In this document: positions 1 to 64,000 of the stretch, one piece after another
Layout: the number at the start of each line of letters is the position of its first letter
Numbering within the stretch: position 1 is the stretch's first letter
The notes under the pieces: generated by a model
The model's input: the letters and a program-made list of their open reading frames with translations, nothing else
Told to the model about the DNA's origin: nothing
The model's database searches: none
Translations under genes and position numbers: made by a program
Source: Tetracentron sinense
Taxonomy: Eukaryota; Streptophyta; Magnoliopsida; Trochodendrales; Trochodendraceae
DNA length: 64,000 bases
NCBI GenBank assembly: GCA_015143295.1
Contig: CM026567.1
Location: 15,270,416 to 15,334,415, forward strand
Reading direction: 5' to 3'

Positions 1-336
1 CCAATGGAGTCCCAAGCTATCGCTAATCTGATATACTTAGCAAGATGGGTATGTGTGACATATACGCACCAGCTTGAGGGGGAGTGTTGGTATAATTGTG
101 AGTTTATTATAGTTATGAGCACCTCTTATGTTGTAGTGGCCCACTAGTTATGTTTTTTATTTATGTTTCTCTTATATAGGCCTTGGGCCCAGCTTATGTA
201 TAAGCCAAGTTTATATAGTCATAATAGAGAAGAGGAACCCTAACTTCCTCTCTCTCTCTTTCCCATCTCTCTTCGTTCTCTTCTCCTCATCTCTTCTTTA
301 ATCTAGCTACAAATCTACTTTTTTCACCATACATCA
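1..336 (+). mobile_element. 3' end of a Ty1/copia element: pol tail, polypurine tract and 3' LTR
   Basis: The last pol codons read KMGMCDIYAPA followed by TGA at 75-77, a C-terminus typical of plant copia pol. An in-frame stop at 24-26 shows decay. A purine-rich tract (GAGGGGGAG, 76-84) directly precedes the LTR start TGTTGGTATAATTG at 85. A TATA-like run (TTATATAGG) lies near 172-180. The right LTR edge is placed near 336 at CATCA and is less certain, because a foldback repeat begins there. The rest of the element lies left of the window, so its target duplication cannot be checked. Confidence 0.75.
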
Positions 337-466
337 ACTATGGTTAAGCCCCAAGGGTTAACCAATCTAACCATGGTTTTTAGAAAAACAAAATTATTTA
401 TTTTAATTTAATTAATTTTAACCATGGTTTAAAAATGTTAAAAGGGACATGGGGACACTAGTCCTC
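337..466. repeat. Foldback MITE-like repeat, TTAACCATGGTTAA family
   Basis: This is an AT-rich palindromic repeat with arms built from TATGGTTAAG / TTAACCATGGTTT and an outer GTTAAAAGGGACATGG end. The same arms recur at 9556-9719, 23680-23800, 24090-24215, 27890-28015, 28513-29011 and 30975-31246, so this is a dispersed family. No protein is encoded. Confidence 0.5.
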
Positions 467-835
467 TTCTCAAGACCCTTTCCCTAAACAATAAAGTAGA
501 AAGACTAAAAAGGTCAAGAGTTGACAAAAATGTCACTTTCAGATAATAATGGCCAACAAAGGAAATCCAGGCACAAAGAAACTCAGCAGGATTCAGCTCC
601 AAGTGCAATCAGCCCATCTACCTGTAAAAACCCGACTGAGTATATATATATAGGTCCTCCAACAAAATCTCATTCATCTAAAATAACAATATCCAACTGA
701 ATTCCGCAAACCCACTATGCAGTTGCCATAAATGAACCCATTGTGCCATAATCATTTGTGTTAAAGCAACAAAGTCTCCTAAGCATCGCAATCATTTCAA
801 AGATTTCTGACAATCAAAATTAGTACTAGAGATCG
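467..835. repeat. First copy (block A) of a local non-coding repeat unit, split by a LINE
   Basis: Sequence from about 480 to 835 matches 4660-4980 and 15780-15960: the shared run begins CTAAACAATAAAGTAGAAAG at 483 and 15792, and includes CAACAAAATCTCAT. The unit is interrupted at about 836 by the LINE and resumes after its poly(A) at 3936. No coding potential was seen. Confidence 0.6.
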
Positions 836-841
836 ATTTGG

Positions 842-3720
842 GGCGTTCATTTTCCGCCATGGTTTGATAGATTATCCGCCTAGGGGTGCCCAATTCACCT
901 GGTCCCAATCAGGGTCGTTGCAAGTAGGCTTGACCGTTTCCTTCTAGACCAAGATTGGGAAAACCACTTTACCAACGTCCTCCAATCTTCCCTTCCCCAC
1001 CCCATTTCAGATCATGTGCCCATTTTGATGGAGTCAGGGAGTTTCATAGGTAGTCCTAGTCCCTTTCGGTTTGAGAATATGTGGTTAGAGTTTGAGAGCT
1101 CTAAGGATGTAGTGGCCGAGGTGTGGGTTCGGGTCGAATTAGGAGGTTGGGATCTGCTAGTACTCGATTTGGGCTGAAACTCAAATCCCTCAAAGCTAGA
1201 ATAAAGGTTTGGAAAACAAAGAAGTTTTTGGGAATCTCCAGGTTCGATTATCGAGGGTTTTAAGGGACATTGAGGCTTTGGACAACATGGCAGAATCTCG
1301 AGATTTATCTGATCTAGAATCTCGAGATAGAGAGGTCAAGAAGTTGGAATATATTTCGGTGTTAAGACTAGAAGAGATAAGCTGGAAGTAAAAGGCTAGA
1401 ACCCATTGGAGGACGACAGATTACTGACGGGATTTTGATTGCTAATGAATGTATCGAAGCCAGAACTCTATCCAGGTCACCTGGTATCCTCTGTAAGGTT
1501 GAAATGAAGAAGGCTTATGATCATGTCAATTGGGAATTCGTCATCTATATTCTAGGACGGATGGAGTTTGGAGAAAGGTGGAGGAAATGGATGTGGACAT
1601 GCATGTCATCTGTTTCGGTCTCCATACTCCTCAATGGAAGCCCAATGGGTTTTTTCTCTAGCTTTAGGGATTTGAGATAGGGGTCCGCTTTTTCCCCTTT
1701 CATTTTCGTGATTGTCTCAGAGACACTCAGTAGGATGCTATCTAGAGCTGCGGGGACCCTTTTTGAAGGTTTCTCGGTGGGGTCGAGCAGGTTGAGTATA
1801 TCCCATCTCCAATTTGCGGACGACACCCTTATCTTTAGCTGGGCGTCGGGCAGAGATCTTCTCTTTTTCAGATGTCTCCTTAGGTGTTTCGAGGTTGTCT
1901 CAGGTCTTTGGGTTAACCTAGCTAAATCAAAGATCCTTGGGGTAGGAGAAGTCCCAAACATAGAGGAGTTAGCTGACTATCTTAGTTGCAAAATGGGCAA
2001 GCTTCCATCCGTTTAGTTAGGGATGCCTTTAGGTGCTAGGTTTAAAGAGAAATCTGTTTGGAATCCAATGCTTGAGAGAATGGGCAAACGACTATCAAGG
2101 TGGAAATCGGGCTATTTATCAAAAGGGGAGAAGTTGATTCTAATTCAGAGCATCCTGAGTAGTCTTTCCCCACCTATTTCATGTCCATCCTCCTCACCAT
2201 TCACCGCTCAGTGGCCGTATCTATAGAGAGAATTCAGAGGAACTTCCTCTGGAATGGGAGAGGAGATGAATCCAAATACCACTTAGTAGCCTAGGACCTC
2301 ATGTGTCGGCCCAAGAAGGATGGAGGTTTGAACCTTAGGTTGCTAGTCCAAGTGAATAAAGCTTTGTTAGGAAAATGGGTATGGAGATTCGGAGAGGAGA
2401 GGGATAGCTGTTGAGGGCTGTGATAGTCGTCAAATATGGAATATCTTCATGTTGGATCCCGAGGGAGGTCAGGGGTCCTCATGGGCAGGGACACTGGAAG
2501 GGGATTATGGCACATGCCAATTTAGTGGTGCCCCATTTTAGGTTTCAGGCTGGGTGCAGGTCGGAGATTATGGCACATGCCAATTTGGTGTCCACCCTCA
2601 CCATTCCCCGCTCAGTGGTCGTATCTATAGAGAGAATTCAGAATAACTTCCTCTCAAATGGGAGAGGAAATGAATCCAAATACCACTCAGTAGCCTGGGA
2701 CCTCATGTCTCGGCCCAAGAAGGATGGAGGTTTGAACCTTAGGTCGCTAGTCCAAGTGAAAAAGCTTTGTTAGGGAAATGGGTATGGAGATTCGGAGAGG
2801 AGAGGGATAGCCTGTGGAAGGCTGTGATAGTCGTCAAATATGGAACGTCTTCGTGTTGGGTCCTGAGGGAGGTCAGAGGTCCTCATAGGCAGGGGCTCTG
2901 GAAGGGGATTATGGCACATGCCAATTTGGTGGTGCCCCCATTTTAGGTTTCGGGCTGGGTGCAGGTCGGAGATTAGCTTTTGGATGTGATCTGGCAATTC
3001 GAAGCTTATGGATAATTTTAGCAATCTTTTCTTGCTAGCTGCAAATAGAGATGCATTAGTGTAGGACTCTTACGAGAGCAGTGCCACGGGGGTAGTTTGG
3101 TGTCCTAGGATGCGTTGGGATCTGAACGATTAAGAAATTAATGACTTGACTTGCCTTTTGAAGCGTATCAGTTTGACCACGCCTTGTCCTGGGATTAGGG
3201 ATTGCAGGAGTTGATCTAGAAACAATTGTGGTCGGTTTTCGGTAAGATTATTGCTACAATCATTGTACCCTGGTACTGATGGGTCATTTCCTCATAGGAT
3301 TGTGTGGAACCCGGGTATTCCCTCCAAAATATCATTTTTCTTATGGACTGCAATCCTGAATAAAATTTTAACATGTGATCACCTTCAAAGCAGAGGTTGG
3401 AGAATGGCTAATCGCTATTTTATGTGCTCCCAAGCGACTGAGTCGGTGGACCATCTATTTTTGCACTGTCCTTTAGCGTTGGATATATGGGGTTTCTTCC
3501 TTTCCCGAATAAGGGTGGGGGTCTCTCCCCTCTTCTTTTCGTAACTTTTTATCTTGCTGGGCATTGGCAAGTGAGGTAGGTGTTAGAGAGAAGATTTGAG
3601 CGGTTCTTCCTGGTGCTATATTTGGTCTATTTGGAAAGAGCGCAACCTCCATGTGTTTGAGGACTCCCCCTCATCAATCCCCAGGATTTGCGAGCGCATC
3701 CAGTTGGTAGTGTTGGAGTG
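842..3720 (+). pseudogene. LINE ORF2 pseudogene: endonuclease end, reverse transcriptase, zf-RVT
   Basis: Read through several frame breaks, the order is: an endonuclease C-terminus (AQFTWSQSGS at about 880-915, then SDHVPILM near 1005-1030); an ORF2 linker ending EISWK (1209-1391); reverse transcriptase from ILIANECIEA (1430) through KKAYDHVNW and the catalytic FADDTLIF (about 1815-1840); the thumb region with MGKRLSRWK (about 2080); and a zf-RVT domain at 3251-3544 with SRGWRMANRYFMC and the zinc ligands of HLFLHCPLALDIWG. A final segment, IWSIWKERNLHVFE (about 3625-3660), is typical of plant L1 ORF2 ends. Stops at 1678, 2014, 2224 and 2771 and the fused linker rule out function. No RNase H domain follows. 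Confidence 0.8.
2192..2976 (+). repeat. 404-bp tandem duplication inside the LINE
   Basis: Sequence from 2192 (CCTCACCATTC) repeats from 2596 with a constant offset of 404 bases, through CTATAGAGAGAATTCAG (2221 and 2625) to GGTGCAGGTCGGAGATTA. The copies differ by scattered substitutions, so the duplication is not recent. Because 404 is not a multiple of three, it also breaks the frame. Confidence 0.85.
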
Positions 3721-3935
3721 GGCTGGCCTTGGTTGTGCTTAGGAGGAGCTGAGGGAATGGCTGTACTGATTTTCTTACTTTCTTCGGGTCCTTGAGCTCA
3801 CCTTTTTGGTGTGGAGCTAAGTTGGTTGTTTTGTAGGGGGCGGAGTTTATGTACTCGTGAACTCCTCTTTCTCTTGTCCTTGTTCCGTTATTTTCTTTTA
3901 TCAATATATTATCTGATTTACCGATCAAAAAAAAA

Positions 3936-5110
3936 TACAAAAATTGAAATAGTGAGAAAATCGAACTGAATTTCACATATAACCTCCCCAATACAATTGT
4001 CATCGGTACTGCAGATGACCACTTGTGCAGTATTGACATGTACTACCAGTAAAACGTCTCCTCAAAACCAAAGAAAAGTCCCAAAGAGACCCCCTAAGAG
4101 CTGACTGAATAAGGCAATGGAACACAACTATCAACTGGGCTCTAATTAGTTTCCCAGAATTCTTACATATGTACAACTTTCTTACTTGGGAATCACAGGC
4201 CTTCAAACAGGGGAAAATAGGAACAAAAAAACGAAAGTACCAAAATAACCTCCTTGATAATCAACATAAGAAACCAGCAGGATAGAGTCAATTACATGAT
4301 GAATATAAATACAGCCAAATAATAACAAATAATATACCAGGCACCCAACCAATTCGCCACTTCCATCTCCTTGCGATATCTAGACCAGACCATTGCACAA
4401 TAATGAAGGTAAAGAACATTACGCCTCTTAGAGGCACCAAAACAACCCATATTAGATGCAGTCCACCCTCAACTCAGCAATGCAATCAACACCATCTTGA
4501 AAACCAAAAGATCCTCCGACCAACCCAACTTCTTCAATACTGGAAACAAAATTAAAAAGATTCAGAACACCAACTTGAAAAGGAACTAGAAATCAAAAGG
4601 TCCCAAAAAAGATCCAGAACACCAACTTGAAAGGGAACTAGAAATATTAAGGACAACATAACATAGATCAGAAAGGTCAAGAGTTGATAAATATGCCACT
4701 ATCAGATAATAAGCACCTAAAAAGGAAATCCATGCAAAAAGAAACTCCCTAAGATTCAAATCCAGGTACAACCAGAGCATCCCACCCAAAAAAACCAGAC
4801 CATGTGTATAAGGTCTCCTCCAACAAAATCTTATCTATCTAAAATAAAAAGATCCAACTAAAGATCAACCCATTGTGCAATATCATTTGTGCTAACGCAA
4901 CAAAGTCTCCTAAACATTGAAATCATTCTGTTAATTTCTGACAATCAAAATCAGAACTATAGGAGTATAAATCAAAGATACAAAACTGAAACAGCGAGAA
5001 AATCAAATTGAATATCACAAAGAACCTCCTTTTGTAGATTTTTCATTGGTACTATAGATGAACCACTTGTGCAATAATGGCATGTACTAACAGTAAAACT
5101 GCTCCTTAAA
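3936..5110. repeat. Local repeat unit, blocks B-C-D-A-B
   Basis: This stretch has no gene. It is made of blocks that recur in the same order at 15195-16100. Block B (about 3936-4070 and 4985-5110) contains GCAGATGA, then CCACTTGTGCA and GACATGTACTA. Block C (4080-4320) contains AACTATCAACTGGGCTCTAA. Block D (4330-4650) contains CAGGCACCCAACCAATTC. Block A (4660-4980) matches 480-835. Short open frames here are not conserved between copies. Confidence 0.65.
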
Positions 5111-5412
5111 ACTAAAAGAACAACCCAATCAAGTAACACAACCTTGCCCATGTCTCGGTCTCAGAATCTCACCAAAGAAAAGACCCAAAGACACCCCCAG
5201 TAAATCCCTAACAAAACCACTGATCACACTTACAAAGAATAATGAACTATACAAAACACCACAAAAAAATAAAAAAGTGTTGTATCGTTTGGAACAACCC
5301 AACTGACAAGGGCATCAAATAATTTGAAATGAAAACGGAATGGGATGGTAAGATACAAGGACCAGAACAAATAGGGCAAGTGATTTGCCATTTTATCACA
5401 TTCACTTGTATT

Positions 5413-5953
5413 CAGTGTTACCTAGGCACATGGTATGGGTGCCAAGTGTCCAGGTGTCTAGGGGTGTTCGGCACGACAAACTCTGAAAATCCCAATACGG
5501 TGGCACAAATGTACAATTTTTTTTTTAATGATTGAATATATATTATAACTCAAAATATTTAAATAACAATAATAATAATAAGAGAGGATCATTAGTTCCC
5601 AATTTTTTTAAAAAAGTATATACCTAAGTTATAAAAAAATACTCATATAGAAAATAGAAATGAGCAACAAGAGAGAAGAACAGAGAGACGTACATATTGA
5701 TTGTTGACACTGCTCTTCTAGTAAAATTTCATCTCTGTTTCCAAAAAAGCAACACAATTTGACAAAAAGTTCCTTGCAATTGTATTTTTAAAATAGTACG
5801 ACATAATTGAAGCACCATGTGTCTAAACATAATGTTGATGTCAACATGACATTGTATAGGCACATATCAAGGGAGTGTCGTGCCATGGAGTGTCGTGTCG
5901 TGCCATGGAAGCACGACAAAATTTGGGAAAACTAAAGTGTCTAGGTAACACTG
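5413..5953. mobile_element. Non-autonomous hAT-type DNA transposon with 8-bp target duplication
   Basis: Terminal inverted repeats CAGTGTTACCTAGGCAC (5413-5429) and the complement of GTGTCTAGGTAACACTG (5937-5953) differ at one position. The direct repeat CTTGTATT flanks both ends (5405-5412 and 5954-5961). An 8-bp target duplication and a CAGTG start are hallmarks of the hAT superfamily. The paralogous block near 13460 lacks this sequence. The interior (541 bp in total) holds repeats of GTCGTGCCATGG but no transposase. Confidence 0.88.
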
Positions 5954-6104
5954 CTTGTATTCCGTAAAAAGTTAATATGACAAATTAAAGGATTAACAAG
6001 GGAAGAATGGAAGACATGTAGCAGCTAGAATTACTATCTGAAAAAATAATTGACAAAAAAAGAAACTACATGCAATGAACTCCCAATAATGCAACACCAG
6101 GTGC

Positions 6105-6491
6105 CTAGGAAGCACGGATACGGGATACGAGTACGATACGGATACGACAGAACCTTAAAAAACAGGATACGGGTACGGCTAGGATACGTTTGTAAAAGAA
6201 ATAGGGTCATCTCATATCATCCACTAAGCAAAATATAAAGAAGATCATGTCTATGCAAAAATAAAAGAGATAGGGTCACATCTCCGGGTCTCCAAAAAAA
6301 CAAAAAAAATTCATATAAAGTCGTATCCCGACGTATTGGAGCCGTACCTGAAATAAAAAAAAATATTTTTAATTTACAGGATACGTTTGAGCCATATCCC
6401 GTATGTATCCCGCCATATCCGAGGCATATCTGTATCCGATACATATCGGATACGGGTACAAATGCCTATTTGAAGTAGCCATGCTTTCTAG
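6105..6491. mobile_element. MITE with imperfect 13-bp TIRs and 8-bp target duplication (hAT-like)
   Basis: The element begins CTAGGAAGCACGG (6105-6117) and ends CCATGCTTTCTAG (6479-6491), whose complement is CTAGAAAGCATGG; 11 of 13 positions match. The direct repeat CCAGGTGC flanks it at 6097-6104 and 6492-6499. The duplicated block near 13600 lacks it. The interior has subterminal GGATACGGG / ATACGGATACG repeats, a common feature of hAT-derived MITEs. There is no coding sequence. Confidence 0.88.
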
Positions 6492-8199
6492 CCAGGTGCA
6501 ATCCATCACCGAGGCACTAACCAACATCATACCCCACCTAAATAAAGACCATCGAAAATGCAAATACTAACCATAACAAGATAAAACTGAATTTCAAAAA
6601 GAGACCACTATTGTTCAATGGTCATTTGTATTGCAAATGAAACCTTCCTTTGCAGAAGACATCTATGCTAACAACAGTAGAAGGCACCTTAATAATCTCA
6701 AATCCTAAAATTCATATCAATGTTACAAAAAGATCCAATATACAAATCTAGAATCTGGAGTTGGAAAAACTTAAGAAGAAAAAAGGAGAAAAGGAATTCG
6801 AACTATGTAGCAAAACTTTGCTCATGATCAATCCGAAATCTCATACATTCTCCCTTGAGGAACAGGTAAATCAATTAAAATAATATTAGCCAAGCCTAAC
6901 CAACCCTGAGCAGTCAAATTTACCATAGTTAATGAAATTTAGTAGTAGCCACTAAAAAGCCCCTACAACCCAACTTCGTTCCACCTGGACATGGAGTAAG
7001 TATAATCTTCAATATAATAAAACTATATAAAGGAGCAACTAATGATCTAGAAAATCAGTGATAGAACATCCAATAAAAAAACCTTCATTGGTAAACCAAT
7101 TACCAGCTTCAACATCAGAATTGGTTCAAAGATGGCTTAATCAGCAAGAAATCCCAATATATCAGAGGAAAAAAACAAATGAATTTCATAAAGAACCCCC
7201 TATTGTGCAGTTGTCATCAAGACTGCAAATGACCTTCTATAGTAGTCATATGTACTAATAGTAAAATTCCTTAAAATCGAAATCATCCACTTAATTCTTG
7301 AAAATTCAAATCAGCCTTACAAAAGATCCAATATAAAAAACATGGAACCATACATTAATGAAGAAGAAAGTTCATACAAAGATAATCCTTTTTGTGTGAC
7401 ACGGCTTTGGCTCATGAATTAGTCCCAAATTCTCTTTCTTGTCTCCCTACAAAAAAAAAATTCAAGTAGTAGTATCTACTACATAGCACAAGAAGATAAA
7501 GAGTATTCAAAGAGAAGTCTCAAAGTGTCACGTGTTGAATTCATAACAAAATGACTAAAAACACTTCAGTCACCAGATGAAAAAAATAAAATAATGAGCT
7601 ATGAACCAAAACTCTAGGGGAAAAAAGTATTGTAATTGAAAATATCCCATTGACCATCAAACAAGGACATTTTATCAAACCGAGGGGCACCAAATAAGCT
7701 GAGATAAAACAGAAGTAAAGTATTGTCTTCCAACTAAGAGCTGGCTGAGTGAGGCTATGGCATTGGGCACAACTATCAACTGGGCTCTAATTAGTTTCCC
7801 AGCATTCTTACATCTGTACAGCTTTGTTACTTAGGAATTGCAGGCACTTAAACAGGGGTAAATAGGAGAAAAAAACTGGAAAAAGAAACCAAAAGGGCCA
7901 AAATAACCTCCTTGAGAATCAACATAAGAAACCAGCGGGATAGAGTCAAATATACAATGAATATAAAATCAAACAAAATTTCACAAAAGAACCTCCCCTC
8001 TTGTACAGTTGCCATCGCCCATCGGTACTGCAGATGAACCATTTTGTGTAGTAATGACATGTACTAACAATAAAACGGCTCCTTCAAACCAAAATCAATC
8101 CCGCAACTCCTGAAATCCAAATAAGAATTCCAAAAATCCAATATAAAAAAATAGGAACCAGATTTAAACTAAGGAAAGAGATACATATTGTAATAAATT

Positions 8200-8466
8200 C
8201 TATTTTACTCATGGTGGCCGAAAGAAAAGAAGATGATTAGGACCTTTAAAGCTCTGATACCATATAAGAAGTATGGTATTCAATGTATTTTCATTGATCA
8301 TATGTGGTTACAAATATAGAGAAAAGTAAAACAGAATTTGTTACAATAGATTACACAGTTACACTTGTGCAGAGACCCATTTGACTCTCAAAGACTACTG
8401 AGAGTTCAGTTACTGTGTGTGACAGAAGAGTAGTTGAGAAAAGATAGGGATCTTGTGTGATCTCAA

Positions 8467-8497
<31 letters not shown>

Positions 8498-8640
8498 TAT
8501 ATAGATACATATATCATTTTTTACTAATAAAAGTACAAGCAGTATTCCAATCTTTACATAGATGTAATTACCCTTCACCTTACTTTATTTATATTAAAAA
8601 AATTATAAATTTCATTCGAATAGAATTTCAGTGCTTTTAA
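8200..8640 (-). mobile_element. Copia LTR/primer-site remnant
   Basis: GCTCTGATACCAT at 8251-8263 is the complement of ATGGTATCAGAGC, the initiator-Met primer-binding site used by plant copia elements. This implies a minus-strand element whose 5' LTR lies to the right (8263 onward). No matching second LTR or coding region is recognisable. A CT/TA microsatellite sits at 8466-8500. Confidence 0.45.
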
Positions 8641-8813
8641 AAGGGGATACCTTTTAAAAAGAGACTAGTAAGGAACCTGTGCAATGCCCAGAAAATATTG
8701 AAAGAAAAAATTTAAGAATATGAAATACCTCAAATAAAATAGTTCACTATAAACTAAAAATATATTTTTAATGATAAAAAATTTAAATTATATCAAATAG
8801 GTATTGATTTACA

Positions 8814-9417
8814 TCACAATCCTTAAAGAATAATCACATTTTGATGTAATATATATATGAGAAAAATAAAAAAATTAAAGAAAAAGCTGTAAAAATATAT
8901 TTAAAAAAATAAAGATCATCTTTTATTTTCTATGAAAAATCCAAAATTTTAAAGAATAAATTAATTTATATTTTTAAAAAATTAAATTGGATAATAATAA
9001 ATAAATACCATTTATATATATAAATATATATATATATATATAAGTGAAATTCCATTAGAATAGTGAGAGAGAGATCATGTAAAGAACCCTGGTGGTTTTC
9101 CAGACCAAGCAAAGTAGCAAACTCTTCATCTGACGATCAGATCCCACCGCCCTCACAATCCTTAAAGAATAATCACATTTTGATGTAGATATATAATATC
9201 TGAGGAAAAAAATAAAAAAGCTGTAAAAATATTTTTTAAAAAAATAAAGATCATATTTTATTTTTCCAATATAATTTTCAAGAACAAATCAATTAAAAAT
9301 AGGAATAATTAATTTATATTTAAAAAAAATAAATTGGATAATAATAAATAAATACCATTTATATATATATAATTGAAAATTCATTAGAATAGTGAGAGAG
9401 AGCATGTATAGAACACA
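8814..9417. repeat. Tandem duplication of an AT-rich block (about 340-bp offset)
   Basis: CACAATCCTTAAAGAATAAT starts at 8815 and again at about 9156. Both copies continue to ATTAGAATAGTGAGAGAGAG (9056 and 9386). The copies differ by small indels and are rich in A/T runs. No gene was seen. Confidence 0.75.
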
Positions 9418-9555
9418 GTTATCCTTAAACAGCCAATTTGATTACTTGATCTGTTACCCCCCTTTGAACACAAACACCTTAATACAAAATCCTCAAATGT
9501 CTACCTATGAATTTACATGTATGTAATTGTTTTAATTAGCGGTCCGCATTGGTCC

Positions 9556-9719
9556 GTGAGGCCATGCCCCCTTTTTAACACTCATCAACTGTGGTTAAGA
9601 TTCACTCACTCTTAGGGTTAAGCAAATTAACCTTGTTCAAAAAAAATAGTAATCTTAATTTTCTTAAGCTTAACCATAGTTAAAGGGATGTTAAAAGGGA
9701 CACATGGACACGGCATTTT
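9556..9719. repeat. Foldback MITE, GTTAAAAGGGACACATGG family
   Basis: The left arm (TTTTTAACACTC, then ACTGTGGTTAAGATTCACTC) pairs with the right arm (CTTAACCATAGTTAAAGGG, then TGTTAAAAGGGACACATGG). The spacer is AT-rich. It is one of at least seven relatives in the window. Confidence 0.65.
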
Positions 9720-9954
9720 GAGTATGGTGGGCTAATAACTGCCCTTTACATTTCTGATTTCTCTAATACAGTTTGCTTTCTTGCAGGAAGTTCAACATTC
9801 TAATGGCATGGAAAAAAGTAAAAAATATATTGCACAAAATTTTTAAAAAATGAAAAGGGGAAACATATGTAGAGAGAGAGAGAGACAGTTGCAAATGCAG
9901 AACTGAATTCCCATATCTGAATTTTTTTCATAATAAAGAAAGGAAAAACAGGGC

Positions 9955-10039
9955 ACTCATAATGAGGATATCTGTAAGGCCGAAGATTGACAGGTTTGCT
10001 CCCTGCTACCCAATAGAATTCGATGCTCCTGTCTGCGTC
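9955..10039 (-). pseudogene. Short Ty3/gypsy reverse-transcriptase fragment
   Basis: On the minus strand the frame reads RSIEFYWVAGSKPVNLRPYR followed by YPHYE. GSKPVNxRPYRYPHY is the conserved N-terminal part of gypsy reverse transcriptase. Only about 28 codons are recognisable. The fragment is part of a duplicated segment whose second copy (10163-10227) has lost the motif, so it is a relic. Confidence 0.5.
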
Positions 10040-10350
10040 TAGAGTCAAGGATTTCGGTTCTGCAAAAACATCTGAGATATCAAATAAAAGAAAAAGAGCA
10101 TGTAACTGAATTTACTTATGTCACAATCCTGCACCATGTGTATACAAATCGTTGGAGCATAATTACATTGCCAGGTTTGCTCCCTGCTACCTATGGAATT
10201 CGATGGTCCTGTCTGAGCTAGAGGCAAGAATTTCGGTTCTGCAAAAACATCTGAGAAATCAGATAAAAGAGCATGTAACTGAATTTACTTGTGTCACAAT
10301 CCTGTACCATGTGTAAACAAATCGGTTGGAGCATAATTACATTGCCAGAT
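9988..10350. repeat. Two-copy tandem repeat, about 182 bp each
   Basis: ACAGGTTTGCTCCCTGCTAC near 9990 is matched by CCAGGTTTGCTCCCTGCTAC near 10171. Both copies run through TTTCGGTTCTGCAAAAACAT and GAGCATAATTACATTGCCAG. The segment carries the gypsy-like fragment described above. Confidence 0.8.
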
Positions 10351-10522
10351 TTCATAGCCGACTTTTCAAATTGAGAGATATCCAAAAATGTTTAACTCAG
10401 CAACCTTAATTCCCCGTAGTTGAGCCTCTACTCTTCCCATTTAACCCAGCAACCTTAATTCCCTGTACTTGATGGGGCCAAGTGTATGTAAATAATAAGC
10501 ACCCAAAGACTGCATCTGTGCA

Positions 10523-10772
10523 TCACATCCACCTAATAAAGACGTCCGTTGTGATTGATTGGAATTCTATATTGGCCTCCATCATTTCAAAGCGCCCTCC
10601 TTTTACAACCAGATTGCCCAGCCTTAAATTCGTGGTGGGGTTTGCAAAATTATGATTATTCCATGAATTAGAAACGGGACCCAAAGCTGTTTCAACTGGC
10701 AAATCACTCGCATAGTTTAAAGATTGGCGGACCCAACTATTGCATGTAGAGAGATCTAAGTTGACATCGCAT
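10523..10772 (-). other. Candidate minus-strand exon, unidentified
   Basis: A stop-free minus-strand stretch of about 83 codons starts after an acceptor-like TTTCAG (complement at 10773-10778) and ends at TGA (10523-10525). It reads DVNLDLSTCNSWVRQSLNYA and continues with normal amino-acid variety, including LRLGNLVVKGGRFEMMEAN. It is not repeated elsewhere in the window and resembles no transposon protein I know. It could be the last exon of a host gene or a chance open frame. No partner exon was identified with confidence. Confidence 0.3.
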
Positions 10773-11639
10773 CTGAAACTTATTTATTTTCCTCAACTTC
10801 GATGGAGTTCTCCTGTACAAATGTCTATCAATGAAATTACATTTCTCTAATACACAATTACACAAACACCTTCTTGCACAAGGTTCATCATTCTACCCAG
10901 AAAAATTAAAACCCATTTTACCATACCACAATGTTTTGCAGATTAAAGGAAAAATATGGCACCAATAAAAAATCCAATCAAAGAAGCAGAAGAAAGAACA
11001 TTAAAAGGAAAGTAATTCAGAGTAATTATGACATCGAAGGAAAAACAAAGCACCTATTGTACAAAATAGAAACCTCCCATACAAAAAATTATTGCACAAA
11101 CTAAAAAAAATGGAAACAGGAAGGGATTCAATTGGCCGTAGTTGTTAGAGAAGTTCTGTAGAGGAAAAATGATAGCCCCAAAGAGAGTTTATATAGAGCC
11201 TATGGAAGACGCAGCAGTATAAAGACCAATAGTCATGATTCTTCGTAGATGGTTCCATCAAACGCCCCTTCAACTTTCTGGTTCGGAAACATTGCATGAA
11301 ACAGAATTGAGAGACAGACAAGTCGTTCAGAGTTTTGAAAAAATTGCTTTCAAATCAGGTGTCCAATAACCTGATTGAATTTAATAAGTGCCCCAATAGA
11401 TGATCGCCCTGATTGAATTTAATAAGGGCCCAATAGATGAACGCCATCTGGAATAAGACCCCAAAATTCCTCAAGCAATGCAACAATTTAAAAAGATAAG
11501 TGAGATTGAGTACATCCATTGCAACAAACTCGAAGAGTTGTGTCCCCCCCCCCTCCCAAGAATGCAATGGTTTATCCCCCTAAAATTGATATGAGAAAGC
11601 CATGTAACCCCTCTACAACTTCCACCAATCACACTCATG

Positions 11640-11815
11640 AACTAACACACCCCTTCCTTCTAAAGTGTCATAACTAATACCCTACAAATGCTCTAAAGGC
11701 GCCACGTGGCAATTGAAGTGCTTACACCCATGAACAAACACCCCCCCTCCCTCCCTTCTAAAGTGCCGTAACTAATACCCTAAAAAATGCTCTAAAGCCA
11801 CCACATGGACCTCCC
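11640..11815. repeat. Short tandem duplication (about 105 bp)
   Basis: CCTTCTAAAGTGTCATAACT, AATACCC and ATGCTCTAAAG at 11655-11700 recur as CCTTCTAAAGTGCCGTAACT and onward at about 11754-11795. No gene was recognised from 10780 to 12890; the open frames at 11859-12428 look like chance. Confidence 0.65.
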
Positions 11816-12490
11816 AAAGCTCAGGTTTAATTAGGTATAATAAGGATAGTCTTTATGTTTGACAAAACTTATCTTCAAGTATTGTATTCACTCTCAAATT
11901 CTATCAACTTCTCTAACATGTCAAATACAATATCTCTGTGTTTCTCACGTTGAGGATACACACCCAATAATCTGTTCAGACGACTCGATGGATGATCCTC
12001 TCATCTCTATATTTTATCATCATCTATTAAAAAAATACAGGTCAAGAAGTGTATCGGTATCGGCGCAGCGTATATCTAGTAATGCTCAGCAGTTAAGGAA
12101 AACCCGTTCACAACAAGTGGTGCCGCCTCTCATTAATGAATGTTCACATCGGGTTTGTATCAATAGATGGGGTTTGTATCAACCAAAGATTCCCACGCTG
12201 CTGCATGCATGTAGATATGAGGTTGGCGTTCGTGGATATCAACACTACAGTTTTTTTTTTTCGTTTTGCTACATTAAGACTGAGGAAACTCAATCACATT
12301 GTCCAACCTTCTCACCCTTCCCACTACAGATAAGGGTATTAGCTTTTCCCACTACCTGCACCAAGGCTTCTTTCTGGTGTACCATGGTAAATTTGTACTG
12401 GAGTAATGGCATTTCAAAACCGCTTTAAGAAATGCTCGAGTGACATACTCAGCAAAACTATATCTGAAACCAAGTAGTAAAAGGAGACTC

Positions 12491-12582
12491 TCAATTGGAG
12501 AGGACGTCTCAGCCCCTTCCATTATATATTGTGAACTCAATTGGAGAGGACGTCTCAGCCCCTTCCATTATATATTGTGAAC
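12491..12582. repeat. Perfect 46-bp tandem duplication
   Basis: TCAATTGGAGAGGACGTCTC begins at 12491 and again at 12537. The two 46-bp units are identical as far as I can read, ending TATATATTGTGAAC. This points to a recent slippage or repair event. Confidence 0.9.
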
Positions 12583-14504
12583 TCTTTAAGAGAGAACTAT
12601 TTGGTTCTAGGACACAGAAAAAATACAGTAAGAATTGGATATGAATACAAGAAGATAAAGAAACAAGATTGGAATGTAGATTGTTTAGAATCTTAAGATT
12701 TTATCCTAGGATGGTAAGAGAGTGATGAAGATTTCCCTGATTTTCTACACGTAAGTTAGGCCGGCTATGATTGAGAGAGAGAAACTAGAATGTATCACAG
12801 AACACAAGTTCCATGGTTGCGGTCTCATACTCTCAATTAGTTAAGCATCTATTCAGATGGTTTGCATTATGTTTGTCAGTCCTTTTTTTTATCTTCCCAA
12901 CACGAGGTTCCATACACTAAAACAGCAAGAAAATCAAACTGAATTTCACAAAGAACCTCCTTTTGTATAGTTGTCATCGGTACTGCAGATGAACCACTTG
13001 TGCAGTAATGACATGTATTAACAGTAAAACGGCTCCTTGAAACTAAAATCGTCCCCTCAACTCCTGAAATCCAAATAAGAATTCCAAAAATCCAATATAC
13101 AAAACAAGGAACCAAACTTACACGAAGCAAAAAGATAAATACATATACATTCATACATATATAAAAGAAGAAAAAGAAGGAACCCCAATCAAGTAACACA
13201 ACCTTGTTCATGAATCGGTCTCAGAATCTCACCAAAGAACAGTCCCAAAGAGACCCCCCTGTGAATCCAAAACAAAACCACTGAGCACACTTACAAAGAA
13301 TAATGAACTATTCAAAACACCACAAAGAAACAAGTGTTGTATAGTTTGGAACTACCCAACTGACAAAGGTATCAAACTATTTGAGATGGAAACAAAATGG
13401 AATGGTGAGATACAAGGACCAGAACAAATAGGGCAAGGGATTCGCCATCTTATCACATTCAATTGTGTGCTCTAAAATAAAAATATAACAAATTAAAAGG
13501 ATTAGGCAGGGATCGAGGGACAAATGGAAGACATGGAGCAGCTAGAATTACCATCTCAAAAAAGAATAAACAAAAAAAGGAACTACAGGCAATGAACTCA
13601 ACACTGAGTCCAACCCGTCACCGAGGCTCTAACCAACAGCATACCCCACCTAAAATAAAGACCATCGAATATGTAAATCCTAACCATAATGAGATAAAAC
13701 CAAATTTCAAAAAAGAGACCACTATTGTTCAATGGTCATCTATATTGCAAATGAAACCTCCTTGTGCAGAAGACATCTATGCTAACAGTAGAATGACACC
13801 TTAATAATCTCCTCAACTCCTAAAATCCATATCAATGTTACAAAAAGATAAAATAATACAAATCTGGAATCTGGAGTTGGACATAACTTAAGAAGAAAAG
13901 GGAGAAAAGGAATTTGAACTATGTAGCAAAACCTTGCTCATGATCAGTCCCAAAATCTCATAATTTCTCCCATAATTAACATGTACATCAATTAAAATAA
14001 TATTAGTCAAGCCTTAATGGCCCTGAGCAGTCGAACTACCATAGTTAATGAAATTTAGTAGTAGCCACTGAAAACCCCCTACGACCCGACTTCGTTCCAC
14101 CTGGACATGGAGTAATCTTTAATAATAAAACTTGTGAAGAGCAACTAATGATCTAGAAAATCAGTGATAGAACATCTAATAAAAAAAAAACTTCCTTGTG
14201 ATCTGTGAATGGTGGTAATGCGCAACTCAGAGCCCCAGATCAAACCATAATATTTGAGAATCCTAAAAATCACAATTTATACTCACTAAAAGATCTTCAG
14301 CACACCAACCCTGCCAATAAAAACAAAGGGTAAAAAGAAAGAATACAAAAGCCAACGCCTTGAAGCCCATTAAAAATTACCCAAAGTTCAATACTTTCCC
14401 TGAAACCAATTACCGGATTCAACATCAAAATCGGTCCAAAGATGGGTTAATCAGCAAGAAATCCCAATATATCATAGAAAACCCAAGTGAATTTCTTAAA
14501 GAAA

Positions 14505-14523
14505 CCCCCCCCCCCCCCCCCCC
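14505..14523. repeat. Poly(C) tract of 19 bases
   Basis: An uninterrupted run of C lies between GAAA and AATTGTG. The related site in copy 1 (about 7195) has only CCCCC, so the tract expanded in copy 2 or reflects assembly noise. Confidence 0.9.
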
Positions 14524-14530
14524 AATTGTG

Positions 14531-14846
14531 CAGTTGTCATCGATACGACAAATGATCTTCTAGTAGTCATATGTACTACTAGTAAAATTCCTTGAAATCG
14601 AAATCATCCACTTAATTCTTGTAAATCCAAAATATAAAAAACATGGAACCATACATTAATGAAGAAAAAAGTTCATACAAAGATAATCCAGTTGTCATCG
14701 ATACGACAAATGATCTTGTAGAAGTCATATGTACTACTAGTAAAATTCCTTGAAATCGAAATCATCCACTTAATTCTTGTAAATCCAAAATATAAAAAAC
14801 ATGGAACCATACATTAATGAAGAAAAAAGTTCATACAAAGATAATC
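14531..14846. repeat. 158-bp tandem duplication
   Basis: CAGTTGTCATCGATACGACA at 14531 recurs at 14689 and both continue to CATACAAAGATAATC. The units differ by only a few bases (for example TCTTCTAGTAG versus TCTTGTAGAAG), so the event is younger than the block duplication around it. Confidence 0.9.
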
Positions 14847-16140
14847 TATTTCGTGTAACACAACCTTGCTTATGAATTAGTCCCAAAATTTCTTTCTTGT
14901 CTCCCTATAAAAAAAAGTCAAGTAGTAGTATCTAGTACATAGCACAAGAAGATAAAGAGTATTCAAAGAGAAGTCTCAAAGAGAGTCACGTGTTGAATTC
15001 AAAACAAAACAACTAATCACACTTCAGTCATCAGATCACAAAAGTAAAATAATGAGCTATGAACCGAAATTCTAGGGAAAATAAGTGTTGTACAGATTGA
15101 AAAATCCAACTGACAAAGCATCAAACAAGGACATTTATCAAACCGAGAGGCGCCAAACAAGCTGAGATAAAACAGAAGGAAAGTATTGTTTTCCAACTAA
15201 AAGCTGACCGACTGGATGAGGCTATGGCATTGAACACAATTATCAACTAGGCTCCAATTAGTTTCTCAGCATTCTTACATCTGTACAGCTTTGTTACTTA
15301 GGAATCACAGGCCCTCAAAACAGCAGAAAATAGAACCAAAAAAGTGGAGCAAGAAACCAAAAGTGCCAAAATAACCTCCATGGTAATCATCAACATAAGA
15401 AACCAGCAGGATAGAGTCACATACATGATGAATATAAATTCAGCCAATTAAAAACAATAACAGATATATACCAAGCACCCAACCAATACCCCACTTCCAT
15501 CTACTTACGATATCCAGAACACTGCACAGAAACAAAAGCAAGGAACATTACGCCTTTTAGAGACACCAAAATATCCCATATATCAGGCGCAGTCCACTCT
15601 CATCTCAGCAACCTAAAGAAAACCAAAAGATCCTTTGACCAACCAACTTCTTCAATTCTGGAAAAAAAATCCTAAACACCAACTTGAAAGGGAACTAGAA
15701 ATATTGAGGGCAACATAGTGTAGATCATAAAGGAACTCATTATTTGTAACACAGATTCATTGGTTGGCGTGCCCAGAATCGCTTGCTTTTCCTAAACAAT
15801 AAAGTAGAAAGACAGGAAAAGTCGAGTTATGCCACTATCAGATAATAATGGCCGAAAAGAAAATCCAGGCAAAAAGAAACTCCCCAAGATTTAGCTCCAG
15901 GTTAAATCTACGCATCCCACCTGAAAAAACCCAACCATGTGTAAATAGGTCCGCCAACAAAGATACAAAAACTGAAACAGCGAGAAAATCAAACAGAATT
16001 TCACAAAGAAACTCCTCTTGTACAGTTGCCATCACCCATCGGTACTGCAGATAAACCACTTTGTGCAGTAATGATATGTACTAATAGTAAAATATGGCTC
16101 CTTCAAACCAAAATCATCCCCTCAACTCCTGAAATCCATA

Positions 16141-17990
16141 AGAATTAATTTCCTAGCCATCTTTATTTGTGCACAACTTTGTCAAGGATAAATATTACTT
16201 TTAACAAAAAGAGATACGACATTATCTAAAAAAGACCCTCAAGTTCCAAAAATGATACCACATCCTCAGCTCACACGATGACAATTTATCCATAAACCTG
16301 AAAAGACCAAGGGATTAAGGGAACATCAAACGCCCTAACGGTGAAAATAGTAATAGTCTATTCATAGCAGCAAGAGTGACTTATAAAACAAGATGATTGG
16401 TTGAGAACTTATTGAGGTGTGGAACAACAGAAAATAAAACAAACTGATACCAAGAAAATTTGGAATACCATCTTTTGAAAAGCTGAAAAGGGAAATGCTG
16501 ATACATGATATACACCAAGCCAAGGAACACATTTGAGTCTTTTGGTGGCACCAAAAAATAAAAGTAAGTATAGCAAAAACTACTCCAATACTAAAGAACT
16601 CCGTGATGAAACATAGGTGTAATCCCTAATTGAGTAGCTGAATCACCACCTTGAAAACCAAACACAAACATTAAGCTACGTGATTATTGTACTTAAGCAT
16701 AATCTAAACCTACTGTTGTCAATAAGAGATATTATAATGAACAGGTGTTCTCATGAATAACCCTATTTGGTTAGCCCTCTGTCAATAAAGCGATATAATC
16801 TAAACCTACTGTTGTCAATAAGAAATATTGACAAAAAAAGGTTAATCTGCAGGCCAGGAAAAAAAAACCCCTATAGACTCAAACACCCGGTGCAACCCAT
16901 CACTGGGGCAGTAACTGAGTACTCCACCTGAAAAAAGACCATGTTGAGAGTTCCTATAGATTAAACTTGAATATACAAAATCAAAAAAAGTTAACATAAA
17001 AGAATCCCCCTATACAAACATCAAAATTATCAATGCAGCTACTAGAAAACCATATCAGAGTTTTTAAAACAATCCAATATACAAAACTAGCAACCAGACT
17101 TGGACAAACTTGAGAAGAACAAAGAGAGAAGTAATACCAATCGCCCGTGAATCAATCCTATAATCTGTTTTGTTCCACCCTGAAGAACAAGTCATTCACT
17201 TAGAAGAATCACTGAAAAACAGAAATATCCAACTAAAATGCCAAAGTTCGTATATCCATACAAAAACCACAAATCATACGACAATAAAGAAGGAATGAAT
17301 TGCCCTCCACTATGTTGTATTGTGCATCTATTCTACCTAGAAAACAAGTTCTATGCTCAAAGCCAAATACAAGAAAAAAACATTTCAAACAGGAAGCCCC
17401 TCCCAATCCCCTGGAGTATATCTACATTGAGGCATTCGACCACCAACTCCCTGGAAAACGTTATTTTTGGGAAACAAATTAACTCCCAGTAAATTCGTAT
17501 CAACCAGAAACAACAAGGACAGGACAATCGCAAACCCGTGTGCAGTGTAGTGCAGTGGTAAAATTGTGAATCCCGAAAATCATAATTTATTAACTAACAG
17601 TAGATGGAAGGAAGAAAAGGAAACCCGTTAATTCGCCCATCAGATGCTCCTCAGAATCCATTGCCTTTCCTGAAGAACAAATAAATCGATTTCAGGATTC
17701 AACAATGTCCAAATATCACTGGAATAAAGAGAAATACCAATATACCAGGGAAAATCCAAATCTACTTCTAAGCAAACCCCGTCTCTTAAATCCACCAAAT
17801 ACCCTAATCATTAAGTCGAATTTTGTACCAGAACAATTATATCAATCAGGAATCGACATATAAAAACATATAGATCGAACTTCTTTCCACCGTAAAACAA
17901 TGAAATCTCATCACCCTAAAACCAGCAGATGAAAGCGATCGCCAATCGCATCACGATCAAATACATTCCCGCAACGTTGCTTACCATGAT
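16141..17990. other. Non-coding stretch with weak repeat similarity; possible minus-strand intron
   Basis: No protein-coding gene is evident. TAATCTAAACCTACTGTTGT occurs twice (16698 and 16797). Read on the minus strand, the sequence just left of the copia insertion has a donor-like ATG|GTAAGC (17980-17989), and at 17625-17669 a short open segment follows a TTCTTCAG acceptor and begins MDSEEHLMGELTG. This could be an early exon of a host gene whose first exon lies beyond the copia element, but no downstream exon was found. Confidence 0.3.
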
Positions 17991-17995
17991 AAAAT
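17991..17995. repeat. Target-site duplication AAAAT (left)
   Basis: AAAAT directly precedes the left LTR and is repeated exactly at 23299-23303 after the right LTR. A 5-bp duplication is the expected signature of Ty1/copia integration. Confidence 0.95.
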
Positions 17996-18608
17996 TGTTG
18001 GGCCACCAACAAAGTCTATGTGTGAATTAAAGTAATTAATCTAAGAGTACTAGATGCAATCACTAGTTGTTAGAGCACTCAATATATAATGAAGGAAACC
18101 TCTTAGAGACAATAAAGCAAACACATAAAGAGCAATAATGCAAGAACACAAAGATGTACGTGGAAAACCCTCTAATGAAGAGGGAAAAACCACGGGGCAA
18201 ATCCGAGTAATCCACTATAAGACAAAATGGAAATACAAAGATCTCTCTCAAGTTTTTGCCCAAAACTTGAGGTATTACAACTCTTTGGAGAAATACAAAG
18301 GGTTACCTCATTTAGCTTTTACAAACTAATCTCACACTACAAATCACTTCCAAGCTATTGAGTTGGAGAAATACCGATCCGTAGGACACCCGCTACAACG
18401 GATTGAAGAAAAGTGGTAGAAATCAAGCTTCAAGAAAAACCCTAACCCCCTTTGAAGAATACTCCAAGAAACCCCTTTTGCTGGAAATTTTTTCTTCTCT
18501 CTTGTGTTATGTCTCTCTCCCAACACATGAGAAATATAAGGCTTATAAAGCCTCTCACATGAGTTCCTCATGGGCTGGACCCATGGTAAAAGCCCATTAA
18601 GCATAACA
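17996..18608 (-). repeat. 3' LTR of the copia element
   Basis: 613 bp, starting TGTTGGGCCACC and ending GCATAACA on the plus strand; on the element strand it begins TGTTATGC and ends CCCAACA. It matches 22686-23298 except for three substitutions that I found. Confidence 0.95.
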
Positions 18609-18624
18609 ATCTCCCCCTCCATAC
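18609..18624 (-). promoter_or_regulatory. Polypurine tract
   Basis: The plus strand reads ATCTCCCCCTCC immediately inside the left LTR, so the element strand reads GGAGGGGGAGAT directly before TGTTATGC. This is the plus-strand DNA priming site expected next to the 3' LTR. Confidence 0.9.
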
Positions 18625-18654
18625 CATGAGGGAGGAAAACCAAACATGACTCTC

Positions 18655-20652
18655 TTACTTGGAGTCCATACAAGCCAACTCTTTGCAGAGCTCAAGCTTT
18701 TCTTTGGGAACAACTTTTGTCATCATATCAGATGGGTTCTTATCTGTGTGAATCTTCCTAAGTTGCATCAGCTGTTTTTCCATCACATCACGCAGCCAAT
18801 GGTATCTAACATCAATGTGCTTAGTGCGGGAATGATATGTAGCATTCTTGCTCAAGTCCATAGCACTTTGACTGTCACAAAAAACCACATACTCTTCTTG
18901 TTTCAAACCCAGTTCTTGGAGAAATCTTCTCATCCACAACATTTCTTTCCCAGCTTCAGTAACTGCAATATATTCTGCCTCAGTCGTAGATAAAGCAACA
19001 CACTTTTGCAATTTAGATTGCCAAGACACAGCTCCCCCTGCAAAAGTAAATAAATACCCAGAGGTAGACTTTCTCCGATCAAGGTCACCTGCCATGTCAG
19101 CATCTGTAAAACCTTCCAACATTGGTTTTGAGTCTCCAAAACTCAAACACAACTTGGAACTACCCTTTAAGTACCTGAAGATCCACTTCACAGCTTCCCA
19201 ATGTTCTCTTCCAGGATTAGCAAGAAACCTGCTCACTACACCAACTACATGAGCAATGTCTGGCCGTGTGCAAACCATAGCATACATAAGACTCCCTACT
19301 GCAGAAGAGTAGGGAGTAGCTTCCATCTCTTCCTTTCCTTCTTTGGTAGAGGGACATGAATTCACACTGAGTTTGAAATGACTAGCAAGAGGCGAGCTAA
19401 CTGGCTTAGCATCTTTCATGTTGAACCTTTCAAGCACCCGCTCAACATACTTTTCTTGTGACAACCGCAATTTCTTAGCCTTCCTGTCTCGAAAAATCTG
19501 CATACCTAAAATCTGTCGCGCTGGCCCTAAGTCCTTCATGTCAAAGGACTTGAATAACTCCTCTTTTAACTTTGCAATCATCTTAGCATCCTGACCAACA
19601 ATAAGCATGTCATCGACATAGAGTAGAAGGATAAGAAAGTTACCACCAATGAACCTTTTAAAATAAACACAATGATCTGCAAATGTTCTTTTGTACCCAT
19701 GACCCACCATAAATGAGTCGAATTTCTTGTACCACTGTCTTGGTGCTTGCTTTAGCCCATAAAGACTTTTCTTTAATTTGCAGACCATGTGTTCTTTTCC
19801 TTTTACTTCAAATCCTTCTGGTTGTACCATGTAAATCTCTTCCTCCAAGTCACCATGAAGGAATGCAGTCTTCACATCTAACTGCTCAAGATCAAGATCT
19901 AAGCTAGCTGCCAATCCCAAAATAACTCGAATGGAGCTCATCTTCACAACCGGGGAGAATATTTCATCAAAGTCAACCCCTTTCTTTTGCCCAAAGCCTT
20001 TTACTACCAAACGAGCTTTGTACTTTACTAGTTTTCCATTTCCATCCTTTTTCAGCTTGAACACCCATTTATTCCTTAGTGCTTTTCTGCCCTTAGGAAG
20101 CTCAACCAACTCATAAGTATTATTTTTCTGTAATGAAGTCATCTCATCATGCATAGCCTTCATCCAATTGTTTTTATCTTTATGAGATTGTGCTTCTTGA
20201 AAACTCTCTGGCTCCCCCTCATCAGTAAGCAAAATATACTCAGAGGTGGGGTACTTCGTAGATGGTCGGTGCTCTCTAGCAGACCTTCTAACTTGGGATT
20301 CTGAGCTTTCTTGTTGAGTAGGTTGCTCCCCCTGCTCAACAACTTCATGCTCTGCCATCTCATCATCAATCATCTCTTGTATATCATCACTACCAATTTC
20401 TTCATGTACTTCTCCCTCAGCTATAGTATGTTGTAATGGAGAAGGGATAGGTGTAAAGTTGGAAACATCATCAACCGACCCTTTAGACTTCTCAGTCTTC
20501 TCAAAATCCTCAAAAGTTTGGTCCTCATGAAAGACCACATCGCTACTTCTGATAATCTTCTTCTTTTCTGGATCCCATAGCCTATAGCCAAATTCTTCAT
20601 TTTCATAGCCTACAAAGATGCATGGAATTGCCTTATTATCAAGCTTTGACCT
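18655..20652 (-). pseudogene. Copia pol, 3' part: reverse transcriptase and RNase H
   Basis: This frame is continuous with the protease/integrase part and is separated from it only by the TAG at 20653-20655. It covers an acidic linker, then reverse transcriptase from NKWVFKLKKDG and YKARLVVKGF through LDVKTAFLHGDL, SLYGLKQAPRQWY and the catalytic YVDD (19609-19620), then RNase H with GFTDADMAGD, LSTTEAEYIA, CDSQSAM and the final HTDKNPSDMMTK. These motifs match plant copia polyproteins of the Tnt1 type. The first methionine of this segment is at 20538, but there is no reason to think translation starts there. All catalytic acidic residues are visible, so the domain itself is well preserved. 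Confidence 0.9.
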
Positions 20653-21861
20653 CTACTCCTTAGGTACATGTGCATAGGCTTTGCACCCAAACACTTTCAA
20701 ATGAGAGTAAGAAACATCTTTTCCTTTCCACACTCTCTCTGGAATGTTAAAACCCAAAGGTACTGATGGAGATCTATTAATTAGATAACAGGCAGTGTAG
20801 ACGGCTTCACCCCAGAATGTCTTAGATAACTTAGACATTCTTAGCATGCATCTGACTTTCTCCACAATGGTACAATTCATTCTCTCTGCTACACCATTGT
20901 GTTGTGGAGTACCAGGAACTGTCTTTTCATGCCTTATGCCACGTTCTAAACAGTAGCCCTCAAATTCATTAGATGTAAATTCCCCTCCATTGTCAGTACG
21001 AAGACATTTCAAAGGCTTTCCTATCTCTCTTTCCACCATGACATGAAATCGTTGAAAAAAATGAAACACTTGATTTTTTGTTTTCAACAAATAAACCCAT
21101 ACTTTCCTGGATGCATCATCAATAAAAGTAGCAAAGTATCTATTGCCAACCAAAGACTCCATCTCAATGAGACCACAAACATCAGAATAAACCAAAGCTA
21201 ACAAATTAGGCTTTCTTTTGGATGATGTATGAAAAGAAACCCTATGATGTTTGCCAAATAAACAGTGATCACAGGGGTTAAGAGATGTACCTTTGGCAAA
21301 AGGAATGAGAGCCTTCTTTGCCATAATTTGCAACCCTTTCTCACTCATGTGACCCAACCTCTTATGCCACAAGTTTGGAGAAGAACTATCTTCAGCTGCA
21401 TTCAACTCATTCTTACACACCTTTGCTTGTGTCTTGTACAGTGTACAACAAGTCTTTCCTTTAGCAACAACTAGTGACCCCATAGTGAGTTTCCATCTTC
21501 CATTACCAAAATAGTTTTCATAACCCTGTCGGTCCAATGCAATCCCAGAAATCAAATTGAGGCATAAATCAGGAACATGTCGCACATCTTTCATTGTCAA
21601 TGTGCACCCAACATTGGTTTGTATGCACACATCACCAATTCTCATAATTTTTGAATGACTAGTGTTGCCCATCTTCACAGTACCAAAGTCTCCTGCTATG
21701 TAAGAAGTGAAGAACTCTTTATTGGGAGTAGCATGGTAGGAAGCGGCTGTATCCACAACCCACTCAATATCTTGATCTGCAACATGCAAACACTCTTCCT
21801 CACCAAAAGATAGAACCACCACATCTTCAGAAGACAGTAGCTGTAGTATTTTTGTCATCAT
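20653..21861 (-). pseudogene. Copia pol, 5' part: protease, GAG-pre-integrase, integrase
   Basis: Domains in order: aspartic protease with VDTAASYHATP; the zinc-binding LWHKRLGHMSEKGL with CDHCLFGKH; and an integrase core with DD-E residues in YSDVCG, RTDNGGEF and HNGVAERMN. The frame ends at TAG (20653-20655) after VFGCKAYAHVPKE, although the same frame carries on into reverse transcriptase. It overlaps the end of gag by about 35 bases in another frame, so one base has been lost or gained near 21827-21861, or expression would need a ribosomal frameshift. Confidence 0.9.
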
Positions 21862-22633
21862 CCTTCTTCTGATTACTACCCTCTTTTTGTTCCCTTTTCC
21901 AAATCCGACAATTTCTCTTCATATGCCCCTCCTTGCCACAATGATAGCACTTGATTTTTTCTCTAGACTTTGACCTGACTTTGGATTTGTCGCGACCCTT
22001 TGGCCCTCTACTCTTACTTTTTCCCCTGTTCTCTATGACAAGAGCTTGTGCGTTATCTGTACCCGTTGATTTTCTTCTTGTCTCTTCATTAAACAAACTG
22101 TTAGTAACCAAACTCATAGATAACTCACCATTTGGAGCAGAGTTACTCACTGTAACAACCAAAGTTTCCCAACTATCCGGCAAAGAGCTCAAAAGCAATA
22201 ATGCTTGTAACTCATCATCAAGCACCAATTTCATTGTAGTCAATTGGTTTACTACTCCTTGAAACTCATTCAAATGCTCAGCAATAGGGCCACCCTCTTT
22301 AAACTTCATGTTCACAAGCTTTCTAATTAAGAAAGCCTTGTTTCCGGCCGTCTTTTGCTCATACAAAGACACCAACTTCTTCCAAAGAGATTGTGCATTA
22401 GTTTCATTAGACACATGGTGGAACACACTATCATCCAACCATTGTCTAATAGTCCCGATGGTTTTTCTATTCAATTTAGTCCAATCCTTATCGGACATGT
22501 CTGCCGGCTTGCCCTTATCAACTTCAATAGGGTCATATATGTCTTTACAATAAAGGATATCCTCCATCTTAGGTTTCCAAATCAACCAATTTGAATTATT
22601 GAGTTTAATCATGGTACTAGTAGTACCCTCCAT
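21827..22633 (-). CDS. Copia gag (UBN2-type capsid plus zinc knuckle)
   Basis: From the ATG at 22633 the product begins MEGTTSTMIKLNNSNWLIWK, typical of plant copia gag. This start is preferred over the ATG at 22702 because the latter lies inside the LTR and reads through the primer site. The capsid region includes DIYDPIE and LWKKLVSLYEQKTAGNKAFL. A CCHC zinc knuckle, CYHCGKEGHMKRNC, lies at about residues 229-242. About 268 residues are encoded. The protein would form the virus-like particle and bind element RNA. The end (TATVF) is probably created by the frame break before pol. Confidence 0.85.
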   Translation of the reverse strand: MEGTTSTMIKLNNSNWLIWKPKMEDILYCKDIYDPIEVDKGKPADMSDKDWTKLNRKTIGTIRQWLDDSVFHHVSNETNAQSLWKKLVSLYEQKTAGNKAFLIRKLVNMKFKEGGPIAEHLNEFQGVVNQLTTMKLVLDDELQALLLLSSLPDSWETLVVTVSNSAPNGELSMSLVTNSLFNEETRRKSTGTDNAQALVIENRGKSKSRGPKGRDKSKVRSKSREKIKCYHCGKEGHMKRNCRIWKREQKEGSNQKKDDDKNTTATVF

Positions 22634-22671
22634 TTTAATCCACACAAGACAACCACACCCCAACCAACCTG

Positions 22672-22683
22672 GCTCTGATACCA
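22672..22683 (-). promoter_or_regulatory. Primer-binding site, initiator Met tRNA
   Basis: The element strand reads TGGTATCAGAGCC two bases inside the 5' LTR (plus strand GGCTCTGATACCA). This is the standard complement of the 3' end of plant initiator tRNA-Met used by copia elements. Confidence 0.92.
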
Positions 22684-22685
22684 CT

Positions 22686-23298
22686 TGTTGGGCCACCAAC
22701 AAGGTCTATGTGTGAATTAAAGTAACTAATCTAAGAGTACTAGATGCAATCACTAGTTGTTAGAGCACTCAATATATAATGAAGGAAACCTCTTAGAGAC
22801 AATAAAGCAAACACATAAAGAGCAATAATGCAAGAACACAAAGATGTACGTGGAAAACCCTCTAATGAAGAGGGAAAAACCACGGGGCAAATCCGAGTAA
22901 TCCACTATAAGACAAAATGGAAATACAAAGATCTCTCTCAAGTTTTTGCCCAAAACTTGAGGTATTACAACTCTTTGGAGAAATACAAAGGGTTACCTCA
23001 TTTAGCTTTTACAAACTAATCTCACACCACAAATCACTTCCAAGCTATTGAGTTGGAGAAATACCGATCCGTAGGACACCCGCTACAACGGATTGAAGAA
23101 AAGTGGTAGAAATCAAGCTTCAAGAAAAACCCTAACCCCCTTTGAAGAATACTCCAAGAAACCCCTTTTGCTGGAAATTTTTTCTTCTCTCTTGTGTTAT
23201 GTCTCTCTCCCAACACATGAGAAATATAAGGCTTATAAAGCCTCTCACATGAGTTCCTCATGGGCTGGACCCATGGTAAAAGCCCATTAAGCATAACA
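22686..23298 (-). repeat. 5' LTR of the copia element
   Basis: 613 bp, partner of 17996-18608. A TATA-like TTTATAAG on the element strand (complement of 23232-23239) is a candidate promoter. The right edge is fixed by GCATAACA followed by the AAAAT target duplication. Confidence 0.95.
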
Positions 23299-23303
23299 AA
23301 AAT

Positions 23304-23408
23304 TGCAATGTTGGAAAACCCTAACAGATAAATATCATGGTTGGAATCCTGCTTCAAACGCCATCCCCCAAGGAAAGAAATCGAGCCGTTGTCGAAAAGA
23401 GGGGGCAA
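23304..23408 (-). other. Possible first exon of a minus-strand host gene, interrupted by the copia insertion
   Basis: Just outside the 5' LTR the minus strand is open from an ATG at 23408 (MPPLFDNGSISFLGG and onward) for about 35 codons to the insertion point. Across the element, the flank at 17980-17990 reads ATCATG|GTAAGC, a good donor site. The copia element may therefore sit in or near the end of a first exon or 5' leader. No downstream exon was established, so this remains a hint. Confidence 0.25.
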
Positions 23409-23679
23409 TTTTTATAGCCGTTGTCGAAACGAGGGGCAATATTTATAGCCGTTGCGAAATGGGAGGCCAATTAATCCAACTTCTGCGCCTAGGACTATTA
23501 TTCGCGAGAAGAAGACGTGACTCTTTTTTTCTTTTCTTTTTTTGGTCCAATGGGGGGCAAAGCCCACAAAAAAATTGACTCTTTTTTAGGTTTTCTGTGC
23601 AGGACAAATGCAAAACAGAGATAAACAGAGGAGCGAACTATTGCTCCTCGCTCTCACAAGGCCACTAATCGGATTAAAT

Positions 23680-23800
23680 TTTTTTAATCATGTGGTTAAA
23701 GTATTATTATTTTATTTTTCTAAAAACTAAAGGCAGATGGGTGAACCCTAAATTTTAACCACGGTTAAAGAGAGTTAAAAGAGGGACATGTGGCAGGAAA
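23680..23800. repeat. Partial foldback MITE of the GTTAAAAGGGACA family
   Basis: The right arm, TTTTAACCACGGTTAAAGAG, continues into AGTTAAAAGAGGGACATGTGG. The left arm near 23685 is degraded. The 23310-23680 interval has no recognisable gene; it carries repeated GGGGCAAT(A/T)TTTATAGCCGTTG near 23402-23450. Confidence 0.5.
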
Positions 23801-23950
23801 AGGGCAGCCGAAACGCACTTCCTCGCGTCACCGACCGAGTAGGTGATTATTTTCCTAAACAGAGATGCTAGTCCCAATCACACTCCCTCTGTTAAAGTAG
23901 TAACACCACGTGTTGCACGCACACTACGTCTCGAAAAAAATTGACTTAAC

Positions 23951-24550
23951 GCGTCTGCGGCTAGACTTGTCTTACAAAAATATCAACCCACACTGCGTCT
24001 GCAGATTTGCGGCGAGAGCATTGTCTAAATGGAAAATAATCACCTCCTTAGTCAGTGATGCGAGGAGGGGCATCTCGGCCCCTTTTTCCTACCACATGTC
24101 CCCCTTTTATATCTCTGTAACTGTGGTTAAAATTCACTCACCCCTAAGGTTCACTTATCTACCCTTTATTTTTTTAAAAAATTAACCCGAGTTCATGGCG
24201 GTTGAAGGGGTAACTTTGTGAGAGGAGCAACCATAGATTGAACTATTGCTCTTGTCCATATTCTCTTTGGCACTTGCCGGAGGGACCCAAAGCATAAAAG
24301 GGAATAACTATCCAGAATTTTGAGTTTTCTTTTTTAATTCTAAGCATTCAAGTTGGACTATCATTAGCCATTGGATTTAGGGATGTCAACCGGCTGCATT
24401 TAGGGAAATCAACACAAAATCTATATCAATATTTATACCCATCTATATATAGAGAGAGAGAGACCCTAGTGAGGCCATTTTGGAAAAAAAAATTAAGGAA
24501 TGTTTTAGGTATATAAACTTAAGGGATATTTTGGATAAAAAAATTGTAAG
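23951..24550. repeat. Copy 1 of a ~600-bp dispersed duplication
   Basis: Matches 27747-28371 throughout, from CTGCGGCTAGAC, GATTTGCGGCGAGAGCATTG and GATGCGAGGAGGGGCATCTC to TTTTGGATAAAAAAATTGTA. It includes a MITE-like arm (ACTGTGGTTAAAATTCACTC at about 24120) and TATATATAGAGAGAGAGA near 24443. No coding sequence. The two copies bracket the gag/ARM fragment and the solo LTR. Confidence 0.85.
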
Positions 24551-24872
24551 TAAATCGAGAATAATTCGTCTAGGAAAAAGTTCGGAAAAAATCGTCAAAA
24601 TTCGGAAATAAATCGGAAAAATTTCGGATAAGAAATGAAAAAATACAAAATAAGATTAATAATTATGAAAGGTATAAACAAATATATTTCATATATTCAA
24701 TAGATGTTCAGGACATTTTCAAAAAATCTTGAATAATTCGTAACTTTTTTAAGAAGTCTCTATTTTTCCAAAACTCGGGAATACTTCGTGAATTAATCAT
24801 TCGATGAAAAAGTCGGGTATTATTTGGATTTTTTGAAAAAATCAGAGTACTTGGTAACTATGGTCAGGAGAC
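24551..24872. other. AT-rich stretch, probable decayed DNA-transposon sequence
   Basis: The interval is full of TTCGGAAAA / TTCGGATAA motifs and ends GAGTACTTGGTAACTATGG. No open frame or clean terminal repeat could be established. Confidence 0.3.
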
Positions 24873-24925
24873 ATATCTGATGCTACGTCGACGATTCCAA
24901 GTAGTAAGACCACTTCGACCGTCTA
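24873..24925 (+). pseudogene. Copia gag fragment, 5' piece
   Basis: Reads SDATSTIPSSKTTSTVY in frame up to the solo LTR. The reading frame resumes after the LTR at 27523 with one copy of the GTCTA target duplication removed, so the two pieces were one gag fragment. The expected initiator codon is ATA (24873-24875). Confidence 0.7.
24921..24925. repeat. Target-site duplication GTCTA (left)
   Basis: GTCTA at 24921-24925 is repeated at 27518-27522, directly flanking the solo LTR. Removing the LTR and one copy restores a continuous gag frame, which independently confirms the insertion limits. Confidence 0.9.
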
Positions 24926-25228
24926 TGTAACGCCCCAAAATCTCATCTAAGCTAAAGATGGAGCTTTGGACCCATTACACTGCTTATCTTGAATTAACCT
25001 TAAAATAAGAAAGGAAATACTAAAATATGAACCTGAAAATTTCTTCTAAACATGCATATAAAATCAAATATCTACTATGACAAGTCTATCTAAAAATCTA
25101 ACTCTGGGATAACCGGATCATTTCACATGATCCCAAAAAATCAACAAGTCAACATATGTATCGACAAAGTAAAACTATAAGTTAAAACGAGTCTTTATTA
25201 CAACTTTTTATCATCCAAAGTCTAACAC

Positions 25229-25369
25229 CTAATGATAAGGAAAGCGGTCGAGGTCTCGAGTTCCCTCCTCGGGAATGTCACCTTTTTCCTCCACTATGCA
25301 ATCTTCTTCTAGCCAAGGCTCCACTGGTATCTCAGAACTTGAGTCTGCCGACATGAAAACATATTGGCT
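25229..25369 (-). other. Conserved short open frame inside the solo LTR
   Basis: The minus strand reads SQYVFMSADSSSEIPVEPWL, then EEDCIVEEKGD, and ends DLDRFPYH followed by TAG (25229-25231), about 300 bases before the LTR end. The LTR at 43814-48966 has a matching acidic frame at 44101-44238 ending ELDHFPYY and stop, about 290 bases before its end. Both are preceded by an acceptor-like pyrimidine run ending ACTCAG. Roughly half of the residues match over 45 positions. I do not recognise the peptide. Confidence 0.6.
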
Positions 25370-26796
25370 GAGTAACAAAGCTCGATGAATATGAACTCCT
25401 AACTAGCAATATCAGAAGCATCAAAATGACATAATCATATAAGGATATACAATTATCAATGTGAACAAGTTTATAATAGCAATTCATATGAACAAGTTAA
25501 TCAAAGCAATTGAGCAATGTAAAACATACATTATTCAGAGTGCGAAAGCATCATAATCTTTTCGTCATTTCTTGTTCCTTATCTTATCTTATTCTTGTCT
25601 TCTCTTATCATGCTTTACTTTCTTTCTTTTCATGAGTCTTCATTAAATTCTCATTTTTCCATGTAAGCATAGCAACATGCATAATCATTATTAATAACTT
25701 AAAATAACTCTTCACTATATAGGTGAAAGAGATTACTATACTCTACTTCCCGTATACCAACTTTCGCACTTTCTCCGGTGCTCTCGGATTCACTTATGAT
25801 TACTTGACTTGGCACGCATGCCTTGATCTTAAACTTATTGGTTCCAGTCAAGTACAAAACTCATATGCAATTCCACATATATTGTTCTTGTTCTTGTGTT
25901 AGTGCTTTTATCTTACTCGTGCTTTCGTTATAATAGCTTGTAAAGAGTGATACACTTATTAGTTGAATAATGCTTTAGATCACTAATCTAGGTATATTCG
26001 GTGATCCATCATGAGCCCATATCATCATGATAAAAGACTAAGACTCGCTAGATTTAGATCCAAATGCTTATTTGCCCTACAATGCATCACTTCATTCAAT
26101 TCAAACAATATTTAACAATCACAATGACATATAAATTCATAAATTTCTATTACTAATCGTGCATATTCATTGTGCTTTAAGATTAGATTCACAATATCAA
26201 TGTCATCCTAAACTGACAATTTCATCATTTGATAAAGATAAATATGATAATTCAATATAGAGGTCTTAACATTTATATCATGCAAAACCTACATCATTTT
26301 CATATATTGTAACATAGAAGAAATATAAAGTTTAATTCATTACTTGCACATAACATCCTAACAACATTCATTCATAATTTTACAACACAATCCATCCATA
26401 ATAAATCTCTTCCATCATTTCAAATCCAAACATGTATCTCATCCACCATTTCAAATCCAAACATACATTCCACCCACCATTTCACAACAATAACAACAAC
26501 AATATTAGATAGGCATTTCTACAATAATCATTACCTAATCTCATTCTAACATAGAAACTTAGTATTTAAACTTTAAAACCTCAATGGTTCATGTCATTGA
26601 TAGCAAGGAGGGTATATTTACTTGCTAAAGTTTTCCCTCTTACCCCAAATGCTTGGAACTCTTCCTTGGAGAAATCTTCAAGCTTCAATCTTCTTTCTCT
26701 AAGCAAAACCACATTCAAACCCTAACTTCCTCCTTCTTCCCCTTCAAGATTAGGTTTAGAATCAATTAGAACCAAGAAACCCTAAACTTAAAAGCC

Positions 26797-26804
26797 TATT
26801 TATA
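26797..26804 (-). promoter_or_regulatory. TATA box of the solo LTR
   Basis: TATAAATA on the element strand, within CCTATAAATAGGC. The equivalent LTR at 43814-48966 has TATAAATA at 48358-48365, also a few hundred bases from the LTR start. Confidence 0.7.
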
Positions 26805-27522
26805 GGAGAGGGGGTTTAAAACACAAAAAAAAACACATTTTAACAATGTTGTCCCGCTATTGGCGATTGATCGCCCCATACAGGACTTCCCAATTTTTTG
26901 ACTTGAGATAGCCTTCGGTATTTTGGTTATAACTTTTGACTCGATTATCGGATTTTGACGATTCAACTTGCGTTGAACTCATCTTTTGAAGGGGAACAAC
27001 TTTCATGTTTTATGTAACTCCTAATTCGTAGTTTTAAAAGGTCTAAATGGGCTTTAAAGTTGACTAGTTTACAATTTCAGCAAATAAAACATTGGAAAAC
27101 CTACTTTTGACTTAACTTAGACTTAAAATCTGGAAAAACATGAACTTCGAAGAGGGTTTCAATACGGTTCTAATGATTCAAGAATCACTCAATTTCGATA
27201 AGCGTCGACAAAACTAAAGCTTCCTAAAGTTGAGGGTATACTAAGACATTCCTCTGGACCCTTGGTTTAATTTCATACTCCACCTACTTAGATTCCAACC
27301 CCTACTCATATCTCATGATTCAATTATCATATGTTTTAACCCATCTAGGTGATCATTGAACACCCCTTGACTCATACATTAAACCTACAACAAACTTAGG
27401 TCATGAGAAAACCTTCAAGATAACCAGTTATGTAAGAACACACGCATGAAGACACATGAAAGACTAAAACACCTTGATAAATTAGGCAATGACATGAAAA
27501 AGATTCGGGTCTCTATAGTCTA

Positions 27523-27650
27523 TGGTAATAATCCTAGTGTGCTAATCACAATCATTAAGTTGGATGACACCGACTTCCTTGAGTGGTCTCAGTCCGCTAA
27601 GATGTATATTGGTGGAAGAGGGAAGTTAGGATACTTGACCAGTCGAGTGA
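27523..27650 (+). pseudogene. Copia gag fragment, 3' piece
   Basis: Continues the fragment from 24873-24925 with GNNPSVLITIIKLDDTDFLE, then WSQSAKMYIGGRGKLGYLT. This is the N-terminal UBN2-type gag motif of plant copia elements. At about residue 60 it passes without a stop into a sequence unrelated to gag (next entry). Confidence 0.75.
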
Positions 27651-27760
27651 AAGTCGGCATGGTTCATGATCTTCGCATACTTGCGAAAACAGACTCGGAT
27701 AGCCGAGCTTGCATTGCGGAGGATGGTGCCATACCTTTGATTCAGTGCATCTGCGGCTAG
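27651..27760 (+). pseudogene. Fragment of a plant U-box/ARM-repeat protein gene fused to gag
   Basis: In frame with the gag piece, the sequence reads VHDLRILAKTDSDSRACIAE and then DGAIPLI before TAG at 27758-27760. This matches the ARM-repeat segment of plant U-box E3 ligases, where the pattern LAKTxxxSRACIAEAGAIPLL is strongly conserved. Only about 30 codons are present, and they end where the 600-bp duplication begins (27747). It is a captured gene piece, not a functional gene. Whether the fusion is transcribed cannot be seen. Confidence 0.6.
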
Positions 27761-28371
27761 ACTCGTCTTACGAAAAATATCAACCCACACTACGTCTGCA
27801 GATTTGCGGCGAGAGCATTGTCCATTTGAAAAATAATCACCTCCTCAATTAGTGATGCGAGGAGGGGCATCTCGGCTCCCCTTTTTCCTGCCACGTGTCC
27901 CCCTTTTATCTCTCTGTAACTGTGGTTAAAATTCACTCACCCCTAAGGTTCACTCATCTACCCTTAATTTTTTTAAAAAAAATTAACCTGAGTTCATGGC
28001 AGTTGAAGGGGTGGCTTTTTGAAAGCTGAGGAGCAACCGTAGAGTGAACTATTGCTCTTGTCCATATTCTCTTTGGCACTCGCCGGAGGGACCCGAAGCA
28101 TAAAAGGGAATAACTGTCCAGAATTTTGAGTTTTTTTTTATTTTATTTTATTTTAAATATAAGCATTCAAGTTAGACTAACATTAGCCATTGGATTTAGG
28201 GCCGGGTGTCAATCGGCTACATTTGGGGAAATCAACACAAAATCTATATCTATATTTATACCCATCTATATATAGAGAGAGAGACCCTAGTGAGGCCATT
28301 AAGAAAAAAAAAATTAAGAAATATTTTGGGTATATAAACTTAAGGGACATTTTGGATAAAAAAATTGTAAG
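27747..28371. repeat. Copy 2 of the ~600-bp dispersed duplication
   Basis: Matches 23951-24550 with scattered substitutions and small indels. It too contains the ACTGTGGTTAAAATTCACTC arm (27918) and TATATATAGAGAGAGA. The sequence diverges abruptly after TTGTAAG at both ends. Confidence 0.85.
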
Positions 28372-28512
28372 GGACGCGTTGCTTATAGAAGCATGACATA
28401 TGGACATTTTAAGAACTAAAAAGCTTTAGAAACATTTCGGGTATAGCAAAGAAAGGGGGCCGGTGGGGCTTTGGCAAAACGTTCTTCTTTTGGAGCGATT
28501 TGTTAAGAGCGA

Positions 28513-29111
<599 letters not shown>

Positions 29112-29432
29112 TGAAGAGTTGGCACTGGGCTAGCCGAAAATCAAAGTTTATCATAAGCTTGGTCTAAAATTCCTGAAAAATTAGCTTTTTATGATTACAT
29201 CGGCAATAATCCAGCAAAAGGGAGATTATTCAGAGCAATTTGAAGTCTAGATGAATGAGGGGTAGTATGGGAATTAAGTAAACATTCACTCAAGTGTTTG
29301 TCTTATATAATGATTACGATAAGGATAGTTTAAGAATTTTGAAAAATACATTTACGTCTTAAAAGGAATTCTCTAAAAAGATAAGATAAGAGTAAATGGT
29401 AGTTTTGGAATTACAAAAGATTCAATTAGGGG

Positions 29433-30189
29433 TGTATAGCGACCTGGAATTTTAATATAATAAAATTATGGGTTTATAGGTCCTTAACTGAGGTTAATCG
29501 GCTAAGTGTTTGATAAATTTGTGGAAAGTAGGTTTTTGTTCGGGACTGAGTTGTACTGATAAAATTTCAATTTTCTTCGAAAATCGCACACAGTGTGTTG
29601 GTCGATTATCGGGACGATCACCCGTCGTATCGGTTCCGTCGCACATCGATTCACGAGACCACGGGGGCCTTCTATGTAAGAAAATCAAGAAAACCAGGAA
29701 ATTCATAGATTTTCAAAATTCAGTTGGAACTCAATATTTGTTGGGTATTCTCTCTAAATTAATTGAACTTTCTCAACCAAAAATTCTATAAACTATTTTC
29801 TCTACTATTGTTCCTTATCTCCACTGCTCCCTGTGGACCGACAACCCTTTATTGTACTACAAAAGTACTGCATATTTTTGAGCGGCATCACTTAGTATAT
29901 AGATCAATTTTAAGCTTCTTTTAGGGTTTCTTTTATTTAAACTCAAACTTAGGGATTAGGTAACCATCTCATGATGAAAGTTTAGGGGTGCCTAACACCT
30001 TCCCCCAACTCAATTGAATTCCTTACCCTGACCTTTGACTTCTAAGTCATACTTTATCCAACCATCTTAGGGACCTCATTTCTCTCAGAATTATTATAGG
30101 TGACGACTCTCAACCCATTTGCGATTTATTGTTATTCCTTTTCAGGTTCAATCCTGATCAGGAAGAGGAGTTAAAATCCCGTGCTTTCA
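29433..30189 (+). mobile_element. LTR remnant of a gypsy element (Tat/Athila-like end)
   Basis: It starts TGTATAGCGACCTGG. The 3' part shares GATTAGGTAACCATC, GGGGTGCCTAACACCTTCCC and GTTCAATCCTGATCAGGA with the confirmed Tat-like LTR at 61110-61350, in the same order. No target duplication was found, so the right edge (TTTCA, 30189) is approximate. Confidence 0.55.
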
Positions 30190-30970
30190 GTGATAACCTA
30201 AGATTATGGGTGAATGAATAAATCAAACATTCCTTAATTCATTATCACTTGAAAAGAAATACATATTCTAATAAAACTGGTTCAAATACCAATACAGTGG
30301 GGTGTCTGGCAGTCACAAACTAGCTACCATTAAGAGTTGTGAAGTTCTATGCAACTACTAACGTTTATTCTAAAAATTAAGGAGATTGCTCTTAGAACCC
30401 AAATCAAATATTCTACGAATGAGAAATCACAACCAAAACAATCCAGGTTCACATGACTAGGGATTTCGATTCTACAAGATGCAAACAACTATAACCAATT
30501 TACACTATCAGTTTTCTCAATAGTAGAAAATACAAAGAATGTACAAAAATTCCAAACTAATTGTGAGATCCCAACATGAACAACATTTAGAAGAAGGCAG
30601 AATTTAGCCCAAATTTAGTGAAAGAAAATGATAAAAATTAAAAGCCCAAAAATATCCTATTCTAGGTTTTCGTCCACAACTTAGAAGCAACATACACCAT
30701 CACTTAAAAAAAACCAGACCTTTTTCAAAAACCTATCAATGTAAGGTTTCTGGAGAAAAATGGCATAACTTCAAAACATCAAAGGGAGAACACAACCCCA
30801 ACCATCATCTTTCTGTGGGTTTTAAACACTTCGAATTTTCATTATGTCTGAGCAAACAATATTCTGTGTTGGAACAGATTTTAGTACACAAAATTAAATA
30901 TGTTATTGCAGTGTCCGTTGTATACTGGAACTAAAAATTTTTTTTGGGTAGTTTTTTTATTTTGAGATTT
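30190..30970. other. Unassigned AT-rich interval
   Basis: No gene, repeat pair or transposon terminus was recognised here. Confidence 0.4.
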
Positions 30971-30974
30971 TTTT

Positions 30975-31246
30975 TCCCCATAATGCCTTTGAGGTTGCCA
31001 CGTGTCCTTATTAATACCTCTTAATTGTGGTTAAGATTCATCCACATATCCTTGGTTCTTAAAAAAAATATCAAATTTCTTTTCGAACCCTAGTTTAAAA
31101 TTCATTAACACCTAAGGTTAAAATTATTTAAATATTAAAAAAAAAAACCAAGGATAAGTAGGTGAACCTGAGATTGGGTGAATTTTAACCATAGTTAGGG
31201 GTGTCAATAGGGACATGCGGCAACCTCAAGGGCATAAGGGGACTCC
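30975..31246. mobile_element. Foldback MITE related to 28513-29011
   Basis: The left arm (CCCCATAATGCCTTTGAGG, then TTGTGGTTAAGATTCATCC) pairs with the right arm (GTGAATTTTAACCATAGTTA, then CAACCTCAAGGGCATAAGG). It is more diverged than the 28513 copy. Confidence 0.7.
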
Positions 31247-31844
31247 ATTGGGGGCCACTATTCATACCACTGCACTAAGAATTTTCAAAATATTTGGGGA
31301 GGCCCCTGTCCCGCCCCCTGGCTCCGCCCCCTGTAAGGACGAATATAATTTAGAGATAGTATTGCCTACGCATCGGATCTCTGCTTGCTGTGTTCGTTCA
31401 ACATAAAGGAATTTGATTGGGTTAGTTTTTTAAGCTCTTATCAAGAGCTTCAAATTCGTAGACTACCCTGCAACGCCATAACATCAAAACGAACAATGCT
31501 ATTCATGCTATGTTTTTGTTTTTTCTTGTCTAAGAGAAGAATTTGATTGAGTTTCATTGATGTGCTCTGGTGAGGTTAGGGTATCTAATAGGATTTGTTG
31601 CTCAGTTCGCTCGTTTGTATAGCTCCTGTTATAAACCCTCTCACCCTTTTATAATGGGTCTAAAACGTAAATGCCCCTCAGACGTGCTTGATCTGCTAGA
31701 TCCATACCCCTTCTGTGTGTAGTGGGTCTAAAAAGTAAACCCTCTCACCTTTTGATAAGTTGTCTAACACAATGGCCCATAATCCTTCTCTATGTAGTGG
31801 TTTTCAAATAGCACAACCCGAGTAGGATGCTTGATCAACTTACA

Positions 31845-32110
31845 TTTTTTTTTTTGGGACCGGATAGTGTCCCAAAGCCTTCGAGCCATGGACTAGTCCC
31901 TTCGGGTATCCGCATCGACTCACTCGAAAATTTCAAAATGTACTGAAATTTGGTTAGTGGTATTTCCCAAGTCAGGAGTGAAAAATTAATTAGTTTAAAG
32001 ACCCTCAGAGCAGATTCAATAGCCCAGGATCCCATGTTCAAACACATTTTAGATGTGATGTGGGATTCAGTCTTGTTCAAAACCAGACACAACCCCAAAA
32101 TTCTATATGA
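31845..32110 (-). mobile_element. SINE-like element
   Basis: A T-run at 31845-31855 is the poly(A) tail on the minus strand. Upstream on that strand are ATACCCGAAGGGACTAGTCC and a tRNA B-box-like GTTTGAACATGGGATCC (near 32029-32045). It resembles tRNA-derived plant SINEs, but the 5' end and target duplication are unclear. The open frame across it is incidental. Confidence 0.45.
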
Positions 32111-32724
32111 TTATTTTGTGGTCAACTTTATCATAAAGATCCAAAGAAATCAAAAACAGTTCTGAACTTGAGAAACTGGTATCTATTCCTATACCCAATT
32201 GACAATAGGAGAATGATTTATGAACTAGAGTTTAGAGGACATCTACTGGTTGATTTATAAATTAGAGTTCAAGAACATATACTGCTTCACAGCCGCATTT
32301 GATGCTTTGTAATGCCAAGAGCTTTATTTGGTGGAGCAGCTGTCGGCTGCTGAATTGGTTTTCATTGTTGTGGTTATTTTGTCTATATGTCCTCTGACAA
32401 GGCTCGACTAGTTCTACGATTTCTTATTGTTTGTTACCTTCTTTTAAAGAGAAATTGATTTCTTAATAATAATCTTGGATGATGTCCAAGAATCCTAAGA
32501 GGGTTTAAATAATATTCCAAGACGCCTAATATAGAAAGATCTTTGAAAGATAATCCTACTCTAATCATATCAAATCAAATCCTATATTCAAACTTAATTG
32601 ATAATATCAGATACATTGGTAATGATGCAGTGTATTTCACAATTCAATGTGAGTTTCTTTCTCTTTTCCCTACAGAATATGGATCTGTTATGCTTGAGTG
32701 TGCTCGGTGTGAGTTTTCTCTAAC

Positions 32725-32775
32725 CTGACCCAAAGGGTTGGGGACACCTTGAGTTCCAAAAAAAAATAAAAAAAT
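32725..32775 (+). mobile_element. SINE 3' end remnant
   Basis: TGACCCAAAGGGTTGGGGAC, then ACCTTGAGTTCC and a long A-rich tail. The same 3' end occurs on the minus strand of the SINE at 55670-55863 (ACCCAAAGGGTTGGGTACAC). The 5' part is missing. Confidence 0.5.
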
Positions 32776-34020
32776 TTACCACTTGGAGGGTTGATGCTCA
32801 TAAGCTCAAGTTTTCCATTTATCCCATTTTTGTTTTTGATGATAATCTGAAAAGGTAGGCAACCCATTTTTGTTTTCTTCTTCTCCTTCTTGGGTCAAAT
32901 CCTTTTCTCCGACCCCGAATCAAACCAGATAGAATCCTTTCCTAAAAAAAAAAAAGAAACAAAGAAATGGAAATCCTGATAGATCGGCGCTTATGAATAT
33001 CAGTATATCACAAATCATTCTTCGATTGTTTGCTATGGAAGCATGGAAACCCTCATTTGCCAAGAAGAGAAATCAACCGAAGCAAACACCTGGATTAGGA
33101 GGGGCCTTGCTTTAGGTTTTTAGCTGAAAACGATAGGTAAGGAAAGGAAGGAGGAAAAAGAGGACAATTTTTCCTTTTTATTTTTATTTTACGCTTGCAT
33201 GAATTTTTCTCAAGTTTGGTGTATGAGTAAAAGTTGGGGTGCGTCTAGCACCACCCTAAAAAAAGTATTGTTCTAACGTTACCAATAAAAGTTAAATAAT
33301 AAACTCATTATTCTAATGTTAACTTGGTTTAAAAAGTATCGGCCAAACAAGTATGAAATGCATACTGATTCATGGGTTGTTTTCAAGTATGAAACGTCTA
33401 TTGTGGGTTGTGCATACCATATTACTAAGCGTAGTAGTATTTTGTTCTTTTACTAATATTGTGCAAATGACATATCATACTCTCATTTATGGTAGCAATG
33501 GACACGTTCAACAACTCACCCTAGCAAGTGAATGATAGTGGGAGATCATGAAAAAATACTATGTGGTCTCTAGAAATTGGTAAATGTTTGGTACTACAAG
33601 CAAATAAAGGCTTGGAGATAGATAAGGGTTTCAAAGAGCACCTCCTACACAGTGACCCATGAGGCCATGACAGAATGAACTCCAAATTCGGGTTGTACCT
33701 TTCAAAGCATCATATCATAAACCGAATGAAGGCTATGCTGAAAAAGTATAAGGCAATTAAGATGTTCCTAGCTTCCTGGATTTGCTTGGAATGAAATTTT
33801 AAAGACAACTGAATACTATGATGAGGTTTGGATGAAATAAGTTGTCGGTATACATCTCTTTACGTTTCTGTACTTACTACTCAAGTTCATAGTTAGTCTC
33901 TTATCATTATAGTGTCGGTAAACAAATTTCGGGGCATTTGTAAGCTTCAAAACATCTGGGTATGGCTCAATATCAGATAACAAATCAGGTATCCTAATAA
34001 GCCCAAAACAAACACCCCTC
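32776..34020. other. Unassigned interval with an isolated TIR-like end
   Basis: No gene was recognised. At 33236-33262 the sequence TTGGGGTGCGTCTAGCACCA is the inverse of the terminal repeat that begins the insertion at 38298, so a fragment of the same element family lies here. The rest is AT-rich. Confidence 0.35.
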
Positions 34021-34170
34021 CTCTTGTGCTAATGGCGGAGTGTGAACTCTCTCAATAAAGAGGCTTTAGGATTCAATCCCCGAGTGAAGAGTAGCAAGAG
34101 CTCCAACCATTAACCCTTTATTAACGTAGGTAAATGATATCCTTAAAAAAGAAAATGAAAAAAAACCCAA
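34020..34170 (+). mobile_element. Candidate tRNA-derived SINE
   Basis: TGGCGGAGTG (34033-34042) fits an RNA polymerase III A box and GGATTCAATCC (34069-34079) fits a B box. An A-rich tail (AAAAAAGAAAATGAAAAAAA) ends near 34165. The box spacing is slightly shorter than in a tRNA, and no target duplication was confirmed. Confidence 0.4.
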
Positions 34171-35640
34171 AACAAAAGTGAAGTGATTGGTACCATCGAG
34201 AGCCTTTGGATTGAAAATCAATGATGTCAGGGACTCAGGCCCACCATTTAAAGCATGTGCACCTTCGCACAATTGGATATTCAATCCAACGGTCCAGTAG
34301 GTACTCGAGATTTTTTTTTTGGTCTTTATTCTCGAGATTTTTAATCACTTACCAAACAGAAAACCACTAAGAACTGTCATGGCATTTACATCTTCTATCA
34401 TCTTGTTTTGCTTTCGTTGGCGCCAGTGTCAAAAGAAACTTCGGGGAAAGAGATGTCTTTCTCATAGAAGAGATAGAAGAGAAAATTCATCACTCGAGTG
34501 ATCGTTAAAATATTTCCAACACAAGGTCTTGAACGTATTCCTTAAACGGTTAAACCTATACCGTTGGATGCCATGGGATTCACACAGACGTCGATCCTGA
34601 TGAAACATCAAGAGGACATAAGCATCATACTTATACATTTTACACACACCATAACAGGAGAGTGTGAGGTGTCCAGCCCTCATTTGTACCTGACAACAGC
34701 GCGTAGATTTTGGCCGTCGTGTTTGTAAAAGAAACTACTTTGTTACTTCCTTCCGGAATCGTTAAATAGTTGAGCTTTGAAACTCTTCCTTTCTCAGTTT
34801 GCTTTAATATCTTCTCAATTTGCTCCAAATATCTCTGCAAGACTTTATGATCTCTTTCTAGCTTCTGTATGTATATATCTCTCCCATTTCATGAAATTCT
34901 TTCCTTATTTCAATTTCTTTTGATGGCTAAGCTATACTTGGTTTTGGATGATTTTTTTTCTATCATTTTGCCTATATGAAATTTCAGTCTTCTTTTTTTT
35001 CTTTTCTTCTGGTGATGTGGGGAGTGGTGGTGATGTTGATTTTGTCAAACTACAGAGTACAGAGTACGGACCAGACACCCCCAAAAAAGAAATGATTTTC
35101 AAACTAAAATTTCAGAAAGAAAGGGAAAAAAAGAAAATCAAACAAAGCCAAGGGTAGCTTAGAATACTCATGTTTTGAATATCCTACATTGGAGGTGGGG
35201 GGATGTTCTGTAATCTGTAGTTGGGAACTTGTGTTTGGTATTTCTTATGAAGAATTCGTTGATGGGGTTGCTAAATAATCCTGAAAAGCAGTTGAATTTG
35301 GTGGTTTTGTGAATGGGAGACTCAAGGGACTGAACTGGAAACTTTCCCAGATGATTTTACATGAATCATAGCCTCTGTTTTCGTTTCCTTTCCAAAATGC
35401 CAGAAATCTCATCCCTTTATTTTCGTGTTTGAGGTCTTTTCATTAGTGTTTTTGGGGAGAAACTCAGGGAATTATACTCCTAATATTAATTTAATTTCAG
35501 TGAATTTTAGTTCCGTAAGGTGATTTTCTGTTGAGAATATCTTCTGGAATTGTAGGGATTCGAATCGGGAACTTACTCCGTTAGCTTTCCATCACAATTC
35601 ACAAGGGAGCTCTGAACTGTGGATTTTGGTGAGGTAAAAT
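34171..35640. other. Unassigned interval
   Basis: Short open frames on both strands resemble no protein I know. The stretch looks like intergenic or intronic DNA, with T-rich runs and no repeats shared with the rest of the window. Confidence 0.35.
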
Positions 35641-35649
35641 TCAGAAAAC

Positions 35650-36390
35650 CTATAATTGTCCTTAATCTACTTCAGGCCATCCTTTTCTTTTTTATCTATT
35701 TGCTGAATATACAGGGAAGTGATTTTTCTTGGTTTTTGATGGCGCGTTTTGAGTCTTTTGACCGAACCCTCTGTGGTTGACGCGATGAGACCCACGTGGC
35801 TGTGCATCTATGGCCAAATGGTGTCAAAAGAGGATTACCAGTTCAACTAGGGCTCAATTCTAGTGATTTCTAATTTTGGAAACAAATCAATTCTCAAATT
35901 CCTAAATCTCAGAATGGGTTTTCTGATGAGAACCCATTTTGAAGAACAAGTACCACATAATAGTGTTTTGATGAGAAACATTCAAAATCATTGTAGACTA
36001 GTGATGATGGAGTGGGTTGGATGTGAAGGTATTGGCATGGGGGCGGGGTGGCAATGGTGGCCTGAGGTGGGGGTGGTAGTGAGGGTAGAGGTGGTGGTAG
36101 TAAGGGTAGAAGTGGTGGTGGCAATGGAGCTGTTTGGCATTACTCGGGGAGGGAATAGAAAATTGGAAATGCGGTTTGTATGCATTTTTAGAACAAAACG
36201 ATTCTTACAAAAGTTGTGCTTTTGGAAAGCGATTATGTCTTACTTTGATGATTAGAAGTCCAATTAGTGCTCAAAAAGCGATTGTGCCTTAGCTTGATGA
36301 TTAGCAGTCCAATTAGTGAGTTGAAGGGCGATTACTTGCGACTAATAGTTTGGACCGTGACCTAAAAGGTGATGGCTCCTTATAACATGT
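35650..36390. repeat. Copy 1 of a ~2-kb-offset tandem duplication
   Basis: CTTAATCTACTTCAGGCCAT at 35661 matches 37708. Similarity continues through GATGAGAC(C/A)CACGTGGCT to GATGGCTCCTTATA near 36370 and 39640. A GTGGTGGTAGT-type purine repeat (36030-36125) produces spurious open frames. Confidence 0.75.
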
Positions 36391-37689
36391 ATAAGCACCT
36401 CATTTTTCACTCCTATAGGGCCTACATGACCTCCTGTGACCTACCAGAGAATCCCAACATGGTGACCAAAGTTCTATTGACTTTTGTCAAAGTGATCAAA
36501 TTGCCCCTAAGTTAAAATTTTATCAAAATACCCCTGTCCTATTCACAATATCAATTTTATCATATCTTTACCAAAAAAATATTTGTTATGATAAAATTTG
36601 GTTTGTTGTAGACTAAAAAAGCTTTCAAAGATGGAGATTTGATTTTAGGCCGGGTGACATATATGTCACTCTAGTACTTAACCTTAAAAATTAGAGTAGT
36701 TTTAAACGACAAATCTCTTTAATTTGGCCAAAACCAGTTTAAAATAATTGCTAAAGTCTCGAAAGGGTTGTTTGGATTCAAAAAGAAAAACATCGAAAAC
36801 AATTTTTAAAAGGCTCAGTGAAAAGATGGCGATAGTTATTCTACTGCCAATCTGCTTTTGCCTAATAAACCCCTCTACCGGCACTTACTTTACGCTAGGA
36901 GCATATTCCCCTATATTTTCAGTTGGTGCTTCCCCTATATTTGCAGTTGGCGGTAGAGTATCCACCAACAACCGCAAATAGAAATTTCCAAAATTCGAAT
37001 CCTTCAAACCTGATTTAGAACCTTCCCTTTTCGGCACTTGAAATACCTATAAAAATCTCTCTTTGGGTCCGAATTTTAGACTTTCAACTCTCATAACTTC
37101 AAAAAAATTTTTTTTTTGAGGAAAATTATCTTACTAATTGGATGATTCAAGTAGAGAACTCTCTCATTTTCCTCTCCTTATTCTCCTACTCAACTCAAAT
37201 CAAGGAGTTGAGATATATTGCGAATTACATTATATCACACTGCAGCGGTCATAGGATTAATTTGTAGCAACATCGATGTGAGTGAACCCTTATATCTTTT
37301 CTCTCTCTCCATACTCTATCTCTATTTGCTCTATTTTATCTCTTTTATTATGATTTATGCATGAGGAGAATTTGTTATGAGAAGTTTGGAATGGTTTTGA
37401 AGTGCTTATTTTCATGTGTCATGACATACTTTAGGTTATTGTTTAATCTATGGTCTAAGGTCACATTATTCTTCTAACTTCAATAATGGGAGCAAATCTG
37501 ATAGGAATCACTTTAAATTTGGTCCCTAGTCCTGATTTAAGCCAGAGATCAGATCTGGCCACAGTAATTTCCCATTAGGCCTGTGTCCATTGTTGATCGT
37601 GCCTCGGTATGCATGCTAACTTTATATTATGTGATTGACTCCCTATCAAATTTTGATTTGCATGAAATTTGTAGGTGGCAATAACATTT
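36391..37689. other. Spacer between the tandem copies
   Basis: No gene was recognised. The stretch includes lone motifs such as TCCCCTATATTTTCAGTTGG / TCCCCTATATTTGCAGTTGG repeated at 36907 and 36933. Confidence 0.4.
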
Positions 37690-39650
37690 AAAAATCTATA
37701 ATTTTTCTTAATCTACTTCAGGCCATCCTTTTTTCTTTTTTCTCTGTTAGCTCAAAATATAGGGTAGTAATTTTCTTGGTTGTCAATGGCACATTTTGAC
37801 CCAATCCTATGTGGGTTGACATGATGAGACACACGTGGCTATGCGTCAATGGTCAAATTACACTCGTATCCAGAGACTCTATAATAGATTCTGAAACTAA
37901 AGGTTGCCTAGAGTCTAGATCCTCTTTGGCAGAAGCCAGAAAGAATGTCTCTGGTAGAAGCCAGAGAGAGCGTCTTTGGCTTTCACCAAAGAATGACTAT
38001 TATTTTTGAATTTTGTATTCTAAAAACTAAGGGTAGAAGTATCAACTCTAGGGGTTAAAGCTTTTTAGCCACAGTTAAAAGAACACGTGTTGAGTTGTGC
38101 AAAAGTGCCAGAGAGGATGTCTCTGGCTAATGGCTATAGCTAGAGACGATCCTAAATCAGGCGCCTATGGCAGAAGGTGCCTTAATGATTATCATTCTAA
38201 TTGGGGCCTATTTGGCATCAGTTCTAGTGACTCTCTAATTCTAGAAATGAATCAATTCTCCAATTCCTAAATCTTAGAATGGGTTTTCTAATGAGAAGGG
38301 TGGTGCTAGATGCACCCCAATAGTTGATAACTACACCCTATTATTAAATATTATTGAATGCACACCATTAATTTCATAAAATTACATGCACACACCAAAA
38401 ATATAAAAAGTATCTATAAATTTCATAACTACAATTATAATGGAAACTAGATACAAAATAAGAGGTGTCGATAAAAAAGATTTGAACATATTATTCTTTC
38501 TTTTTTGTAAGTGCATTATCAAGTAATAGGGCTAAAGTGAACGTAATATTGTACTTAAAGACTATGAGAGAAAAGTATAGCATACATAAAGAAAAGTGAA
38601 AAAGAAAAGTGAAAGTTGTTATTTGGATTGTACATAGAAAGATTGTTAGAATTATTTTACACACTGCTTTAAATGGATATCATTAGCTCTGTAACTCCCA
38701 CCACCTCTATCTCTCTAGAAGTAAGGAAAAGTTGAAAAAATTAAAACTAATCCTTTGAAGCATAGATAGAAAGAGTACTCACAAATGACCTTTCTTTGTT
38801 AACTCAAAATCAATCTCAAAGAGAAGTGCAAAATGGAGAAGGAGACATAGATTAATGTAAGTCTTGAGGTTGGGGTGACTTGTTCACTATGTACTCTTCT
38901 TTGAGTTTCTGAGGGCAAGGTGTGTTGAATGGAGAAGGAGCCGGAGAATGGAAGGAGCAGGAGATTAGAAAAGAAAAGACGTGAGGCTTTCCTGCCAAAA
39001 TTGAGAAGGGATTAGGTGGGGTGCGGCTATTAAAGAAGCGGAAAAATGAAAATAAGAAAATTATAAATGGGATGTAGTCATCAAATATTGAAGAACATTT
39101 GGGGTGCCGATGAGAACCCGTTTGAAAAAATTCAGTCAAAACCCATTTTGAAGAACATAAATCATGGTTCGATGAGAAAAATTCAGGATCATCATAGACC
39201 AGTGAGGATGGGGTTTGGTGGATGTGAAGATGTGGGCATGGGGATTGGTGGCATGAGTTGGCGGTGGTGGGGAGTGGTCGTAATGGAGGTAGTGGTGTGG
39301 GAGTTGTGGTGGAGGTGGTGGTAGTGGCAATGGAGTTGTTTGACATTACTATTGGGGAGTGAGTTTTATTCACTGGGAATAGAAAATCGAAACGCCGTTG
39401 GGATGCTGAGCTGAATGATTCCGATAAAAGTTGGGCTTCTGGAAAGCTATTGTCTTACTTTGATGATTAAAAGTCCAATTTGTGCTTGAAAAGTGATGGC
39501 GTCTTATCTTGATGATTAGCAGTCCAATTAGTGACTCAAATGTGATTGCGTCTTACCTTGATGATTATTACTTATTAGTCCTGTTAGTGGCTCAAAAGGC
39601 AAATACGTGCAGATGTTTGGACAGTAACCTAAAAGGCGATGGCTCCTTAT
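37690..39650. repeat. Copy 2 of the tandem duplication, with an insertion
   Basis: Colinear with 35650-36390 but expanded by the element at 38298-39107 and by extra sequence near 37870-38160. The GTGGTGG low-complexity tract at 39240-39335 corresponds to 36030-36125. A GAGACGTCTCTGGC-like degenerate repeat (CTCTGG/CTTTGGC) lies at 37925-38140. Confidence 0.7.
38298..39107. mobile_element. Terminal-inverted-repeat DNA element inserted in copy 2
   Basis: Absent from the equivalent site in copy 1 (35920). The ends are imperfect inverted repeats: left GATGCACCCCAA, then GATAACTACACCCTATT; right end complement GGCACCCCAAATG, then GATGACTACATCCCATT. ATGAGAA is repeated on both sides (38291-38297 and 39109-39116), suggesting a 7-9 bp target duplication. 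No transposase was recognised in about 810 bp. Confidence 0.6.
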
Positions 39651-39769
39651 ACCATGGTTACAGGGATCCATAATCCCAGCCATAGTAGTTCTGTGGGTCC
39701 TTCCATCCTTTCAAATTATATTTTTTGGGTGAATGAAAGGGATCGTGGTTTGAGGGGAAAGATAGAGGG

Positions 39770-40213
39770 TTAGTGATCAAGGTTGGTGCCATCACGCCTC
39801 ATCATGGTACATGTCATGGCGCCACCTTCATCAGCACACTTGGACAATATCGCTAGCATGGTCGCTGCATACACCTAGGGTAGCGGTGTGGAAAATTTGT
39901 CATTTAAAGCAGATGTGGAACATGAATTAATAATGGACCATTGTCAAACCACTCCGGATAACATCTCACGTACTTAACTACGCACTCTCGATCGTTACGG
40001 AAGGTACCTAGTGTCATGCTCCCTGGGGTCCTATTTAAAGGATAGACATACTCATTGATAAGATACCACAACAACATTAGACTCTACCTCAGTGATCTCT
40101 TCTCCAAATGTGCTCATTTCTCCCTTATTTAAGTTTAGGTTGATTATGCAACCCAGCTCATCATTGTTCTTGTCCACTTACTTAGCTGATTTAGTTGGTT
40201 ACTCCTGTTACAT
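39770..40213 (+). mobile_element. LTR 3' portion of a Tat/Ogre-like gypsy element
   Basis: The stretch contains a GC-richer leader with GTTACGGAAGGTACCTAGTG and a TATA-like CTATTTAAAGG (near 40030), and ends CCTGTTACA at 40213. It is followed at once by TTTGGTGACTCTGTTGGGGA, a slightly altered form of the TTGGCGACTCTGCTGGGGA primer site of Tat/Ogre gypsy elements. The left edge is not determined. Confidence 0.55.
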
Positions 40214-40236
40214 TTGGTGACTCTGTTGGGGAGGTG
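40214..40236 (+). promoter_or_regulatory. Primer-binding site, Tat/Ogre type
   Basis: TGGTGACTCTGTTGGGGA differs at two positions from the familiar TGGCGACTCTGCTGGGGA used by Tat/Ogre elements. It lies directly after the LTR end CCTGTTACA. Confidence 0.6.
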
Positions 40237-40329
40237 TTAACATTTATGGAGATCTATAGCTTCTAATAAATGGCACTCTAGCTCACTTCACCACCAAAAA
40301 TATTAATAACATTTTTTACTTTCCTTAAA

Positions 40330-40890
40330 TACAATAGGAAGGAAATGTTGGGACCACATTAGGGAGTTTATTGATGCTCTTGACATGTATGCTGCCAACC
40401 ATGAACTCCGCCTCTAGGAAATTTCAAAATCTTTTTTAGAGCAGTACAACGACCATTTGTTAGTGTTAACGAGATGATTAAACTGAGAGGAACAGAAGAC
40501 ATCAGAGGGACTCGCTGATGACGTCTGACGCTATGTGACCACATTCAAATGCCGGGATCCTATTATTATAGAAGATCTAGTTCAGACTATCAACAGGATG
40601 CTAAAGGAATTTTAGTTTCATCTTGAGAGCCTTGAGATAGTGAATCGCTCACAGCTCCATAAGCCACTCAGCAAAACAGTTAGTCTGTGGTTAGAGCAAG
40701 TGAACAAATATAGCGATGTGAGACCAAAGGAAATAGGGCGCAAGTTTGAGCCACTGCAACCACTGCCTCAAAGTGCCCATCCAAGTCTACTTCTAAGAAG
40801 TACAAATTGGAAGGTGGCCCAAAGGTCATGCTGCCCCAATTGGCGTGTCCCAAAGGTCAATCAGATCAAATCTAGTTCGGACTAAGCTAT
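40330..40890 (+). pseudogene. Degraded gag-like sequence of the same gypsy element
   Basis: Read through several stops, the frame gives ADDV-RYVTTFKCRDPIIIED and then LVQTINRMLKEF, followed by an open stretch MNRSQLHKPLSKTV (40640-40885). The position after the primer site and the helical composition fit gypsy gag, but no zinc knuckle is visible. It is non-functional. Confidence 0.4.
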
Positions 40891-40899
40891 ATAATCCAA

Positions 40900-42330
40900 C
40901 TTTATGTTGTATCCTATTTTCAAAAAAGAAAGAAAGAAAAAAGATCGGAAATTAAAGATCCACAAATTCAAACATTTTGGATTACTAAATTTATACGTCG
41001 TAATTTCTCAATGAAAAAATGTGGGCAAGGTTTCTATGTTTCAAGATTACTCCATTTCTCATTTTTTTTTATCACTTGCTTAAGGATAAATTTACCATGC
41101 ATAGGATGAGCAGCAATTGTGAAATGGGGCGGATTTGTTTTAGTACGACTTACATGTTCAAGTAATCTCTTTGTTCTTTTTATGAAAACGAATATCTTTT
41201 TATTTTCTTGAAACTTTTGTGTATATGTTAACTTATATGCCTTACCGATTAACTACTTGTATACTTTGTAAATGATTCCTATTTGTTCTAACTACTAACT
41301 ATTATCACTGACAGTGATTGTAATGAAACTTGATGAGCAGATCAACAATGCCAGTAATAATACAATTAAAAAAGATGGGTTTTAACACTTCCCCTGCAGC
41401 TAGTGAATCAATGCCAACCATCCCAAATTTTTCGGGTTTCTTTTTTGATAGGTTAATCATCATAGTTTGATATGATCATTCAATCTACTTTAGTATATTT
41501 TGTTACACTTAGAAAGCTGGGTTTGATGTGCTTCATTACACATGTGTACTGTACCTTTTTCATATGTTTTTTTTTTCATAATGCCCCTTTGTATTTTAGT
41601 GGGTACAAAGGGGCCCCTAACTTCAGCTTTACCTCTGTGGCCCTGTATCCATTGTCCACGTTAGCAAACTGTTAAGGCTACATTGGGAAAGTCTCTTTTC
41701 ACCTAAAAGCAAAATCTTTGTATGAGAAAGGTTGAATGTCACCCTTATTTGCTCCTTCTATCATGCGTGAGTTGAGGCGAACTCCAATCTTTCCTCAATC
41801 ACTCATTCCCCCTCCCTTGTGATTTAGGGCAAACCGTTCCCTTCCTCCATTTTCTCATTGGCTTTCTTGTACATTCTTAGTCCTTCAAGACGTATTTTAC
41901 ACTGGTTGAGGTGGGGTTCATAAAAGAATTTCAATGTCAAAGCCCATTTATACGCAAAAATAATTTCATTTAATTCAATATTCTTTCTAGTTTTTTAATG
42001 GATATGATTTTAATGCTGTTACGAAACTAAAAGAAGCTCAACTTCACCATTTACAGTTGAAAATGGAGTTTGTGAAGAGATGGAGAGAGAAAACCAACGA
42101 AGATCATGAAAATTGTCATTTACAGTCAAAATCGGCAATCAATCCCTAAAATCAGCTATCAGTTTCTAAGAAACGGCGATCCAATGCTAAAAATTACAGA
42201 TCACCAACTATTAGGGCTGGATCACCCAATTTTAGGCAATCGATTGCCAAGTTTTAGCACTGGGTTGCCCTTTTTATTGGTTGATCATGTATTTAGATTT
42301 TAGACTGTAAATAAAAAAACATGAGACCCC
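40900..42330. other. Upstream region of the plus-strand host gene, unassigned
   Basis: No repeats or proteins were recognised. At 42105-42260 there is a loose series of CAATC / ATCAGC motifs. The interval may hold upstream exons or promoter of the gene that starts near 42964. Confidence 0.35.
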
Positions 42331-42331
42331 A

Positions 42332-42369
42332 CACGTGTGGCTTTTCCCATGCATGTAGGGCTATATAAG
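42332..42369 (+). promoter_or_regulatory. Candidate promoter: G-box and TATA box
   Basis: ACACGTGTGG carries a G-box core CACGTG at 42332-42337, and TATATAAG follows at 42362-42369, a normal plant arrangement. The first exon of the plus-strand gene is about 600 bases further on, so an untranslated leader exon would be required. It could instead be a relic LTR promoter. Confidence 0.35.
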
Positions 42370-42963
42370 CAAAGTTGAAAAGTCACAGCCCCTTTATACC
42401 TTCCAAGATACATTAGGACCATTTTCAGAAAAATCGCTTCTCATGTTTATCAACTTCAGTTGCTGCAACTGTTATTTCTATGTATTGAACCTCAAAGCCT
42501 AATTAAATTGAAGTCCTATATCTCTCCTGCAAATATGTCTGAACACATACATACATACCATATCCTATTCAAATATATTAGCAATTTTGCACCCTGATCC
42601 TCTGCATCAATGACAGAAAGAAACACTTCATTCTAAATACATGATTTAATTTTTTGCGTCAGCCTCTGATAAGTATCCTAAAATCCATCTACCATATATA
42701 AACTCTAGAGAGCTTAGGATGAATCAAGATCCATGTATGACACATGTACTAGCACTTTGACCCAGAATTTCATTGTTAGCGTTCCTTACTCTTCCAAGGG
42801 AGGCACTGAGGGGTCTCTACTCTCTACTCCCCTCTTAAGGCAAGTTGGAGAAGTGACAAAAATCATTTTTGGCCCCACACACTTTTGCATGTGTGCAATG
42901 GCTATACACCATGTATAATACATACACTCAATATCTCTAGTAATTCTTTAGATATGCATATAC

Positions 42964-43137
42964 ATGTCGTTTATATTCATTACAGTTTCCACTTTTAATA
43001 AGGATGTTGTCCTCAACAATGCAGCTCAATACCTAAAATCTACGACAATGCTTACTTTATTACTTGTGCTAACTGTATGTTCGGCTATCCCCATTCTGCC
43101 TTGTCGGGTCGAACATGGAGAAAATGTGGAGGAGAAG
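42964..43137 (+). other. Exon 1 of the membrane-protein gene
   Basis: Encodes 58 residues from MSFIFITVSTFNKDVVLNNA to HGENVEEK. The donor is GAGAAG|GTATGA. The hydrophobic segment spans about residues 29-47. Confidence 0.6.
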
Positions 43138-46100
43138 GTATGAGTTTTCTCATTTGAGGATCTTGTTTGAAAGAGTTTTTTTCTCAGTCACAATCTTTCT
43201 TTTCTGAATTTCTTCTTCCAAACTAAGATATGGAAAATTTTGTTTTGCTTATAATAGGGTTTGGAAAACAATGCCAAGAATACTCCAAATGAGGAAATCC
43301 AAATAGACATTCCCAATCCAGTTTCTCTATGTGTTCGTTCACCATGTGTCACTCGACAAGTAATGGATACAAATACTTCCTTGAATGGACTGTCTGGAAT
43401 TTTGATGGATGAGGTTGATTACTGATATACGTCTCTTTTGGTTCCATACTTCTATTTGCAGTAAGGTTTAATTGGTAATATGTGTAATTCTGAAAAGATT
43501 CTGAATTTCATTATGACAGAAGGTGGTATCCAATAACAATAGTACTTCTACAGACCAAACAGAAATAGATACACGAGAAACTGCCATTCTACTTCATAAA
43601 ACACCAAATGAGAGTCAGGATTCCGCAGCTAATAATTTTCAGACTGGGCTTATTCGGGAGTCGATGGAAGAGGTACACTAATTTTCTTATTTTCAGAATT
43701 GACATAATACCATACACTCATTTAGGGGAGAAGAACATGAACCCCAAAACCATTTCTTATTGAAATGAGAAATCACTTCAATGTAGACCCACTCTCATTT
43801 ACTTCACAATGTCTGTCGCGACCCAAAACCCCACCTTAGCCAATATGGGACTTTGGATCGTAACATTTCTTAAAACTGTTCAATTCCATGGCATGAAAGG
43901 CAAAACTAACATAATCTCCAAATTGATAATTATAAAATTCGACATAAAAATCCAAACCATTTTGCACAAGTATATGCTCAAAGTAACAATATCCACCAAA
44001 GACATAAAAGGTCTAACCTGGTAGAACTCTAAGCAACATCAACCCCAATTGAAAATATGCCAAGAGGTCTATAACAATTTTCCCAAGATATAACAACTAT
44101 CTAGTAATAAGGGAAATGATCTAGCTCTCTCGCCTCCTCGGATAAAGGATCGCCTTCTTCCTCAACATCGTAAGCCTCCTCTATCCAAGGTTCGGCAACA
44201 CCCTCCGGCTCTAAACTTGCCAAGACAATAGTCTGACTGAGTACAAAAGCACTCGGTGTATATACAATCCAACTAAACATCATAGTAAGCCTGCATTTAG
44301 TTAGTATCATGATTAATAGCATAATCACAGAATTCATTAATCAGGGTGCGTAGAAACATGTGAGCATAATACTTCATATCATCATCTTGACTCGTGGACT
44401 TGTGAGACTCTTAGACTTTTGGGATATCGATGCTTATGCAATCATACACTTATGAGTATCATATGATTTTTGAGGAGCTTTACCAGGTGCAAATTGGGAT
44501 CATGAGATCACACACTTATGCACATACACATGCTTTTGAGCAGTCCTACCAGCTTATGCAATTGGAATCATGTGATCATACTGTGAGCACGGATTTCGAT
44601 ACCCACTGTTGATTGATTAGAGCCTCCACTTATTAATTCAGAAGGGATAAGTCCCGGGGTTATGGATAAGGTCTTAGTCTGCATTAGAGTTCTAAGTAAG
44701 AGCTTCAATTAAGTCCTAGGGAAGGTGTTAGGCACCTTGGGACCCTCATTTTACAATGGTTACCTACTCCTTAGTTATAAGCCAACTTAATGTCAAATTT
44801 TATTTAAATGCCTAGTTTTTAGATTATACTAATCCAAGAAAGAAAAAGCTAACTAGGGTTGAACCCGGGTTGGGTTGCCTACGTACTCACATAGGGTGAG
44901 ATCAAACCGAGTGTAGTTCTGACACATGAGCTCGTGCCAAGGTTAGGGGAGTGTGTGTGTGCACCGGGGTGGCTAAGGGTCTAGCCTGGGGGCTAGGGGT
45001 GGTTGACCGAGTTGATCAAGTGCATGGTTTGGGCCCGGAGGCCAAGGATTAAGCCCGAAGGCTTGGGGTTGGGCCCAGAGGCCAAGAATTAAGCCCGTAG
45101 GCTTTGGGTTGAGTCCGGAAGCCAAGGATTAAGCCCGGAGGCTAGGGATTGGGCCCGGAGGCCAAGGGTTAGCCTGGTAGGCTAAGGGTTTAGTCCAGTA
45201 GACTAAGATTGGGCCTGGAGGCGAAGGTCTAGCCTGGTATGCTAAGGGTCTACTCCGATAGACTGAGGTTTGGCCTGGTAGGCCAAGGGTAAGCCCGGTA
45301 GGCTAAGAGTTGGGCCCGGTAGGCCAAGATTGGGTTCGGAGGCCAAAGGGGTGCTTAACCGGAGTTAGCGGATGGTCTAACCATGGTTGACTAGGTCCAA
45401 ATTCAGTTTTATGGTCCTTTTTCATTTGTTGGCAATCTCAGGGGTTTTTCCGGATTTTCCAAGGTTAAAAATGGTCTTAACCACGGTTAATGAATGAGTT
45501 AACCATGGTTAATCCATTTTACCATGCTTAGGAATGCTGTAGGGTATGGTTTTGGCCATTTCCTGCATTTCAGACTTTTTAGGAAATTTCTGGGATTTTC
45601 CCCCCAAGGTTAGAGGCTTTAACCATGGTTAGAAGCTAACCGGGGTTGAGTTAACCCCAGTTAATAGTCTGGGTAAATCTGGAATGGGCCCAGGGAGCTT
45701 GGCAAGGCCTAGAATGGCCTCCTACCAGGTCTGGGCCCTGCAAGACCCACTATTTGAGAGAAGACTGGGAATGACAGTAATTATTCTATCGCCATTCTCA
45801 ATGTTGCATAGAATGGGAATGACGGTTGAAAATAACTACCATCATTTTGTATGTTCCAAGAACAGTGGCTTTGTAGCCTGCAAGGGGGTCAGGGTTAAAC
45901 CTCAGGGGTCATGGACCCTTAGGGATGGTCAGGGGACTTCCCACAAGTCTGGAGTCCGTTGTGGACCCTGTGTTTGATCTAAAATGGGTCCATAGTAGGT
46001 CTGTCATCACTGTAACAAAATGATGGTAATTATTCTACCACCATTCTGGACAGCTTTTAGTTTTAGCCATTTAAGCACGGTTAAGCAACTAGGGTTAACT

Positions 46101-49100
46101 TGGAAGGACCAGGTTAGGTCGAGGGAGGTCCCAGGAGTCTAGTCCAGGCCCTGGAATGGACCAGGGCCAACCCAAAAGTGGTCTGTAGCTGCTGAAAGGG
46201 CGAAGATCTAGAATGGTGGTACTGTGTTTACTGCCATTCTGGAACTTTTCCAGAAAACTATTTGTGCCCACTGGGGCTGTACCCTAAAGCTTCTAGGGGA
46301 TCCCTCATGGGCTGCGGGTTCCCCAGAATGTCTGGGATGGCCTGGAAGCTACTAGGCTGGGTCTTTTTACTCGTGAGGGCCCCCCATACCTATGAGGAAG
46401 GTAGGGGATGCCCCTGTTTGTGGGTTATGCAGCAAACAATAACAAAAGTCTCCTGGAAAGGACCAGGGGCTCACAAGGAATGCAAAGAAAAAAGGGGTAG
46501 GGGGTGACCCTACCCTGCTGCTGGCCTTCAGTGGTGGCTACGACGGTGGTGGTGCTCAGTGGTGGTGATGGTGCACGATGATGGTGGTGCATGACTGAAG
46601 AGGGAACTGGGGTGGTCCCTAGGGATCTTGAGTGAGGTTGGAGCCTGAATACAAGGAGGCAGGGATTCAGATAGGGGTTCAACCATGGTTTGAAGGCTTG
46701 AGGAAGGTTGGATTTATAGAGGGGGGAGCTTGGGATACAAGGGGTATTAAGAAGGATGTCTTGAGGAGGTATGGAGGTGGGCAGAAGCGTGCCTGCGCAT
46801 TGGAAGAGTGGGTGGAATAGTGGAGGCAGCTTGGAGTGAGTAGGGGGTGCAGGTGATCACTGAGATTATGTAAACAGGGAATGGCGGTAGAACCAGTACC
46901 GCCATTCCCATTTTAGTGTAAAATGATAATGGCGGTAGAGCTTATACCGCAAATATTGGTTTTTACCCAAAACAGGGCCTGACCCAGCATACACGCGGTA
47001 CGAGTGAGTTTTTTTGAATTTTTGGGCTTCTTTAGGACCAAACTGAGGGCTTAGGCCTTAGGAGCCTTGGCTAAGGGTTTAAGCCCTAGGGGCTTAGGGC
47101 TAGGTCCTAGGGTTGACTAGGGTGCACTAGGGTTTGACCTAGGGTTTTGACTAGGGTTGACCTAGGGTTAACTAGGGTTGGTCCTAGGGTTAACTAGGGT
47201 TTACTCAGGGTTTGACCATGGTTGACCTAGACCTAGGGTTGACTTGGATTAACGGGGTGACCTAGGGTTCGACCTAGGGTTAAGGGGTTGACTATGGTTA
47301 AGCTAAGGATAACCATGGTTAAAGGTCTTAACCATGGTTAAGGAGGGGTGTAAAAATTGAGTGCTTACACACTTATGAGCATATATATACTTTTGAGCAG
47401 CTTAACAATACCCATGCAGTCCTACTCAATGATATGCATTTTTGAGTAGTGTAACAATACCCATGTAGTCCTACCCAAATATGCTGATCTTTACCATCTT
47501 AACAGTACTTTCCCAGCTTAACAGTTCTTTCCCAGCTTTACTCCTGTCTTTACCAGTGCATGCCCTTGTGAGATTCCTTACTTAACACACAGGTGAATTT
47601 GTGCAATAGTGTCGTAATTTAACATTCGAATCGGTCATCTCTGAGTTCAAGTCCTCCGCCAAGGAACTCCACAAGGTTCATTACATCTTGATTAGAGAAC
47701 CCTCGACCTGAAATTCTTTCCTTTAAGCTTTGACCTTCCTGAATATCGATTACCATGCAACATAAGTAGGGCATAATTTAACATAACAACCATGTATATT
47801 ACATTATCGTAATTCATATCATTTTCAAGGCATAAACCCCTAAACACCCTTCATCTATCATATAACTTAAATCCCCGTCTATACATAATCCACAATTCAC
47901 CCATACCCAAGAATCCATCCACATTTATAATCCCATCCTTCATTTCTTCCCTTCATAAGATTAAACATCATGCAACACTTCATAAAAACCCCAATTCATA
48001 ATCACAATTCCATCCACATGCATAATAAACACAAATCCTTACTCCATAACCTACTACATCAACACAAACATGCTAATAATTCATCATTTCTAGCTGACAC
48101 AATCTTAAACATACATAGATTCATAATAAAGTTGAGCTGGATAGTATATCGACCTCTCAAGATTGAAATCTAACAATCTAAAGCTTGAGCAAGGGTTGAG
48201 AAGGCTGGAAATTGAATCTCCAAGCTTGAGATGGATGATCCAAGCTTCTTCTTGCTTCTCCAAGAGCTTTCCTTAGAAAACCTAGGGTTTTCTCTTTCCT
48301 TTTTCCAAATTAGGTAAAATGACCCGAGGATAGTCTAAACCCTCAAATTTGGTGGTCTATTTATAGTCCTAGGGTTAAACCTCCAAAAACCAGCACTTGG
48401 CCGAAATCTTAAAAAAAAAAACAGATTTGGGAACTTTCGTTCGAACGCATTTATTTCCGTTCGAATGAAAGTCTTCGTTTTAAGTTTGAAGACCCCCCTT
48501 TCAAACGGAAATAGTTGCTGTTTCTTGGAACCCAATTGATCATCTAGTTTCGTTCGAACGGATGGGAAATCCGTTTGAACGAAGATCCCAAATTTTTGCT
48601 TTCTTCCTTTTTCAACCAACTTGGTTCCTCTAACCCCGGCTTATATGCCTTCCAATCATCCCACGACCAGTTTCAAGATTGGAAACTCATCGAGGTGTTC
48701 CATGGATGTTGTTCATACATGCCAATTGACCAAAATGTCCTTGGTTGCTACTTAGGCCAATTTCTCCTTGAAACTTAAATGTTAGCTTCTGGTTCCATCT
48801 TGACATCATTAAACACTCCAAGGCACGCACACACACATACAAACTCATTTTTCACATTTTGATAAGTCTTAAACCCCGCACACAACCTATGTACTACAGA
48901 TTCCCGGTTTTCACCCAAATCTAAGCATAGCACTATTCATCGTGCTGGAAATTCCGGGACTCTATAATGTCTCTTATAGGAGGGTAAATAATAACATCAA
49001 CCACTTTTGGAAAAAAATTAAGAGACTAATATTGAGCCGGAGCTCTACTTCACTGCGTTGAAGCAAAGCTCCCCTTTTTAAACTACAACTGTGGCACTTT

Positions 49101-52100
49101 TGTAATTATGGAGAGAGATAGGGGTAGTTTTGAAAAAGTTCTTTTTTCTCCCATAAATCTGAAAATGCCACAGCCATAGTGTAAAAAGGGAGCTCCGCTT
49201 CAATGCCATGAAGTAGAGCTCTGCTTTGTAATTTAACTGAAAATTTAAATATTAAAGAGTTTTTAATATGAAAATACCCTTCTAGTATTTTATTAGGAGG
49301 ATGGTTGTTTTATTTTATCTGAATCATCACAATTGTCAATGTTTTATCTTAAACTATTTATGGTCAACAACTCAACTCTTGTACCCTAAGAATCAATCTC
49401 ATTGAAATTTTTTGAAAATATCAATAAGTCTGTGATGCAGGACAAGTAGGGAAAATGAGAAAGAGTGAAATATAAATGAGGTATAAAAGCATGAAAATAT
49501 TTAAACTCACTAAACAATGTTTGGCTAAGAACTATTGACTGTAAACCATAGCAGTTACAATCACTCGATAGGCATGTTCGTCTTTGGTAATTAATGGAAC
49601 AAACCATCATGACTGAAGAACAAACTATAATGAGAATTCCTAAAGAAAAAATAGAGAGAGAGATTGAAAAAGAAATTTTCTACTTTAGTTATGAATCTTT
49701 AACAAACTAATCTTAAACAACTCATATTCCACCTAAAACTCCCTTTAAATGATTTTGAATTACTAATAAATAAATTCTAAAAATTTAAAATCATAACAAA
49801 CCAAGTGGGGTGCTCACTAAGGAGGGGTGCACATGTTTTGCATCATTCTCCCCTGCTTGAAAGAACTCACTCTGTCGATTTAGGGAGTTGGTAATCTTTC
49901 GCATCTCTTTCTTATTCTTTGTTGTCATTAAGGCCAATGTTTCTCGCAATTTTTCTTATAGCTGCTTCCATCTTTCATTGAGATCTTTCTACAATGCAGT
50001 TCTATAGTGGTCCTCTTTTCATGAGCTTTTTGCAACTTTTCTTGGGTTATGAGCTCTTCTGAACAAAAAAACTTATTCGGAATGTGATTTCATCATCCTT
50101 GGTTTCATTGATTTCAAAAATAAAATTCTTGGAACCAACTCGGACTGCATAAGTATTTTGACATCCATCATGAATCACTCGTCAGTCATACATCCATGGA
50201 CATCCCAGAAGAATATGTGTAGCTATCATAGGCATGATATCACACCATAGTTCTTCTATGTAGTTTCTCAGTTTGAAGGTCACCAAGAACCTTGTGTCAA
50301 TCATCATCCACTGATCTCAAATCCATCCAACATGGTATGGGTGTGGCCGTGTGGGTGTCTCTTCGTCTTTAATGCAAGCTGATAAGCGGCTTCCTTTGAA
50401 ATGACATTGATTACTCTCCCATCGTCAATCACCATTGTGGCTTACCTCCACAAGTTACTCGTGTAAGAAATATGTTGTGTTGCTTGCAGTCATCCATCTT
50501 TGATTCTCAAGTTATCAACTTCTTCTTCTGCACTCACACGATTATTAATATTCTTGATTAGGTTCATACAGTTATCTTTGAAGGGCATTAGCTTGAAAAG
50601 TTTCCCAACCATTATAATTGTGACACCTAATTTCTTGGAGATCTAATATAGGGTTATCCCTGTCATTTCATCAGAGAAGAGTGTTTGACACATCATTAGG
50701 GCAATGGTAAGTTTAGGGCACAGGTTCAACAATAGACTCCTTAGCCATATCTCATTTCTAGAGGTTATCTTCCATTTGCAAAGAGACTTGATATGCTTTA
50801 CTAATAGTCCATAAAAGTATGGTAGCTATCTAATTTCAAATTTGGAATTTAGAACCTAAGTGATAATGTGTTGCCAAGATCTCTTCTGATACTCCGATTA
50901 CAGTCTTCAGCATATTATCATAGAATTTCGTAGTATATTCTTCGACAAAATCCTCGCATTGTTGTAGTTACCGAAACTGCCATGTAGTCTTTGTTGAAAA
51001 TCGGCCAGCACGAATTAGTTTTTTTACAACATTTTTAATTTGTCCAAGTTTCTGGTTATCTTTGACCCATTCGTCGATAATTGTCTTGTACTCGGGACTA
51101 TCAAGACATAGCAGCTCCTCACAATTTTTGAACAAGCAAACTACGCTTTCCTAACTTTTGTTAATACACGCCACACAAACTTTTTAGAATTGTGATCCAG
51201 TTTAAAAAAATATCTAAATTCATTGATTATGACATTTCTAGTTTAAGGTATGATCTCCAACTTCATAGGGAATGTCTCTTCTCATGAATCTTGATAATGG
51301 CGTCGTTCTAGTTCTATAATCCCAAGTCCATCCAAGAGACGTTCTTCATGTCTACCTTTGTTTTAACTTTTCTCGTGGTGCTCGTAACTTCTGCATGGCT
51401 GATATTCCCACTTCATTGCCTCAACCTAGAATTCAGGATTTATCTACATGACCAATTTAATTTTGAACACAAATCTATTATCTAGTCCTTGTTCTAATCA
51501 ACTAATTCTCTATTCACAGTCATGCAACTGGGCCGTTTTGTGCTTCAATAAATCTTCAACATTCTACATGTCTTCACCATACTAAAGGACACTTTGTGTA
51601 CATGTGAATTCCGTAAACACTTTATACACAAGATCAAGGATCTTTTTTGGGGGTAAGAAGAAGAGAAAAGAAAGAGGGCAAGATGTAATGAGAGAGATTG
51701 AGGGTACTAGCAATGAAGAAAGAGAGTAACAATTATAAGAGAGAAAGATAATTTAAAAAATTAATAATTATTTGAGGAAAGCAAGTATGGTTGGTTGGTT
51801 AGGATTTAGGAGAGTATACGACAGTGAAAACTGGGGATGACAAAGTTGTAAATGGTGAGGCTGTAAATAAAGAATGAAAATGGGGGTATTGATAAAAAGG
51901 GAAGAGAACTTTTAGTGAAGAGAGAGAAGTTAGAGACAGAATGTCTTGCGGGAGGAATGAAGAACTGAATGCATGCACTATTATATTTAAGAAAGTGGGT
52001 TTGTTAATAAATATGAAAGATGGCCATTAATGAGGTAAGAGAATTAGATAAATGTTAAAATAGAAAAGTGGGAAAGAAATTGATCTATAATAGGGGAAAT

Positions 52101-54258
52101 AAAGGAGTAATAGAGAGAAAAAAAAGAGTGAGAAAGAGAGAAAGGGAAAGACTGAGAGCAGATTTTTTTTAGCTATTATCATATTTTAATGGCAATTACG
52201 CACAATGTTACTTAATGGAGTTTTTAGCTAAGCTTATTGTTGAATATCAGATGGGTTATTACGATCCCAACAACTAGATTTAAGGTATGTATAGGTCAAA
52301 AGTGACCACTCACACGAGATTACCAATGATAATCCGTCGTGGAGCTGAAAAATGTCATTTTACCCTTCAATTCCGTAGATGGGTTTGACAAATCTATGTG
52401 AGCACTAAGCTTGCAGTGAAAGTTTGTTTTAGTGAAAATTAGTAACCTAAAGATGCAGTAAGAGAAAAATTTTCTCATGCGTCTAGGGGATGAGAATTTG
52501 TTGTGATACCAGTCAGATTGCAGGACAAGTAGGAAAAATGAGGAGTGGATTAAATGAGTAGAAAAAAGTTAAAATTCTCTAAAGAATGTTATGATTAATG
52601 GAACAAACCATCATGATAGTATAAGAAACTACCATGAGTATTCCCAAAGGAAAATTTAACCCTTCAGTTCACTAACTGATACAATCACATGACTACATCT
52701 GTTTATAGAGATTGAAAAGAAATATCGTACTTTAGTTAAGTAACAAACTAATCTTAAACAATTCATACTCCAACTAAAACCCCTTTTAAATAATTCTAAA
52801 CTGATAATAATAAGTACTCAAATTTTAAAATCCCAACAACCAAACTAGGGTCCACACTGAGGAGGGGCTACATGTTCCACATTAGATGTCTATGTTTTGT
52901 GGTGTCAAATGTTTGGAAACCAAGAAACAATGTCCTTGAATTAGCATAGCAGAGTTGAAGATATTATGACTTATGAGTGGAAAAACTAGACAAGGTGAAA
53001 CAATAAATGAACACATTCGAGCGAATCTAGAACTTGCACTAATATATAATGAAATGAAGGAGATGTGATTGAGATGGTTTGCACATGTACAACAAAGAAC
53101 AAGGACAACTCCACTAAGAAGAGTGATTTGGTGTAAATGAAGGCACTAGAAGGGTGAGGAAAAGACGGAAAAAGATTTGTATTCTGATAGTGAGAGAAGA
53201 TTTGAAATTGAACACTATAATGGAAGATATGGCTCTAGCGAAATAATGGATAGGATTCATGCTGCATAATAGGAATAGCTGGGATAAGGTAGTGGTAATG
53301 AAACAATGACAATAATGATTAAATCAAGTAATGGATGCTAACATATTTTCATATTTTTTCTTGTTGACTATTTGTTTTCTTGCCGGGGCAAGGATTGAAA
53401 ATATGGTTTTGGGTGATATATCGGTCCCAACCGAAACCTATACTTATCCGTTTCAGATGATACATATTATTTTTTCTTTTAAAAATATTAAAAATTTATA
53501 TTAAATTAAAAATCAAATTAGTTATAGGAATCAAATTTACTAAATTTAGTCATAGGAAGCGACTAAAAAAATGAATGAAAACATAGATAACTAATAATCA
53601 CAATATATCGCTCGTTTCATATCAGTATAAATATCATACAAGGACTGCCGAAACCTATATGTATTGCCTTCGTATCAATTTCGCAGCTTTATGTTCATGT
53701 GACAGGGTATGCATCATTTTCTTGACTTAATATATCAGTGAAGAACCTAACTGCAATTTTTTATGTAAGGGACGAGAGACTACTTCAAGAACTGCGATTA
53801 ATGTCCCAGAAGTAGCTTCTCAACCTCCTGTAGTACCACTCTCACAAGAGGCAGGAAGCACAAGGGCAGAACCAGAGCTTAAGACCGAATATAAAGTTGC
53901 ATGTTGGATAATTCCAATCTCAGCTGCAGGGATTATTAGTCTCCTAGCCGGAATTCCAGGAAACGAAAAGGCAGATCTTACCCACAAATTTTTTTTCAAA
54001 GCATACACATCATTAACATATGCTTCATTTATTTCAGGACTGGGCCTGTTCATACTCACTAAAAGATGTCAAACTAACCCAGGCTTGGTTATGATTGTCA
54101 AAATTACTATGTGGGTCACCTTGGGATTGGTAACTTATGCCATCAGTTTTGCAACTTGCATTTTACTTCACATGACCTTAATTGCACTAATTCCTGTTCT
54201 AGTTGCTCCACTAGTATTTGTTGGGCTGGTTATGTTTCTCATATATGTAATGAAGTAA
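42964..54258 (+). CDS. Four-exon host gene for an uncharacterised multi-span membrane protein
   Basis: Exons 42964-43137, 43258-43413, 43520-43672 and 53770-54258 join in one frame; all three introns are phase 0 and follow GT-AG. The product is about 323 residues. Exon 1 has an N-terminal hydrophobic run MLTLLLVLTVCSAIPILPC, which could be a signal or membrane segment. Exons 2 and 3 are polar and rich in Asn, Ser and Thr. Exon 4 has a polar lead and then four likely membrane spans: VACWIIPISAAGIISLL, KAYTSLTYASFISGLGLFIL, MIVKITMWVTLGLVTYAISF and LIPVLVAPLVFVGLVMFLIY, ending in VMK. I do not recognise the family. The ATG at 42964 is the first in frame, but an acceptor-like CATTACAG at 42977-42984 means exon 1 could be an internal exon. 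Intron 3 is about 10 kb and packed with retroelements. Confidence 0.65.
43258..43413 (+). other. Exon 2 of the membrane-protein gene
   Basis: Acceptor CTTATAATAG|GGTTTG; 52 codons, GLENNAKNTPNEEIQIDIPN to GILMDE. The donor GATGAG|GTTGAT is weak but keeps phase 0. Contains CVRSPC, a possible disulfide pair. Confidence 0.65.
43520..43672 (+). other. Exon 3 of the membrane-protein gene
   Basis: Acceptor TTATGACAG|AAGGTG; 51 codons from KVVSNNNSTSTDQTEIDTRE to RESMEE. Donor GAAGAG|GTACAC. Polar, with no known motif. Confidence 0.65.
44101..44238 (-). other. Conserved short open frame inside the LTR (second copy)
   Basis: The minus strand reads SQTIVLASLEPEGVAEPWIE, then EAYDVEEEGD, and ends RELDHFPYY before TAG (44101-44103). 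It aligns with 25229-25369, including EPW(L/I)EE, VEE-GD and R-LD-FPY. The open frame extends upstream to 44337, but that part is not shared, and an acceptor-like GTACTCAG precedes the conserved part. Confidence 0.6.
45020..45350. repeat. Degenerate tandem repeat within the nested LTR
   Basis: About 13 units of 20-26 bp follow the pattern (G)GGCCCGGAGGCCAAGG(A/G)TT / AAGCCCGTAGGCTAAGGGTT. The array is markedly richer in G and C than its surroundings. Confidence 0.85.
46877..46909. repeat. Perfect 13-bp inverted repeat in the nested LTR
   Basis: GGGAATGGCGGTA and its exact complement TACCGCCATTCCC are separated by 7 bases. A second imperfect copy follows at about 46926-46953. It lies about 160 bases upstream of the TATA box on the minus strand. 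Confidence 0.9.
47090..47345. repeat. GACCTAGGGTT / AACCATGGTTAA short repeats
   Basis: CTAGGGTT recurs roughly every 10-16 bases from 47100 to 47285, followed by three TTAACCATGGTTAA-like palindromes. It is part of the nested LTR (its first 280 bases on the minus strand). Confidence 0.8.
48358..48365 (-). promoter_or_regulatory. TATA box of the outer LTR
   Basis: TATAAATA on the minus strand within GACTATAAATAGACC. It is preceded, upstream on that strand, by the CGTTCGAACG palindromes at 48438-48584. Confidence 0.7.
48438..48584. repeat. CGTTCGAACG palindrome cluster
   Basis: Four copies or near-copies of TTCGTTCGAACG (48438-48447, 48457-48466, 48551-48560, 48571-48584). The two TTCGTTCGAACG copies are perfect palindromes at the core. 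Confidence 0.85.
49035..49228. mobile_element. Foldback MITE
   Basis: The left arm, GGAGCTCTACTTCACTGCGT, continues to TTGAAGCAAAGCTCCCCTTT. It pairs with the right arm ending CATGAAGTAGAGCTCTGCTT, and the pairing continues into the centre (CTGTGGCACTTTTGTAATTA with AAATCTGAAAATGCCACAG). Almost the whole 194 bp folds on itself. The element at 62707-62948 has a similar centre. Confidence 0.8.
49436..49842 (-). repeat. 3' LTR of the gypsy element
   Basis: 407 bp, minus-strand start TGCAAAACATGTGCACCCC, end CTACTTGTCCTGCA. Clearly diverged from its partner at 52519-52881, so the insertion is old. Confidence 0.8.
49843..49858 (-). promoter_or_regulatory. Polypurine tract of the gypsy element
   Basis: The minus strand reads AGCAGGGGAGAATGA immediately before the LTR start TGCAAAAC. 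Confidence 0.7.
50080..50440 (-). pseudogene. Gypsy aspartic-protease region relic
   Basis: With one stop and one frame break, the minus strand reads ISKEAAYQLALKTKRHPHGH, then RFLVTFKL, then ELWCDIMPMIATHILLGCPW, MYD, stop, RVIHDGCQNTYAVRVGSKNF. The pattern WCDxxPMxAxHxLLGxPWxYDxxVxHDGxxNTY is the C-terminal part of the retropepsin region of plant gypsy gag-pol. The rest of pol is missing between here and the 3' LTR, and the region toward the 5' LTR (50450-52500) has no recognisable domain. Confidence 0.75.
52504..52517 (-). promoter_or_regulatory. Primer-binding site of the gypsy element
   Basis: CTGGTATCACAAC on the minus strand next to the 5' LTR resembles the TGGTATCAGAGC initiator-Met site with two changes. 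Confidence 0.6.
52519..52881 (-). repeat. 5' LTR of the gypsy element
   Basis: 363 bp; minus-strand start TGTGGAACATGTAGCCCC. It is shorter than its partner because of indels. Confidence 0.75.
52920..53290 (+). pseudogene. RTE-type LINE 3' end relic
   Basis: Read through stops, the frame gives LRWFAHVQQRTRTTPLRRV, then a basic KGEEKTEKDLY-like stretch, then VREDLKLNTIMEDMALA-like and final residues corresponding to the RTE C-terminus. The pattern LRWFGHVxRRxxxxPVRR, then GRGRPxxxW, then VxxDL is diagnostic for plant RTE elements. Only the last ~120 codons remain. Confidence 0.65.
53770..54258 (+). other. Exon 4 of the membrane-protein gene
   Basis: Acceptor TTTTTTATGTAAG|GGACGA; 162 codons plus TAA (54256-54258). 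Starts GRETTSRTAINVPEVASQPP, then a polar linker (LSQEAGSTRAEPELKTEYK), then four hydrophobic helices. The long unbroken frame and strongly biased membrane composition make this the firmest exon. 3' untranslated sequence follows. Confidence 0.75.
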
Positions 54259-55640
54259 TTGTAGTGTTAGGTTTATTTTTTTTTTCTATCTTTCAGATGG
54301 ATCACGATAGACTAAAAGTTTATTTATTCATTTATGATACTCATTTATATTCCTTAATGGTTATCATGGATTATAATATATTTACCATCACCTGAATATT
54401 TTATGTTGTGTACAACCGTTTTCATTTTATGTGCCTATCATTCTGTGCAAATGCAAGAAACATGATGTTTCACTCGCGATCATTTTTGCATGAGTAGATT
54501 CGTAATGGTCACCTATCAAACTGAGGTGAGCTCTCCTAATGAATATTGACATGATTAAATATGAGCTTGTTTATGGTTCCAATTTTATTGGCTGTTTCAG
54601 AAGAGACCAGCTTGTTTGACCGGCTTTCTTTGTGATCTTATTAGGATAGAAGATTCAAGACATCTAATACGGTTAACTGAATAGTGAATTCATAGATGCA
54701 GGTCTATGTTGCGTTTTGGAGTATTGACGGCTTCGGCAGCTCAACTTGTTCATGCCTGTGATGAGATTGATCCATATTCCATTATTGTACAAGGAGATGG
54801 TCCCGGAGGTGACCCATGTGTCCTTAGTTACCCTTTACTATGCCGAGAGGATAAACTTGACAATGCTACTTTGGTGTTCATTGTCAATTTTAGAATATAT
54901 TTGGTTGGTTAGTGCACTGCACAAAAACAGGTGATCTAATGTTAACGGTATGCTAGCTCCACTTTCTTTTAAACTGACTTTCTTCAAGGGGAAGATGTGT
55001 TATTATCTCCATTAAGAAAAAGACACGTGTTTTGAACTAACACTCTGTCCAATCAAAAGAGAGTAAGTCTTTAAAGAAAGTGTTGCTAGGTCGAGTCTTT
55101 TAATGGCGAGACAGCCCATAATTTACTAACATACTAAATGATGCATTTGTATTCCAATGAAAGGGCTGGGGCTAGGACAAAGTTATGCTTAACCTTTTCT
55201 AAAGTAGTAGGAAGTCAGAAAAGAGGTCAAGCATGACCAAATCAATAGTGGGTATTTGTGACAGAAAATCCAATTTCATGGGGGAGGGCTTAATTACCAG
55301 GTGATTCGATTAAAACTCAGTTCACTTCCAGTTCTAACTGGAGGGCAGACTGCCAGCATTGGAGCTGTCACTTAACCATTTTCTTTTTTCGTCAAAATGG
55401 GGTAAATGGAGACTTAGCTTGCGCAACTGCAAAGGGTACTTATTGTATCCCTGTTAATGCTGGTGGGCTTCCTGCTAGTTAACACTGAAGGTGATCCCAA
55501 GTCTTCGATTCCTAATTAGGATTAAGACCATATAATGCTGAAAAAACTCTATTCTAAGCATGAAAAGGGCATTTGAGGGTTTTGGACTAAATGCCATAGT
55601 AAAAGATGCTTAAAACCGTAGGAACACAGGAAACAATCTA
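54259..55640. other. 3' flank of the gene and unassigned sequence
   Basis: The first few hundred bases are the likely 3' untranslated region, with possible polyadenylation-type A/T runs. A 68-codon open frame at 54706-54912 resembles nothing I know, and a second overlapping frame shows it is probably chance. No repeats were recognised. Confidence 0.4.
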
Positions 55641-55669
55641 ACCCAAATAATATGGAGATTCAAAGCATG

Positions 55670-55863
55670 TTTTTTTTTTTTTTGGAACTCGGGTGTACCC
55701 AACCCTTTGGGTCAGGACTAATCCCCGAGGGTGCGACGTGAGCCCGCAACCCGCCACACCAGGCAAGTCCTGGTAAACCTGTGTGGGGCTGGCCCCAGAG
55801 GGGGAGTAAGAAATGGAACCCAGGAACTCCCACTTGGGAAAAGGCCCAGGAACCATTGGTCCC
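55670..55863 (-). mobile_element. SINE, nearly full length
   Basis: A T-run (55670-55683) is the tail on the minus strand. The body reads on that strand from GGGGACCAATGGTTCCTGGG through CTGGTGTGGCGGGTTGCGGG to GACCCAAAGGGTTGGGTACA, then CCCGAGTTCC and the tail. It is GC-rich and distinct from its surroundings, and shares its 3' end with 32725-32775. Pol III boxes and the target duplication are not certain. Confidence 0.6.
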
Positions 55864-56088
55864 CATGAAAAGAAGCATAAAACATGAAAGGGTTCCTTAC
55901 TGTATGTCCCAGTTACAATCCACAGATTTGAAGGAAGGAGAGTGGTAGATTCTCAAGAATCCTTTGCATCATTATTACGAGGAAGACATCATTATTATGA
56001 GGATCTTCATTATAATGAGGAAGCAATGCCGAGAAGTGGAGTTTAATTACATCAACAAAGAAGCTAGCTAACTCTCTAGTCCATGTGT

Positions 56089-56465
56089 TGGCTCATCAAG
56101 CATTAAACAAGAGCATCCTAAATCATGGATATGTTTGACCCGACCCGTTTTGGGTATTTGACCCGTTTTGTCTCTTATGTTGTAATCTTAGGTATATAAG
56201 GGGATTTAGGGTTTATTCTGAAAACAAGAAGAGAGAGCCGTCAAAAGGGTGTAAAGGGGAACATGGTTTCTGAGTGTTTTTGTAGAAATCTCCTTATTGA
56301 TTTAGTAGATTGATCATATCTGCCCGTGGACGTAGGCATCTTACTGAACCATGTAAATCCCGTGTCTTATCTTGTGGTTTGTTCTTTATTTCGCTTTGTT
56401 AGTTTTGCTGTTTTAGAATCGTTTTATTGTCTTAGCACGCTTTTGCTTGTTTCTCAACCTATGCG
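56089..56465 (+). mobile_element. Solo or partial copia LTR
   Basis: Starts TGTTGGCTCATCAAGC and contains TATATAAGGGGATTTAGGGT (TATA box near 56192) and CCCGTGGACGTAGGCA / AACCATGTAAATCCCGTGTC, a well-known layout of plant copia LTRs. It ends near CTCAAC at 56460. The flanks CCATG and CTATG differ at one base. Confidence 0.6.
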
Positions 56466-57039
56466 GGGGCCCTCTTATAGAAGGCCGAATTCATGCTCAG
56501 TAACTTCTTACCTTGAAGCAATGAATTATCTCTTAACCAAAAGAAAAAAAATCTTGTAATAGGTCCAAAAAAAAAAGACATTAGGAATAGTGACCACCCA
56601 TTTCAAGCTTACTCGCGGGTTGGTCTTCCTTACTAGAAATCTTCAAACACCGTGCCTAAGGCTCATCATCTAAGGCCTCGCACAACTGTCAATGGATTTC
56701 GAATATGATTATTTGGATGATTATCCAGTAAAGTATTTATCGGAATGAATTCAGATAACACTATTCATCCATTTATGATCGGATGCCATCGTGTATGGAA
56801 GAAATAGGGTTAGGTTTGAGAAGAAGATGGAAAGAAATGAAAAGTGGTCGGGGGGTTTAAAGATCCGAATCCCTACCGATTGGAATTGCAATATCTTAGG
56901 TAGATATTGCAATTCTAATGAAACATAGGAATTAGACTTATTTTTAATTCCATGGAAATTGTAATTCCTATGAATTTGGGGTGTCCAAACATTGAAATTG
57001 GAATTCATATCTCCCAATTCCAATTCCAACCCCCCAATT

Positions 57040-57044
57040 CCTAT
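57040..57044. repeat. Target-site duplication CCTAT (left)
   Basis: CCTAT precedes the LTR start at 57045 and recurs exactly at 61364-61368 after the LTR end. Confidence 0.9.
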
Positions 57045-58316
57045 TGTAAACACCCCAATTTTGCACACCTTTAACCTCTTTTTGCACCTTCAAAATCTTT
57101 TCAAAAACACTTTTTAAATCTCTCTTTAAACCCTATTTCCATACACCCAAATTTCTGGAAAATACCTCTGAAGCTGAAAAATGACCAAAATGCCCCTAGA
57201 GTGAAAAATGACCAAAATACCCCTGAAAAATACTAAAAAAAACTCAATTTTCATCTAAAATATTTTTCGTGAATTATCAGTTCAATTTCGGCTGTTTCCG
57301 ACACAAATCGGGCTTAAAACGCAAAATCGGGTTTTCGACGAACCAGAGAATGACATGTGGTGAAGCAAAAATAAATTAAAAAAAACAGAAATTAATTTGG
57401 TTGTTTATACCAAAAAGGACCAGACCTTTTTGGACATTTTAGCCTGGTCGTTTATGGTATAAACGACCATAGGATTTTTGGCTTTAAAATCCTAGTCGTT
57501 TATGCTATAAACGACCAAAGTGAGCTAGGTTTTTTGGTCATTTTTCTTGCGTAAACCGTCTTACTTTTCGCTTTTGTTGAATTTTCTGCCACGGTCATTT
57601 TTCATATAAACAACCAGAGCAATTTTTTTTTAAAAAAATAGTCCCACATCGGAAGAGAGGAGGTTTCTCCTCTCTTAAACCTCCTCTCTTCCCTTCCCTA
57701 TTTAAGCTCAAAGGCCCTTTCTCATTTTCTCACCAATTCCAACTCCACTTTCCTTGGTTTTTTTCTTTCTCATGACTTAGAAAACCCTTAGAGATTTATT
57801 TCTCGGGAGTTCGAAGTTCGAGAATTTTGTTTTCTATGAAAATCCCTCTTTTTCCAAAAGTCCACTAGATTTTCGGGCTGGTAATCTTTCTATCTCTAGT
57901 CTTACTTTCAATTTTTATTAGCTTTATTAACTGCTTAAAATTCTAGTCTTTTAAATTCTAGCTTAGACTGCTTGCCAAACCTAGTCGAAACCTTGCCTGA
58001 ATTTCGGTTCAAACCTTACCGACCCAGTCGAACCTCTGCCCGAACTTTGGTTCAAATCTAACCTACCCTATCGAATCTCGATTCAAACCCTACTTACCTA
58101 GTTGAACCTCTGTCCGAACCTAAGTTCAAACCCTAGTTCAAACCTTATCAACCCAGTCGAACCTCTGCCCAAACTTCGGTTCAAATCTAACCTATCTTGT
58201 CGAATCTTTGTCTGAACCTCGTGTCAAACCCTGGTTTAAAACCTATTAAACCTTACCAACCCAGTCGAACCTTTGCCTGAACTTCGGTTCAAACTTAGCC
58301 TACTTACCTTAGCTGA
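57045..58316 (+). repeat. Left LTR, truncated
   Basis: Matches 59291-60590 until CTTACCTTAGCTGAA, then changes abruptly to the 3' region. Its TATA-like site is decayed (CCCTATTTAAGC near 57698). Confidence 0.85.
57445..57469. repeat. Perfect palindrome in the left LTR
   Basis: Arms TGGTCGTTTAT and ATAAACGACCA around GGT. A second version follows at about 57492-57515. Confidence 0.9.
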
Positions 58317-59000
58317 ATTGATACAGTTGTCTGGTCAACCATCAGTTGTGGCCTTTTGTGAAGTCAGTCTTGCACACTTCACTACACTGCACTACTTGCT
58401 CACTCTTAAAGGAGTAATTGACACAGTTGTCTGATCGACCATCAGTTGCGGCCTCTTATGAAGCCGGTCTTGCACACTTCACCGCACATCACTGCATTAC
58501 TTGCTCACTCTTAAAGGAGTAACTAACACGGTTTTTCTGATCGACCATCAGTTACTGCCTCTTGTGAAACCAGTCTTGCACACTTCACCGCACTGCACTA
58601 CTTGCTCACTCTTAAAGGAGTAACTGACACGGTTGTCTGATCGACCATCAGTTCGGCTTCTTGTGAAGTCAGTGTTACAAACTTCACACACTACACTGCA
58701 CTACTTGCTTCACTTTTCAACAAGTAACTAAAACGGTTATCTGATCGACTATCAGTTGCGGACTCTTGTGAAGCCAGTATTTCACACTTCACACACTGCA
58801 CTACATTACTTGCTCACTCTTAAAGGAGTAACTGACACAGTTATCTGATCGACCATCAATTGCGACCTCTTGTGAAGTCAGTCTTGCATACTTTACCGCA
58901 CTGCACTACATTACTTGTTCTCTCTTCAAGGAGTAACTGAAATGGTTTTCTGATCGACCATCAGTTGCGGCCTCTTGTGAAGCTAGTTTTCCACCCATCA
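58313..59000. repeat. Tandem repeat array, about 100-115 bp units, 6-7 copies
   Basis: Units share TCTTGCACACTTCAC, CTCACTCTTAAAGGAGTAAC and CTGATCGACCATCAGTTGCG, with restarts near 58371, 58471, 58577, 58676, 58791 and 58885. Lies just upstream of the polypurine region, the 3' untranslated position where Tat/Ogre elements are known to carry variable tandem repeats. Confidence 0.9.
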
Positions 59001-59685
59001 TCGCTCATTACATCTCACTCACTTACATCATGCACCCTGCTATTTGGTCGTGTGATCGATTAGCAAGAAACTTCATACACCATAACCCTCTCCATCCCCA
59101 GCAAGTGTCGACTTGGCGCGAGCGCACATTTCCTCTGTCACCCATTAGTCATCCAGTTCATGGCAAGCAGTCTAAGTAGAATTTATCTTTTCTTTAGCTT
59201 TAAAAGTTTTCTTCACACACACGTGCAAAATTGAAGCGTTATCAGCCTTTGTCGTTCACGTGCCAGCACCCTCCGACAAAGTGGGGTAACTGTAAATACC
59301 CCAATTTTACACCACTGTAACCTCGTTTTGCACCTTCAAAACCTTTTCAAAAACATTTTTTAAATCTTTCTTTAACCCTATTTTCATACGCCCAAATTTC
59401 TGAAAAATACCCCTAAGCTGAAAAATGACCAAAATACCCCTAGAGTGAAAAATGATCAAATACTCCTGGAAAATACAAAAAAACTCACTTTTCATCTAAA
59501 ATATTTTTCGTGGATTTATCAGTTCAATTTCGGCTATTTCCAGGCACAAATCGGGCTTAAAACGCAAAATTGGGCTTTCGACGAACCAGAAAATGACATG
59601 TGGCGAAGCAAAAATAAATTAAAAAACAGAAATTAATTTGGTCGTTTATAACAAAAATGACCAGACCTTTTTGGACATTTTAGCC

Positions 59686-59757
59686 TGGTCGTTTATGGTA
59701 TAAACGACCATAGGTTTTTGGCTTTAAAAGCTTGGTTGTTTATGCTATAAACGACCA
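59686..59757. repeat. Two palindromes in the right LTR
   Basis: TGGTCGTTTAT-GGT-ATAAACGACCA (59686-59710) is perfect. TGGTTGTTTAT-GCT-ATAAACGACCA (59733-59757) has one mismatch. They lie about 170-240 bases upstream of the TATA box. Confidence 0.9.
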
Positions 59758-59925
59758 AAGTGAGCTAGGTTTTTTGGTCATTTTTCCTGCGTAAACCGCC
59801 TTACTTTCCGCTTTTGTTGACTTTTCTGCCATAGTCGTTTTTCATCTAAACGACCAGAGCAATTTTTTTTTAAAAAATATAGTCCCACATCAGAAGAGAG
59901 GAGGTTTCTCCTCTCTTCCCTTCCC

Positions 59926-59933
59926 TATATAAG
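59926..59933 (+). promoter_or_regulatory. TATA box of the right LTR
   Basis: TATATAAG within CCCTATATAAGCCC, preceded by an imperfect GAGAGGAGGTTTCTCCTCTC inverted repeat (about 59896-59915). Confidence 0.75.
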
Positions 59934-60214
59934 CCCAAGGGCCCTTTCTCATTTTCTCACCAATTCTAACACCACTTTTCTTGGTTTTTTGCTTTCTTGT
60001 GACTTAGAAAATCCTTAGAGATTTATTTCTCAAGAGTTCGAAGTTCGAGAATTTTGTTTTCTCTGGAAATCCCTCTTTTTCCAAAAGTCCACTAGATTTT
60101 TGGGTAGATAATCTTTCTATCTCTAGTATTGCTTTCAATTTTTATTAGCATTATTAACTGCTTTAAAATTCTAGTCTTTTTAATTCTAGTCTTTTAAATT
60201 CTAGCTTGGATTGC

Positions 60215-60745
60215 TTGCCAAACCCAGTCCAACCCTTGCCCGAACTTCGGTTCAAACCTTACCAACTCAGTCGAATCTCTACCCGAACTTCGGTTCAAAT
60301 CTAACCTACCCTGTCGAACCTTTGTCCGAACCTCGGTTCAAACCCTGGTTCGAACTCTACTTACCTAGTCGAACCTCTGTCCGAACCTCGGTTCAAACCC
60401 TGGTTCAAACCCTACCAACCCAGTTGAACCTCCGCCTGAATTTCAATTCAAATCTAACTTACCTAGCCGAACCTTTGTCCGAACCTCGTGTCAAACCCTG
60501 GTTCAAATCCTATCAAACCCTACCAACCCAGTCGAACCTCTGCCCGAACTTCGGTTCAAACTTAGTCTACTTACCTTAGCCGAACTTCTGTCCAAACCTC
60601 GGTTCAAACCCTGGTTCAAACCCTACTTGCCTTAGCCGAACTTCTATCCGAACCTCGATTCAAACCCTGATTCAAACTCTACCCACCTAGTCGAACCTCT
60701 GTCCGAATCTCGTTTCAAACCCTGGTTCAAATCCTATCAGACCTT
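60215..60745. repeat. Degenerate GAACCTCGGTTCAAACC array in the LTR
   Basis: Repeated GTCGAACCTCTGTCCGAACC / TCGGTTCAAACCCTGGTTCA units, also present at 57975-58310. The 122-codon open frame at 60211-60579 is translated repeat, not a gene. Confidence 0.85.
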
Positions 60746-61363
60746 AACCCTACAGATGATTCTTGACATGAGCTAAAACTGTCCAGATGCTCTCCGACAA
60801 GAGCATAAAAGGCCCAAGCGCTCCTGAATAGGAGCCAAACCATTTAAAAATACCCTAACATCCAAAAGACATATCCTAGCCTTTCAAACACCCACAATCC
60901 AAACAATTCGTACAAACTATCAACTACCATTTAGAACTACATGTGGCTTGATTCCACTGACTGTGGATACGTAGGCAACCCTGATCGGGTTCAGCTCACC
61001 TAGGATAGAGACCATGTCCTGTCCTTGTTTATTTTAAGATGTACATACTATTCATATAAACACTTGTCAAGCATATAGATGAAATACAATATTCTCTTAT
61101 GGTTCCCCCCATTTTAATTCAGACTTAGGGAGTAGGTAACCACCTCTGGATGGGAGCTTAGGGGTGCCTAATACCTTCCCCTAACTCAAATGAATGCTTA
61201 CCCTAATCTTTATTTCCATATCAAAGCCTTATCCAACCACTTCAGGACTCTATTTTCCTTCACAATCTAAATAGGTGGCGACTCTCCATATTTTTCATTT
61301 TTATCGCTATTCCTCGTCGGGTTCAATCCTGATCGGGAGTGGGGTTAAAATCCTGGGTCTACA

Positions 61364-61845
61364 CCTATCATCCAAACAAGCCCTTAATGATATGTAATTT
61401 CACAAAATTTAAGTCATTAAACTATTAAATTAGGATAAAATAATAATTTCACATCCCTATATATAATATATCCTTCACTCTAATCCCCACCCATCTTTTG
61501 GTTATGTAGAAAATAGGGATTAGAATATAAAGGTGAAAGGAAATCTAATTTTCAGCGTTTGGTTATAAAAAAAAGGATTAACTACCGCAGAATGCTTTGA
61601 ATTCAACTACCGTAGAATGATAAAAAATGGAGAAGATGAGCACCTAATTTTCTTCCAAAGTGAGGATTTTATTTCCTTCTAAAATCTTGGATTTGGGGTG
61701 AAAATAAAGAGAAAATCCCCACTTCATATCTTGTCCCAAAATCCCAAACCCCACTAACACTTCTACTGCCACCGCCTCCACTACTACCGACGCTACTGTT
61801 GTCACTACCACCATTCGCCATCAGCTCGACCCACCAATATCACCC
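61364..61845. other. Unassigned interval right of the Tat-like element
   Basis: The first bases continue the AATTCC-rich sequence left of 57040, so the element inserted into another repeat. No gene was seen. Confidence 0.35.
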
Positions 61846-61849
61846 AGGG

Positions 61850-62078
61850 GCAAGTGGCAAATGCTCCCTAAGCTTTTGGAAAATAATTATACTATATTAT
61901 TTAATTATTTAATAGAACATAGCCATGGGGCAACTGCTCCCTAAGCTTTTGGAAAATAATTATACTACATTATTTAATTATTTAATAGAACATAGCCATG
62001 AGGCAACTGTTCCCTAAACTTTTGAAAAAAAAAATCTTTTATATTTATGTTATTTAATTATTTAATAGGGTATAACCA
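61850..62078. repeat. Three tandem units of 73-77 bp
   Basis: Units start near 61850, 61927 and 62000 with GGCAA(C/G)TG, then CTCCCTAAGCTTTTGGAAAA and ATTATTTAATTATTTAATAG. The third is the most diverged. Confidence 0.9.
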
Positions 62079-62279
62079 TGGAACAAGGAGACATTTGATC
62101 CTATAACCAAGGAGAAACAATACCCATAGGCTATGTACGAAACATATGGATGAGATGGCCCATGAAGTTAGTTGTAGAAAAAGGGACTATGCTCCCGAAC
62201 CCCTGACCCAGACCCAAAATATTTCATATTCGCCTAATTATTTTTCAATCAACCATCATGTACCCCCTATAAGAAAATC

Positions 62280-62665
62280 TTGACCCCACCCTTACATCTC
62301 TACTTCCACTTGCTACTATGTCCACCAGCCATCACCTCCACCACCACCACTAGGCACCAAAACTGTCGTTGTAGCCACCACCACCACCACTTGCCATCAC
62401 CTCCTTCACAACCAATATTGCCAGCACAACCTCCATCATCACCTCCACCTCCACTACCACCACTGGTGCTGCCACCACAACCACCTCTAATACAACCTGC
62501 CACCAGTGCTTCACCACCATTGTTACTGCTGTCACACACTCCACAACCACTACTACTCTCTCACCTTTTTTTCTTATATATATATATATATATATACTGC
62601 TACTCTCTCACCTTTTTTTCTTTTATATATATATATATACTGCTACTCTCTCATCTTTTTTTCTC

Positions 62666-62701
<36 letters not shown>

Positions 62702-62712
62702 TAACCTTCATG
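62280..62712. repeat. CCA-rich low-complexity tract and TA/TG microsatellites
   Basis: CCACCACCA-type repeats run from 62330 to 62535. CTGCTACTCTCTCACCTTTTTTTCTTATATAT is repeated three times (62560-62680; quoted in short: CTACTCTCTCA), ending in (TA)n and (TG)n. The open frames across it are repeat translations. Confidence 0.9.
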
Positions 62713-62948
62713 TAGTACGTGAAAGGTGTTACCGTTCAAAAGGACAAAAAAAACTTGTTGATGTCAAGGCAGTGGCAGTTTTGTAATTATGAAGAAAACC
62801 TTCTTTTCTCCATAATTACAAAACTACCACCATCTTGAAATAAAAAAGTTTTAAAATAAATTTTTGCCCTTCAAAATATAGTACATTGAAGTTAAGATAA
62901 TGGGTAAAAAGGAGACTTGAAGATTACCCGCTTCACGTACTGCGTGAA
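62707..62948. mobile_element. Foldback MITE
   Basis: Ends TTCATGTAGTACGTGAA and TTCACGTACTGCGTGAA are inverted. The core pairs GTGGCAGTTTTGTAATTATG with CATAATTACAAAACTACCAC. The core resembles that of 49035-49228. Confidence 0.7.
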
Positions 62949-62978
62949 CGACAACATTACTTTCTCACACGCACGCGT

Positions 62979-63014
<36 letters not shown>
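62979..63014. repeat. (CA)n microsatellite
   Basis: An uninterrupted CA run after ACGCACGCGTG. It sits near the 3' end of the minus-strand LINE. Confidence 0.9.
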
Positions 63015-63018
<4 letters not shown>

Positions 63019-63129
63019 GGGGGACATAAAACCAAGACCCTTAAGAAAAAAACCAAGGATGAGGGGAATTAAAAACCCAAAACAAGACTGCAAACACAAA
63101 AGAAAACAAAGAAAAGAAAAAAATCAAGC

Positions 63130-64000
63130 ATCTTATTTCTTCATAGATCTGACATTGCCTACTCCCATTTTATCCAATAAGATCAACGTCTTTATCTTAT
63201 CCGGAATATTATTAGGCGAGCAAATATGTGCAGACTCCCTCAGATCACAACCAATATTAGCTAGACCGTCCGCAACATAATTAGCCTCACGGAAAACATG
63301 GGTGAAAGAAAAGCTACCCTGGATAAGAATCTTGATATGTTTATCCTTGTACCAACTTTTCTAGGAAGAATTAAATTTTTAATTCCATGAGTCTACCAGA
63401 ATTTTGGAATCCGATTCAATATCCATGTTGTGAATTCCAAGATTCTTGCATAACAAGAGACCATCCAAGAGGGCATGAGATTCTGCCGAGTTATTGCTAT
63501 AAGAGCCATAATATGAATAAAAGCAAGCCATCATATCGCCATTGTGATCCCTTATGACTCCTCCACCTCCTGAAATATCTTGAGTTCCTCTCAAAGCTCC
63601 ATCCACATTTAATTTCATTCTTCCCCTGGGGGCAAATCCACTTGAGAAACAAAGGCCTCAGCTGATGAAGATTAAGATGATTTAATCCAAAGATGGGAGA
63701 TAGATCCAAATCGTTGCGAGAATAAAAAGTTCCGATATCCCAAATCTTCTATGTAAGCTATCTAGTAAGCTTTTAGAATTTCTAGACTTCAAATCATATT
63801 TTCTTTTACATCTCTCTATCCAAATCTCCTAAACTAACAACGCTGGGATAAGAGTAAAAAGAATTTTATTCTTGGAAGAGTTACCTTGAAACCACCTTTT
63901 CAAACAGAATGGAGTCGTTGGAGAATTTAGGGATAGAGCAGCAAGAAGAGAAATACCTCCAAAGAGGTCTAGCAATATCACTGCTGATAAAGAGGTGAGA
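63130..64000 (-). pseudogene. LINE ORF2 C-terminus with RNase H (runs off the window)
   Basis: The minus strand reads MKLNVDGALRGTQDISGGGG, VIRDHNGD, SNNSAESHALLDGLLLCKNL, IESDSKILVDSW, then after two stops FTHVFREANYVADGLANIGC. This is the RVT_3-type RNase H found at the C-terminus of plant non-LTR ORF2 and related pseudogenes: the catalytic D (NVDGA), E (AESHAL) and D (ESDSK) are visible. The upstream part (63700-64000) continues toward zf-RVT sequence. Stops at 63379-63381 and nearby show decay. Confidence 0.75.

Follow-up and report, generated by a model that had tools for sequence, protein, structure and literature searches.

Codon-level constraint on a short acidic peptide frame inside the LTRs of related Ty3/gypsy elements in Tetracentron sinense

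LTRs are usually regarded as non-coding control DNA, and Tekay elements count as common repeats in seed plants. Accessory genes encoded in LTRs are known from retroviruses, for example MMTV sag, but these are animal retroviruses with longer proteins. Among plant LTR retrotransposons, aORFs have been described, including the 5' aORFs of Tekay (PMC7264820, PMC11728184), and the passages on spliced elements name Ogre, EVADE, BARE and Bagy2 (PMC12786077, PMC6317226, PMC7264820, PMC3735527). The sections on Cer1 of C. elegans describe the CERV protein as an accessory protein that is made from a spliced Ty3/gypsy RNA and acts in RNA export (PMC10309623, PMC12786077). In searches of open-access papers, we found no report of an LTR exon like the one considered here.

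The window, i.e. the whole analyzed stretch of 64,000 nucleotides from T. sinense, contains two solo LTRs with one acidic peptide frame each:

24926..27517, minus: solo LTR A, target duplication GTCTA on both sides (24921-24925, 27518-27522)
43814..48966, minus: solo LTR B, target duplication ATGTC on both sides (43809-43813, 48967-48971)
25229..25354, minus: frame A of the acidic peptide, 41 codons and a stop; the 30 codons from EPW to the stop are the constrained part
44101..44223, minus: frame B of the acidic peptide, 40 codons and a stop
44582..47369 (ends approximate), no strand assigned: nested insert in the presumed intron of LTR B, TGTGAGCACGG...GTGCTTACA

As the preliminary description had proposed, both LTRs are solo copies; they are flanked by 5-bp target duplications, and neither contains an internal region. 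Their sense strand is the minus strand, judging from full-length relatives; these start with TGTAGA, while the window copy of LTR A has the termini TA..CA. The nested insert of LTR B (about 2.8 kb), which the preliminary description does not mention, is probably another LTR. The full-length relatives belong to Ty3/gypsy (Metaviridae), with gag and pol domains and the integrase after RT-RNase H. Two of them (L009, L011) showed Retrotrans_gag, RVP_2, RVT_1, RT_RNaseH, Integrase_H2C2 and a Tf2-1-like SH3 domain. At the pol C-terminus, a chromodomain-like match (PF00385) was obtained with E 0.0022 and 18.3 bits, which is below the curated cut-off of 25.1. Based on this chromodomain-like end and the TGGTATCAGAGC primer site, the hosts are probably Tekay/Del-type chromoviruses.

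Frame A (minus 25354-25229) translates to MSADSSSEIPVEPWLEEDCIVEEKGDIPEEGTRDLDRFPYH and frame B (minus 44223-44101) to LASLEPEGVAEPWIEEAYDVEEEGDPLSEEARELDHFPYY, and their stops lie 303 and 287 bases before the respective LTR 3' end. The one-codon length difference noted previously precedes EPW, and from EPW to the stop both frames run over 30 codons without a gap. When all stop-to-stop frames of 20 aa or more were compared between both LTRs (77 x 79), this pair scored 43.5 bits and the runner-up 21.2. Likewise, tblastn with peptide A in the window found B at E 1.5e-8. The consensus of the peptide end reads ...EPW(L/V/I)EE.Y..EEE(G/S)D....(R/K)(D/E)LD.FPY(.)stop. Searches with two peptides revealed no Pfam family at E<=10, and a profile of four peptides matched no PDB sequence at E<=1. 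The claim that the surrounding LTR is much more diverged than the frame holds between A and B, for which blastn gave no match at 1e-10, but not inside family A, whose copies differ in the frame at least as much as in its flanks. With a permissive scheme, two pieces of both LTRs could be aligned: 512 columns with 60% identity, reaching the 3' terminus of the LTR (E 4.6e-12), and 61 columns (E 0.005).

The frame recurs across the 1.16-Gb genome. Peptide A and peptide B each obtained 150/150 scored matches, and by hand count in these score-ranked lists of 150, 106 (A) and 122 (B) had no internal stop. Two further LTR families, perhaps three, carry the peptide (C with two copies, D and E with one each), and in full-length elements the frame is present in both LTRs. 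Among IMG/VR contigs, eight pattern matches to the peptide alignment were obtained, none of which was confirmed by tblastn.

Next, we analyzed constraint at the codon level. The blind set comprised 26 copies (25 plus L077), retrieved via the flank after the frame. Its in-frame dN/dS was 0.265 (codon bootstrap 0.140-0.447), compared to 0.685 and 1.274 in the other two frames, with a column permutation p of 6.5e-4. With transversions only, p was 0.09, and the third-position excess of this set may therefore be inflated by methylation-driven transitions. Divergence over the whole frame (0.265) was higher than in the near flanks (0.215-0.219, one such flank having belonged to the query). Comparing 37 A-like with 21 B sequences gave pS 0.750 and pN 0.254, and the divergence by codon position was 0.299/0.237/0.517 (p 3e-4) or, for transversions only, 0.117/0.100/0.225 (p 0.02). 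The third-position excess begins near EPW, with none before codon -5 (counted from EPW); directly after the stop, the first window has values of -0.015, -0.013 and -0.007 in three sequence sets. Of the signs of neutrality named in the preliminary description, a dN/dS near 1 was not seen between subfamilies; random stops were common in individual copies, which is to be expected of old, dead insertions. Within family A (38 copies retrieved by DNA), internal branches showed no bias by codon position (0.341/0.317/0.341). Recurrence, in-frame dN/dS, the difference of pS and pN, and the third-position excess ending at the stop together argue that selection acted at the protein level on about 30 codons during the time in which the elements were mobile, in agreement with the protein-level conservation suggested before.

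Several signals in the LTRs could belong to a transcript that ends in this frame (slashes mark putative junctions):

26796..26805, minus: TATA box of LTR A, CTATAAATAG, present in most family copies
48357..48366, minus: TATA box of LTR B, CTATAAATAG
26620..26621, minus: GT of the candidate 5' splice site of LTR A, putative position
48152..48153, minus: GT in LTR B homologous to the A donor, GAGAG/GTCGATATACTATCC, poor donor match
25368..25372, minus: CTCAG before frame A, candidate acceptor or branch-site element
44237..44241, minus: CTCAG before frame B
25345..25348, minus: GCAG, second candidate acceptor (TTTTCATGTCGGCAG/)
25194..25199, minus: AATAAA, polyA-like signal, 30 bases past the stop of frame A, putative function

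The candidate donor of A reads AGCAA/GTAAATATACC in the window and AGCAAG/GTAAATATACC in most relatives. TATA box and GT site correspond in position between A and B; the GT site is also found in C, from which CTATAAATAG is absent. AATAGA replaces AATAAA in most relatives of LTR A. The presumed introns measure 1277 (A), 1148 (B, nested insert excluded) and 1136 nt (C), and the GC content is 0.48-0.58 in the ORF versus 0.31-0.39 in the presumed intron and 0.31-0.40 in the 3' flank. The first exon contained 38 ATGs versus 110.6 expected (25 rows, 10 of which matched a wrong, later GT site); the remaining 15 rows had eight in total and nine of these rows had none, a depletion that supports a split LTR gene but does not prove it. 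Taken together, the succession of TATA box, AUG-poor first exon, GT site, AT-rich intron, acceptor and GC-richer last exon suggests such a split gene. For the last-exon proposal of the preliminary description this means that TATA box, GT site, composition step and acceptor signals fit, including the CTCAG ahead of both frames, whereas the GT site of B (GTCGAT) is a poor donor and there are two AG candidates. By eye, neither CTCAG nor GCAG is present in all copies, and GCAG doubles as peptide codons 3-4, so that conservation cannot decide between them.

On balance, we favour the reading that the LTRs of several related Ty3/gypsy families hold an exon of about 30-40 codons that truly codes for a peptide, was selected on that peptide during movement and is most likely the last exon of an LTR-driven RNA. 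From sequence, we infer promoter, splicing, polyadenylation, translation and any role of the peptide. Transcription would start from the TATA box within the LTR, and a first exon of about 150-185 nt would be followed by an intron of about 1.1-1.3 kb, removed with a 3' splice site at or just past CTCAG; the acidic peptide exon and polyadenylation would follow. This would give the element a small acidic accessory peptide (or acidic tail); since the period of selection during element movement, single copies have decayed.

The start codon bears on an unlikely but serious alternative, namely that the frame is no spliced exon but a small, uORF-like ORF, translated from its own ATG within the long leader (5' LTR) of genomic RNA that stays unspliced. 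An ATG is present in 35/38 family A rows, 16/20 diverged A-like copies and 20/26 blind copies as well as in families C, D and E, so that the earlier idea of a small element-encoded protein, if it starts at this ATG, fits these families. It does not fit lineage B, in which 0/21 copies have the ATG despite a conserved peptide; frame B is open upstream as far as 44340 and lacks an ATG where the start codon of A sits. Furthermore, the presumed leader before the ATG would exceed 1 kb, the G of the ATG is lost in 5/6 ATG-less blind copies, and its third base is kept no better than its surroundings. Among relatives in family A that have the common donor, no open frame led from the first exon into the peptide; use of the GCAG acceptor would therefore leave the peptide without a start. 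Candidates for a start codon supplied by the first exon were rejected: in L012 the needed frame hits a stop one codon before the junction, and in window copy A 33 codons are open without an M. In the B copy L135, an ATG frame reaches the GT site in the right phase (by eye), which we took as chance, as it is absent in L134 and window B.

Quite improbable, in our view, is that a constraint on RNA or DNA (a purine-rich splicing enhancer, a packaging signal or a conserved acceptor) mimics coding. A purine-rich, GAGGAAGAAG-like stretch would suit it, as would a short inverted repeat ahead of the frame, C(C/T)GAG(C/T)-N6-9-(G/A)CTCAG, with 4/4 pairs in 16/26 sequences and the CTCAG of A as its 3' half. 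This repeat, however, lies outside the frame, the dN/dS signal is frame-specific in three sequence sets, the periodicity ends at the stop codon, and synonymous sites between A and B are near-saturated while the amino acids are nonetheless alike.

An alternative C-terminal exon of Pol, in which a donor at the pol end splices into the 3' LTR and swaps the pol stop for the acidic tail, appears very improbable. The pol ends of three family A elements (L009, L011 and L012) read TTCGA or TTTGA followed by GTAAGG, with the stop TAA within the donor-like site and in phase with the position after CTCAG, although L011 has an upstream frameshift. Such splicing was rejected as a general model because the site reads GATTAAG, with no GT, in three related subfamilies (L020, L021, L027); GTAAG is also missing from the pol end of L043 and the second L025 hit. 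Common descent alone of young LTR families, with an unselected frame, for which the neutral appearance of family A by itself could speak, is hardly credible, as it is contradicted by the blind dN/dS and by the A x B comparison with its near-saturated synonymous divergence and similar peptides.

Returning to the favoured coding exon, a bolder form of it is possible, and we put it forward tentatively: the LTR of these probable chromoviruses may be a complete split gene with promoter, leader exon, intron, acidic-peptide exon and terminator, whose acidic, aromatic-spaced peptide could act in trans for the element, e.g. on its own transcription or silencing. As each full-length element would contribute two copies and each solo LTR one, the genome would then hold LTR-only genes as a very large family, decayed in part. 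If the exon is real, the elements would have an accessory protein that annotation pipelines drop, and solo LTRs would gain coding ability. Should Tekay elements from other seed plants share the exon, an entire class of LTR proteins in plants would have been overlooked.

Compared by description only, MMTV sag is similar in that coding sequence lies in or extends into the LTR, but it belongs to an animal retrovirus and encodes a protein longer than the LTR peptide. Cer1 CERV, also compared by description only, is likewise a Ty3/gypsy accessory protein from spliced RNA (splicing being putative here); in the sections concerned, it differs by its RNA export role and is apparently not LTR-encoded. 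Ogre, EVADE, BARE and Bagy2 share transcript introns that alter which protein is made, which here would apply only if the predicted splicing occurs; according to the passages on these elements, their introns serve to separate gag-pol or env-like parts or to excise them, whereas the presumed intron and last exon described here lie wholly within the LTR. The plant aORFs, as presented in the relevant parts of those papers, are also extra element-encoded proteins with Tekay-clade hosts (probable in our case), conserved over many copies, and by its codon-level constraint the peptide frame is such a conserved extra coding frame outside gag-pol. In contrast to the aORFs, which are flanked by the LTRs, are placed 5' or 3' of gag-pol and reach about 400 aa in Tekay, the frame found here comprises about 40 codons and is part of the LTR, with its stop 287-303 bases from the LTR 3' end; solo LTRs therefore carry it.

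Of the 77 x 79 stop-to-stop frame pairs formed by the two solo LTRs, peptides A and B gave the top score with 43.5 bits, the next pair reaching 21.2. The match is not due to chance, and the matching frames reported in the preliminary description are real. Positions are as follows:

24926-27517, minus strand: LTR A
43814-48966, minus strand: LTR B
25354-25229, minus strand: frame A, 41 codons
44223-44101, minus strand: frame B, 40 codons
26605-26621 and 48140-48153, minus strand: motif GTnnATATAC(C/T)(A/C)TCC
L013:3200-3560: tandem units of family C (related locus, same genome)
L014:4760-4900 and 7410-7680: tandem units of family C (related locus, same genome)

Each element has a 5-bp target duplication, which upholds the earlier solo-LTR assignment. 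Both frames lie on the minus strand, the sense strand of the LTRs, since this is the strand on which full-length relatives of LTR A (loci L009, L011, L012) bear gag, protease, RT, RNase H and integrase parts, and the LTR 3' end is followed by the primer site TGGTATCAGAGC. Both window LTRs start with TATAGAG (27517 and 48966, minus strand), full-length relatives with TGTAGA; the TA..CA ends may have arisen later or be a variant that is tolerated. LTR B also holds a nested insert (approximately 44582-47369) with ends TGTGAGCACGG...GTGCTTACA, tandem GGCCCGGAGGCCAAG-like units (~45030-45350) and CTAGGGTT-like repeats (~47090-47300); the 5-mers flanking it match each other poorly.

Searching the 1.16-Gb assembly (window at G000:C17:15270416-15334415) gave 150/150 scored matches each for peptides A and B, from 10,875 and 10,965 first-look candidates, respectively. 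Hand counting found internal stops in 44/150 and 28/150 of these, respectively, which is no fair sample because protein score determines the ranking of the lists. Further families (labels A to E are our own) were sought among related loci by profile and by motif. This revealed family C in L013 and L014 (peptide MSAGTEGALDPEPWVEEEYTEERESAIPLQSQADRDLDAWPYLDYC in L014) and family D in L034 (profile E 0.0022). L014 may also hold a family E, found via the motif preceding the frame, whose peptide retains PW.E and little else.

We compared 37 A-like with 21 B sequences (20 retrieved by protein) across the 30-codon stretch that begins at EPW and ends at the stop. In agreement with the protein-level conservation proposed before, pN was 0.254 versus a pS of 0.750, which is too near saturation for a ratio to be taken. 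Divergence by codon position was 0.299/0.237/0.517 (p 3e-4), that of transversions 0.117/0.100/0.225 (p 0.02); dN/dS within the B set was 0.269. For 27 representatives of A-like subfamilies, found mostly through DNA or protein similarity to A, in-frame dN/dS was 0.233 (338 pairs; other frames 0.650 and 1.094). Third positions (0.32) diverge about as fast as the flanks (0.30-0.39), first and second positions more slowly (0.21 and 0.16).

Because protein retrieval favours conserved peptides, the test was repeated on a blind set, with a single query, the 284 bases of flank that follow the frame in locus L077. Of 40 matches, 30 started within 17 query bases: L077 itself, L075 and L078, left out as already known from the protein search, and 27 others, from which L112 and L127 were dropped (first half of the frame not homologous), leaving 25 plus L077. 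In-frame dN/dS was 0.265 (325 non-independent pairs; codon bootstrap 0.140-0.447), and the other frames gave 0.685 and 1.274 (p 6.5e-4 by column permutation); transversions alone gave the same order, but with p 0.09. The ATG is retained in 20/26 sequences, and the projected frame lacks internal stops in 15/26.

The low dN/dS sought by the preliminary description appears between subfamilies. Inside family A, 38 DNA-retrieved rows (window copy included) gave no sign of constraint on the frame. Changes on internal branches are even across codon positions (0.341/0.317/0.341), the frame varies at least as much as its surroundings, and 24/38 rows contain neither internal stops nor indels; this neutral look would fit decay after insertion.

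In sliding windows of 10 codons over three sets, third-position excess was -0.10 to +0.08 ahead of the fifth codon before EPW (codon -5), 0.02 to 0.29 inside the constrained part, and -0.015, -0.013 and -0.007 in the window starting at the stop; in the blind set, one window further past the stop reached +0.105. A search using just the flank of B gave 41 matches, 21 non-self ones starting within 19 query bases, of which 14 directly adjoin a genome-wide peptide B match. From these sequence comparisons, we conclude that protein-level selection acted on about 30 codons between the splits of subfamilies.

The anatomy is most simply read, on sequence grounds, as a short gene split by an intron and contained in the LTR, in which CTCAG or GCAG would be the acceptor before the peptide exon. 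A putative TATA box (CTATAAATAG) lies at matching places in A and B, about 180-210 bases before the GT site, the candidate 5' splice site. The latter reads AAG/GTAAATATACC in most A copies and GTCGATATAC in LTR B, L134 and L135; family C has AAG/GTTAGTACACCC and no such TATA box. The GT site lies 1277 bases from GCAG in A, 1148 in B (nested insert excluded) and 1136 in C. GC content is 0.48-0.58 in the frame, 0.31-0.39 in the presumed intron and 0.31-0.40 in the 3' flank. An inverted repeat, C(C/T)GAG(C/T)-N6-9-(G/A)CTCAG, stands just 5' of the frame (4/4 pairs in 16/26 sequences), and AATAAA follows the stop in A, AATAGA in most relatives. At the place of A's start, 0/21 B copies have an ATG. 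The GTnnATATAC(C/T)(A/C)TCC motif ~190 bases after the TATA box is common to A and B although the GT of B is a poor donor, and may have another role. Within or close to the presumed intron, family C LTRs contain tandem units of ~50-65 bp (CAAGGAGGTTGGTAGCCCAGGGACATTCGGGTACTAGCC...GGCTCACAAG).

The peptide is strongly acidic, with 13 D/E and 3 K/R among 41 residues in A and 14 and 1 among 40 in B, and conserved W, Y and F are spaced between the acidic residues. Such a mix of acidic stretches and spaced aromatics resembles activation domains, a likeness that serves as a lead only; neither Pfam nor PDB searches gave a matching family or chain. A test of the frame as an alternative Pol tail showed that this reading does not hold generally, as related subfamilies differ at the pol end. 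The pol stop TAA of L009, L011 and L012 lies inside donor-like GAGTAAGG, followed by ATTTCGAGGACGAAAT; the corresponding site in related subfamilies reads GATTAAGG.

The open-access literature searched did not yield any report of a plant LTR with a coding exon in it. The accessible text of a Del LTR study covers attachment sites and CpG islands and does not contain the phrase "open reading frame" (PMC4029996). Plant LTR retrotransposons are said, in the accessible parts of the sources, to be generally without introns, which are known in Ogre, EVADE and BARE (PMC12786077; PMC3735527; PMC6317226). As far as the accessible text goes, their additional ORFs sit between the LTRs, as do the 5' aORFs of about 400 aa in sunflower Tekay elements (PMC7264820; PMC11728184), whereas the present frame has 40-41 codons and lies inside the LTR. 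Accessory frames as a kind are thus already known, and what is new here, relative to that literature, is the placement of one within the LTR.
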